A stretch of DNA of 64,000 bases, from contig NC_068971.1 in assembly GCF_016808095.1 (NCBI RefSeq), forward strand, positions 47,428,131-47,492,130. The letters run 5' to 3'. The notes under the pieces are model-generated. The model was not told where the DNA came from. It did no database searches and was given only the letters and a program-made list of their open reading frames with translations. The stretch comes from Vigna angularis. Taxonomy: Eukaryota; Streptophyta; Magnoliopsida; Fabales; Fabaceae. The position numbers and the translations under genes were made by a program. Of this stretch, positions 1 to 64,000 are shown in pieces. Positions within the stretch are counted from its first letter, which is position 1. Each line of letters opens with the position of its first letter.

Positions 1-2284
1 TTTTAGTTCTTGCTTCCTCATCCTCTAATGGTGTTTTAATTATTATGTTTTATTTTTTTCCACCATTAATCTGATCATTTACACCAATTTAAAAAACATG
101 TGAAGCACTTCTTTTGATTACATGTACTCTAGAGAGAGAGAGAGAGAGAAGCTGGGGAAATAATTTAAGAGGGGTATCACAGCACAACCTGACCAGAGAG
201 AAGTCACATGGTGATGATTTTGAAGATCACAGAAGTGGGGTCTGATTAGGCAGTGAATGAGTTAGGTGCAATTCCCTTTCTCGCAGACTGGTGTTGTGAA
301 ATATGAGTGTGTCAATTTAAGTTTCCTATCTGCACACAAACATCATACATTATTGGAAACATCAAACCAATTCAACTACACAAAAACATCTATGACTATC
401 CTTGCCCCTCACTGTGCCACACAAATCTTACCTTCATTGCTACTTTTCCTCTTCTCATCACATTTTCATAATTAACTTCAAATCAAGAAAATTTTACTAC
501 AACCACCAAAATTAAGGTAACAAAGAGATTAACTGAATAGGGTTGGAATCCATTTACCATCCCTCTGTAGAGAAGCAGTGGGATTAATTAGGACAATAAA
601 GGAAAAGTCCAACCAATCAATTATCCTTTTTTGTTTTGAGATTAGAGGTTAAAGCATCTTAGAGTTTTACTCTAAACAAACTAGAGGAGTCTATATTATA
701 TTCTTTTGGCAAAATACACTTCTATCAGTAACTCATTGCATATCTTAGAATAAAATACTTCCTCATAACTCGTGTCAACGATAAAAGTAATAGTTTAAGC
801 AAATATTCGTATAATATGTTACTGTGTCCGTGAAAAAATATTAGAGACTGTAACTCACTCTTCAAAAAATACCTGTGTGATATTTTTGTGTGAGTTTGAG
901 TTGAGATGAATGATAGGTGTAACTGGTAATGAAAAGTTTTGAGTGAGAAGTAAGAAGTGATTATGAATGTTTAAGGTTTGGGGTGTAAGGTTGTGGCAGT
1001 AGGAAGACATATGTAGAACATTGAAAATGAAACAAGAATATGCAGTGTGTGATTTTTTGGTCCCAAAATAAGTAAGGTTATGCAGATTGTGCCACTATTG
1101 TTGAAGCAACTTTACACTGTAAACAAAGGGAAAATTGAATGATGGATGTCAACTTTTTTAGGGGAAGTCATTGCCTATCCCAAACAATCCCCACATGCAT
1201 GTCTTTCCATGTGATTTTGGACATGTTCGGGTCCCTTCTCCTAATCATGTCCATATAAAGTTTATGTGTAGGGTTTCAACCGAAGTTACATTCACATAAT
1301 CATTTTACTTTTTCCTTTTCCTAATAATAACAAGTATATTTCACTCTCTTTTTTCCCTTTCTTTACGCAACATCTAGTATGTGGCTCATATATTCTACTA
1401 TATGCCATTATTATGCTAAAATAAAATTATTTTAAGTAGGTGTAGAAGTAGGAAAAAATATACAATTTTTCTATATATAAAAATCACAAAAAGAGTACTT
1501 TTTCCATGGAAATATTTAAGTCTTTAATTGATAATAAATTCAAATAAACAGAATCTTGTATCTTCTGTGTTAATCTTGTATCTTGTATATTAGTTGGACA
1601 TTTGGCGTTGTACCAAATTTCAGTACATAATTTGAACATGAAAATTAAATCTGGATGACAAAGGTTTGGTGAAGATATAACAAACCCTATTTTAATTCCA
1701 CTGAAATATGACTATACTGGATCAAATTCAATCATGAGGCCTTTCTGTCTGCATGTTGGGTCCACTCAATTAATCTACTTATTTAGTGCACCATTTCACA
1801 CAATCAACAAAACACCAGATGACATTTTTATTACAATAATAGTAAAATGATATATATTTATTTAACATTTATTAGAATGATAAAATAGTTATATATTTTT
1901 TATTTTTTTAAAAAAATGAAAAAATAATTCTAGATGGATGTGAAAAATTTATGTATGTAAAAAGTATTATTTGTTTTTCTTAGTATTTCACAAAAATATT
2001 CAAGATTAGTTTCTTTCTCAAGGAAAATATTGAAGATAATTGATAACTTGTCTTGTTTTTCAATTTGGGAAGTTGGGAATTTTTAAAGTTTGGTTACATA
2101 TCCTAGACATTGTTTTCCAAATACATTTGTATAAATAAGGGAACAACGCCAACTGCAAGTTAAAGGAAAAATTAAGCAAATTAATAAATATACAAGAAGA
2201 AAAACAAGGATAAAAAAAGGTAATTAAAATTGGAAATGTGTAAGTGGCTATTAGTCCTTTTAGAATATATAAGATATCTGAAAG
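1..2284. other. AT-rich intergenic DNA with a GA microsatellite
   Basis: No gene is supported here. A short (AG)n microsatellite lies at about 131-149. The small open frames have no recognisable domain and no codon pattern that suggests coding. The right edge is the target site of the gypsy-type retrotransposon that starts at 2290. Confidence 0.6.
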
Positions 2285-2289
2285 AAGTG

Positions 2290-2712
2290 TGTCACGCGCA
2301 TAAAGCATGACAGTGTTAAGGGGGGAGAAACGGTTACACCTAGTGGCCACGTGTCAAACAAAGATGAAGGTATGGGAATGCGTAGAGGGACACGTGAGAG
2401 GAGAGGAAATACTAAATGGAGGGATTTCATTCAGGAATAGCAGTCGGTGGTATGGTCTCTCTTTCTGCAATCATTTTTCTCCAGATTCTTCTTCTCTGAT
2501 TTCAGTGTGGATAATTCTCTAAGTTCCTTTCCTTTATTCTTTTACAGGAATGGAATACATCATGGTTCAGCTGTGACTCATACAGTTTTATTTTCTGCAT
2601 TTGTCATTTTCATTGTTAGCCACGTATTACTTATATTGAGACAGCTTTATTTCTCAATAAAATTCCATTGCTCTGTTCGATTTTTATACATACCTCATTT
2701 AGCACTGTTACA
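2290..2712 (+). repeat. 5' LTR of the Reina-like element
   Basis: This 423-bp direct repeat pairs with 7212-7634. It starts TG and ends CA, directly after the 5' copy of the AAGTG target duplication. It contains a purine tract (2318-2330) that looks like a polypurine primer yet lies inside the LTR. An AATAAA-like signal occurs near 2658 in the presumed U3/R part. Confidence 0.95.
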
Positions 2713-2728
2713 TTGGTGCTTTCATTGA
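2713..2728 (+). promoter_or_regulatory. Putative primer-binding site
   Basis: TTGGTGCTTTCATTGA directly follows the 5' LTR, where the tRNA primer anneals for minus-strand synthesis. It is not the initiator-methionine type (TGGTATCAGAGC) used by the other retrotransposon in this window. I cannot name the tRNA from sequence alone. Confidence 0.6.
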
Positions 2729-2733
2729 CTTCC

Positions 2734-5700
2734 ATGGCTGAGAACACAAGATTGAAAGAGCTCCAAACCGAGATCCGCACAACGACCGATGATTTGCGTC
2801 GTCTAACAGCAACGGTGGAAAAGTTGCAGAGCACGATAGATGAGAGAAATCGAAATCAAGACTCAACGATGGATGAAATCAAACTCGTCTTACAACAACT
2901 ATTGCAAAATTCCACTCAGACATTTGGAAGTCCTTCGAACTCAAATTCCACAGTCAGAGTTCATCCGCTACATTCTACGAACCCGGTAAAAGACATTTCT
3001 CTGGGTTTTCCGCACTTCGATGGCTCCACCCCAGTTTTAGAATGGATTTTTAAAGCAGATAAATTCTTCAACTACCACAACACACCTGATGCTGAGTGGG
3101 TTGAAATAGCTTCTATGCATTTTGAGAACGACGTGGTGCCATGGTTCCAAATGTTGCAAAAGATTGAAGTGGTCACAACCTGGACAGCGTTGAAACGTGC
3201 TCTGGAATCTCAATTTGGACCCTCTCCCTTTGATTGTCCAATGGCAGAATTATTTAAGCTCCAACAGCAAGGCTCGGTATCAGATTACTATATGAAATTT
3301 ATGTCGCTTGCAAATCGTTGTGAGGGTTTAACCGAGGAAGCTATTTTAAATTGCTTTATGAGTGGTTTAAATGTTGATATTAGAAGAGATGTGATTGCCT
3401 TGACTCCAACACACCTATTACGAGCAGTAGCATTAGCTAAACTGTATGAAGAGAAATATATGACAGGAACCAAGCCTACTCCTAGTTACAACATTCGATA
3501 CACAACTTCTCCGAAAGTAACCACGTCCGGGGTTCAAAACACCACAAGGACCATTCTACCAGCTTCCAAATCTTCCTTACCTCCGTTGTTACCTAACCCA
3601 CCAGGACCACCATTAAGAAACCCCAATGTCAAAAGAATAAGCCCAGCAGAAATGCAATTACGAAGAGAGAAGGGTTTATGTTATTTCTGTGATGAGAAAT
3701 TCTCATTTAATCACAAGTGCCCAAACAAGCAATGTTTTGTCCTGCAATTGGGGGATGATGAATCAGATAATTTGGAATTAGAGACTGAGATACCCCAAGA
3801 CAAGGAAGCAACTGGAAACGAAGATCATCACCTATCTTTGAATGCCTTGAAAGGTGGTTTTGGAGTAGGGACAATTCGATTCACAGCACATATTGGAACT
3901 ATGCCAGTCAAAGTATTGATTGATGGAGGCAGTTCTGATAATTTCTTACAACCAAGGGTTGCGCAATTTTTGAAACTTCCCGTGGTGATGACTCCTTCAT
4001 TCAAAGTAATGGTTGGTAATGGGAATTACATGGAATCTGAGGGCTTGATACAACATTTGACTTTAATAGCACAGGGCAATGTTTTCACATTACCTGTGTT
4101 TCTTTTATCATTCTCTAGTGCTGATCTCATCCTTGGTGCAAATTGGTTGAAGACAATTGGGCCCCACTTAGCAGATTATGATTCGCTGCAAATCAAGTTT
4201 TTGCAGGATGGTCGCTTCACTACATTACAAGGTGACCGAGACATGTTACCTGAAACAGCTCAACTACATCACATAAGGAGAATGATGGACACTAATGCCC
4301 TAGATGAGATATATAGTATGCAGAAGGTCCATCAAGCCACTCAAAATTTTCCTCTACTTGAACTTCCAGAGGGCATGGAGCCAGACTTGGTGCAATTAAT
4401 ACACAATTACAGCATTGTCTTTAGCCAACCGTGTGGACTACCTCCGCCAAGGAGTCATGATCACTCTATTCCTTTGTTAGAAGGATCAAATCCAGTCAAG
4501 GTGAAGCCCTATAGATATCCACACAGTCAAAAGGAAGAAATTGAAAAATTAGTAGAAGGTATGTTAAAAGAGGGCATTGTACAACCCAGCAACAACCCTT
4601 TTTCATCTCCAATTATTTTAGTCAAGAAGAAAGATGGCACATGGAGGGTTTGCACAGACTATAGAGCCTTGAATGCGATAACAATTAAGGACAGTTTCCC
4701 AATTCCAACAGTGGATGAACTTATTGATGAGTTGTATGGAGCTCGTTATTTTTCCAAGCTAGATTTACGGTCTGGATACCACCAAATTTTACTGAAACCG
4801 GAGGACCGACATAAAACTGCATTCAGGACTCATCAAGGACTCTACGAATGGTTGGTTATGCCATTTGGGTTGTCCAATGCGCCAGCAACATTTCAAAGTT
4901 TAATGAAGCAAATCTTTAAGGGTGTATTGAGAAGATTTGTACTAGTTTTCTTTGATGATATATTGGTCTATAGTTCAAGCAGGAAAGACCACCTATACCA
5001 TCTAGAAGTGGTGCTGAGTATTTTCCAACAGAATCAATTATTTGCTAAGTTCTCTAAATGCAGCTTTGGAGTGCAGCAGATCGGGTATCTCGGTCACACA
5101 GTGGAAGGAAATGGAATTGCTATGGAGTCTGAAAAGTTGGAGGCAGTAAAAAATTGGCCGAAACCTACAACACTTAAACAATTGCGAGGTTTCTTAGGAT
5201 TAACGGGGTATTACAGAAGATTTGTCAAAAGTTATGCACAAATAGTTGCACCATTAACTGATTTATTAAAGAAAGATTCATTTAAGTGGAGTGCAGCAAC
5301 AGACAAGGCTTTTCAAGAATTGAAGCTAGCCCTCACCACTGCTCCTGTTCTCGCAATTCCAAATTTTCAAGAACCTTTTGTTTTGGAAACAGATGCTTCT
5401 GGGTTAGGCATTGGCGCGGTATTAAGTCAAAATAAGCACCCTATTGCTTATTTTTCAAAGAAACTATCATTAAAGATGCAGAAACAATCGGCATATACCA
5501 GAGAATTCTATGCTATCACTGAATCTTTGTCAAAATTCAGACATTATTTACTTGGCCACAGGTTCATTATTAAAACAGATCAAAAGAGTTTGAAAGAATT
5601 ATTGGAGCAGACACTCCAAACCCCGGAGCAACAACAATGGCTACCCAAATTTATAGGGTTTGATTTCACAATACAATACTCCCCAGGGAAAGAGAATATC

Positions 5701-7362
5701 CCTGCTGATGCTTTATCTAGGAGCTTTGCCATGGCTTGGTCAGAACCACGTAATACATGGCTACAATCAGTTGCAGAAGCAACCAGAAAAGATGCGGACT
5801 TGATGAAAATTTTTCTGGAATGCAAGAACAACTTAGGGAAGAAGGGGGACTATGCAATACAACAAGATATTTTGACGTGGAAAGGGCAAATTATGCTGCC
5901 AAATCATGCAGAACTGATAAATCGAATCATAGGAGAATTCCATGGATCAAAAATTGGTGGTCACGCTGGAACTACAAGAACTATGGCCAGATTGAGTGTT
6001 CAATTTTTCTGGCCTAAAATGCGGGAAGATATAAGGATGTTTGTGAAGGAATGCTCTATTTGCCAGCAAGCTAAAGTCATTCAATCTTTACCTGCTGGTC
6101 TGCTGCAGCCCCTACCAATTCCAAACTTGATTTGGGAAGACATTGCTATGGATTTCATTGTTGGCTTACCAATTTCGCAGGGTTATTCCAATATCTTGGT
6201 GGTCAATGATAGACTCTCAAAGTTCGCGCACTTTATTCCATTAAAGACAGGATTCAATAGCAAAATTGTAGCTGAAACTTTCATTCAAAATATTGTCAAA
6301 TTATATGGCTTTCCAAAATCCATTGTGTCTGACCGAGATAGAGTCTTCATCAGCAACTTTTGGAAGTTATTATTCAAGTATCAAGGCACCACTTTAGCCA
6401 TGAGCTCATCATACCATCCTCAATCCGACGGCCAAACCGAAAATTTAAACAGAACTTTGGAGATGTATCTCAGATGTTTTGTCTTTGATCATCCTATGAA
6501 ATGGCTGGAGATGCTCCCATGGGCTCAATTTTGGTATAATTCATCCTTTCACCATAGTATTGGTATGTCTCCCTACCAAGCGGTCTATGGAAAGTTACCA
6601 CCAACTATAATTAAATATGAGCATAGTGACAATGACCCAGTAGACCTACGAGAGAGCTTAAAGAACCGTGATGTTTTATTGAAGAAATTAAAAGCTAAGC
6701 TACACCATTCTCAGAATTATATGAAGGGGCAAGCGGATAAGAAAAGAAGAGATGTTTTCTTGGAAGTAGGAGATCTTGTTCTAGTGAAATTACAACCCTA
6801 CAGGCAACGTTCGGTGACCCTGAGAAGGAATCAAAAGTTGAGCTTAAGGTACTTTGGACCTTTTAAAGTCATTGAGAAGATTGGCAAGGTAGCTTACAAA
6901 CTCCTACTCCCAGATTCCGCAAAAATACACCCAGTGTTCCACATTTCATTGCTTAAGAAATTTCATGGAGATCCTAAGCAACCATATTTTCCATTACCCC
7001 TTAATACTACGGAAGTGGGACCAATCATGCAACCTTATCAGATTCTGGACAAAAGAGTGGTTAACAGAAACAGACGAGAAGTAACTGAGGTGCTGATACA
7101 ATGGAATTCGTTTTATGACGCAGACAATTCATGGGAAGCCATTGAAGAAGTACAGAAAGCCTACCCTCACTTCAACCTTGAGGACAAGGTTGCTTTTCAG
7201 GATGAGAGTATTGTCACGCGCATAAAGCATGACAGTGTTAAGGGGGGAGAAACGGTTACACCTAGTGGCCACGTGTCAAACAAAGATGAAGGCATGGGAG
7301 TGCGTAGAGGGACACGTGAGAGGAGAGGAAATACTAAATGGAGGGATTTCATTCAGGAATAG
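2734..7362 (+). CDS. Ty3/gypsy Gag-Pol polyprotein with chromodomain
   Basis: This is a single 1542-aa frame starting at the ATG after the primer-binding site; the frame is also open upstream, but only from non-ATG codons inside the LTR. In order it shows: a retrotransposon gag domain (about residues 85-230), a zinc knuckle of CX2C...HxC form near 315, an aspartic protease with an IDGGSS active site near 400, reverse transcriptase with FFDDILVYS, RNase H beginning ETDASG, integrase with an HHCC zinc finger and DDE-type residues (VNDRLSKF, SDRDRVF, DGQTENLN), then a chromodomain-like segment (QILDKR...LIQWNSF...SWE). There are no stops or frameshifts. The last 50 codons lie inside the 3' LTR, so the C-terminus is encoded by LTR sequence. 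The element is probably still protein-competent or very recently was. Confidence 0.93.
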   Translation: MAENTRLKELQTEIRTTTDDLRRLTATVEKLQSTIDERNRNQDSTMDEIKLVLQQLLQNSTQTFGSPSNSNSTVRVHPLHSTNPVKDISLGFPHFDGSTPVLEWIFKADKFFNYHNTPDAEWVEIASMHFENDVVPWFQMLQKIEVVTTWTALKRALESQFGPSPFDCPMAELFKLQQQGSVSDYYMKFMSLANRCEGLTEEAILNCFMSGLNVDIRRDVIALTPTHLLRAVALAKLYEEKYMTGTKPTPSYNIRYTTSPKVTTSGVQNTTRTILPASKSSLPPLLPNPPGPPLRNPNVKRISPAEMQLRREKGLCYFCDEKFSFNHKCPNKQCFVLQLGDDESDNLELETEIPQDKEATGNEDHHLSLNALKGGFGVGTIRFTAHIGTMPVKVLIDGGSSDNFLQPRVAQFLKLPVVMTPSFKVMVGNGNYMESEGLIQHLTLIAQGNVFTLPVFLLSFSSADLILGANWLKTIGPHLADYDSLQIKFLQDGRFTTLQGDRDMLPETAQLHHIRRMMDTNALDEIYSMQKVHQATQNFPLLELPEGMEPDLVQLIHNYSIVFSQPCGLPPPRSHDHSIPLLEGSNPVKVKPYRYPHSQKEEIEKLVEGMLKEGIVQPSNNPFSSPIILVKKKDGTWRVCTDYRALNAITIKDSFPIPTVDELIDELYGARYFSKLDLRSGYHQILLKPEDRHKTAFRTHQGLYEWLVMPFGLSNAPATFQSLMKQIFKGVLRRFVLVFFDDILVYSSSRKDHLYHLEVVLSIFQQNQLFAKFSKCSFGVQQIGYLGHTVEGNGIAMESEKLEAVKNWPKPTTLKQLRGFLGLTGYYRRFVKSYAQIVAPLTDLLKKDSFKWSAATDKAFQELKLALTTAPVLAIPNFQEPFVLETDASGLGIGAVLSQNKHPIAYFSKKLSLKMQKQSAYTREFYAITESLSKFRHYLLGHRFIIKTDQKSLKELLEQTLQTPEQQQWLPKFIGFDFTIQYSPGKENIPADALSRSFAMAWSEPRNTWLQSVAEATRKDADLMKIFLECKNNLGKKGDYAIQQDILTWKGQIMLPNHAELINRIIGEFHGSKIGGHAGTTRTMARLSVQFFWPKMREDIRMFVKECSICQQAKVIQSLPAGLLQPLPIPNLIWEDIAMDFIVGLPISQGYSNILVVNDRLSKFAHFIPLKTGFNSKIVAETFIQNIVKLYGFPKSIVSDRDRVFISNFWKLLFKYQGTTLAMSSSYHPQSDGQTENLNRTLEMYLRCFVFDHPMKWLEMLPWAQFWYNSSFHHSIGMSPYQAVYGKLPPTIIKYEHSDNDPVDLRESLKNRDVLLKKLKAKLHHSQNYMKGQADKKRRDVFLEVGDLVLVKLQPYRQRSVTLRRNQKLSLRYFGPFKVIEKIGKVAYKLLLPDSAKIHPVFHISLLKKFHGDPKQPYFPLPLNTTEVGPIMQPYQILDKRVVNRNRREVTEVLIQWNSFYDADNSWEAIEEVQKAYPHFNLEDKVAFQDESIVTRIKHDSVKGGETVTPSGHVSNKDEGMGVRRGTRERRGNTKWRDFIQE

Positions 7363-7634
7363 CAGTCAGTGGTATGGTCTCTCTTTCTACAATCATTTTT
7401 CTCCAGATTCTTCTTCTCTGATTTCAGTGTGGATAATTCTCTAAGTTCCTTTCCTTTATTCTTTTACAGGAATGGAATACATCATGGTTCAGCTGTGACT
7501 CATACAGTTTTATTTTCTGCATTTGTCATTTTCATTGTTAGCCACGTATTACTTATACTGAGACAACTTTATTTCTCAATAAAATTACATTCCACCGTTC
7601 GATTTTTATACATACCTCATTTAGCACTGTTACA
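7212..7634 (+). repeat. 3' LTR of the Reina-like element
   Basis: It matches the 5' LTR at 413 of 423 positions. The polyprotein runs 151 bp into it and stops at the TAG at 7360-7362. Four of the ten differences from the 5' LTR fall within ten bases just before the U5 end (the AATTxCATT stretch near 7585-7600). The AAGTG target duplication follows directly. Confidence 0.95.
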
Positions 7635-7639
7635 AAGTG

Positions 7640-10454
7640 TGATTTTTTTCAATTTTTTTACTTCAAAATTAAAAATATTTTTTAATTGGATAATTTCAAA
7701 TAAAAGAATGATTCTGAGATTCTTATTTTATTTGAATTTTTTTTTACTTTTATTCATAACACTCTTTAGTTTCATATTTTTTATTTTATTAGGTATATGA
7801 TATATAATAAAATTAAAAATTATAATGAAAATAAAAAACAAAAATAACTTTTATTCTATTAAAGAACCAATTAATTATATATATAAATGACTTAGGTGAT
7901 GATAAGTTTGTTTAACTTTGATGATAATTGTATTAAAGCTTATGTGATTAATAGTCTCATTTCTTTGCATGGACAATGTGTATCTATATATTTATCTATC
8001 TATATATATAATATTATTTTACGTGTAAACATTAACAACTATATATCAATCTATCGAAGGGTGACAGTGAAATGATGCTTGAAAAATAAATTAATAATTC
8101 TTTTTAATATTTCCCCACTTTCAAGTTTACAAAAGAGATAAAAAGAAAGATGAAGTAATTAAAAAGAGGCTCTTTCAATCTGTAAAAGATTATGAAGCAC
8201 GATACATATAGTTTGACAACTTATTTATTTTATATAACCATATATATTATTATTTTATTAATTATATTTATATTTATTAGTTAACTATGCCGTTTTATTA
8301 CTAAAAGGAATGTAAGGTAGATGTTAAAGATAAAGGTGGGTCTGAAATTATAATTTCCAATAGTTTATGCATCGAAAGTGAGAAAAGTGTGTTGATTGAG
8401 ACTTAATGAAAGTTGAAAGTGAAAAGAGAAAAATAAGAACAGTAATAGAAGAACATGGTAAAGACACTTAAGAAGGTCCTTTTGTAATGGAGAGTAACAT
8501 GATTAGGTCTTATATTACTCTCCACTGTGTTATCAAATTATCTCAAACCATTCTTTCGTTCTACATCACAAAACACTATGCAAAATCATTCAATATCACT
8601 GTTAGCTTTCCCACCCAACCATAATTTTCAACTAGATATTCAACTAAATCCCTAACAAAAATGGAAAAAAAAGTTAAGATTTTGTGTTGAAAGTTTCACG
8701 TCAATTAAAAATAAGAACAATTTATAATATATAAGTGATTAGAAATCTCACCTTATAAATTTATTTTATAAAATTGAATTATGTTTAAAATTCACTTCTT
8801 AACATAATATTATAATTATATTTAAAGCTTATATTAACAATATTTATTATTTATTAGACATGTTGTTTTACTTTCTATCGGATCACTATTAATCTTGGTG
8901 TTAAAGATAATGTTTATACCTCATGCCAGTTTACTTCTTAACCTTTTGAGGTAGAATGATGAATTAGTATGCAGTCGAAGTGGCAGAGGTTTTGATGGGG
9001 CCAGATATGAAGGTTGGTTTGGATTTGAGAAGAAAATATTGATATTTGAAACTTGATTGGTTCTTGCTTCTGCAATGGGATCATTCTGAAAATGTAAGAC
9101 ACGTGTTAAACACAGTAGAATGTGTGTAATGTGTTTGTTAGAATCATTATTCATGATAGCCTAGCACGTGCTTTGTTTGTAACTTGTAAGTTGGTTTTGT
9201 TAAAAATGGAAATCTCATCAAAGTAGATTCTTATCATTCCTTTGTTAAAAGGTATACCACGTGACATCAAAGATAATAATAATAATGATCATGATTCTCT
9301 TTCTCTTTCTTATAAATAAATCTTGTTGGGCTAATACAACTTTTAAGAAATAGTTTGCAACAAGTCCAACCCAACTTAGTTTTTTAAGGACTCCTGTATC
9401 TTATAAACGGCTTCTCTTTCTGCAACTCTCTTTTTTCTTGCCGTATCCCATAATTTATCTTTTTAAATGCATTTTGAAATTACATAAATTTTTTTAATAT
9501 ATTACAGATTGCATAGCTTGAAAGATATTTTTAAATCCGAAAATATCTTCCAATGATAATATAATAAAAAATTAAAACGTAAAAGTAATTTTTATTATAA
9601 TTTTTATGGGAAGTAATTTAGTATTTATGAGTTTTAGGGAGATGCAGGAAGAAAACGGGAAGGTGCAGGAAGAAACAGCCCTTAAAAGTCCTATTTTTAA
9701 GTTTTTGGGCTTTGAGATTTCTGTGCTCCTGCGTCGGGCGTTTTTCTTTTTGTGGACTCTTATGGGCCCATTGTTTTAAAATACTAACCCAAATTAAAGA
9801 ACTTGATAAACTTCTAATCAATCAAAACTAAATTAGTAAGTAAACAGTGTATTAAATGATTTGATTTATACTGGTATTTTGAATTTTGATTAACATAAAA
9901 ATATAAATGAAAAACATTTCAAATGAAACTACAAAACATCACACTACTTTATTAAAGGGAAATTAAATTCAATTTCGTTTGATATTTGGAGAAGGAAAAG
10001 AGTAATATACATAAATAAACGTTTAAGAGAATATATTTTTCGATTTAATGAGATTTTTTTAAGGTATCATTTATTTTTTAAAATTTTTTAAACATATTTT
10101 TAAATAAAGCCAATTAGTTTTCTTAATTAACATAAGCTAACTTTTCTTGTGCCGGAAATAAAAATAAATAAAATATTAAAGTTTCTATTCACTAAAACTA
10201 TATCATTAATTAAAAAATTAAAATTTCCTTAGATATATTATTTAGAATTGCTCTTATAAAAAAACTAATTTATCATTTAAAATAATTCATAATTCAATTT
10301 TTATACTTCATATACGCTCTAAATTAAATATTAATTCGAGTCAAGCATAAAACCATGATGTTGTGAAATGTTGGATAGTGCCACGTAAACACCACCGGAA
10401 CCAAAACCACAACGAAACATCATCGTCAACATCGGGTTCGGAGTAGAAGCTGCA
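7640..10454. other. AT-rich intergenic DNA upstream of the DHAR gene
   Basis: I see no supported gene. Short frames around 8921-9154 and 9618-9821 lack homology cues. The final roughly 100 bases form the GC-richer 5' leader of the dehydroascorbate reductase gene. Confidence 0.55.
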
Positions 10455-15512
<5,058 letters not shown>

Positions 15513-15659
15513 TAATATCCACTGGTCACACTCATTTTCATTACACTCTCACGACTATACCCCCGAGGAACAATGTATGAAGAATTGAAAGACCTGTATC
15601 GTTTTGTATTATAATCTTACTCATTCACTATGAATTATGGAATAAATATTTATTAACAA

Positions 15660-17563
15660 TAGTTGGTCTCAGATTGTAACATGTTTGATATGAGTCCTGA
15701 ATGAAAATAGTTGCATTAAGGCGAAACATCTTGAGTGTAAAAACAATGAAAGGAGTCTCATAAAAAAACCAAAAAGATGGAAGCAAATTTCAGAATTCTG
15801 ATGAGTAATTTGTCTCTTGAGAGATTGAGACGAAACATTGCTTTCAATTTTGGTAACCCTTTAATTTTATTCTTTCATATTTTTTGTCTTTATTTGATTA
15901 TTTACTTTTGGGGTTTTACGATTTGTATTATAGCTAGTTATACCAATGTTGACCTTACAATTGGTAGGGATTTAGTTCTCAGGCAGGACACGACTTCTTA
16001 CTTCAGAAGTCAATATGTTTTGTGTTTCCTTTCGACGTTTAATTTGTCCTGGTCACAACTGTGGTTTTTGTTGATATTGAATAATGCAAGTACAAAGGAT
16101 TGTAAATAATAGGAATAACAATGTAAAGATGTATGAGATACTTAAATAATAAAAGTTGTTTATTTAAGATAGAGCTTGCATATTTTATTATTAAAATAAA
16201 TAAGTTATAAATAAAAAAATTTATTATTTCACTTTCACTTTAAAAATATTATTATATTTCTAAAACTTTTATTTTCTTGTTATATTTGACTTTTCTCCAA
16301 GTTTCTAAAAATTTTATAATATTTCGAATTTCATTCTAAAAGGATTAACCTTTGCAAAACTTTTCTCTCTTCTTTGACTTGATTTTTTTATAAGTTTCTG
16401 AAAGCTATGAAAATCAAAATCTATTATAAAGATCATAGTGTAGAATAGAACAATTATGTCAAATCAGAATTTTTATCTAAAATCGTCTTTATATGCCTTT
16501 TGTAAAAATAGTTTTTATAAGTTTTTAATACATGAGTGAGATGTTGCTTGCATGTGGCTTTATTTAACATAAGATGAATATTTGTATGTCTAGAATTCTT
16601 AAGTTATATTTATATCACTGATTTGAGTTTTATGTATTGTTTCTTGTGAGAATAAAATATTTTTGAATTCTTTTAAAATCAAGAAGCGATAAGTAAGAGA
16701 AACTGATTTATTTTCTCATTGTACTTCAGATTAGATTATTTGGTTGTAAGAGTAATGAGATCAACATACTTGTTTAAAAATTTTGATCTATTTGATGAAT
16801 TTTGGACATTTGAGGATTGTTGAATTATGAATATAAAAATTTATTTGATACATGTTATGTCTTTATAGTTTTGTGTGAGTATTGATAAATTAAAATAAAT
16901 CAATTCAGTCAAATTAGTTTGATTTAAAGTCATTTAAAAATTGAATATATGATTCTGGCATGAGAAAGGAGTATAAGTGCTCAAATTTAACTCATTGGTT
17001 TGTCTGATATATTTGTTGAGTTCCTTATATATGTGTAAATAAAAAGTATGTGAATGAATATGGTATAATATAGTATGATTTCCAATAAGGAAGTACTATG
17101 TTGAAAAGTCGTGGGTAGAATATTGAATTTGAGATTTTGAAAAAGATAACCAAAACTCTACTAAACCTTAAATAACATAGGTGGAAATATTAGGTATAGA
17201 AATAATGGTGTTCCTATATATTATAAGCAATTTTTATCTTCTCATACGAAAAAGACTTCTGAAATATAATTTTATATAAATGAAGGTAATATGTCAAATT
17301 TATATGTAATTGAATTAAAATATCTTTTACCTTGTTTAATATATCATCATCACAGCTGAAAGACATCATAAACAAAATAAATGAGATAAATTACATTTCT
17401 TAAAAAGTTTTATATAATCATCCTAATTCATTAATCTAATAAATATAATTAAATAATCAAATAATTTCCGGGATCACATCACATCAAACAAACATCACCA
17501 CGTCATTTGACTCAACTTCAAAAAAACTTGTATTATGTTGAATCAGACTCAAGTGAAATGATT
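15660..17563. other. AT-rich intergenic DNA
   Basis: No recognisable gene. A 110-codon open frame at 15777-16109 is AT-rich and hydrophobic with no known motif, so I treat it as chance. Confidence 0.5.
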
Positions 17564-17566
17564 TGA

Positions 17567-17837
17567 GGCCCTGTTCTTTTGAGTGGATTTGAGATGATGG
17601 ATTTGAGGGGATTTGAAGATAATTTTTTTTGTCGTTTATTTGAGTGAATTTGAAGGTAAATAAAAGTGAATTTGGAAATAATTTTTTTTAATTTGTCATG
17701 TCAATATAATTCTATACTAATTCTCACAAATTTTATTTCCAAATTCTCTCTCATTTACCTCCAAATTCACTCAAATAAACGACAAAAAAAATTATCTTCA
17801 AATCCATCATCTCAAATCCATTCAAAAGAACAGGGCC
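17567..17837. mobile_element. MITE with roughly 100-bp terminal inverted repeats
   Basis: The 271-bp element begins GGCCCTGTTCTTTTGA and ends with its reverse complement apart from scattered mismatches. Nearly the whole length folds back on itself, the two arms being similar over about 95-100 bp. A 3-bp direct repeat, TGA, flanks it (17564-17566 and 17838-17840). A 3-bp TSD is typical of PIF/Harbinger-derived Tourist-like MITEs, although their usual target is TAA or TTA. It has no coding capacity. Confidence 0.85.
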
Positions 17838-17874
17838 TGAAAGTGTTAGTGTTGTTTTTATACAATTATCCTCA

Positions 17875-18050
17875 AAGAATCCATGGTGGAGGAATCGATT
17901 TTGGAGAAGGGAACCGATTCATTAGTTGAGAATCAATTATGAAATGCATGCATGATGAAGGGAACTGATTTTGTTGGTTGGTAACCGATTTTTGGGGCAC
18001 ACACGTGGTAGAGAAATCGGTTCTAGTTTGCAGGGAACTGATTTTTTCCC
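17875..18050. repeat. Degenerate repeats of a GAAYYGATT-type motif
   Basis: Seven variants of GAA(C/T)(C/T)GATT, or its complement, occur at 15-45 bp spacing (AATCGATT, AACCGATT, AATCAATT, AACTGATT, AATCGGTT). No convincing gene overlaps them. This may be an old tandem array or a cluster of protein-binding sites. Confidence 0.4.
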
Positions 18051-18405
18051 TTTGAAAACTTGATCTATCCTTTGATGAATCTCATTGGTGTTTGTCTCAT
18101 GTTTCAGGAATAAGTGGATAAACCATGCCCCACTCAAAATTACTTAACGGATATCATTATTTTATTTATTTTTGTTTCATTTTCCACATAAAAGCTACTC
18201 ACAGAAAAGATTTTCTTTTGAAATCCAGCAATTAAGAATTGAGAGTGCAATTCAACTTCTCTTTTTATACGAACAAATCCCGAAAGTAGTACTAATTAAT
18301 TATTTATGATAGAATAATTAAGAGAGAATAACATAAAATGAAGTAAACTGCTCCAAAATAATTTTAATAATAATATAATTTGGTTCTATATTAATTTTAA
18401 ATATA

Positions 18406-18655
18406 AAAATAAAATTATAATTTTATATTTTAATATATTAAAAATTTTATTTATAACATTTATCAAACCATTCACAAATTTTCATAATTTTTTTTATCTT
18501 TTCACTTTAATCTCTAAATCTCTTAAAATAAAATTATAATTTTATATTTTAATATATTAAAAATTTTATTTATAACATTTATCAAACCATTCACAAATTT
18601 TCATAATTTTTTTTATCTTTTCACTTTAATCTCTAAATCTCTTAAAATAAAATTA
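18406..18655. repeat. Two-copy direct tandem repeat, 119-bp period
   Basis: An AT-rich unit of 119 bp is present twice in a row, almost without mismatch, and the start of a third copy follows. The near-identity points to a recent local duplication. Confidence 0.85.
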
Positions 18656-18795
18656 AGAAACTATATTTTTAAATTCAAATTTTATCTGGTCAATTCCCTT
18701 CAAATTCATCGAAGGAAACAAAAGCATTAGTTATATACGAAATCACGAAGTTCATTATACTGTGTACGCAATCGATTATAAAACAACAGTACTAA

Positions 18796-19321
18796 GGATG
18801 GCAAAAAAATCTGCGCACGCGGATATCCGCGGATAAAATCCATGACAGATAATTGATACTCGCGGATATTTACTACTCGTAACCCGCGGATAGCGGATAT
18901 TTTAATATCCGCTTATAAACGAGTTGAGTGCGGATATTATACTATCCGTACCCGCGGATACCCGCTACCCGCAAAAAATAAAAATAAAAATTTAATTTAT
19001 ATTTTATTAAGTTAAATTTAATTAAAATTAACATTAATTTATATTTTACAAAATTAAATTTAATTAAAATTGAATTTAAATTTATATTTAATTTATATTA
19101 TATTATATTTTATATATTTTTTGTAATTCTATTTAAATTATTTTAATAATTTATTAAAATATATTTTTTTAAAATATTTGCGAATATTCGCAGATTTTAA
19201 AATACCCGCGGATATTTTTTAAGCGGATATCCGTGTGGATAGCGGATCGGGTAGCGGTGGATTTTTTTTGTCAGGATTGCGGGTAAGCACTATCTGTGCC
19301 CGACCCGACCTGTTGCCATCC
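18796..19321. mobile_element. Non-autonomous hAT-like element with GCGGATAT subterminal repeats
   Basis: The ends carry the inverted repeat GGATGGCAA / TTGCCATCC. Both subterminal regions are packed with variants of GCGGATAT and ACCCGC in both orientations, while the middle is plain AT-rich DNA. Dense subterminal motifs are typical of hAT transposons, where they bind transposase. I could not find a clean 8-bp target duplication, so the exact ends and the superfamily are tentative. Confidence 0.6.
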
Positions 19322-19899
19322 CTAGACACTAGTCTGAATGTTGTGTTGGTATAGTTTTCTTCCATTAAAAAAAATAAAAACAAGGTTAATTGTTTTTACT
19401 AAAAGAAATATTAAGAAGATAGTTTGAAAAAAATAAAACTTGGGATAAAAAAAAGAAGGTAATAATTGGTTGGGGAATGTGGTAAGGTTGAAAGTGATTG
19501 CAGAGTGAAAAAAGAAGAAACAGCATATATGAAGGAGAGGAGAAATATTAAAACCATTGCAATCAAACATCCCCATCCACATCTTCATTCAAAGATTAAA
19601 AACACTGCCACGTCATCGATCCGACCCTCCTTCTCAGATCAAGATCCAACCATTCCATCACCACCCCTTCCGCGATTCTCAGCCGTTCCTATTTGTCACA
19701 TTGAAAAAACAAAGAAGCCTTTTGCTTTTTTATTATTTATTATATTTATTAAATTTATTATCTTCCTTCAAATCAGATCCTTTTGCTGGAACAAGACAGT
19801 TGTGTGAAAACTCTGAAAGCATAAACTTCAGTTCCTAAAGGTACTGTTGGAATCCGAGGTTCCAAACCCTCAATCAAACAAACTCTGCAACTAACTTTA
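19322..19899. other. Upstream region and 5' leader of the HMGA-like gene
   Basis: AT-rich up to about 19560, then pyrimidine-rich leader-like sequence. Open frames at 19466-19838 are overlapping and lack domain signals. The transcription start cannot be placed from sequence. Confidence 0.4.
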
Positions 19900-20657
19900 A
19901 TGGCTTCTGGAGACTTCATTAATAAATCCCTCTCACTTCCTCCATACCCCGAGGTAAGTAGCTTCTAACCACTTAGCATTAATCTCTTTCTTTTCTAATA
20001 ATAAAGTTACCTTGTCAAATTTCCTACCCCGTAATTCTTCAAAAATTACCCTTTCATTTTTCAATCTTCTGCTCATAATTAGGGTTAATCCCACCGTACT
20101 ATTTTCGAATTTGGATTATTTTCTTTGTAAAGGAACAAAGTTAGGAAGACTGTTTGAATTTTTTATTTCAGATGATTTTGGAGGCAGTTGAGGCACTGAA
20201 TGACGGGAATGGTTCGAATAAAACATCAATTTCGAAGTACATAGAATCTAGGTACGGTGTGTTGCCTCCGGGCCACAAGGTACTGCTGAATGTACACCTT
20301 GCAAAAATGAGGGACACTGGGGTGCTTGACTTTTGGAAGAATAACTACACCAAGTGTGACCCAAACGCGCCGCCGCGGCGTGGCCGTGGCAGGCCACCTA
20401 AGCCCAAGGAACTTCTGCCTCCGGACACTGTCCTGTCACCGCCCAGGCCCAGGGGCCGCCCCCCAAAGGGCCCAAGTGACATGCAAAGGCCACCCAAAGC
20501 CACCGCTGGGAGTGGCAGACCCAGAGGCCGGCCTAGGAAGATGGCGCGGCCAGCCGGAGGATTTGGGGAACCATCGGCTTCCTCGTTGAAGCCCAGCGCA
20601 AGGCCCAGAGGAAGGCCTCCGAAAGTGAAGCCCGGATTGATAGAAAATAATGCTTAG
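19900..20657 (+). CDS. HMGA / HMG-Y-related AT-hook protein with linker-histone domain
   Basis: This is a nuclear architectural protein that binds AT-rich DNA in the minor groove. Exon 1 (19900-19953) encodes 18 aa ending LPPYPE. The 218-bp GT-AG intron is followed by exon 2 (20172-20657), which begins MILEAVEALN, for 179 aa in all. Residues about 13-80 form the H1/H5 globular winged-helix domain (SISKYIESRYG...LLNVHLAKMRDTG). Four AT-hooks follow with core RGRP or PRGRP at about residues 88-95, 110-117, 134-141 and 162-169, separated by Pro/Lys-rich linkers. This matches plant HMGA proteins (one H1/H5 domain plus four AT-hooks). The hook region is much more GC-rich than its surroundings. The ATG at 19900 is chosen because exon 1 supplies the conserved PPYPEMI junction. 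Confidence 0.93.
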
Positions 20658-21600
20658 TAGTGTAGTAATATTAAAGCCCAGAAGGGTTGCATGGATAGGG
20701 ATGTGTTGTTTCTGCAAAAAGTGGAACTGAATAACTGTTGTGTGTTGAGTAGAGGCTTTTGTGTGTACAACTGTGTAGTTATTGAGACTTTGTTGGATGT
20801 ACATTGTAATTGTGAAAATAGGACAATTAATGGGTAGACTTAATGGAATCAATCTCTAAAATTCTTCGTGTGAAGAGTTTGTATGTCATTCGTTTTAAAC
20901 TGATTCTTGTCTAAACCTTGTTTTGTTTTGAAATAAGTAGTTATAGTGCGCTTAATTGATACTGTGAAATTTTACAGAAGACTGTCTTAACCTAAAACAC
21001 TTTACTACTATACTAGAATGTTTGAATGCGACAAAGTCATACCACACATCCTTTGCTTTGATGTTAATATTTTGATTTAGACTTGAGAGTTAGGCTCTGA
21101 AGTTGAAAGTTGAAATGGAATTTTGGGTCATGAATCTTTGTCAGTGGCTTAGATTTGATTGTTGCAGTGATTGAGTCAATGTTTTGATGGTTGAAAATGA
21201 TTGGATCCTTTGTTGAAAAGATCAACACCAAGCAAATTTGAGAGTTGAGTAGCACATGAACCTCCTAAATCCTGTTGCATGTCGTTTTTACGTCAGAAGG
21301 AGTTTATGGTAGTTGAACTATAATAAGAATGATAAAGATTTTGATATTTTTTTTCCTGTGTTTTATATTCTGCATTTGTTTTTATTACATTTCCATCTTA
21401 CTACACCCCAGGTCTCTTTTTCCTCCCGTTTTCTTTGCTGTTATGACTCTTTTTTTTTCTATATAGAGATAACGAAATGAACTGATCTTTTGTGAATTAT
21501 TGGAACTCGTTTTTTGTGCGTATTGTCCAAATTCGCATTTACACATTCTCAAAATCATCTGTGAGTGGAAGCCAGGTGTTAGTGAAAATCAGAAAGTGAA
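20658..21600. other. HMGA 3' region and intergenic DNA
   Basis: The 3' UTR of the HMGA-like gene probably runs to about 20850. Beyond it I see no gene. Confidence 0.45.
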
Positions 21601-21639
21601 AGACAAGTATGAGCAGTTGAATAGACGATCGGTTTTGAA

Positions 21640-23610
21640 TGTGATGTAAAACTTAAACTTTCAAATTTCGTGCCTTTCAAATTCCGTGCCACTTTTTTCT
21701 GCATGCACCCTTCATCTTCAACCTTCTCAACCTTTCATTTTTTCCTCCTTCTCTCTACAATCTTCTTCTCTCTACAAAATCTTACCATTTTCTTCTTCTG
21801 ATCATCATTTAGGCAGCGCCTGAGTCCTCCTGGTGTCAAGAGCTTCACTTTGCACTGATCAAGTTGTTGGTTTGATTGGTAAGTTCATTCCTCTCGCAGC
21901 ACTGTTGCTTTTTTGGCACATGCAAACTCAGTTTTTGTTTGCATGAGACTATCATTTTTCTTCTATGAAATTCTGATAGCAATTCTGGTCTTTTATTTTG
22001 GTCTAGTTTCGTAATCGGTGAACTCTAAGGATAGAAGAATTTGTAGTGGTGAGCCATTATTCTGCAAGCGTGAGCGTTCGGCTGAGTTAAGAGGTAAGGG
22101 AAGCTTATATAATTTGATTAAGATTATTAGTTCTGAATGGTTGTATGTTTGTTTGATTATTTGATGAATATGAAGTATTGGTGTTAGTGCATGTTTGTTT
22201 ATAGGAGTAGATGATTTATAATTGAGGTAAACTGGGTTGATATAGGGTTTGATCTTCAATCTGCAGCTTTCTGCGTAATCCTATGTTTGACACTGAAAGT
22301 CATTATTGATCGTTCGATTTTCCTTTGAGCATTCAGTCTGAATTAGATTCCTCTTCTGTAGAGAATTTCAGTTAATGACCAATCGATTTTGTATTATTAT
22401 ACATGTAAATAAGCGTTCGGTCTACGTATAGTTTCTCATTTGTACTTCTTTAATCAGCTTAGTTAAGATATTCAATAATACCTAAATTCTTAAATATTAT
22501 ATTTATCCTTTGTTGAAAATAAGTCATATGTATTTGTAATTAGAATATATTCCTTCATTGTATAATCTCAGTAGGCTTATGATGAGTCTTGTCTCGTATG
22601 GACCGTTCGGTCCTATTCTGTGGATAAGTGAAAGACCGCTCGGTCTTACACTAAGTGTTCGGTTAGATTAGTTTAAGAGGTATTCTCTCGTTCGATCTTG
22701 CTTCTAAGATGGGATATTGTTTTCTTGGATTGGTATGACTAAGTTGATGATTAATTATGATGATATTTATTTAAAGATATGATGGATGAGGAATGTAATG
22801 TGAAGTATGATGGTATTTAAAATATGATATGAATGGAATAGTATGGCTATGAAAGAGTATTCCAGGGAGGAATATCTCAGGAATTGTTATGGAATGGTAA
22901 AGTATGAATGTGGTCATGCTAAGGTGGCGTTTATCCTGATATTCTGTGATTACTCATTCTCAAGTAGAGAGGAGTAAATCATGTGTGAGAATGGCAGAAG
23001 GTCCTAGTCCATAAGGTTAAGATGGGCGAAGTATAATGGACTAACCTCGGGTGGCAGCTGTTAAGGGCATCCCAGCTACTACATCATCCGGGTGCACAAA
23101 CGTCATAGCTACACATAATTCATACAGTCCGGACAGTCATAGTCAAGTGCTCAGTCGTTGCATGCATTGATGTATGATTATGATTCGTTGTTGTTTGATT
23201 GAATCATGGAATTATATGTTTTATTGAATTAATTAAATTACATAAGCTTACCCTATTTGTTGTCTTGTCTGTATTGTCCGTTCGGTCGTCATTCATGTTG
23301 TAATGATCATCCTATGGATGTGAGCAGAAGGGAAATAGTGTTTGCTGGAAGAACCCTTGGAAGAAGTGGAGGTTAAGGCTGAACCTTAAGACCGTTCGAC
23401 AATTAGAGATTTTCATTTTGTATAATCGTTCGGTATAAGCATAGTTTTGGAAACATTCGGTCTAGTTCTTCTTTATGTAAAGTTTTAAATGCTATGGTAT
23501 TTTTGTAAGGTCGTTCGGCCATAATCGTACCTTCTTTTTCTTGCAGAACTAAACTGTAATATTATTAATATGTGATTATTCTATGATATGTTTTTGAGAT
23601 ATTACACACA
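21640..23610 (+). mobile_element. Degenerate LTR-like remnant of the GTTCGG-rich retrotransposon family
   Basis: It has the layout of the LTRs at 27897 and 34127. There is a pyrimidine-rich leader, then a splice-donor-like AGAGGTAAGGGAAGCT at about 22090, then scattered GTTCGGTC/GTTCGGCC motifs (22075-23515). Near 23325 is a GGATGTGAGCAGAAGG segment comparable to GGATGGGAGCAGATG in the young LTRs, and the end is an ATTACA-type terminus near 23606. No internal coding region is attached and I could not confirm a target duplication, so the boundaries are approximate. It is probably an old solo LTR. Confidence 0.55.
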
Positions 23611-25067
23611 TGCTATGCTATGATATGAGTAAATAATAATTTTTTTAATTAGATACAAGAACATAGATAAATATGTACAGTTTATCTCCAATTCCATAGT
23701 GTCAATATATATTTGTTCTCATTTGTTCCATTTAAATTGGTACAATATCTATAATATATTAAATGACCTAATATATTAAATTGGTAGAGTATTCATGAAT
23801 TTAAGTTCAAAAATTAAAATATTTATGTATAACTTTTAATTAGTTTAATGTTTTTTAAATTTCATTCAATATATAATATTTATCGGTTTATAATAAAATA
23901 TATTCATAAGTAAATATTTGAAATATTTTTAAATTTGAATATTTATTTATTTTTTATTTATTTAAAAATTCTTTTTAAGTCATTAACTTTGTTTCATTAT
24001 TGTTTGGAAAATCTACATATGATTGTGAAATTTTCGTTAATTATAAAATGTTTTATATGATTTTATTGAATCGTTATTTGGTATTTTAAATAAAAATTTA
24101 TACTATTATAATTTCTTTATAAGTATTTGATATTAAAGAGATAAAAATATGTCTTTTTGATATTGAATATTTAATAATATTATATTTTATTTGATGTAAT
24201 TTTTATTTTTATTTATAAAAAATATTATTTGATTTTAAAATAAAAAATGAACATGAGCATAAATATAATGATATACCAAAAAATATTGTACTATTTAAGT
24301 ATAGGATAAAAATGAGGATAAACTTTTACTCTCGAGATGGGTATTGAAATAATAAAATTCATTTTTACCTTGTTTTGTTTCGATCCTTAAATGCTATGTT
24401 TGATTTCCATATATGTTAGGTGTCAGTTTCACAAAATTAGTTTTATGTATTTTTTTTAAAATTATAAGATAAATTATATTTATTAAGTAATCTAAATTTT
24501 ATTTTCTTAAATGGATTAGTCTAAATTTATTTATTATAATCTCAAATTCATACATGTTACAAACATGTTCATGAAGTTAGTATAGGTTTAAAAACATTTT
24601 CAAGTGTTAGTCAAATTATAATTAATAAGAAGTTTTATAAACTAAAAATCTAAATTTAAAACATTTTAAAGTGTGAATAAAAAAACACCAACTAATAAAG
24701 TAAGAGAATAATAAAATAATTAACATGTGTGAAGTGTTATACAATCAACCGAAAAAGATTTTATAAATTATATACCTGTTATGTTTTGTGGAAAGGAATT
24801 TACTCAATCTTAATGCATCATTATAGTTCATATGAGACATGAATAAGAAATAACATAAGCATGACCTTTGAATTTACTCAATACACATGTATTTGTATAA
24901 TCAAAAGTCATAGTTTTATAAGTATTCGTGCATACGTGTTATAGATACTTATTAATGAATTATTAATGAATTGCATGATAGTTGGTGATTCCATGAAGTT
25001 AATTTAATTAATATAAATTGTTATAATTACCCTATTTATTTTATAAGAAGAAGTGAAAGTGTCGTGT

Positions 25068-25100
<33 letters not shown>

Positions 25101-25582
25101 AAAATTTTAATACTTCAATTTTTTTAAAATGTTAAATTTTGAATTACTTTGGAGACTTTAAAAATATAGTATAGGTATACGATTGTATTTGATATCTTAA
25201 ACTTTGATGCTTATATTACTAATTTGGTATATTTGCATAAGGTGTTACAACATGCATTTTATATAATTTTAAAATAAATTGTTTACCGGTTTAAATCTTA
25301 CTACATCTAATCTCATTAAAAAAAAAGGAAAGTAGTAATTCATATTTTCACAAAGAGTCTAATTTGTTGATTGGAAATTAATCCTTACAAAATATTTGGA
25401 GAGATATTTATCATAACATCGAGAATTTCGGATCTGTTTCATCAAAACTTATAAAAAAGCTTCTTATATATTGATTTATAAGAATTCCAATGAATCGAAC
25501 TAACAACAAATCGGTGATTTTTTTTTATTATTTCAATTTACTTTAACTAAATGCATGTTTGATGAACTAATAATCTAGCTAT
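23611..25582. other. Very AT-rich intergenic DNA with a TA/TG microsatellite
   Basis: No gene signals. A (TA)n(TG)n microsatellite lies at 25068-25100. Confidence 0.55.
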
Positions 25583-26626
25583 TTTTTTATTGGTTTAAAC
25601 CCTTTTTTGTCCTCATATTTGTTGGTAAATCTCAAGTGGGTCATCGCTTTTTAAACTGCCAAAATTGGGTTCATATATTTGTAAAATTGAGCCAATTTTG
25701 TCCCTTCCGTTAAGTTTTGATAAACAACATTAAGAGATGTTGAGCTATCATTTTTCTAAAATGGCGTGATATTGTGTATTAAATTGAATGTATTATGTGT
25801 TAATTCCACATCAGAAATTTCCATTCACAAAAAAAAATTATCCCACCCATTAACTTTATCTTCTCCATAGAAACCCTAGCTGTCGTTAGCCATGCCCGCC
25901 ACCATCCTCGCCCAAACCACCACCGTGCTACATAACCATTGTAAGACCCGTATTTTGGATGATAGGGGACATGGTGGGGACATGGTGGCCACCCACCTCT
26001 TTGACTATTGGGAGTGCATTATTGGAGGTGCAATTACGGGGAAGCTTAGCAAGGGAGGGAATTCATTTTTGGTGGGCATGTGAGAAAGAAAGAGAGAGAG
26101 AACAGCCAAGGGAGGAAACCTTCCTTCCTTCCTTCCATTTCCAGCCGTCCGAAGAGCACCCATGGAAACTGTACCAACTTCAGAAGGGCTGAGAGGTAGA
26201 TCTGGGTTGGGCATCTGGTGAGGGTGGAGTTCTTCCAGCAAGATCGGAAGAGAAAGTGGAGAGCTGATGAATTTGCTAGGAGATCTAGAGCTGCATGTAT
26301 AGGAGGAGATAGATCCCAAAGCTTGCAAGGAAGTCTTCAAGAGGTAAGGGGAGTTTGATTTATTTCATTAATTGTTGGTATAATCTGTATTTTGATGCAA
26401 ATTTGGGAAGAAGGGGTTGAAAATGGGGTTTTCTGGGTTTCTCTGGAAAATGTGCGATTCTGCAGAATTCTGCAGAATGCGCGTTCGTCCAATTTTGATG
26501 AGTCAAAATTGGACGTTCGTCCCAACAGTGCTCGACCAATTAGTGGTCGGCCTAACGTTCGTCCAATTCTGGTGAAATTGGACGTTCGTCCAAATTGCTC
26601 TGTGGTGAACGTTCGGTTCTAAACGA

Positions 26627-27325
26627 ACGTCCTTGTAGTGAGCGTTCGTCCTTGTAGTGAGCGTTCGTCCTTGTAGTGAGCGTTCGTCCTTGTAGTGAGC
26701 GTTCGTCCTTGTAGTGAGCGTTCGTCCTTGTAGTGAGCGTTCGTCCTTGGTGTAGTGAGCGTTCGTCCTTGGCGTAGTGAGCGTTCGTCCTTGGCGTAGT
26801 GAGCGTTCGTCCTTGGCGTAGTGAGCGTTCGTCCTTGGCGTAGTGAGCGTTCGTCCTTGGCGTAGTGAGCGTTCGTCCTTGTAGTGAGCGTTCGTCCTTG
26901 TAGTGAGCGTTCGTCCTTGTAGTGAGCGTTCGTCCTTGTAGTGAGCGTTCGTCCTTGTAGTGAGCGTTCGTCCTTGTTGTGAGCGTTCGTCCTTGGTGTA
27001 GTGAGCGTTCGTCCTTGGCGTAGTGAGCGTTCGTCCTTGGCGTAGTGAGCGTTCGTCCTTGGCGTAGTGAGCGTTCGTCCTTGGCGTAGTGAGCGTTCGT
27101 CCTTGGCGTTGTGAGCGTTCGTCCTTGGTATTGTGAGCGTTCGTCCTTGGCCTAGTGAGCGTTCGTCCTTGGCGTAGTGAGCGTTCATCCTTGGCGTAGT
27201 GAGTGTTCGTCCTTGGCGTTGTGAGCGTTCGTCCTTGGTATTGTGAGCGTTCGTCCTTGGTGTTGTGAGCGTTCGTCCTTGGTGTTGTGAGCGTTCGGCC
27301 TTGGTTTGTGAGCGTTCGGCCTGTG
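26627..27325 (+). repeat. CGTTCGTCC minisatellite array, 19- and 22-bp units
   Basis: More than 30 consecutive copies of GAGCGTTCGTCCTTG are followed by either TAGT (19-bp unit) or GCGTAGT and variants (22-bp unit). A block of five 19-mers, a GGTGTAGT variant and a run of 22-mers is repeated with a spacing of about 246 bp (variant units near 26736 and 26982), so the array has a higher-order structure. It is extremely CpG-dense. The minus strand is open for 189 codons purely because of the repeat. Confidence 0.95.
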
Positions 27326-27455
27326 ATGAAGATTGATTTCAGAACGTTCGTTCAGACAGCATCAGAGTTGGAAATAGCGTTCGGCAATAATGCATAATTC
27401 GTGGGTGTATTTTGAAGTAATTATTGAGAATTGTTGGTTATTTCCTTGATCCAAT

Positions 27456-27644
27456 ATTGGTTTAGTTATACATATTATTGAGAATATGTATGACTTCGTG
27501 ATTGAGCACGTTTATTCTATTGGTTTAGTTATACATATTATTGAGAATATGTATGACTTCGTGATTGAGCACGTTTATTCTATTGGTTTAGTTATACATA
27601 TTATTGGGAATATGTATGACTTCGTGATTGAGCACGTTTATTCT
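27456..27644 (+). repeat. Three tandem copies of a 63-bp unit
   Basis: Units start at 27456, 27519 and 27582 and are almost identical. They lie in the solo LTR, downstream of the CGTTCG array. Confidence 0.9.
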
Positions 27645-28002
27645 GTTAGAGGTGGTACATACACTATGTTATTTACTTATAACTTTGTCTGTCTTTTGAG
27701 CATTTTTGCTAGTCTCACGCGTGAGACTGAGATTCGAGTGTCACCTTCTTCTGCGCGAGGAGGTGAATGTCTCGCCCAATGACTTCGGCTCGTGTTGAGT
27801 ATAGTGCATCGTTACGCGTAGTATCGATGTTTTTACTCGTTAGTCCTTGAGGAGTCGGGGAGATAGGTCTGAAGTCGCGATGGATGACGGCTCGGGTGTA
27901 AGGACCGTATATTAGAAAAGAAAATTTGGTGGAGGTGGGCCCCATGTGGGCAGCTGAGCATGTGAAGTGGTGGGAGCATCCTTTGATGTTTGGCATGGTA
28001 GG

Positions 28003-28133
28003 GAAGAGCTTCACGGGACAAGTTGAAGAGCTTCACGGGACAAGTTGAAGAGCTTCACGGGACAAGTTGAAGAGCTTCACGGGACAAGTTGAAGAGCTTC
28101 ACGGGACAAGTTGAAGAGCTTCACGGGACAACT
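28003..28133 (+). repeat. Six tandem copies of a 22-bp unit in the LTR
   Basis: GAAGAGCTTCACGGGACAAGTT is repeated six times at a 22-bp period, the last copy ending in a variant. The same array with the same copy number occurs in the 3' LTR at 34233-34363. That agrees with recent reverse transcription from one template. Confidence 0.93.
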
Positions 28134-29201
28134 GTTGAAGAGGTGGGGGAGAAATTTTATATGGGCAGCAGGCTTAAGAGTCTCACCACCTGGAAGCATG
28201 CTGGACGCTGTTGTGCATGGAACGCTTCTCCTCTTTGCTGGCTGCACCTTGCGTGAACCGTGAGCAAGGTGATGATCAACTTCTCCTTACAGCCGTGACA
28301 GTCTGAGCTTGGGTGTGGCAGCTGCTGCTTGCTTCATAAGGAAGGAACATAAAGGAATGAGCAAGAAGAGAGGTTGGAAGGAGGAAAAGCCGAGATGAAG
28401 GAAGAGAGTTTGAAAGTTGCTGGGAGAGAAGAAGTGAAGAACTTTGGAGTTGGAAGGAGATCCAGACGCTTGTATTTCTAGGATCAAGATTGCTAGGATG
28501 TCTTCAAGAGGTAAGGGGAGCTAGATATTTTGCGTTTTGATTGTTGAATTATACTATGTTTGGTGCAAATCTGAGAATTTTGGGAGTGAAAATGGGTTTC
28601 TGCGTTTTCTGGAAAAACCTGTGATTCTGCATAATCTGCAGAATCGCGTTCGTCCAATTTGGTCTCAAATTGAACGTTCGTCCAACTTGACGAATTGAAC
28701 GTTCGTCCCGCCAAATTATCTGAGCGTTCGTCTAGTTTTTGAGGACGCTCGTCCAGCTTGACCTTGTGAACGTTCGGTATTTTCTGAACGTTCGATTTTT
28801 ATATGTATTTTGATGAGCGTTCGTCCGAAACGGCGACGTTCGTCCACGTTGTTGAGTGAGAGTTCGTGCATAAGAGTGTAGTGTTCGTTCATGCGTTAGA
28901 ATTATTTATACGTTCGTCCTCGGTTCAGCGCGTTCGTCCAAAGTGTTCGGATTAGTGTTCGTCCAAGGGTTCGGCTTAGCGTTCGTCTCGTCTTAGCGTT
29001 CGTCCCGTAGCGTTCGTCCTTCCTTTGAGCGCTCGTCCAAACGAGTGTTGTTTTCGATTCTGAGCGTTCGGCCTTTTTGTAAAATGACGTTCGTCCGTTT
29101 AGAGCCACATTGGACGTTCGTCCAAATGCCTAAGAACGTTCGTCCAGACGTTGAACGTTCGTTTTTATGGAATGAAAATAAGATGACTGAGAGTGGTGTC
29201 T

Positions 29202-29236
29202 GGTAATCGTTTACAACACCCCTGTAAACGATTACC
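29202..29236. other. Perfect 14-bp inverted repeat in the LTR
   Basis: GGTAATCGTTTACA, a 7-nt spacer (ACACCCC), then the exact reverse complement TGTAAACGATTACC. It is present identically in the 3' LTR (35432-35466). It lies between two blocks of CGTTCGTCC motifs and could form a hairpin in RNA or a cruciform or dimer-binding site in DNA. Confidence 0.9.
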
Positions 29237-30355
29237 CGAGAGAATTAGCCAATTTGTACAGAAAGTCCAACACAGGTACTCAGTTAGATGAACAGGGGTC
29301 ACCATTGGAAAAACCATGAGTGTAGGCACTTCTGCACCTTCCCGGAGACGTTGTACGTTCGTTCTGGACGGTCAGTGAGCGTTCGACAGTGAGCGATCGT
29401 TCTTCCCCGTGAGCGTTCGTCCTTCCCAGTGATCGTTCGTCCAGTTTGAGCGTTCGTCCAGAGAGCGTTCGTCCTTGATTTCATCTGTGAGCGCTCGTCC
29501 ATTCGTCCAAACCGAGCGTTCGTCCAAAATGATCAGCATGGAGCGTTCGTCCAAAGTGTAGCGTTCGTCCTTTCGGATTAGTGTAGTGTTCGTCCTTAAG
29601 TAACCAGTATGGGCGTCCGTCCTTAAATGAATGGTTGAGCGTTCGTCCGAATGGTTGAGCGGTCGTCCGAATTGTTGAGCGTTCGTCCTGGTGAGTGTAA
29701 CGTTCGGTCAGGAGGTTTAATCTTTGCGCGTTCGTCCAACTGTGCGCTCGTCCGCGTTCGGCAGCGTTCGTCCAGACTGCTCAGCAGTGAGCGTTTGTCC
29801 AGTGACTTTCGTTCTAGAATGGGTTAAGTGAATAGTGGTCTTCCAAATAGTATTTTACAAATATGTTGGTTTACCATGTTTGGATGACTTTTGCATGTTG
29901 TATGAGTGGGTGGAATTATGGTTTAATGAATATGCTCTAATTGTTCTTTTGTACGAATCTAAGTATGATAACATTGAATTTAACTGTTCTATCTGTACAA
30001 CATGTTTTTACATCTAGCTCACCCTTGCCTTGTTTTTGTTATGTACTGTCTGGGTATGTTTCTTTGGCGATGATCATCCACTTGGATGGGAGCAGATGTT
30101 GTCGCGGAGTTTCCCTTGGAGCAAGAGCTGGAGGTTACCGATGTCGCAGGATAGTCTTCTTAGAATTTATTGATTGAACACTTGTATTGTTCAATCCTTT
30201 CAAATGTTCAAGTTTGAATTTTCAGTTTCTTTTATTTGGATGACTGTAATTTATTACATTTAATTACACGTCATATTCCGACTGTTCTCTATATTTGGAT
30301 GTTAACGTCTTTATTATATAATATTGGTTATTATATAATCGGGACGTTACATTAA

Positions 30356-30367
30356 TGGTATCAGAGC
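30356..30367 (+). promoter_or_regulatory. Primer-binding site, initiator methionine tRNA type
   Basis: TGGTATCAGAGC lies four bases after the 5' LTR end. It complements the 3' end of plant initiator tRNA-Met, the usual primer of many plant LTR retrotransposons. Confidence 0.93.
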
Positions 30368-30492
30368 AGTTCTTCCTTAGAAACCTGTAGGTTGTGGGTG
30401 CGATTCGTTTGTGATTATGTACTTTGGTCTCGGGTTGGAAGTTGTGTTGGTTTGAGTCAGGCTAATGGTCTTTCTTTCTGTATGAACAGAAG

Positions 30493-31036
30493 ATGGTACC
30501 TACTTCTTCTCCTCCTTCGTCCCAGGGAGTTGATCCGTCTGACTCTAATCAGATGCTGAATGCGGTGTTCCAAGCGTTGCAAGAACAGAATGCTGCATTG
30601 GTAGAGTAAAATACCATAACCCTGCATAATCTAGAAGCCGCAAGGGTATTTGCCGAGAACGCGAGAGTAACATCTGAGAACACTTAAAGACAATTCATTA
30701 AAGTGATTGACTAGTGGCAGGACCGTTCAGGGTGTTTTCTCTTCAGTTATTCTGGTCCAAGAGTGGAATTTGGAAAGCTTTCTGCAACATCATTCAGCCC
30801 GGTTTGATGGGAAGTGCAGTTCGAATGAAGCTGATCAATGGTTAAGGGACATTGAGAGAATTTGTAGTGCTAAGAAATGTCCAGATGAGAACGAGGTATC
30901 ATATGCTGAGTACTTCCGTACAGTGTAAGGTATGACATGGAGATTGAATTCCTTCAGTTAATACCGGGAAATATGTCGTGACTGAGTATGCAGACAGGCT
31001 TGAGCACTTGCTCCGATTGTACACCATGACTACGGT
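30493..31036 (+). pseudogene. Broken gag of the young element
   Basis: It opens with ATG at 30493, just after a splice-acceptor-like TATGAACAG (30482-30490). The first in-frame stop comes after 39 codons (TAA at 30607-30609), with further stops and frame changes beyond. In other frames gag-like stretches remain: residues resembling FLQHHSARFDG, EADQWLRDIERI and later YADRLEHLLRLYTM, as in Ty3/gypsy retrotransposon gag domains. Similarity ends at an A-tract (31040-31057). No pol follows. Confidence 0.85.
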
Positions 31037-31039
31037 TAT

Positions 31040-31057
31040 AAAAAAAAAAAAAAAAAA
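31040..31057 (+). repeat. A-tract at the gag breakpoint
   Basis: About 18 consecutive A residues lie exactly where gag similarity ends and the segment containing the homeobox gene begins. A second A-tract (33483-33503) lies near the other end of that segment. Confidence 0.85.
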
Positions 31058-31895
31058 TTTTGTTATCATTATGAGTTTAATTCTCCCTGTCTTAACCTTG
31101 ATGTGCCATGTTTTGGTCTTTTGCTCGTGTTTAAGCCTAAACACTGTTTAAACCGTTTTTGTCATCAAGTTAATGCTTTAATCCTGTCGTGTTCAACCTT
31201 AAACATTCATTCATTTCATTAACATGTATCATTTTTGGGTTATCAACCTCTATGTGTCTAAACCAGATTTCGGCTCCCGTTCTTATGTCTTTTGTTTTCA
31301 ATGTCATTGTGAGCCAATCTAATTTTTCAGTTTCACCCAGTTCAGGTTGTGTTAAACGTATGTGTTCTGTGTTTTCAAAGTTCATTAATACTTTGTTATT
31401 TTGCCTTAATGTGAAATTCTATTGATTAATTTAGAGTCTGCAAACACAAAGGTTGTTTTATGTTTGGGGCAAATTAGTGTTTTGTTTACCTCATCGAGTA
31501 TTGAAGTATCGTTAAAATCTTGATAAATTTTTAGACATAATTTTCATGCGTTTCAAACTCATTGATAACTTATTATGTTTTTCGTTTGGGCCAGATAAAA
31601 ATAAAATAGTTGAGAATAACTCTGAGTCAAATTTCAAAATTTCGTAATAAATTAATTTATCTGAATTTATGAACAAGTACATATATATGTATATTTTAAA
31701 TAAATACAATAAAAAAATTACAAACAGGTGGTTGAGTTTCTGTGAGGTTTTTCTCTTCTGATACTCTTGAGTTTGGTAAGACGTTAACCTGGAAATAAAT
31801 CGTTAGAAAAATATATAATTGGCAGGGCTGATAATAAAGATAATAATCAGCAAACTAGCATGGCAGATAAATATTACAATGCTTAATTAAAATAA

Positions 31896-32024
31896 AGATG
31901 TTCTAGAGTCGATCATAAGTGATCGTTAAATATTACAGTCCATAAAATACGCAAATAAGGCAAATAAACAAAAGCAAATAAAGGATGTTCGGGATTCGAT
32001 CACTCGTGATCATTAAGTTACAGA
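31896..32024. repeat. Two copies of a roughly 43-bp unit with a palindromic core
   Basis: Two similar units (31896-31939 and 31981-32024) each contain an imperfect palindrome: CGATCATAAGTGATCG at about 31910 and CGATCACTCGTGATCA at about 31997. They lie just downstream of the stop codon of the antisense WOX-like gene and could act in its 3' UTR or as DNA sites. Confidence 0.6.
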
Positions 32025-32037
32025 TAAAAATAAAAAT

Positions 32038-32600
32038 TTAACGGAAAAATTCTCGAACGGGTTGTGGTGGCCTAAGGGAGAGCTCCGTCGAGGGAGCTCT
32101 GGTTCGGAATGCGAGAGGCATGGGTTGAGGGATTTTTCGTTCGTCCCTGTCATCGTCGATGATGATAGGAACGGGGAACAAATCCAGCAGCCTTGGCGCC
32201 TTCATAATTACCCAGCCGTATTCTTCAAACAAAAAAAAAAAATAAATAAAATTTGTGTCAATAATAGAAGGGGAAAAATAAAATAAAATAAATAAAAATA
32301 AAAATAGTGGTAATTAGGGTTCTTACCATACATGTACAGCGGCAGCTGAGAAAATACGGTGCCAGTGGGGTCTAATTCCGCTTGCCAGCGCCTGATCCGG
32401 TTACCATGATTGTTGAACCAGCAGTGTACATTATATTCACTGACTTCTCCGAAGGCCCTGAGTCGAGATGCAATCTCGGCGACTTGGGCTCTGCTGGGAT
32501 GTGTGACCCCGTGGTTGAAGATATTGGCCATCATTTTGACCTGATCATCAGTAGGTTTCCACCGCTGACTGCTGAACCTCTCCATCTCCATCTCACTCAT
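32038..32600 (-). CDS. WUSCHEL-type (WOX) homeodomain protein inside a retrotransposon
   Basis: The predicted 152-aa protein is encoded antisense to the element. Coding exons on the minus strand are 32600-32327 and 32222-32038, joined across a 104-bp GT-AG intron; both exons stay open. Residues about 12-73 form a WUS-type homeodomain, from RWKPTDDQ through PSRAQVAEIASRLRAFG to NVHCWFNNHGNR. It has the extended loops of WOX proteins and keeps W, F and N of the recognition helix. The NH after WFx recalls the WUS clade (QNHKAR) more than WOX13 (QNRRAR). The C-terminus has an ELSLRPP segment that faintly resembles an EAR repression motif. The ATG at 32600 is the first Met; the frame continues upstream only into untranslated leader. 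Host WOX genes specify stem-cell and organ-founder identity. Whether this copy is expressed or functional is unknown. Confidence 0.82.
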
Positions 32601-33420
32601 CCTTCCTTTCAAAGTGTTTCTAAAGCATAAAAATAAGGAAATAAAAAGAATAAAACAAAAATCGTCAGTGTTTTCTTTATTTGTTTTGGTTACTTTTAAG
32701 TTTACTTCGTCCAGGCGGTCTTTGTTGTTTCGGTGTCTAGTCTCTGGTCTGTTTCACGGTCCTCGCAAATGTTCCTAAACGGATCTACGTCCAAGTTTGT
32801 TTATGTCCATTTCGTACATACAAATAAATTTCCTCTTTTTAAGTTTTCTGTTTTTATGGGGTACGTGGCGTTGTTCTACCCGATTGTCTCTGCCATACCC
32901 TCAATCGAGGGGAGATTAACGTCTGGTTTCCAGCCGATATACCCCTTATCTTTGTTAAGGCAGTGTGTTCTTAGATTTTAGTTATTAAATGGAAAATAGA
33001 AGAAGAGGAAAGTAAACGCAGGAGCAGAAGTGAAAATAACAAGCGGAAAGTAAAGAAGAAAGCAGAATGTAAGTGCGAGTAATAAAAGCTCAGAAAACAA
33101 AAAGAAAAAGGAAAGTACATGAAAGGAAGCAGAAAGAAGAAAGGAAAGAAAAGAAGTAAGAAGTAAAGGAGAAGGAGAAGCTGGGTAAAGGAAAGAAAGA
33201 AATAAGAGAAAAGAAATACTTACTCGAGGCGGGGCAAAGCCTTGGAACTTGCAGATTTGAAGCTTGCCGGAAGGCTCTCCGATCTACCACGCTCAGTCGT
33301 TCAGATCTCGCAAAGTTTTCACACTCAAAGCTCTCAGTGCTCAGATCTCTCTCTCAGATGCTCTCAGATCTCAACGTTTCGAAATGTCGCCCAACGCGGC
33401 TAGCACCTCGTTTTATAGCC
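32601..33420 (-). promoter_or_regulatory. Promoter, leader exon and leader intron of the WOX-like gene
   Basis: Read on the minus strand, a TATA box (GGCTATAAAACG, TATAAAA at 33417-33411) precedes a leader rich in GAGATCTGAG-type sequence. A donor CGA|GTAAGTAT (exon end 33224) opens a roughly 600-nt intron. The acceptor ATGCTTTAG (AG at 32621-32620) leaves 19 nt of leader before the ATG at 32600. TATA box, leader and matching splice sites suggest a whole gene with its own promoter rather than an exon fragment. The transcription start (about 33385) is inferred. Confidence 0.6.
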
Positions 33421-33482
33421 AAGGAACCTCACTGTGTCCACAGTTCCGGTCATGCATACCGGAGTCTTCAATAGTATCGGTT

Positions 33483-33503
33483 AAAAAAAAAAAAAAAAAA
33501 AAA
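33483..33503 (+). repeat. A-tract near the far end of the homeobox segment
   Basis: About 21 consecutive A residues. With the A-tract at 31040-31057 it brackets the roughly 2.4-kb segment holding the WOX-like gene. Confidence 0.85.
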
Positions 33504-33644
33504 GATTTTTGTAGCTTGCGATTTTTGCCACATTGTGAGAGTATGAGACATTCAATTAGAGAAGATCTCTTGCTATGTGAGTAAGTGAAAAATGACCTGA
33601 TTTTGGTGTGAGATGTGATATGTATGTTGGCATAGAATTGTCAC

Positions 33645-34020
33645 CTTGGCTGAGCGGTGGGAACTGCCCTGATAAGCTCACTAGATGAGTGGTGGGAGTT
33701 GCCCTGATAAACTTTTGAGTGGTGGGAGTTGCCCTGATAAGCTCTTTGAGCAGTGGGAACTGCCCTGATAAGCTCACTAGAGTAGTGGTGGGAGTTGCTC
33801 TGATAAGCTCTTTGAGCAGTGGGAACTGCCCTGATAAGCTCACTAGATGAGTAGTGGGAGTTGCCCTGATAAACTTTTGAGTGGTGGGAGTTGCCCTGAT
33901 AAGCTCTTTGAGCAGTGGGAACTGCCCTGATAAGCTCACTAGAGTAGTGGTGGGAGTTGCTCTGATAAGCTCTTTGAGCGGTGGGAACTGCCCGGATAAG
34001 TTTGTTATATGAGTAGTGGG
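33645..34020 (+). repeat. Tandem repeats in the 3' untranslated part of the young element
   Basis: Units of about 30-36 bp, GTGGGAGTTGCCCTGATAA and GTGGGAACTGCCCTGATAA with alternating linkers (ACTTTTGA, GCTCTTTGAGCA, GCTCACTAGA), repeat about eleven times. A longer unit containing several of them is itself duplicated. Tandem repeats between coding region and 3' LTR are known in plant Ty3/gypsy elements. Confidence 0.9.
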
Positions 34021-34118
34021 ATGGGAACTCTACCCAAGAGTTAGAGGACAAGATGAGAGAGACATATCTCAACTTGTTTTGGTAAGCTTAATTTTCGAGG
34101 ACGAAAATTGTTGTTGTT

Positions 34119-34126
34119 GGGGAGAA
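34119..34126 (+). promoter_or_regulatory. Polypurine tract
   Basis: GGGGAGAA directly precedes the TG of the 3' LTR and would prime plus-strand synthesis. A little upstream is TTCGAGGACGAAAA (about 34093-34106), an inverted-repeat motif common before the 3' LTR in Tekay/Del-type elements. Confidence 0.88.
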
Positions 34127-36581
34127 TGTAAGGACCGTATATTAGAAAAGAAAATTTGGTGGAGGTGGGCCCCATGTGGGCAGCTGAGCATGTGAAGTGG
34201 TGGGAGCATCCTTTGATGTTTGGCATGGTAGGGAAGAGCTTCACGGGACAAGTTGAAGAGCTTCACGGGACAAGTTGAAGAGCTTCACGGGACAAGTTGA
34301 AGAGCTTCACGGGACAAGTTGAAGAGCTTCACGGGACAAGTTGAAGAGCTTCACGGGACAACTGTTGAAGAGGTGGGGGAGAAATTTTATATGGGCAGCA
34401 GGCTTAAGAGTCTCACCACCTGGAAGCATGCTGGACGCTGTTGTGCATGGAACGCTTCTCCTCTTTGCTGGCTGCACCTTGCGTGAACCGTGAGCAAGGT
34501 GATGATCAACTTCTCCTTACAGCCGTGACAGTCTGAGCTTGGGTGTGGCAGCTGCTGCTTGCTTCATAAGGAAGGAACATAAAGGAATGAGCAAGAAGAG
34601 AGGTTGGAAGGAGGAAAAGCCGAGATGAAGGAAGAGAGTTTGAAAGTTGCTGGGAGAGAAGAAGTGAAGAACTTTGGAGTTGGAAGGAGATCCAGACGCT
34701 TGTATTTCTAGGATCAAGATTGCTAGGATGTCTTCAAGAGGTAAGGGGAGCTAGATATTTTGCGTTTTGATTGTTGAATTATACTATGTTTGGTGCAAAT
34801 CTGAGAATTTTGGGAGTGAAAATGGGTTTCTGCGTTTTCTGGAAAAACCTGTGATTCTGCATAATCTGCAGAATCGCGTTCGTCCAATTTGGTCTCAAAT
34901 TGAACGTTCGTCCAACTTGACGAATTGAACGTTCGTCCCGCCAAATTATCTGAGCGTTCGTCTAGTTTTTGAGGACGCTCGTCCAGCTTGACCTTGTGAA
35001 CGTTCGATATTTTCTGAACGTTCGATTTTTATATGTATTTTGATGAGCGTTCGTCCGAAACGGCGACGTTCGTCCACGTTGTTGAGTGAGAGTTCGTGCA
35101 TAAGAGTGTAGTGTTCGTTCATGCGTTAGAATTATTTATACGTTCGTCCTCGGTTCAGCGCGTTCGTCCAAAGTGTTCGGATTAGTGTTCGTCCAAGGGT
35201 TCGGCTTAGCGTTCGTCTCGTCTTAGCGTTCGTCCCGTAGCGTTCGTCCTTCCTTTGAGCGCTCGTCCAAACGAGTGTTGTTTTCGATTCTGAGCGTTCG
35301 GCCTTTTTGTAAAATGACGTTCGTCCGTTTAGAGCCACATTGGACGTTCGTCCAAATGCCTAAGAACGTTCGTCCAGACGTTGAACGTTCGTTTTTATGG
35401 AATGAAAATAAGATGACTGAGAGTGGTGTCTGGTAATCGTTTACAACACCCCTGTAAACGATTACCCGAGAGAATTAGCCAATTTGTACAGAAAGTCCAA
35501 CACAGGTACTCAGTTAGATGAACAGGGGTCACCATTGGAAAAACCATGAGTGTAGGCACTTCTGCACCTTCCCGGAGACGTTGTACGTTCGTTCTGGACG
35601 GTCAGTGAGCGTTCGACAGTGAGCGATCGTTCTTCCCCGTGAGCGTTCGTCCTTCCCAGTGATCGTTCGTCCAGTTTGAGCGTTCGTCCAGAGAGCGTTC
35701 GTCCTTGATTTCATCTGTGAGCGCTCGTCCATTCGTCCAAACCGAGTGTTCGTCCAAAATGATCAGCATGGAGCGTTCGTCCAAAGTGTAGCGTTCGTCC
35801 TTTCGGATTAGTATAGTGTTCGTCCTTAAGTAACCAGTATGGGCGTCCGTCCTTAAATGAATGGTTGAGCGTTCGTCCGAATGGTTGAGCGGTCGTCCGA
35901 ATTGTTGAGCGTTCGTCCTGGTGAGTGTAACGTTCGGTCAGGAGGTTTAATCTTTGCGCGTTCGTCCAACTGTGCGCTCGTCCGCGTTCGGCAGCGTTCG
36001 TCCAGACTGCTCAGCAGTGAGCGTTTGTCCAGTGACTTTCGTTCTAGAATGGGTTAAGTGAATAGTGGTCTTCCAAATAGTATTTTACAAATATGTTGGT
36101 TTACCATGTTTGGATGACTTTTGCATGTTGTATGAGTGGGTGGAATTATGGTTTAATGAATATGCTCTAATTGTTCTTTTGTACGAATCTAAGTATGATA
36201 ACATTGAATTTAACTGTTCTATCTGTACAACATGTTTTTACATCTAGCTCACCCTTGCCTTGTTTTTGTTATGTACTGTCTGGGTATGTTTCTTTGGCGA
36301 TGATCATCCACTTGGATGGGAGCAGATGTTGTCGCGGAGTTTCCCTTGGAGCAAGAGCTGGAGGTTACCGATGTCGCAGGATAGTCTTCTTAGAATTTAT
36401 TGATTGAACACTTGTATTGTTCAATCCTTTCAAATGTTCAAGTTTGAATTTTCAGTTTCTTTTATTTGGATGACTGTAATTTATTACATTTAATTACACG
36501 TCATATTCCGACTGTTCTCTATATTTGGATGTTAACGTCTTTATTATATAATATTGGTTATTATATAATCGGGACGTTACA
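34127..36581 (+). repeat. 3' LTR of the young element
   Basis: 2455 bp, three mismatches to the 5' LTR, all internal motifs in the same place (offset 6230 bp). Followed directly by the TCGGG target duplication and then by the rest of the interrupted solo LTR. Confidence 0.95.
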
Positions 36582-36586
36582 TCGGG

Positions 36587-37766
36587 TCGCCTGTTATTGA
36601 GAGCAGGTTATGACGACGAATTACAAGTAAACGACATCAGTTTATGAAAGACTAGTGTGCAGTGTCATGTGAGTCGATTTATCATGGGAATTGTTATAGT
36701 ATTTGTAGTGGGTTTATAGTGTGATAATTCTGGTTATTCATCTTGCATGTTGTGGCTGTGGTTTCTAACCGTGATGGTCGTACGGATACGAGAGAGATGG
36801 TAGTGTAGATAAAGTTGGATTTGGAGTACTTCTGCGAAAGAGACGGGGAGTAAAACTTGTTGAGTCTATAGGTAGTAATGAGCGTTCTTATTAGTGACGT
36901 TCGGTCTTGGTGTTAATTAATTTCAGGTAGCGAGCGTTATTAGATAACAGTTGATCTTGATGTTAGTGGATCTGAGGTAGCTAGCGTCCGATCTTAATTT
37001 GGTAACCTAAGGTTTAGTTTGATTACGTTCAGTCAATACTGAGGTGTTCAACAGAGTACTCTAGGCGTTTAACCCAGACTCAAGCGTTCCTTATTATAGT
37101 GTTCTGTCTAGTAGCGATGGTTCTCAGGGAATGATCTTTATTGGTGATGTTGCTTTGAGGTTGTAATCATTTATAGGGAGTGACCGGCTTTGATAGTCGT
37201 TGAAGTATCGATCGATTGATAAATAGTGATTAGTCGTGATGATACATGATTCAGGAAATGATCATTCATAGGTAGTGCTCGGGTCGGATGATGCCTGTCT
37301 CGGGTAAAGATCATTAATAGTTAGTGGTTGTACGTAGGGAACATCCGGTCTCGATGAGGTTACTCTCAGATAGAATTAAATTCAGTAAAGTGATCAATTA
37401 AGTGTTCGTCCGAATGGTACTTAATCTGTGGTGTGCGAGATTTGATCTTTGAGCAATCGTTCGAATAGTGTTCGAAATAATAGTAATTGTTTTAGTAGAG
37501 TACACTGTCTTAACGTGAAGTCTATGTACTTGATCTTAATTAGCGTTTGATCTTTTGGTATTCGACCTAATGGTATTCGGTATAATAGCGTTTGATGCTC
37601 AGTTTCTAGCTTAAGTGATCAATCTTAATGTTCGTGTAAACAGTATCCGATGTAATATAAGTTCGTTGTTTTATCGTTTGATTCAGTAATGTTATGTATT
37701 ATTACAACATTTAAGTTTTTTGAAAAATTTATTTGTTTTAGGGTGATTTTTTTTTGGGATGTTACA
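36587..37766 (+). repeat. Right part of the interrupted solo LTR
   Basis: After the TCGGG duplication the older solo LTR resumes. It holds decayed GTTCGGTC/GTTCGTCC motifs (for example near 36900 and 37400) and ends GGGATGTTACA. It is followed by ACCAT, the older element's target duplication. Confidence 0.85.
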
Positions 37767-38590
37767 ACCATCAACACCGTTAAGCCACAACCTTCCACTG
37801 TCAACCTCGTCGGATCCACCATCTTCTTTTGATCCAACAAGAAAAAAAGATTACCTTTTTTCTTGCACCTCCTTCCATTGTGTATTCGATCATTCCATAT
37901 TAAGTTCAAGAATATAAATACTTTCACCAGGATGAAGAATTCGTAAAATCCAGAGTAATCCACATCCAAACAATAAGATGTGATCTGTTTGTTGGTTATA
38001 TTCTGCACAGCCGAAACCTCTCTTCTACCTTCGTTAAACGAAATCACAATGGGTGTGTTCAACCTCGCTTCATCTTCACCCAACGACCTGAACAATAGCA
38101 GAAGCAAAATAAAATCCATTAGTGAACTCCATTAGTGACTTTCAACGAGGGAAAAGGGGGTTCCTTGTTTGCAGCAAAATTTGGGGATTCTTTGTTTGCA
38201 GCACAATTTGGGTTGGAAAAAGGGTGCATTTGCAGTGCTGATTTGGGGCCATGGAAATTGAGACGGTGCTTGGATTGTGGAGTCTTCATCTGGGTGGGGT
38301 AGTTTTGTTTGGAATATGGGGTTGGAGTCATAGTGGAAAATTTGATTGTGAGAAATAAAGATTGAACTCAGAAGAAAGAATTGAGAAGAAGAAGAAATTA
38401 GTGTCGGAGACAAATAAAGATAAAACATACCATTTTAAAAAAAATACAGCTCAACATCTCTTAACGGAGAGGACAAAATTGACTCAATTTTATAAGTATA
38501 TGAACGCAATTTTAGCAGTTTAAAAAAGATGACCACTTGAAATTCACATTCAAATATGAAGACCAAAAGAGGGTTTAAACCTTTTTTATT

Positions 38591-39187
38591 TGACCCCATA
38601 AATTAAATTGATAATCACACAAATCGTTTATAAGATATATCAAAATTCAATTTCAAAAATATAATTTATAAGTTACTTCAGTTAACTTTTAGCTTACTTA
38701 CTTATTTTTTACTGTTATATATTTATTTCAGTACATTATTTTTAGTGTTCGTGTTTATTTAACTTTCACTGTAATTATTTATTTCATTATTATTCCTTTA
38801 TTTTAATACATTATCTTTAGTATTTGTGATAAGATCGTGAAGAATGGTTCAACATTTAAGATATTGAATATTTTTTTAAATATTGTACCTTTTTTTATCT
38901 GTCGTGTAATTTTTTAAAATTCTTTTTACGCAATCCAAACTAAAACATTTAAATCATGCAAGTAAATAAAAATTAAATTAAATTGATACTTATTAAATCA
39001 ACTACTTTAAATAAAACAACTTATATATGTTAAAACAAATAAAAACATTAAATAGTTCAATAAAAGTTTAGTTCCTTTTAATTATAAAATTATATCTACA
39101 TCATGCACTTTTATTATTTAAATTATTTAAGAAAAACACGAGATTATTTATACAATGAAACATATAGTTATTTTTCTTTGTGACATT
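38591..39187. other. AT-rich intergenic DNA
   Basis: No gene or repeat structure that I can identify. Confidence 0.5.
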
Positions 39188-40647
39188 TAGGGGTAGACAA
39201 ATAGAACTAAACTGCCATGTAGTGAACTAAAAACTAATTTGTCTAAACTGAACTAAAACAGTTTAGACAAACTCAACTAAACTGTTTTTTGTTTTATCAA
39301 ACTGGACTGAACTGAACTATACTAAATTGTACTAAACTACAATATAAACTAAACTGAACTACTAACTATACTAATTTTAAACTGAATTGTACTAATTTTA
39401 AACTGAATTGTACTAGTTTTTAAACTGAATTGTATAACAATACATGTTTTTTTTAATTGAAATTTATTTTAATATTTATTTTATTTTATTTATAGGTGCC
39501 TTACAAATTAATTTTTTAATTATTTGATATTATTATTTTCTATTTTATTTATATGTTTTTAATTAATTAATTAATTAATTAATTTATTTTTATTTTTTTA
39601 TTTATATTTATTTTGTCATGAATATTATTTTACTTTTATATTTATTTTTTTAATTATTTATTTATTTTTTTGTTTTAAATGTGTATATAATTTATTTTAT
39701 CTTTTTATCTACTTATTTTATTTTATAATAATTTTTTATTTATATTTATTTTGTTGCCTCGTAAAATTGTTTTATTTGTCAATTATTTATTATTTATATT
39801 TTATTATGTAAAAATTAAACTAATATTTATTAATTATTATAATATAATAAAATATGATAGTAGAAAATTACTCTTAATAAATGTTTGTTAATTTTTTTGT
39901 CATTTGATATTTTTATAATATTAATTATTTTTGTTATATTACTATTTTTTTTATGATATTTTATTATATAGTCATTTAATAAAATTTAACGTTAAAAAAT
40001 ATATTTTAGTTTTAGTCTGTAAAATACTGTCATTTAAAAATAATAATATTGATATTTATTTTAGAGTAAGTTGATTTTTAAAATAAATAGTTACTTTAGT
40101 GTGTGCGCTTACACATTTTAATATCATTAAATTTTTTTTAACATATTTTAACATATTTAACAATATGTTAAATAATATAATATATTTAAAGTATTATTTT
40201 TTTTATATAGTCTTTTTTTTCTTTTATGATTTCTATTACTTAATCATTTAATAAAATTAAGTTTTAAAAAATATATTTTACTTTTATTACTTAAAATAAT
40301 ATTATTTAAAAAGTAATATATGTTCATTGATAAAAAAATATAAAAAATTGTGATAAAAAAATTTTGTCTTAAAAAATTCATTATTAAATTTTTATTTGAA
40401 CGGTTTCTTTTATTATATTTTATTATTAAATAACGTTTTCTTAACAAGACGGACAAGTAACTAAAGAACAAAAAAGAGTAGATACAATTTTCATGTGTTA
40501 AATGAAACGAAAGTGTTATAAGTTCAGTTTTTAAAAACTAAACTATAAAACAGTATACTGAAGTTTTAGTAAAAGTTGATCAGTTTTTTTAAGTATAATA
40601 TAGTATAGTTAACTATAGTACAATAAGTTATTTTTGCCCATCCTCTA
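39188..40647. mobile_element. Non-autonomous hAT-like element with AACTRAACT subterminal repeats
   Basis: The left end TAGGGGTAGACAAATAGAAC resembles the reverse complement of the right end, TAGAGGATGGGCAAAAATAAC. The left 250 bp contain more than ten variants of AAACTGAACTAAACT. The right end has a smaller set of AACTATA/TATAGTT motifs. The interior is extremely AT-rich with no transposase. No convincing 8-bp duplication was found, so the assignment rests on end sequence and subterminal repeats. Confidence 0.55.
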
Positions 40648-40655
40648 CTAAATAT

Positions 40656-41191
40656 GATAAACACTTTTAATCCAATAAACTAAATTTATCAACATGTATA
40701 GGTTATAGACTAAATTTAAAACTAAAAACATGACTTATCAAATACACTTTTTGAATGCTAAAAACTAAATTATCAATTAGATACTAATTTATAAGACTAG
40801 AGTTAACTTATAAAATAGTTTTGCCGCACATACCTTAAATCAATTATTCTTGTGAACAGATTTTAAGGACGATCTTATATCTCAAACCAAACATCAACAT
40901 TATTCCATTTAACAGTAAATATAAAATAAAATATAAAAAATACTTAAAGAAAATGTTTTAAACAATAAAAAGCCCAACAATTGTTTAGGACATGTCGTTC
41001 AAAAAGTATCATTGTCAAATTAGAAACAACGACACAAAATTTCAATCAATCATAAATTTTTTTTATGACAATTCATTGTTCTTTTTGTATTAATCATTGT
41101 AACTTACTAATAAAAATACCCTTTAATTAAAATTTTTATAGTGAAACAGTATCCTACGATAAATAATCGATATAAGGAATATTCAAATAAA
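40656..41191. other. AT-rich intergenic DNA
   Basis: Nothing recognisable between the two hAT-like elements. Confidence 0.5.
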
Positions 41192-41199
41192 AATAAAAG

Positions 41200-42122
41200 T
41201 AGAGCCGTCAAAATGGGTTACAGTCCGCGGGTTAACCCGGCTCACCACGGGTTCGGGTCGGGTTGGGTTTGAAAAAATTGAATTTTTTTATGTGGGTCAG
41301 ATTTAAACCCGGCTCATGCGGGTTGAACTCGTGATGGATCAGGTTGATCCACCAACTCACCTACCTAATTTTATTTTTTTAATTTATTATTTTATTATTT
41401 TTGATAAGTTGGATGTATTGAGTTATCTAAGATGGCTTGTGACATTCTTAGCATTCCAATCACAACAGTTGCTATTGAGTTTGCCTTTAGTCTGGTTCTC
41501 GTGTGTTAACCAAATATCGTTCCTCCATTATTCCAGAGAATGTTGAAACACTCATTTTAACTCAAAATTGGTTACAGCGTTTTGAATTAATAGGTAAAAT
41601 TATTATTAGTACTACGAAATTTATTTAATTATTTTCTAATTTGTGTTTCAATATTATTAGTTAACATTTTTTTTATTGAATTGTAGATGGAGATAAAGAA
41701 AAAGATGATTCAAGAGAAAATATTGTAGATTTATCTATTCAAGATTCTAATATTGTAAATGGATAAAGAACACAAAAATGATGAATATAAGAAACTTATT
41801 TATATGTTTTTTGTGTTTGTTTTTGGGTGACATTTGGATTATATTGTACTTTTTATTATTATTTTGAATTGTCTTCAGTTTAACATAATTTATTGGGAGT
41901 GAAATTTGTTTAAATTTCAATATAAAAATTTGTAATTTTTTTTATTTAAAAAAAATTGTAATTAAATGGGCAACCAACCCGTTTACCTACCAATCCGTGG
42001 TAGGTCGAGCCGAGTTCAGATTTTTCTGACTCGTTAATAAATGAGTCAGGTTGGATTGACTTACTAAGTGACCAACCCGTGATAGACCGGACCGGATCGA
42101 GTTATTCATTTTGACAACTCTA
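41200..42122 (+). mobile_element. Degenerate hAT element with transposase remnant
   Basis: The 923-bp element has ends TAGAGCCGTCAAAATGGGT and, inverted, TAGAGTTGTCAAAATGAAT. GC-rich subterminal sequences carry GGGTT, CCGG and CACGGGTT motifs. A near-perfect 8-bp duplication flanks it (AATAAAAG at 41192-41199, AATAAAAA at 42123-42130). It encloses the C-terminal end of a hAT transposase. Most of the coding region is deleted, so it is not autonomous. Confidence 0.85.
41409..41766 (+). pseudogene. hAT transposase C-terminal (dimerisation) domain remnant
   Basis: Pieces in three frames reconstruct the end of a hAT transposase: KLDVL near 41409, [17 protein letters not shown] (41438 to about 41490), then after a frame change [19 protein letters not shown] and [11 protein letters not shown] (41497 to about 41592). 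A GT-AG intron (41593-41686) leads to an acidic tail ending at TAA 41764-41766. The hAT signature is the IP-T-A-E-FS stretch and the RSS-P--VE-L--TQNWL block. An internal deletion and a frameshift disable it. Confidence 0.8.
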
Positions 42123-42474
42123 AATAAAAATAATATGATGGGAGAATAATTAGGATCTTCATAATAAATTATTGTCGTTATTTAATAAATATAGTAGTAA
42201 TAACTAGAATGAATTCTATAAATTATTATGATCGTGATAAATTTGGTTATCATTATGATTTGATATATATTAATTCCAATATTAAGAATTTATTTGCGTA
42301 AATTTGAGTGGGAATTTTTCTGACCTGTGTTTGTTCTGCTTTATCGTAGGACACGGAGCGAAGGAAGGTCAAAAGACTAAAAAGCCCCCGAGAGCATTTT
42401 AAAATGACCCAAACGGACGTTTCTTTCGGAGAAGCTAAGCTAGCTCTAAACCCAACACCTCTCTTACGCTGCTG

Positions 42475-42543
42475 AAACCCTAAAACCCCATTTTCACCCA
42501 CACATGCGTGGATCTTTCCTCTCCTTTTTCTTCGAAACCCTAA
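42475..42543 (+). promoter_or_regulatory. Two telo-box motifs upstream of the ALY gene
   Basis: AAACCCTAA occurs at 42475-42483 and 42535-42543, close to the presumed start of the ALY transcript. Telo-boxes are common near start sites of plant genes for translation and RNA-handling proteins. The sequence between is pyrimidine-rich, like a 5' leader. Confidence 0.55.
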
Positions 42544-43446
42544 TCTTCGCCCCCGTTTATATTATTTATCGATCCTTCGTACCCCCAAAACTCTCAATAG
42601 CACTCTCTCCCTCTTTCTTCTGATTCTCGCTTCACAATTTTCCAACCGCGTTTCTGTTAACATCTGCAGGTGATTCTATTTTTTTTTTGCCCAATTATTT
42701 TTTTCTAATTAGATGTCTTTTGTTTTGTGTGGTTGTTTTTGCGTTTAAATGGCTGTGTTAATTATGATAGACAGTGTTTTTCTCTGCCTAGATCTTTCCA
42801 GTTTTTCGTTTTTCGCACGTTTTTAAGGGCAAGCTTCCCTGAAAATCTTTGGTTTTAAATTTGGGGTCGGATTCATACTAAGAAGATATTTTGTTGAAGG
42901 AGACAATTGTTGGAGTTTACCATTGATTGCAACGCGTCTATACAAATATCAGGAATTTCACTAGGATCTGTTCGCTGAGAGATTGTGGTTTTCAAATCTT
43001 TAATTATTTTGGTGTACTTAGTTGGGATTGGTTATTCAGTTCTGGACGTTGGCTGTTTAATTATTATACTAATAAAAATATAGTTTTGGGCACATTATAT
43101 ATTATGTTTGGATAGCTTCCGGACTCGATTGCAGCCTTTAAAATCTCGTTGAAAAACTGAAAAGGTTGAAGCAACAATTAGTTGCATTGGGTTGAATATG
43201 TGGTCGGAGACGATTCTTTTAACTAGCCTCCCCCAAAAGCTCACTAGTAGAGAATCAACCAAAGTTTTGCTTTATGAGTTATAACATCCATCCTCTTAGC
43301 CCGGATATTAGTTATTGTGTAATATCTGCGTTGTTCAATTTTATTAGGTTTGGGTTGTGTAAGTATAACTTATTTCTTTGTCTTTGCAGGGCTATATCAT
43401 TATTGAAATTTTGTGAAGTGCTTCACCTGTGTTAAGTTTTCGTATA

Positions 43447-46400
43447 ATGGCTTCTTCCTTGGATATGTCACTTGATGATAGAATAAAGAACAGAAGTAAC
43501 AGAGGAGGTAGAGGTAGAGGAGGACGTGGCAGAGCCCAGTCTGGCCGTGGGCTAAGCGGGTCTCTTAATGGTGGAAGAATGGCCGGTGCTGTTAATGGTA
43601 GAAGAATGACTGGTGCTGGTAATGGTGGAAGAACATCTGGTGCTGTTCGTAGAGGTCCTCTTATGGTTAACACTCGGCCATCATCATATGCTATTGCCAA
43701 GGCAAGCTCAAAAATCGTGGATGCTTATACATGTGCTTGAGAATCTGATATGCTAAAAAAATACCCAATTATGAGACGTTCAGCATTATAGAAACTCAAA
43801 AGCAAGTGGAATTCCGCTTCTTTAGTAGTTGTTCCATGGAGAAGCTCATGCTCGATCATTTTGCATCATCAATGCCTTTGTCATAGTTCCATAATGTCAC
43901 AATTAGTATGAACATAAGAGTTTTGCTTTTGTTTTGGGGGGCTTTGCTACAGATCTCTGATGTGTGCAGGAGTTCTTTGGTGATTCCTGGCATATTATGT
44001 GAAGGGGCTTCATTAGGTGAATTTCAAAATGGTGCTCTTACAACTAGCACAAAAATCATATAACTATAAGTGGGGTTAAATTCTCTAAACCATGCTAATC
44101 CATTTCATTTTACACGAGATGACTTTAAGTGTTTGGCTGGTTTTGTGTGGACTGGTGTTTTATTGGATCCTCTTGCTAAGTTCGGTTCTACAGTGCAAGA
44201 ATTCAGTATACTTCCCTAAATCATGGTATTTTGCAAAGGAGCTTTTTCGCTTAGAACCAGAACTGGAGCTCCCACTAGTAGCATAGCACCGGTTTATATG
44301 CAGTGGGTTGAATTCTTACTCCCATTTACCATCTTTCACCTAAACATTGATGTTTGAGTACGAGTTCTCTTGAATATATATTACCATGGTCAGATCAACT
44401 TCGTTAATAGCGTGTTTTGTTTTTTTATGGAGATTTTCCTGCTCTGACTAATCTTGAAGAATAGTGATTTTTTCTGGTCATAATCTGATGTGTTCTTTTG
44501 CCACTTTGGGAACTGTTCTGTTCTTTGGCCAGTCTATTCGCAGAACTAGGCCATTTCCATGGCAGCATGATTTGTTTGAAGATAGCTTAAGAGCTGCAGG
44601 AATTCAAGGAGTAGAAGTTGGCACCAAGTTATATGTTTCCAACTTGGATCATGGAGTAACCAATGAAGACATAAGGGTACATACTATGCTGTATCGTCAT
44701 ATGATTCTTTCTTAGTCGCTGTTTCTACCCAATCTGTGTGGAAGTTCTCTTGAAACTTGATTTGCAACTCAGGAACTTTTCTCTGAGCTTGGAGAGTTGA
44801 AGCGTTATGCTGTTCATTATGACAAAAATGGACATCCAAGTGTAAGTATTGGGTTTTGTCTTGTAAATTCAGTTGCCATTATATTTTAGCTTAAAAGTTG
44901 GTGATTTTGTTTTTCTTAAGAGGGAGTTACTTGCAATAACCAAAAGTATAATTAGAATTTTTCCCCATTTTACTTTAAGTTCTAGAAAATATTGTGCTTA
45001 GCATTCTATCTGATATCTTTAACTGTGTAACAGGGTTCGGCTGAAGTTGTTTATACTAGAAGAAGTGATGCATTTGCTGCTCTTAAACGATATAATAATG
45101 TGCTTCTGGATGGAAAGCCCATGAAGATTGAGATTGTTGGTTCCAATGCAGAATTGCCCGTAAGTGCTCGGGTGAATGTCACTGGGGTGAATGGACGTAG
45201 GAAGAGGACTGTTGTAATGACGTAAGTTGCCTTGGTAGCATTTTGAACTTTATTTTAGTTTTCTTTTCTTTTAATATTGGGATCCTTCAGTTAACTTTAT
45301 TTTATCTTATGAAGTATTGAAGCATTATTCTGTTTGTCTTACAAATAGTGCATTTTTATTTCGAATTCTGAAAATATGGTGTCAATTCTTCTGCACGATC
45401 AAAACATGCAACAACTGACTTTTTTGTTCTTCAGTGTTGTCGTTTTTGGGTGCAGATTTGATAGACAACCAAGACGCATCTTACTACCCCTATTTTTGTA
45501 GGCACCATGCCTTATTTCTTCTACTATCTTATCCTGTCCAATGAAACTAAGTCCCTCCTTGACAGGCATCTATACTACTCATTTTTGTTATCTGGTTCTT
45601 TGTCTAAAATTCGAGTTACTCTCATTTCCAGTAGCTTTCTTTAGTTTGTTTTTCTAGCCTATGAGCTCTTGTTCTGTTCTCCGTCTTTTTTCATGTTTTT
45701 GGCACATTTCATATATCCATGCATTGGTTGGAATGTTTTGACAAGAACGTTCGTACATGTTCAGGAGAATGTGCTTGGTTTACTATTTTCATGTCAGCCA
45801 CGAAATGAGAATCTTAGAGCCTGCCTCTGTTCTTCCTAAAATATTCCAGCGGCCTAAAATATTGTTCTATGGATCAACCACCAAGATAAACCCATGGTTT
45901 CAATGGCAGAAAGAAATTGCTACCAGTTGATTGAAATTGTTCAATGGCAGAAAGAAATTGCTGTGCCAATCTGGTAGCTGTTCTGTACTAGAGTTAGGAC
46001 ATAGAATAGAAAATGAGTGATTTCCTTGCATTTTGATATTGGTGCAGAGCTCCCTACTCCTGAATCGTCTAACCTTTTCTCAAATGATAAGATGATTTTT
46101 CTATCAACCTTCCCTTTACCGGCATTTGCTTTACTTCTACTATCTCAGTCGACCATATAATGTAACTGACCAACTCTATTGTCGATAATACACTGGACTG
46201 ACTACTAATGGATATTTACCAGTTTTAAGTTTCTGCTAAAATCCCTGAAGTCTTTCTGGAAACAGCATTTGCTGCTTCACTGTTTGCTGATGTTTGGACT
46301 TCTGACTGTCTTGCAGGCCTAGAGGTGGACCAGCTGGAGGTCGTGCTATTCCTAATCGTGGTGCTGGGTAAGCCTTTTAATTGTTTTCTTTGGCATAATC

Positions 46401-47760
46401 TCTTAACGATTATTGTTTTACTGAAATTTGTATATTGGACTTTTGTCAACAGTGTTTATATGTTCCCTAGCGCAAGTTAACATAGTAGTATGAATATTTT
46501 GCTCATTTATGTTTTGTCTTATACTGAAATTTGTATATTGGACTTTTGTCAGAAGTGTTTTTATATATTCCCTAGCGCAAGATAGCATAGTAGTATGAAT
46601 ATTTTGGTCATTTATGTTTTGTCTTATGTTTAAGGTATTTTGCTGCGTTCTTTAGTTCAGGTATGGTTTGGATAGAGCCCTTCCTATCTTCGATTTACAA
46701 ATAGTTCATTTGATGCTTCATGCATCTTTTTCCTCGTTTTCTTTATACTGTGTTTTTTAGAAGATTTCATAAATAATGTTTTTAATCCTTTTTGACTATG
46801 AATAAGATTGATTTAAATATTAAGCTGTTGATAAGCAATAGATGTACATGTGATAATCATTTGCGATGTAATGTTTTTGGTGGAATGAAAATACAGTTTT
46901 TTTCGGGAGGAAAGGAAATTTGGTAGCGCGGTTGTGCATTCCGACACATGATTTGAAATTTTGTTGCTATTTTCCGTATGAGAAATCACAAACCATAATT
47001 GTTTTTAATGGTACGAAAAATGTAAAATAACAGGTACAAAATAAATTATTATACTAGATAAATGATCTAGAATCCACCTGGTATATGCATGGTTTGATCG
47101 AATTGGGCAAATTTATCTACAGTGTCTGCCCCGTTGAGAAAAATTTCATTTGGCATTGGCAGATATAGTGATAGTTTCCTTTAATAGCATGGGATGTCCT
47201 TTCATCTGTTCAGGCTATTATCAGAAGTTAGGAAATGCTGTTGCATTAAATTGGTGTCCAACCTTGTACTTTTGGAGATGTTGATTGATGATTTGTTTTC
47301 GATATAACATGTTAAGGTTGGTTTGGTTTGAACATGGGGACGATGCAATAGTGTAATCCTTTTTATTTTTTATGGTGCGATGTTGAGTAGTAGGCACTGG
47401 TATTGGTTAGGTTTTGCTTCCTGTATGCTATTGACCTGCAAGGTACCGGTACAGTAATTTCATCTATTGTACCTCTGTTATGGTACAGTAATCCTTTATG
47501 CCGTTATTGTACCGTTCTTTCCTTTCCTTTCATTGTTGTATCCAGGACTTTTGTTCATATTTAATTTTTTTCACAGTTGGGGACGTCGTGGTGGCACAAG
47601 GAGTGGCAATGGTCGGGGTAGAGGTGGTGGAGGTCGTGGTCGTGGCAACGGTCGAGGTGGAGGTCGAGGCCGTGGTAGAAAAGACGCCGTTGAGAAGTCA
47701 GCAGCAGAACTTGACAAAGAACTGGAGACCTATCACGCTGAGGCCATGAACATCTCTTGA
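43447..47760 (+). CDS. ALY4: ALY/REF mRNA export adaptor (THO complex subunit 4)
   Basis: It binds spliced mRNA in the nucleus and recruits the export receptor through the TREX complex. Coding exons: 43447-43701, 44533-44676, 44773-44841, 45034-45221, 46317-46367 and 47577-47760, giving 891 nt and 296 aa. An untranslated exon ending at 42669 and a leader intron to 43389 precede them. The N-terminal MSLDDRIK is the UAP56-binding motif. RGG-rich sequence follows to about residue 70, then a single RRM (about 110-185: KLYVSNLDHGVTNEDIRELF, GSAEVVY). The Gly/Arg-rich C-terminal region ends LDKELETYHAEAMNIS, the conserved second UAP56-binding motif. The NTRPSS...PWQHDLFEDSLRAAG stretch and that ending match the ALY3/ALY4 subgroup. 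Intron 1 within the coding region is a GC-AG intron (AAG|GCAAGC). Intron 5 contains a 103-bp duplication. Confidence 0.95.
46420..46628 (+). repeat. Roughly 103-bp duplication in an ALY intron
   Basis: Two copies at about 87-90% identity (CTGAAATTTGTATATTGGAC starts at 46421 and 46524) lie head-to-tail inside the intron 46368-47576. It is a local duplication with no sign of coding. Confidence 0.8.
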
Positions 47761-48539
47761 ACTCGGAAGCCTCAGCTTATTTTGTGTTAAGATTTGGTTC
47801 CCTGTACAAAAGTTCGTTTCGTTGGTGTTACTTTAAATCTCTTGCTGCTCGGTGCTTTTAAACATGCCATCTGATTTCACCTTATTTTAAGTCTTGTTAG
47901 AGAGGCCGAATGATCGACCTAGGGATTTTCAATTTCAGTTATAGATTTTAGTTTTATTTGCGTTTTGTTTTTATATTATTGTAACTGAAAATTTCAAATG
48001 TTCACTGTTTGAATGTTATTTCTTTCTAGTTGACGAGAATAGTGATAATGAGCTTGAGACAATACAGTGCATATCGTAAAAGTTAGCAGTTGTGCCCGTG
48101 TATATTTGACCTGAAGAAAAAGTAGATCATAATGAATGTCTTAACTTCAATTTAATAAAAACTTGTCAAAAAATTAATTATTTAATTTAACCTGAGTTAG
48201 AGGCAGTATTGGTAAAATTTTCGTTGTTTTTAAGCGTTTCATCATTGTCGAAAATGAATTTTGAAGTTGAAAACTATTAATTAAATTATTTATTTGAATG
48301 GTGAATAATTATTTAATTGATCCTTGGAAAGAATAAGATATATTCTAGTTTATGCTTGAATGTTCACAGCACTGACAGGGTATTATTGCTTACCACTTCA
48401 AAATAATACAATCAACCAACTCATTTGCAATAGCAGTCCTCAACTTATGAAGCTGTAATCCATCTTTTTACATGATGAATAAACAAAATGAAGAATGTTT
48501 AAAAATAAGAAAAAATGCAGATATATGAATGAATGTTTT
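47761..48539. other. Convergent 3' regions of ALY and the lipase gene
   Basis: About 780 bp separate the two stop codons. The two transcripts end tail-to-tail here. Nothing else is recognisable. Confidence 0.6.
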
Positions 48540-51500
48540 TCATTCATGATTTAGTTCTACCGTTTTACTCTTCTTTAGGAGTTTTTCAACAACCTCATCC
48601 CAGTTTGATCTTCTATCACTGGATTTTGATTGGGTACTTGACACGTTATTGTTTCCACTATCCGATGCTTCTTCACCTTCATTCTTCTCCGCCGTTTCTT
48701 CCTCTGCAGAGTCCACTGCATGAGGCACGTTTAAGCTAACAGCCCTTTCCAAAGCATCTCTATGTTCTTTCTCTATGGTCTTCAACCTCTCGAACTTTTG
48801 TACCGTTGGAGGCTCTGTCACAGTTTCAGAGCTCTTCCCCTTCATCAACTAAAACAGAATACCCAAAACAGTCACAATTTCGTTACGTGCACAAAACAAC
48901 GACAAATTTTCAACACAACTTTGATACATTGATCACATCATTACTGATAACATAAACATAAACCCGAAAACTTGAAATAACACACACAACAGAACCAAGT
49001 TTTCTATTCCGAGTCTTTTTCCTAGTTCGAATTACAAAACATCATTCGAAAAAAAAAAACAGAGAATCAATTGGTGGGTAATTCCTTACTTGCAAGGCTT
49101 TCTCGGCCTCCCTTTCAATCCAAATAATTCCATGATCTGATGTTGCATTACACGACAAGACGATATGCTCAAATCTTCCATCAACAGGAATAGCAGTCCT
49201 CACTTCAGGAGGAAATCTCCCACATCTGTGTTCCCCAAAGCAATAATAAATTTCATTATCAGGAAAAACATATTACTATGTAGCAGTAATTCAGGACAAG
49301 ATTTGACGATGAATAAGATTTCTCAGTCACACTCAATGAACTATTCGTTTGTCAGCCTACATCAATCATGCTACCAGCAAACTATATTAAACAAAGTCCT
49401 GTCAGCACTTTGGTCTTATTCTACATGCTCACCTTTCTAGCAATTAAAACAATTACAATAATACAATCTATGGCGATGAATTTTTAGATTGTTTAAATCA
49501 AATTCCCCTGTTTATGGTTCACAAGAATAACACAACTAGAGAAGACATAATTTTACTTTTGCACCAGACCAAGCAAATTAAACAAAGATTATTATGAATA
49601 TTCCCACAATATTCATGCTGGTATTGGAGCTTACTATGAAGGGAACAATTTGCGATTGAATACCTGCAAAATTTTCTCTCAACAATATGGTACATTCGTC
49701 CAGGCGCATAAAGTCTCCTTGGATCTCTAAGCTTTCTACCCTCAGGTATGAAAGTGTCTCTCAGGCAAACCAACAACAATAAGCAGGGCAAACTGTTTAA
49801 ATCATCAAGGCCTGGTTTAAGAGATCATCGTGATATTTCACCATGCTCCATAATAAAACAAATAAAAACAAAAAACCAAAGGCAAACTTGAAAGTTGAAA
49901 TCCAAATGCGCCATGTCCATACTACAGAAGGGGCTGTACCAACCAGAATATAGATTTGAATATATCTTCCAACGGAGTGGGCGTTCTTGGCAAGAAATCA
50001 TCCTGCACCAAAATATAAAAAACTTCAACTTTTACGATGTTAACCAGAATCATCATCATACAATTGAATAAATGCACAAGATTAGTAGCACTAAGCAGTT
50101 TGATGGGGAAAAAGAAAAAAAATTCTAACTGTTCCGTTTAAAAAACGAAGGGATGGGAAATAATTATTTCACTCTTGTGTATTATTAACAGGTCATACAT
50201 TAGGTACATGTTGCCTTACATATTTTTGCAATTTAATTTTATTCACACATCGCCCTATACACATCATTTCAATCAATAAATCACAACTTTCTAAAAACTA
50301 CTACTCTCCAGAAACTACTACTATCTTTCAAACAGTACATGATGTAATACAATATTTAAAGTAACCCTTGAATATATATCCATCGGTTTACTCCATAAGC
50401 TGATGTATGTCAGCATAATTCAGAAACTTTGAAGAATTTTTTTAATATTTAAAGTAATATTAAACATGATTTCTAACACTTATAGGACTACCCAGGTAAT
50501 TTACTTTACTATTAGGATCGTTCAGGGAGAAGGTAACACGTGAAGGATAAAACTGATAGTTTACTCAAACATAAACAAACTACAGCGACACCATGGTCGG
50601 GCTGAAAAAAGTCTTACAGAATACGTTAAAACGAAAACATGAATAATTACAAAAATATTCTGAAAATATATGAAGAAAAAGTAAAATCAACATACACTGT
50701 TTTCATTATTTTTTATATTATTGTAAACAATTTTAAGAAGTAAAAAATCAGAAAAAAAAACCGTCTTCTCAGTACCCAAACGAGATTGAAAATACGAAAA
50801 ACTAAGACAATAAGTACTGAGTAATAATGAAGTCTTATTCTTTAGTTGAATTATCATGTCTCTAATGGTAAATAGGTACTATAATCAATAACACCTGGTG
50901 GCACTACACATATAATTTCTAACGAGTGTCATAAGACTACAAACGCTGGGAGTAAAATCCCACCGAAAAGTTAAAAATTTTCCCTTAAAAACAACACTGG
51001 TCTAAACAAATACGTGACAATGCAGCGCACAAACAAAAAAAATTATTGAGGAGGTATGAAGTTGTAACCTGCAAAACAACAGAATGAATGACATTGGCAT
51101 ACTTGACAGCCAAATTGAGGGACATACACCTGGCAGGAGCAACCGCGTAACACCGAATCTTCTCCTTAGGAATCCCACCCAAACCATCCCTATGGTTCAC
51201 AACCAAAATCGTCAACAACGACACCACCCCAGAACCCAAAGAGTGTCCCGTGAACACCATATCATATTCGGAACCGTTCTCCAACCACAATCGCTTCAGT
51301 GTCTCCGACTCCCTATTCAGCAGCCACTGCGCCGACTTCAGCAGCCCACGGTGTACGTACCCACCGTCGAACATCTGCTGCCCCAACCGGTTATCAAGTA
51401 GGACTTTGTAGTCACTCTCATTGACCAGGTTGAGGCCACGCACCGCCAGCACGATCTCCTTGTGCTCGTGGTCGAGGTAGATGAGGTAGGGCGGCGCGTG

Positions 51501-51773
51501 TCCGAGCGTGTCCTCGTAGGTCACGCGCTTCTCGAGCCAGTCCGGGTTCAGGCGGTGACCGGGGGCGGGCTTGTAGTACTGGGGATTTCGGAGATCGGGG
51601 TCGTAGTTGGCGAGGATGAGGCGGCAGACACGCGGCACCGGGTCAAACTCGTCAGCGGTGGCGGCTGGCCACGTGGCGCTGTCGTAGTTTCCAACGTAGG
51701 TGCAGCGCTTCCAGAGCCACCTAGCGCAGCCCAGCACGAAGACGCACTCCACCACCCCGCATGAGGCCGACAT
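48540..51773 (-). CDS. Class-3 lipase, calmodulin-binding heat-shock protein type
   Basis: An alpha/beta-hydrolase predicted to act on mono- or diacylglycerols. Minus-strand exons: 51773-51069, 50002-49944, 49792-49664, 49225-49090 and 48848-48540, all GT-AG, giving 1338 nt and 445 aa. Exon 1 contains the N-terminal plant lipase region and most of the lipase-3 fold, with nucleophile motif GHSLGSG (Ser about 178). Exon 2 holds DDFLPRTPTPLEDIF and exon 3 VCLRDTF...DPRRLYAPGRMYHIVERK. Exon 4 continues with PVDGRFEHIVLS and DHGIIWIE. The C-terminus is acidic and probably coiled (ERLKTIEKEHRDALERA) and low-complexity. Length and layout match the plant proteins annotated as calmodulin-binding heat-shock protein. 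Exon 1 is strikingly GC-rich (CpG-rich codons) against the later exons. Substrate and calmodulin binding are inferred from family. Confidence 0.92.
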
Positions 51774-54700
51774 GGATGGGACTAGGGGGGTTTGATGTAA
51801 TGGGTGTCTCGAGAGGATTGAAAATTGGGGACTTTTGGAGTAGGTGCTGAAAGGTGAGAGTTTGCGTGTGATGGTGTATCAGAGAGAAAAGAAGAAGAAG
51901 AAGCTTAATTGGGGTTTACTTCTCCCACTAATACCTTTGATTATTCCATGTATGCACAATGGAAGATTCGCTTGAGGCTCTACAGAACATAGCATATAGA
52001 TGCAGAGAGAGGAACAAGAGACTGAGATTATGACATTTTCACACCTTCTCTTTTTCTCTACCATAGTCACTTTCCTCTTTAAGGTTCTTTTAAATTGTCC
52101 AATTTAAGCCTTAAATACCAACTTTCCATTATTTCAAATTCAGATGTTAACATATTTTAATTTTAATTTCTATTATTTTGGATATAAAGACTACAAGAAT
52201 TACTAAAACTACATCTACAAGAAATAAATTCTAACTGGAAAATAAAAAATATAATGAATATGTAAGTATACAAATTAAACAAATAATTGAATCATCGATA
52301 TTTTCATATCAAATATTGAAAACTAATCATTCAAAACCTTAAAATCCATATAAATAATATGTTTCTTTAATATATCCAGACATGAAGGTTGGGTTCATGA
52401 TCATGATTATTTGTAAACTATTTTACTTTATTAGCACTTTTTAAAATAATTGATGAAGAATCATAATGTATTGCTTGGAGTAATAATTGATATTTTTGGC
52501 TTTGTTTTCCTGTCATATTTGTTAGAATATATGTGAATGCATAAGCTTCGAGGTTGAATATTAGCATTGGATTTTATTTTTAAGAGGCTAACTTTTCATT
52601 TTATTTAAAAGATTTTCCTTTGTGTGATAAATTATTTGAAAGAAAAAACAATGTTTTGTTAAAGGATGTGACTAACCAAAGTTTTGAGAGTGATTTGAGG
52701 ATGTGATGGTATTTGAGTGTTCTTAAATGATTAAACTTAATTGAATTATTAATTACGTGATGAATGTGCAACTACTTTTCTTTCAATGCATGCATGGTTT
52801 GGACTCTGCACTCAGCATCCGTGAAAAGTCTCCTCTGTTTACCAATATGTTTTCTTTCTTTCTTCTTTTTTTTTAATTCTTTATATAGTCTTTTTTTTTT
52901 TGTGTTTTTATAAATGAAAATTAAGTGCAAATTTGTTTAATTTTGATAAAGAAGATAAAAATGAAAAACTACGTCAAGTTTAAGAAAAACTTCCTCCATA
53001 TTTATTAGGAGACACCTCTTAAGAAAATTATTGGTACAAGACGTTTCATAATTTCTATACAGTTGCATATTTATTTATTTTATTAATTTTTCATTTTTAA
53101 GATATTTTATAATTTTTATATGATTATATATAAGTATTGTTTAATAAATAGTAAAAGTAAATTTTTAAAATTTATAATAGTGATAACTAATTTACTATAT
53201 TAGTAGAATTTTAAAAAACTAACTAAATTATTTATTTTTATTAATTTGTGTGACTATGTTAAAATTAAGCATCAAACGGGTAATTTTGGTTCGGAAGAGA
53301 AATTGAAAAATGATAAATCTTTTCTTTGAAAAGGAAAACAAACTTCTTTACTGCTATTTTTCTCTCAAATAAAGAATATAAGCTTGTCTTTATATCAATA
53401 ACAAAAGAAATTAAGGTTAATTGTGTTTAAAACTGTTTATGTGTACGACAAAAAGATAAAGATTATATATTTTGGTCAATAATTTCATTTCTAGACAAAT
53501 TAAATACATAATGTTGAAAAAAATATAAACATATATCAACAATATGTATACTAATGTTAAAATAAAAATAATTTGCATTTACATTTCTTAAAATAATGCT
53601 AGTTTGCAAATAGAAATTCACTCCACTTTTATAAAACAATATCTCCATCTCCTCTAACCCTTTTTTTTATAAGATATTAGCATTCCATGTATTTTTTGGA
53701 AATAACATTCTCCTTTATTATACTTTTAATAAAGTTTATACTCACTTCTATTATTTATTAAAAAATATTATATCAACTAAAACTGAATAAAAAAATTTGA
53801 AAGTAAAAAAATTTATAGTTTTTAAATATAAATTAAAAAATTGTATGAATGTCCTTTGAAAAAATAGAACTGTAACTGTAATTTAAAAAATAAAAATAAA
53901 AGAAAGTAAATATATTTTGAAATTTAAGCAAAGATTAGTGTAATTTAAAATAATTAAAAATAAATAAATATTTTAATGTTTAAAATTAAGAACATATATT
54001 ATAAAAATAATTTGTTCTTTATTTATGTAGAGAAAATGAAATTCTTTACTTTTTTTTTATCACAAGTTTAGTTAGATTAAAATTTCCTTTCCAATAAATA
54101 ATTTTAAGATGTTTATGTTGTTTACATGCGGGAGAGTTAATTGATACAATAGTATATCAAGATTAACTTATAAAAAAAATAGATTAAGATATTTTCTCCA
54201 ATCATTTAGAGATATTTATGTTATTTGCATGGAGGAGATTGAATTAACTAGTTATATTAAGTTTAGTTTATCAAAATTTTAAAGGTTAAATTCTTTTCGA
54301 GGTTCTATTTTGGTTTTCATCTCAAATGGATAATTCATTTGTTTTTTTGTTGTCAATTATGTGTCTATTAGTGAACACAATTAGACCTTTGTTGTTAAAT
54401 TGTTTAGCATTAAAAATACATTGATGTGATTTTTTTAAATGACATAACAAAGTGATGAAATTTTAGGAGGAATACTAAAATGAATTTTTGTATTTTAAAT
54501 ATTACAAAAATCCTAAAATTTAATTCAAATCAAATTGGGGATGTTTTCATTGTAGTTATATTGTACAAAATTAGGGTTCTCTGATAGGATTTAGGGTTCT
54601 ATCATACAAATTGTGGATTGATTAAGTGAAATTGGGGATTGATTGAAAGAAATTAAGGTTCAGTGAAGAGATTTAGGTGTTTGTCGTCATCTTTCAAACT

Positions 54701-56750
54701 TCTTGATTGAAATGTGAGGTGGTTTGAAGTCAATTGCGAGGTAATTCGAGGTCAATTGCGTCGAAGGTGAGTAAATGTTGTATTGGGGTTTCAATTTATT
54801 CTTTGTTGATTTTTGTTGTCAATATTAGGGTTGTCTCACTGTTGACATGTCTTTCTATGTTCATTACAATGTGGTCTCTCTGTTGTCCCTCATGTTTAAA
54901 GTCGTGTTGGAGAGTGTGTTTTAGTGTATTATGTCTTAATGAATAATGATATTTTGACAACATTTTTTTTATAACATTTTAACATCATCTATGTATTGTC
55001 AAAAAAATATTGTCAAAATATCATTATCCATGCTTAATAGGTGTTGTTTTATGTCTGTATATTATTATTTTATAAGTTTATAACTCCATGTTTAAAGTTG
55101 TGTTGGAGTGCATATTTTATAAGTTTATAAATATTCTTGTGTGTGTGATAGAAGATAATTTTGAAATTATTTTTTACCACGCAAATGATGGTAGACTGAA
55201 ATGAAATATAAAAGGGATTTTTTTTTTCACCACTTACATTTATGACATTTATGACTTTGACGTGTTTTTGTAGTTCAAAATTACTATTATATTCATTGTA
55301 GTATTAATAAAGTAAGATATTAAATTATGAGAGATTCTAAAAATTTCTTACTATAAATCTTAAATTAGACAAATGATAAATAATACGAATGTTATTGTCT
55401 TTTCATATTATGGAAGATAAATATATTTATAATTTTTGAAACATTATATATACAGAAATGTCAGTTATGGTTTATTATCTTTTCCTCTAAATACTTTATA
55501 TAATAACAACTATGATCATATTAATACTATTGCAAATATAGTAGAGTATTCATAAATATATAGAAAACAACATAAAAGGAGATTATAGTTTTAAAATATA
55601 ATAAGTTATTAATATAAATTTTGGTAAAACATGTATTTTATATACCATATATTTTAAATTGTAGATGCGTGTATATATTTATATAATGAAATGTTTCTGT
55701 AATCTAATAATAGTAGCATATAAATACATGGCCCGTTACAATTTACAAAGAACCCATAACCAAGTTTTAAAATGGAGAAACAAAATTAAAAGGTATAATT
55801 TCTTAAATATTTTAACGAAATTTTTGTTTAAATTTAAGTGATCACATATTTAAAAAAAGTTCTATCTCTTCCTTCGCCCATGAGTCATATTGCTTTTCAT
55901 AGTTACAAAGTACAATAATTTTCTGAAAATAGAAAAATAAATAAACCTTGGATTGTTTTAACGCTTTAATGGAAAATTTCCAAATGGAGAAAATTACAGG
56001 CAGAGAAAAATATACAGTGTACAATGAATTAAGGATACACCATTACATTATATCTGAAAAAAAAAACATACTAAAGCAAGTCACTGGTTTAGTTCCAATC
56101 TCTGAGAAAAGCATTCGCAGGAAAAGAGAATTCTCTGCTTTTGATTTGTACTTTTTTTTTTCTGCTTTCCTGCTGTCTAAGATCTAAGGATGTATATGTA
56201 TACACACAATTTTAAACTGTTTCAAAACTTTGTTACCTTTTTAAAAAATTATTATATTTATGGCAAAATAGAAGGTGTATGTTTAACTATAATTAGATAG
56301 TATATTATTTATGCTTTCTTTATATGGGAGTAGAAACGTGAAAGACAAAAAAATGAAAACAAAATAGAAAGAAAAGAGTTGAATCTAAGAAATAAAAGGG
56401 TGGATAATAAAGGGAAAAGTGAACATCTTATAATAAAGTTAATTAATGAGATAAAATTAAATTGATTGGATATTATGATAAATTATAAATATATTTTGAA
56501 TAAGAATAAGTATAAATTAAAATTAGAGAAAATTATTATTAGTTAATATATAAAATTAAAATAACTAGTAAATCATAATTAAACTTAACTGGTGTGATGA
56601 AGGTATTGAATACAGTAATCTTAATAGTTTGGTTAGTTTGAATCTTTATAGGTAAAAGAGTGCAAAGAAGGTTATCCGAAGAGGATTGGACGGGTTTGAA
56701 AGTAAAAGAGCAATAAATGGTAAAAAGTGAACAAAAATACTTTTGAGCCA
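51774..56750. other. Lipase promoter region and long AT-rich intergenic DNA
   Basis: The first 250 bases upstream of the lipase ATG are the probable leader and promoter. From about 52090 to 56750 the DNA is very AT-rich, with no recognisable gene, LTR or transposon ends. The short open frames look like chance. Confidence 0.5.
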
Positions 56751-56769
56751 AAATTAAAAGAGTTGACTA

Positions 56770-59600
56770 GATCTAACATCTCCAAAAATATAGCTTTAAA
56801 GTATACTTAAGAGTCCTTACATTCATAATAAAATAAAACAGTTTACAAGAAGAATAAAGTTAATTTACACTTATCCTAAAATAATCATAAATTTACAACT
56901 TTACAGAAACATATACTAACACAACTCATAAGATCAGACTGATCAGTCATACAAGCAACGTATTAAACCAAACGGTCTTTTACTAATACAAAACCAGCAC
57001 CAGACCGAACGGTCTTACCCTAGCAAGAACCATCTTCTCCTGTCATTGCCTGGTCCAGAAAAACTTCAACTCCTTATGCTCACACCCACAGGGTGATCAT
57101 TGCAAGGACGAGGACGACCGAAAGGACAACCAGACAAGACAGGAAAATAAGGGCAAGCTAGTGTAATTTAATTAACTATGTAAACAAATTACTCACATAA
57201 ATCTGATATAAATCAATTAGTCTATCATGTAACAAACAATCATACATTTCCACCCATAATCGTACCACAATGCATGCATTGACTGTTCACTTTACTCTGA
57301 CTGCCCACACAGTATGAATTATGTAGATATGACGTTCTTGCACTCGTGGAAAGGTAATCTGAAAAACCATCAGAATTACCATAGCTGGAAACACAAGCCG
57401 CCACACGAGGTTAACCCTTCATTCCTCACTGTAGCTGGAAACCCAAGTCTACACATGAGTTTAGTCCGATAGCTAGAACCCCAAGCTATACGCAACCAGG
57501 CCTCCTGCTATTCTCACCACATGCGCCACCATTCTCTACTTGAGACTCGGTGACCATTAGAATGTCATGATGAACGACAACTTAGTTTGACCATATTCAT
57601 ACTTTACCATTCAATAACCAATCTTGAGATATTCCTTCCTGGAATACTCTTTCATACCCATATGATTTCATGTGTATCACAATTTAAATACCATACTTCA
57701 TTAACAACATATTTCCTCATTCGTCATATCTTTAAATACATATCACACATCATAGTGAAACAATAATCCCACCTTTAAACCAGACCGAACGTGAAAGTTC
57801 AACATAACCTATGAACAAGAACGAACAGGAGAGCACTCCCAATATGAGAATATGACCGAATGGTCATTTTGAGAATAAGACTCAAGTAGGAGTCGAACAT
57901 TTGAACTTATATCAAGCACTTATGATTTGGAACGAATAATATCGGCTTAGATCGAACACTGTTAACTTAGTACAATTTACGATATTGAGCACTAGTACAG
58001 GACCGAGCGCTATCACTAGCCTAACGGCTAGTTCAAGACCGAGCGCTATCACTAGCCTAAGAGCTAGTACAAGACTGAGCGCTATCACTAGCCTAACTGC
58101 TAGTACAATACCGAGCGCTATTACTAGCCTAAATGCTAGTACAAGACCGAGCGCTATTACTAGCCTAACGGCTAGTACAATACCGAGCGCTCTTTAAGAA
58201 ACTGAGTATCAGACTAAGACCGAACACTTTTTAAGAAATCGAGTATCAGTCTAAGACCGAACACTCTTTAACTTAGACTAATCATTATAGGCTTAGGCCG
58301 AACACTTAGGGCTCATGCCGAACACTAAGAGCTTCGACCGGACATCAATACCAACCAAGTACCAATACAAGACCAATCACTACTGAGACCGAGCGATAGT
58401 ACAGAATAAGCACTACCGAGACCGAGCGCTACTAAGGCCGAACGGTCATGAACTGGGAGGACTTCAAAACACACCAAACTCAATTAATTACCGAACACAG
58501 GAGAAGACCGAACGACCAAATGAGAGCATGGTCGAGGGGTCAACCTCGAACCCTTATTGAACTACATAATTCTGCAGAATAACTGCAGAATAATGATCGA
58601 CACCAAACATTATCAATTTCACTATACTCGTCCAACCTCTAATCCTCCAAACATATATCAAACACTTCTTTATATTGAACTAAGATTTCTTAAACTTTTC
58701 TAACATTGCTAAGAGAGTTTCATCACAGATTTGAGAATCAATTCTGCAGAATCATAAACTCAATGACCAGGAATCAGATTTCCTATAGAGACCAAACCCA
58801 AACAATTTCCCCATTTCAATAGCACACTACCTTTCAATTTCACTCGACCACTGAACCATAATCATGCAGATACAAAATTATCATAATCACATCATCAATA
58901 TTCCACACCAACAGCACCGAACATCCAATTCATCCAATTTTATACTCATACAGCTTTATCCAGATCAGTTTCATACACATGCATAATTATCAAACAACAT
59001 TTTCATACATCAAAATCAAGTAATTAAATTATCTAGCTTCTCTTACCTCTTGACTGGACCGAACAATGATTATTCTTTTCCAGACTTTGCTTCCTTCCCA
59101 GGATTATACCAAGAACACCTATACTTCACCAAACGGTAAAGAATTACCAACCCAAATTACCAGAAAAATAGTCAGAACTAAGAAGAAGGAGCTGATGAAC
59201 ACATGCAACCAGGAAGTTGGTTTGCATGTGCTAGGAAGTAGAATTTCTAAGAAGAAAAAAAACTTACTTGACTCTAAACTTGATTTTGATCGATGTAGAT
59301 TGAAGATCATGACTCCCAAATTGCTTAGACGGTGGCTGTTTGAGCAAAAAGTGAAAGGAGATGGAGGATTTCTAGAGAGAAGGAGGAGAAAAGGTAAAAG
59401 TTTGAGTTTTAAAGAGATGTAAATTCTGATAAATGAGATGAGCTGTGTTTTGGAAAAACCATATAAAATACTCAAGCTCATCTTTTTGACACATCTGCCC
59501 CTTTCTTCCACATGTCATTTTCAGGGGTTTGACACTAGATACTTTAAATGAGTTTGACTCTATGAGGATATTTGAAATTTGCACCAAAATAAAAGGTTAT
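56770..59600 (-). mobile_element. Degenerate GTTCGG-rich LTR-like remnant, reverse orientation
   Basis: Read on the minus strand this mirrors the remnant at 21640-23610 and the young LTRs. It has a pyrimidine-rich leader (59520-59060) and a splice-donor-like CAAGAGGTAAGAGAAGCTAG at about 59055-59036. A long stretch of GTTCGGTC/GCTCGGTC motifs follows, then GGGTGTGAGCAT near 57080 matching the LTRs' GGATGGGAGCAG. No internal genes or confirmed target duplication. Ends are approximate. Confidence 0.55.
57990..58197 (-). repeat. 36-bp tandem repeat, about six copies
   Basis: The unit ACCGAGCGCTATCACTAGCC followed by TAACGGCTAGTACAAG repeats every 36 bp with small changes. It lies inside the reverse-oriented LTR-like remnant and creates a chance open frame on the + strand. 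Confidence 0.9.
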
Positions 59601-60000
59601 TTTTTCAAGCAGAAGATGCATATCTCCCACCCAAAGGAAAGAACCTTGTGGTCAAAGCGATCATCCCACGACACAAACCATTCTTCAATCGCACAACATG
59701 AATAATCAAAGAAGAAGAAAATCTTGTTAACTTTTCTATATATATGATTGTGATTTTGTGGATTTGAGACCGAGTTAATTAAGTTGTTATTTTAACCTTA
59801 ACTAATAATCATAATTATAATTTCTAAAAAATTATAATAACAAAAGGATTGTATTACACGACCAAACATGTTACACTGCCGTTCCTCCGGAAGAAAATTG
59901 CACGAGCAAATAGGAACATGCAAAGGAACTAGCACATAACATCCTCATCTCATCTACCACTAATTTTTAAACTGAACAATACAAATGAGGTACATAAAAT
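59601..60000. other. Intergenic and 3' flank of the glucanase gene
   Basis: No recognisable feature. The 3' UTR of the minus-strand glucanase gene probably ends near 59900. Confidence 0.45.
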
Positions 60001-62738
60001 TTATAGCCAAACCACTCCCATGAGCAGAACTACTATCATCATTACAGGGTTTCTGATTCCTAATTCACCATGATGTATATTCCAGGCAGAAGAATCTGAA
60101 TTTGTGGAATTCATCGATGATAATGTGACGTTAGGGAAGGTGCCATTTTTGCCAAGACTGCACATGTTCACACATGTTAATTACTAACGTCACACATAAA
60201 CATCACAGCTAACGAAATGAACCTAAATGGCAAATGTCTTACCTTCCTGGAAACACACAGGATCCATGACCTGCATTCGTTCAAAATGTTCTTAGTTATA
60301 CTAGAAATCAGCAATAGAACTCTAGAAATTTTGCAGCTAAAATAGATCAACCGAAACTAAAAATTAACGAGGAAACAAAAAGCTAAAACTGGACATATCA
60401 AATGAACCATAATCTTAAAGGAATTAGCAATTTACTAGGATTGGTGGTGGAGATTGTAGCCATGTCATTGAAATCACAAGCCTGAGGAGACTTTCCCATC
60501 TGATGATAGTAAGTGTCAAAAGCATAATTTGCGTGTGCAACTACGTTGTCTGGTTCATAACATAGTTGTCCCTGCAGCAAAGGAGAGCAATCCACCTTGC
60601 CAGGTCCACATGCCCAATCTATTCCAGCTTGCAGCATCTTGGGATCGGCACCATCTTTTGCAACACAGTAAGTTTGATTGGTGGTGTCATTTGCCAGCAC
60701 TCCTCCTGATTCTGTTAACCGTAAAACATAAATAGGTTTCCCATTTGCGTCAAACAAACCCCAGTTCTTCTCAGACAATGAACCTGCCTTTGCATCCTCA
60801 TTGTAGAGTTCATAGATGTAAGTACTAACACCAATGCCGGGGTGTTTGGGAGTTCCAGTTACGTTAAGCACATGCTTGATCAAATTGCTGTTATAAGTGT
60901 TGGCATTTTCTACTGTTGCATCTGGTTCATTAGAGTCACCTTTTGAGGGCCAACCTGTTTCACTCACTACCACAGGAATGTTAGTGTAGTTGAGAAAAGC
61001 CATGGCAAAGTATGCTGCATCAATCACAGAATCAAACACGTTGGAGTAGTGGAGAAGAGTATTAGAATCAATGACTTCTTTGTTTGGAGGGAGGGGTTTG
61101 AAGAGTGCATAGTCCAACGGGAACACACCATCTGACTTCATATAATCATAGTAAGGGTAGGTGTTAAGCATTAGAAAAGAGCCAGTGGTTTGCAAGAAAT
61201 CAAACATTGGAACCAAGACTGGATTCAGCGAGCGGTTGAAGAAGGCTTGTGAAGGTGGAAAAGAGTCAAGGATCATGGAAGAGGAAAGGGGTGTTGAAAC
61301 TTTAATTTGGTGATCAATATTTGACGCCAGAAGGGCCGAATGAATGAATTTAAGGGCACTGACAAGCACTTTTGCCGCATTGGGGAGGGCGGTTAAAACC
61401 TCAGAACCAACACAGATAGATGTTATGTTAGTGGCAGGGTAATGAGCCACCACATTACGCGAAACCCACTTAGCAGCTGTGGTGTTTGATTGACCAATTG
61501 CTAGGATCTCTTCATTAGGAACAGACACGGCAACTTGTATTCCTGTGTTTGCAAGGGCAATGAGCATGGCTTGGTCAGCATCATACAACCTAACATGTCG
61601 AATTTGCTGAGCTTTAAGTAATGCCACTACTTGAGTGGGGTGAGGCATATCTGAGAGATCTCTTCCAATGTTCACCCCAATGAATGGTTCTGCAAGTAAC
61701 AAACATAAAGATCCATTAAACTATTTTCAGACTAAAGTCATCACTGGCTAACTGGTTAGATAATCAAGACTGGCATAGAAGCATATGCAGGCCGATTCCT
61801 CAAAACAATTCAGATTTTGGGGGGAAATATAACGTAAGCATTTGAAATAAGAAATGGCTAATTTGCTTTGTTCTGAAGTTTTAAATATTGTGTCACGGGA
61901 ACTTTTAACAAGATAGTAAATTCAGTAAAAATGAAATAGACTTATTCCAAAATAGCTTAGACATTTAAAAAGTGTCAGAGTATACACTTGACCAAATGTG
62001 GAGGAAAAGGACTACAAAGTCGTCCTACCACATTTAATATATTGGAATAGCACTGGTGGACTGCATCACCATTCAAGAAGGTCGATTAATAAAAGCACAT
62101 CAACCCTCTTCCTTTTTCAGTTTTTCTTACACATGCACATTAATTGCTACCTCAACTTCTTTCAGTCAAAAATAAGAAACATGTACAGAAACACTCATGC
62201 TTTGAGACTAAGAGGGGGGAAAAGGGGTAAACGAGAACAATGGACTAATCCATCACTCTAAGCAACTCCATACCATGCCTCTCAGGGCTCAGAAACCCTT
62301 GCATTTGAACATCAACACCAGCTAAATATAACAGAAAATATTTTCAACAGCCAGGCTTAGGATGTTATGCTACTTATGTGAGGAGTGAAAAATGGACAGC
62401 AAGTAAGGGTGTGTCTGTGTTAATGTCTTGTTACTCGGCAAAATTTCACTCCCACCAAGCAAACCCACCCCTACATATCAACGAACACTCTTAACAGCTA
62501 GGAAGGGTCTAAAATGGGTTTTTTCAATAGCGAATGCTGAAGAGTACTCCATGCAGTTCAAGTAAATGTAGTTCATCAGTGCAAACTGAACAATGCCAAC
62601 TCATGTTTGTACCAAAGGGACAGCAAACACAATAACAAATAGTACTATTATACAGGAAACTAAAACTTACTACTCACCTTCATCAGTTGCAGCGACATAT
62701 ACTGCAAGAAGAAGAAGAAGAAGAAAGTGCTTGGCCAT
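60001..62738 (-). CDS. GPI-anchored endo-1,3-beta-glucanase (GH17 plus X8/CBM43)
   Basis: It hydrolyses beta-1,3-glucan (callose) at the cell surface. Minus-strand exons: 62738-62678, 61689-60436, 60270-60243 and 60157-60001; the joined frame is 1500 nt and encodes 499 aa. Exon 1 is a signal peptide with a six-Leu run. GH17 spans about residues 23-345, with acid/base Glu117 (CVGSE) and nucleophile Glu264 (VVSETGWPSKG). The X8/CBM43 domain follows (about 361-445), with six cysteines at 362, 381, 388, 397, 425 and 443; the last lies in the 28-bp exon 3. A Ser/Asn-rich spacer and a hydrophobic tail (PVMMIVVLLMGVVWL) signal GPI anchoring. Length and layout match Arabidopsis glucan endo-1,3-beta-glucosidases of about 500 aa, some of which act at plasmodesmata. 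The frame in exon 2 runs past its splice site; the exon junctions restore the last X8 cysteine. Confidence 0.95.
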
Positions 62739-64000
62739 AGTGTAAATCTCCCTAACAAACTTGGTGAAAACTCACGTATGAACTGCTTGAAAGAGAAAAG
62801 GACCAGGCCAGAAAAATGGAAAGTGAAGTTGGGTAAATGCTGTAAGAGAGAGGGAGAGAGAGTGAAGTGAAGAAGAGAGAGCAAAACCAAGATGTGTCTT
62901 GGATTTTCACTGCAACAAAGCACAGGCAAAGGTATCAGAAAAAACAAGACAAGGACCGAGGAATGAGGCAAACAAACTCTCTGCTGCCTTCTTTTTATTT
63001 TTTAACAATTTATAGAAAATAAGAGAAACTAAGAATATATATACCTTACAATTGACTAACCATAATCCGCATTAATTAATTTTTCTTCCATCTCTTGCTA
63101 TTCTTCACCTTCAATCTAAGTATGTGACATTTATTTATCCCTAATATATTGTATATAAATTACTTTTCTATTATATATATACCAGGTTTTTCTGATTCAC
63201 ATACAATAGGTTAAAGGATTGAAAATAAAAAGTACTAGAAAAATAATAGCTTTATCAATTCATTACATCAATATTAAAAAATTATTGATTACATTGAACT
63301 GTTTTTATTTTTGCATTCCTTGAGTTGTACAATTAGTAAATTGTTTAATCATTTGAGTATTAGTTTTTAATTTGAGATTTTTTACATTTTTTTATTTATA
63401 TTAATTTCTTTTATTGGTTTGGTCCGACGAGATCATATTCATTAAAATTTGACCCAAACGTTCGAATTGTTAAATATTAAAATATTTTTTATAATTAATA
63501 ACAATTGAAGTGTTTTATTAAAATAATAAAAATTTAAATTATTTTATCTAAGCAAAAAAATATTTATTTAGAAATCAGTTAAATTTAATTAGAATGAGAA
63601 ATTTTGATGAATCAAAGTTGGCTAGAATTGGAATAAAAAACGTACAAGCAACATGACGAAGGAGCATGAAAGAAAATATTGAAAAAGTAACATAGAAAAT
63701 ATATAAACAAGTTTTACTTATTGAAAAATAATACAAACAAAAGACCAAAGGTGATTTTTTCTATGCTGTTTAATAGTTTGTTAATGAATCTAAAAGGAAT
63801 TTTGTAGTAAACGGTCATAAAAAAGTTTTAAAAACTTAGTTGGTTTACTGTGTCCTAGTCGTTAAAGTAGGAAGCATAATTTTGTTTTTTTATCAGTCTT
63901 TGGTTGTAAAGTTAAAGATAGGATTTTTGTTTGTACTTGGTTGGTGTGTTAATGAGATAGGGACTTCAAACCAATCAAAAGTTCGAGGGCTTCTCAAAAT
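62739..64000. other. Glucanase promoter region and AT-rich DNA
   Basis: The leader just upstream of the ATG contains a GA-rich stretch (62845-62880). Beyond about 63000 the DNA is AT-rich with no recognisable gene. Confidence 0.5.

What the first reader, a model, noticed from the sequence alone, without database searches (positions are those of the whole stretch)
32038..33420. A complete WUSCHEL-type homeobox gene carried in antisense by a young retrotransposon
Between the paired LTRs of the 27897-36581 element lies a minus-strand gene with TATA box, leader exon, leader intron, two coding exons and an intact 152-aa frame containing a WOX homeodomain. Antisense placement explains how introns survive reverse transcription, since sense splicing does not remove them. 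Extra antisense ORFs between pol and 3' LTR are known in some plant Ty3/gypsy lineages, but I know of none that encodes a WUS-type homeodomain. Repeated transposition of such a gene could scatter copies of a stem-cell regulator.
Basis: partly seen in the sequence, partly recalled or inferred. Interest (0 to 1): 0.9.

Follow-up and report, generated by a model that had tools for sequence, protein, structure and literature searches.

The report
Stem-cell-type gene carried by retrotransposons
In adzuki bean, LTR retrotransposons carry, backwards relative to their own genes, an intron-containing gene for a WUSCHEL-type (plant stem-cell regulator) DNA-binding protein; its protein sequence is preserved over long divergence, so it looks like a working accessory gene of the elements rather than accidental cargo.

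Summary
Confirmed and extended. The window lies in a Vigna angularis assembly. A complete LTR element (27897-36581; LTRs 99.88% identical, TSD TCGGG, gag remnant, no pol) carries on its minus strand a WOX gene with two coding exons (152 aa). Homeodomain E = 3.7e-8; closest solved structures are WUSCHEL and STENOFOLIA; the tail has WUS-box-like and EAR-like motifs. A genome search scored 150 of 619 candidates: all 150 match the homeodomain exon at 82-100% identity, 149 without a stop. A second, older lineage (about 39% identical, partly decayed) also lies in LTR elements. Homeodomain-exon omega is 0.15 (27 copies) and 0.13 (16 copies), falling from above 1 between the nearest copies to 0.10 and 0.04 between the most distant. 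Six of 40 copies of the RT of a pol-bearing locus have the gene antisense 3.3-3.6 kb downstream (0.016 expected). Best reading: an antisense accessory gene for a small WUS-like repressor, kept by selection at element level. Expression and target are unknown. Prior art: a 2023 meeting report mentions WOX bursts between identical LTRs in V. marina and V. riukiuensis; antisense accessory ORFs are known in Tat/Retand elements, but my eight paper searches showed none with a homeodomain.

The parts
27897..36581 (+). complete non-autonomous LTR retrotransposon
27892..27896 (.). target site duplication TCGGG, left copy
36582..36586 (.). target site duplication TCGGG, right copy
27897..30351 (+). 5' LTR (2455 bp)
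   Evidence: 3 mismatches to the 3' LTR
30356..30367 (+). primer binding site TGGTATCAGAGC (initiator-Met type, recalled)
30616..31028 (+). broken gag remnant
   Evidence: pieces matching the gag of L012 (55-63% identity) and L031
31884..31949 (-). non-coding block 3' of the gene with a short inverted repeat, conserved between lineages A and B
32038..32222 (-). coding exon 2 of the WOX gene (WUS-box-like LLDLFPVP, acidic stretch, EAR-like TELSLRP)
   Evidence: motif names recalled
32223..32326 (-). predicted intron, GT-AG
   Evidence: intron at the matching place in A and B copies
32327..32600 (-). coding exon 1 of the WOX gene, with the homeodomain
32620..33223 (-). predicted leader intron
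   Evidence: donor and acceptor kept in 5 of 7 A-type loci; no transcript data
32851..32949 (-). conserved block with a predicted stem-loop fold, inside the leader intron
33407..33420 (-). TATA-like box of the antisense promoter (predicted)
   Evidence: kept at up to 1 mismatch in WIN, L028, L029, L032; at 2 mismatches in L033; not found in L030, L031
34119..34126 (+). polypurine tract GGGGAGAA
34127..36581 (+). 3' LTR (2455 bp)

Best explanation
The window holds a young non-autonomous LTR retrotransposon with an antisense accessory gene (aORF-3R kind) descended from a plant WUSCHEL-related homeobox gene. SHOWN: the gene is complete, has predicted GT-AG introns, lies between near-identical LTRs, matches at 150 scored places of the genome, and its deep lineages evolve under strong amino-acid constraint. 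INFERRED: it is transcribed from its own antisense promoter, spliced, and makes a small nuclear repressor whose homeodomain binds DNA and whose WUS-box-like and EAR-like tail recruits TOPLESS-type co-repressors. The likely benefit is to the element: in meristem and germ-line-precursor cells the protein either represses or times the element's own transcription, or shifts host genes toward a state in which new insertions are inherited. The introns survive reverse transcription because the genomic RNA is the other strand. Single copies drift after insertion; lineages with a working gene persist.
For: Element anatomy. Homeodomain by profile, sequence and predicted fold. 149 of 150 scored rows have no stop in the homeodomain exon. 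All five pairs of LTRs at 98% or more to the window's LTR enclose the gene antisense. Exon 1 omega 0.15 (0.09-0.23) in A and 0.13 (0.08-0.20) in B; exon 2 in A 0.21 (0.11-0.36). Neutral simulation of exon 1 with 40 substitutions: median omega 0.73-0.87, stop in about 76%; real pairs with 35-44 differences: 0.12-0.17 and no stop. Recognition helix 3 is the most constrained part, 0.08. Intron divergence 0.21 in A against pN 0.05. Six of 40 RT copies of the pol-bearing locus have the gene antisense 3.26-3.62 kb downstream; random placement mean 0.0155, never above 1 in 2000.
Against: No transcript, protein or binding data. Exon 2 of lineage B has omega 0.71 (0.44-1.12). Between the closest copies omega is 2.66 (A) and 1.32 (B), though binning on pS inflates these. 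7 of 19 B loci have a stop or frameshift in exon 1. Recalled WOX motifs are not enriched in six LTRs. Ten of 19 B loci and two of seven A loci (L030, L033) show no flanking repeat pair in the 10 kb fetched. Two further RT copies have a gene nearby in a position that does not fit, and 32 have none in the incomplete list. WOX-type exons of lineages C and D were not placed in elements.
Confidence: 0.62

Rival explanations
1. Passive cargo: a host WOX gene was trapped and amplified recently without function (ordinary transduction or transduplication).
For: Near copies show omega at or above 1; one subfamily has many rows with the same score, a recent burst; B exon 2 omega 0.71.
Against: Exon 1 omega 0.04-0.14 between distant copies in both lineages; neutral simulation predicts stops in about 76% at that distance, yet 149 of 150 scored rows are stop-free; A and B are saturated at synonymous sites (pS 0.80) but both keep homeodomain, intron place and tail motifs.
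Confidence: 0.1
2. Host-level selection: the plant uses the amplified WOX copies (for example in stress or meristem control), and the elements are only the vehicle.
For: The meeting report links WOX amplification to two coastal Vigna species but says its contribution to adaptation is unknown (PMC10714607). Family names and motifs are those of developmental regulators.
Against: Constraint follows lineages rather than single copies. The gene keeps a fixed antisense place behind RT in six RT copies and between LTRs, as an element gene would.
Confidence: 0.12
3. The antisense RNA, not the protein, is what matters (regulatory antisense transcript or siRNA trigger), as proposed for some aORFs-3R.
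For: Antisense transcripts with regulatory roles are discussed for such ORFs (PMC7264820). Two non-coding blocks are conserved between A and B.
Against: The constraint is on codons: pN is about a fifth of pS in exon 1 and lower than intron divergence.
Confidence: 0.06
4. The gene cassette is itself a mobile unit that inserts into different LTR elements (nested element) rather than an inherited part of one lineage.
For: The gene lies beside different gag types. Between window and L033 the aligned stretch runs only from the stop codon to the structured block (window 32034-32948).
Against: No terminal repeats or duplication of such a unit were seen; the distance to RT is nearly constant in six RT copies; fast divergence alone could erase the flanks.
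Confidence: 0.1

Closest known systems
LTR-borne WOX amplification in Vigna marina and V. riukiuensis (K. Naito, in meeting report PMC10714607; passages read)
   Same: WOX genes in many copies, mostly between identical LTRs with TSDs, in the same genus.
   Different: The passage gives no orientation, introns, motifs, selection, older lineage or pol-bearing relative, and does not name V. angularis for this; no sequences were available to test identity.
Antisense accessory ORFs (aORF-3R) of Tat/Retand elements: Grande gene23, RIRE2, Retand ORF4, pvRetro13 ORF2 (PMC7264820 parts 1-2 of 3, PMC11963269 and PMC4093653 passages)
   Same: Antisense gene on the 3' side of gag or pol, repeated in many copies, with signs of conservation; the L030 backbone is Tat-like by a second RNase H (hallmark recalled).
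   Different: Described domains are TRP28, SMC and a few others; the protein here is a WUS-type homeodomain of recognisable host origin, with predicted introns.
Canonical plant WOX proteins (WUS, WOX2, WOX5, STENOFOLIA)
   Same: WUS-type homeodomain; TLDLFP in lineage B as in a Rehmannia WOX; EAR-like end (motif recalled).
   Different: About 150 aa; a separate clade from the WOX homeodomains read from the same genome; residues at positions 50, 53 and 54 of the recognition helix differ (numbering recalled).
Bs1 and other host-gene transductions by plant LTR elements (PMC7264820)
   Same: Host-derived coding sequence inside an LTR element.
   Different: That review says such captures are usually in sense and in one or a few copies; this one is antisense and in many copies with coding constraint.

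Membership tests
WOX transcription factors | WUS-type homeodomain | tested here: met
WOX transcription factors | WUS-box TLxLFP | tested here: inconclusive
   TLDLFP in most B rows aligned; A has LLDLFP or LLNLFP, first residue changed
WOX transcription factors | groups inside a named WOX clade | tested here: inconclusive
   the WOX-like rows form their own clade (98/97); long-branch warnings in the output (earlier version)
WOX transcription factors | DNA binding and TOPLESS recruitment | not testable with these tools
   needs assays
LTR retrotransposon | paired LTRs, TSD, PBS, PPT | tested here: met
LTR retrotransposon | own gag-pol | tested here: not met
   window copy has only a broken gag: non-autonomous
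Antisense accessory ORF (aORF-3R) | opposite strand to gag/pol, on their 3' side | tested here: met
   window; L030 and RT linkage
Antisense accessory ORF (aORF-3R) | present in most copies of the element family | tested here: inconclusive
   5 of 5 window-type LTR pairs, but only 6 of 40 RT copies linked, with a gene list known to be incomplete
Antisense accessory ORF (aORF-3R) | own promoter and transcript | not testable with these tools
   predicted TATA only
Tat/Ogre-type element (L030 backbone) | second RNase H after RT-RNase H | tested here: met
   RVT_3 1.5e-19; that this marks Tat is recalled
Tat/Ogre-type element (L030 backbone) | gene lies inside its LTRs | not tested
   LTRs of L030 not fetched
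Reported Vigna WOX-LTR burst | WOX between identical LTRs with TSD in many copies | tested here: met
Reported Vigna WOX-LTR burst | same sequence family | not testable with these tools
   those sequences are not held
Neutral captured gene | omega near 1 over long distances, copies broken | tested here: not met
   near 1 only between close copies and in B exon 2

The most novel reading that the evidence does not exclude
A stem-cell-type transcription factor has become a long-lived, exchangeable accessory gene of plant LTR retrotransposons: a cassette (structured non-coding block, two-exon WOX repressor, 3' inverted repeat) has passed between at least two unrelated element backbones (chromovirus-like and Tat/Ogre-like, possibly Athila-like too), has evolved its own DNA-recognition residues, and is selected because it acts in the stem-cell or germ-line niche where inherited insertions are made.
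Probability: 0.35. Interest if true: 0.88.

Novelty: new variant of a known kind. Interest (0 to 1): 0.7.

Why it matters
Antisense accessory genes of plant retrotransposons are widespread, but their functions are unknown because most of their proteins resemble nothing characterised. Here the protein belongs to a well-studied, structurally solved family of developmental regulators, so the question of what such genes do becomes directly testable by expression, DNA-binding and co-repressor assays. It would also mean that at least 150 copies of a stem-cell-type regulator are scattered through a crop genome, and that some genes annotated as 'WUSCHEL-related homeobox' in Vigna are element genes.

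Tried and rejected
Known RNA families in the element (27800-36700): none at E up to 1. WOX motifs in LTRs: TTAATSS and TGAATGA counts in six LTRs lie near shuffled means (motifs recalled). Identity with the antisense ORF2 of pvRetro13: rejected, SMC domain and no homeobox mentioned. Passive cargo: disfavoured by omega. Alignment A1 had a wrong-frame first row and was not used.

Unanswered, so unknown: a C-type genome search, a search with the L030-type exon, the structured block as genome query, and a segment 3' of the L030 gene. The cited bioRxiv paper 2022.03.28.486085 is not held. Eight paper searches were made.

Rows dropped: exon 1 omega used 27 of 27 A and 16 of 19 B loci (L016, L023, L024 left out for stop or frameshift); exon 2 used 24 of 27 A (without L060, frameshift, and L071, L072, indels at the end) and 15 of 19 B (without L011, L016, L021, L022). 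B loci were the top Pfam scorers, and the 20 extra A copies were chosen by hand across the list. The structured-block alignment used 14 of the 19 loci with a match; L029, L031, L032 (same as or nearly the same as the window) and L011, L014 (short matches) were left out. In the tree the P0073 row had been typed with three residues missing and L045 and L053 were left out; one search repeats it with rows read from file and gives the same clade at 98/97.

Full report
WHAT IS THERE. The window is positions 47428131-47492130 of contig C2 of a 448 Mb assembly. Its contig lengths (for example 65407200, 42641100, 41033850, 36286043) are those printed beside Vigna angularis proteins, so I take the host to be adzuki bean. 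At 27897-36581 lies a complete LTR element: two 2455-bp LTRs with 3 mismatches, TSD TCGGG, PBS TGGTATCAGAGC and PPT GGGGAGAA. With recalled rates of 0.6-1.3e-8 per site and year, 3/2455 means roughly 50,000-100,000 years. The interior is 3775 bp. It has no open pol frame, only a broken gag related to the gags of loci L012 and L031.

THE GENE. On the minus strand exons 32600-32327 and 32222-32038 join to 152 aa. Residues 12-71 are a homeodomain (Pfam 3.7e-8). Among solved structures the relatives by sequence are WUSCHEL and STENOFOLIA. An AlphaFold2 model of the 94%-identical database protein P0001 has confident homeodomain helices (block means 85-96 for residues 11-70, mean over all 67.4) and a low-confidence tail; its best PDB matches are again STENOFOLIA and WUS. 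The tail carries LLDLFPVP and TELSLRP, which by eye resemble the WUS-box and EAR motifs of WOX proteins. In the second lineage the first motif is TLDLFPIP in most copies, aligned with TLDLFPIH of a Rehmannia WOX. The TATA-like box is kept in WIN, L028, L029 and L032 at one mismatch or fewer, is found in L033 only at two mismatches, and is not found in L030 or L031; donor and acceptor are kept in five of the seven A loci.

COPIES. The homeodomain exon as query gave 619 candidates, of which the tool scored 150. All 150 rows are 82-100% identical over the exon (one row starts at residue 2), 149 without a stop, on all 11 large contigs. Many rows share one score, a sign of a recent burst. Of 23 neighbouring gene pairs closer than 26 kb in the combined list, 12 lie 7.9-9.0 kb apart on the same strand, as tandem elements sharing LTRs would. 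The window's LTR as query gave 906 candidates, 40 scored. At 98% identity or more there are five LTR pairs by coordinates (window, C7, C10, C5, and a truncated one on C1), each with the gene between on the opposite strand; five further hits (C10:21554351, C5:39480075, C3:4014062, and partial ones at C10:2369331 and C10:2299254) are single. A related pair on C1 (83 and 81%) also encloses a gene, while related pairs on C2 (77%) and C4 (84%) enclose none in my incomplete list. A second lineage, B (WFQNYGYR instead of WFNNHGNR), gave 31 rows at 84-99% identity over at least 90 of 98 residues, 11 of them with a stop. In the fetched B loci, repeat pairs flank the gene in L010, L020, L022 and L024 (96.7-97.3% identical) and in L017 (91.8%, cut by the end of the locus); L013, L014, L015 and L018 show shorter or degraded pairs; the other ten of 19 show none in 10 kb. 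Of seven A loci five have pairs (99.7% or more) and two, L030 and L033, none in 10 kb.

SELECTION. NG86 on exon 1: within A (27 copies) pS 0.281, pN 0.050, omega 0.15 (bootstrap 0.09-0.23); within B (16 copies) omega 0.13 (0.08-0.20). Exon 2: A 0.21 (0.11-0.36), B 0.71 (0.44-1.12). Intron divergence is 0.21 in A and 0.18 in B. A against B is saturated at synonymous sites (pS 0.80). Neutral simulation of exon 1 with 40 substitutions gives median omega 0.73-0.87 and a stop in about 76% of replicates; five of the six real pairs compared, with 35-44 differences, have 0.12-0.17, and the sixth, with 12 differences (L064), has 1.36. By distance, omega runs from 2.66 (A) and 1.32 (B) in the closest bin down to 0.10 and 0.04 in the most distant. 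Binning on pS exaggerates the first values, but the trend is what a transposon gene shows when single copies drift and lineages with a working gene persist. Helix 3 is the most constrained part, 0.08.

ORIGIN. With 16 WOX homeodomains read from the same genome (clade names given by me from recalled sequence features), 15 WOX-like rows (types A, B, C and D, including V. radiata P0069 and V. umbellata P0072) form one clade, 98/97, apart from modern, WOX9/11 and WOX13 rows; the output warns of long branches (replacing). Types C and D were not examined for LTRs. Apart from one Rehmannia WOX, the 74 database proteins found and the 12 are named as Vigna (V. angularis, V. umbellata, V. radiata) as far as the names are printed; so are the 63. 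The search has limited sensitivity and annotators often mask such genes, so this is not proof of absence elsewhere.

BACKBONES. Locus L030 has an open pol with RT, RNase H, a second RNase H and integrase on the element strand, ending about 0.9 kb before the antisense gene. Upstream lie a DUF7745 ORF and a gag-like ORF. That is Tat/Ogre-type by recalled hallmarks. Of 40 genomic copies of this RT segment, six (two of them one duplication) have a listed gene copy antisense 3.26-3.62 kb downstream; random placement gives 0.0155 on average and never more than 1 in 2000. Two more have a gene nearby in a place or direction that does not fit, and 32 have none among the 182 positions at hand, a list known to be incomplete. 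The window, L028, L029, L031 and L032 instead have the TGGTATCAGAGC PBS, and gag pieces of one kind (chromovirus-like by eye); L017 and L021 lie by an Athila-like gag (by eye; L021 is below Pfam's cut-off and L017 has no gag match). The LTRs of the window type, the L031/L032 type and the B type do not match each other by blastn at 1e-10. The gene tree is in keeping with these groups, but the backbones of 20 of its 27 A rows are unknown. So the gene either descends from a very old capture or has been exchanged between elements; I cannot decide.

CONSERVED NON-CODING BLOCKS. Outside the exons, two stretches of the interior aligned between the window and B loci repeatedly. One, at 32851-32949, folds into a long stem with an inner hairpin: in 14 sequences 97.3% of cells pair and six cells have double changes; percentage paired, double-change cells and covariation score exceed all 500 shuffles, but the number of double-change pairs (227 of 500) and of pair types (476 of 500) do not, and related sequences can pass such shuffles without structure. 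The other, at 31884-31949, holds a short inverted repeat. No Rfam family matches. Whether the first is a promoter, a leader structure or an element RNA signal is unknown.

KNOWN OR NEW. A 2023 meeting report states that V. marina and V. riukiuensis have accumulated WOX copies (over 1000 in the latter), mostly between identical LTRs with TSDs (PMC10714607, passages read). So the phenomenon in outline is in print. Antisense accessory ORFs are well described in Tat/Retand elements (PMC7264820, parts 1-2 of 3; PMC11963269 and PMC4093653, passages), with TRP28, SMC and other domains; 'homeo' occurs in neither of the latter two. In eight paper searches I saw no account of antisense orientation, introns, selection, motifs, the older lineage or the pol-bearing relative. 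I therefore call it a new variant of a known kind.

HOW IT PROBABLY WORKS. Shown: presence, orientation, copy number, coding constraint, linkage to element parts. Inferred: antisense promoter activity, splicing, nuclear repressor function through the tail motifs, and benefit to the element in stem-cell or germ-line precursor cells. The lack of enrichment of recalled WOX motifs in LTRs gives no support to simple self-binding, but the changed recognition residues mean that the true target motif is unknown.

Noticed in passing
window 2620-7359 (+): Open 1580-aa gag-pol frame of another Ty3-type element, with gag, protease, RT, RNase H, integrase and chromodomain matches; no link to the WOX gene seen.
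   Followed up: partly
window 32851-32949 (-) and homologous places in 18 other fetched loci: About 95 nt of non-coding sequence conserved between lineages A and B, with a predicted stem-loop fold and some compensatory changes; no Rfam match.
   Followed up: partly
window 26634-27322: Minisatellite of 22-bp units (32.9 copies, 95% matches) just left of the element; by eye its unit resembles motifs inside the element's LTR.
   Followed up: no
window 33651-34021: Tandem repeats of about 66, 96 and 162 bp between the gene's promoter and the 3' LTR; tandem arrays in this place are also reported for Retand elements (PMC11963269).
   Followed up: no
G000 C6:1947086-1971848 and C9:14399967-14416215: Gene copies at regular spacings of about 8.25 and 8.12 kb on one strand, suggesting tandem element arrays.
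   Followed up: partly
window 20145-20654 (+), 50988-51878 (-), 60401-61720 (-): Ordinary host-type coding stretches: linker histone, class 3 lipase, glycosyl hydrolase 17 with X8 domain.
   Followed up: no
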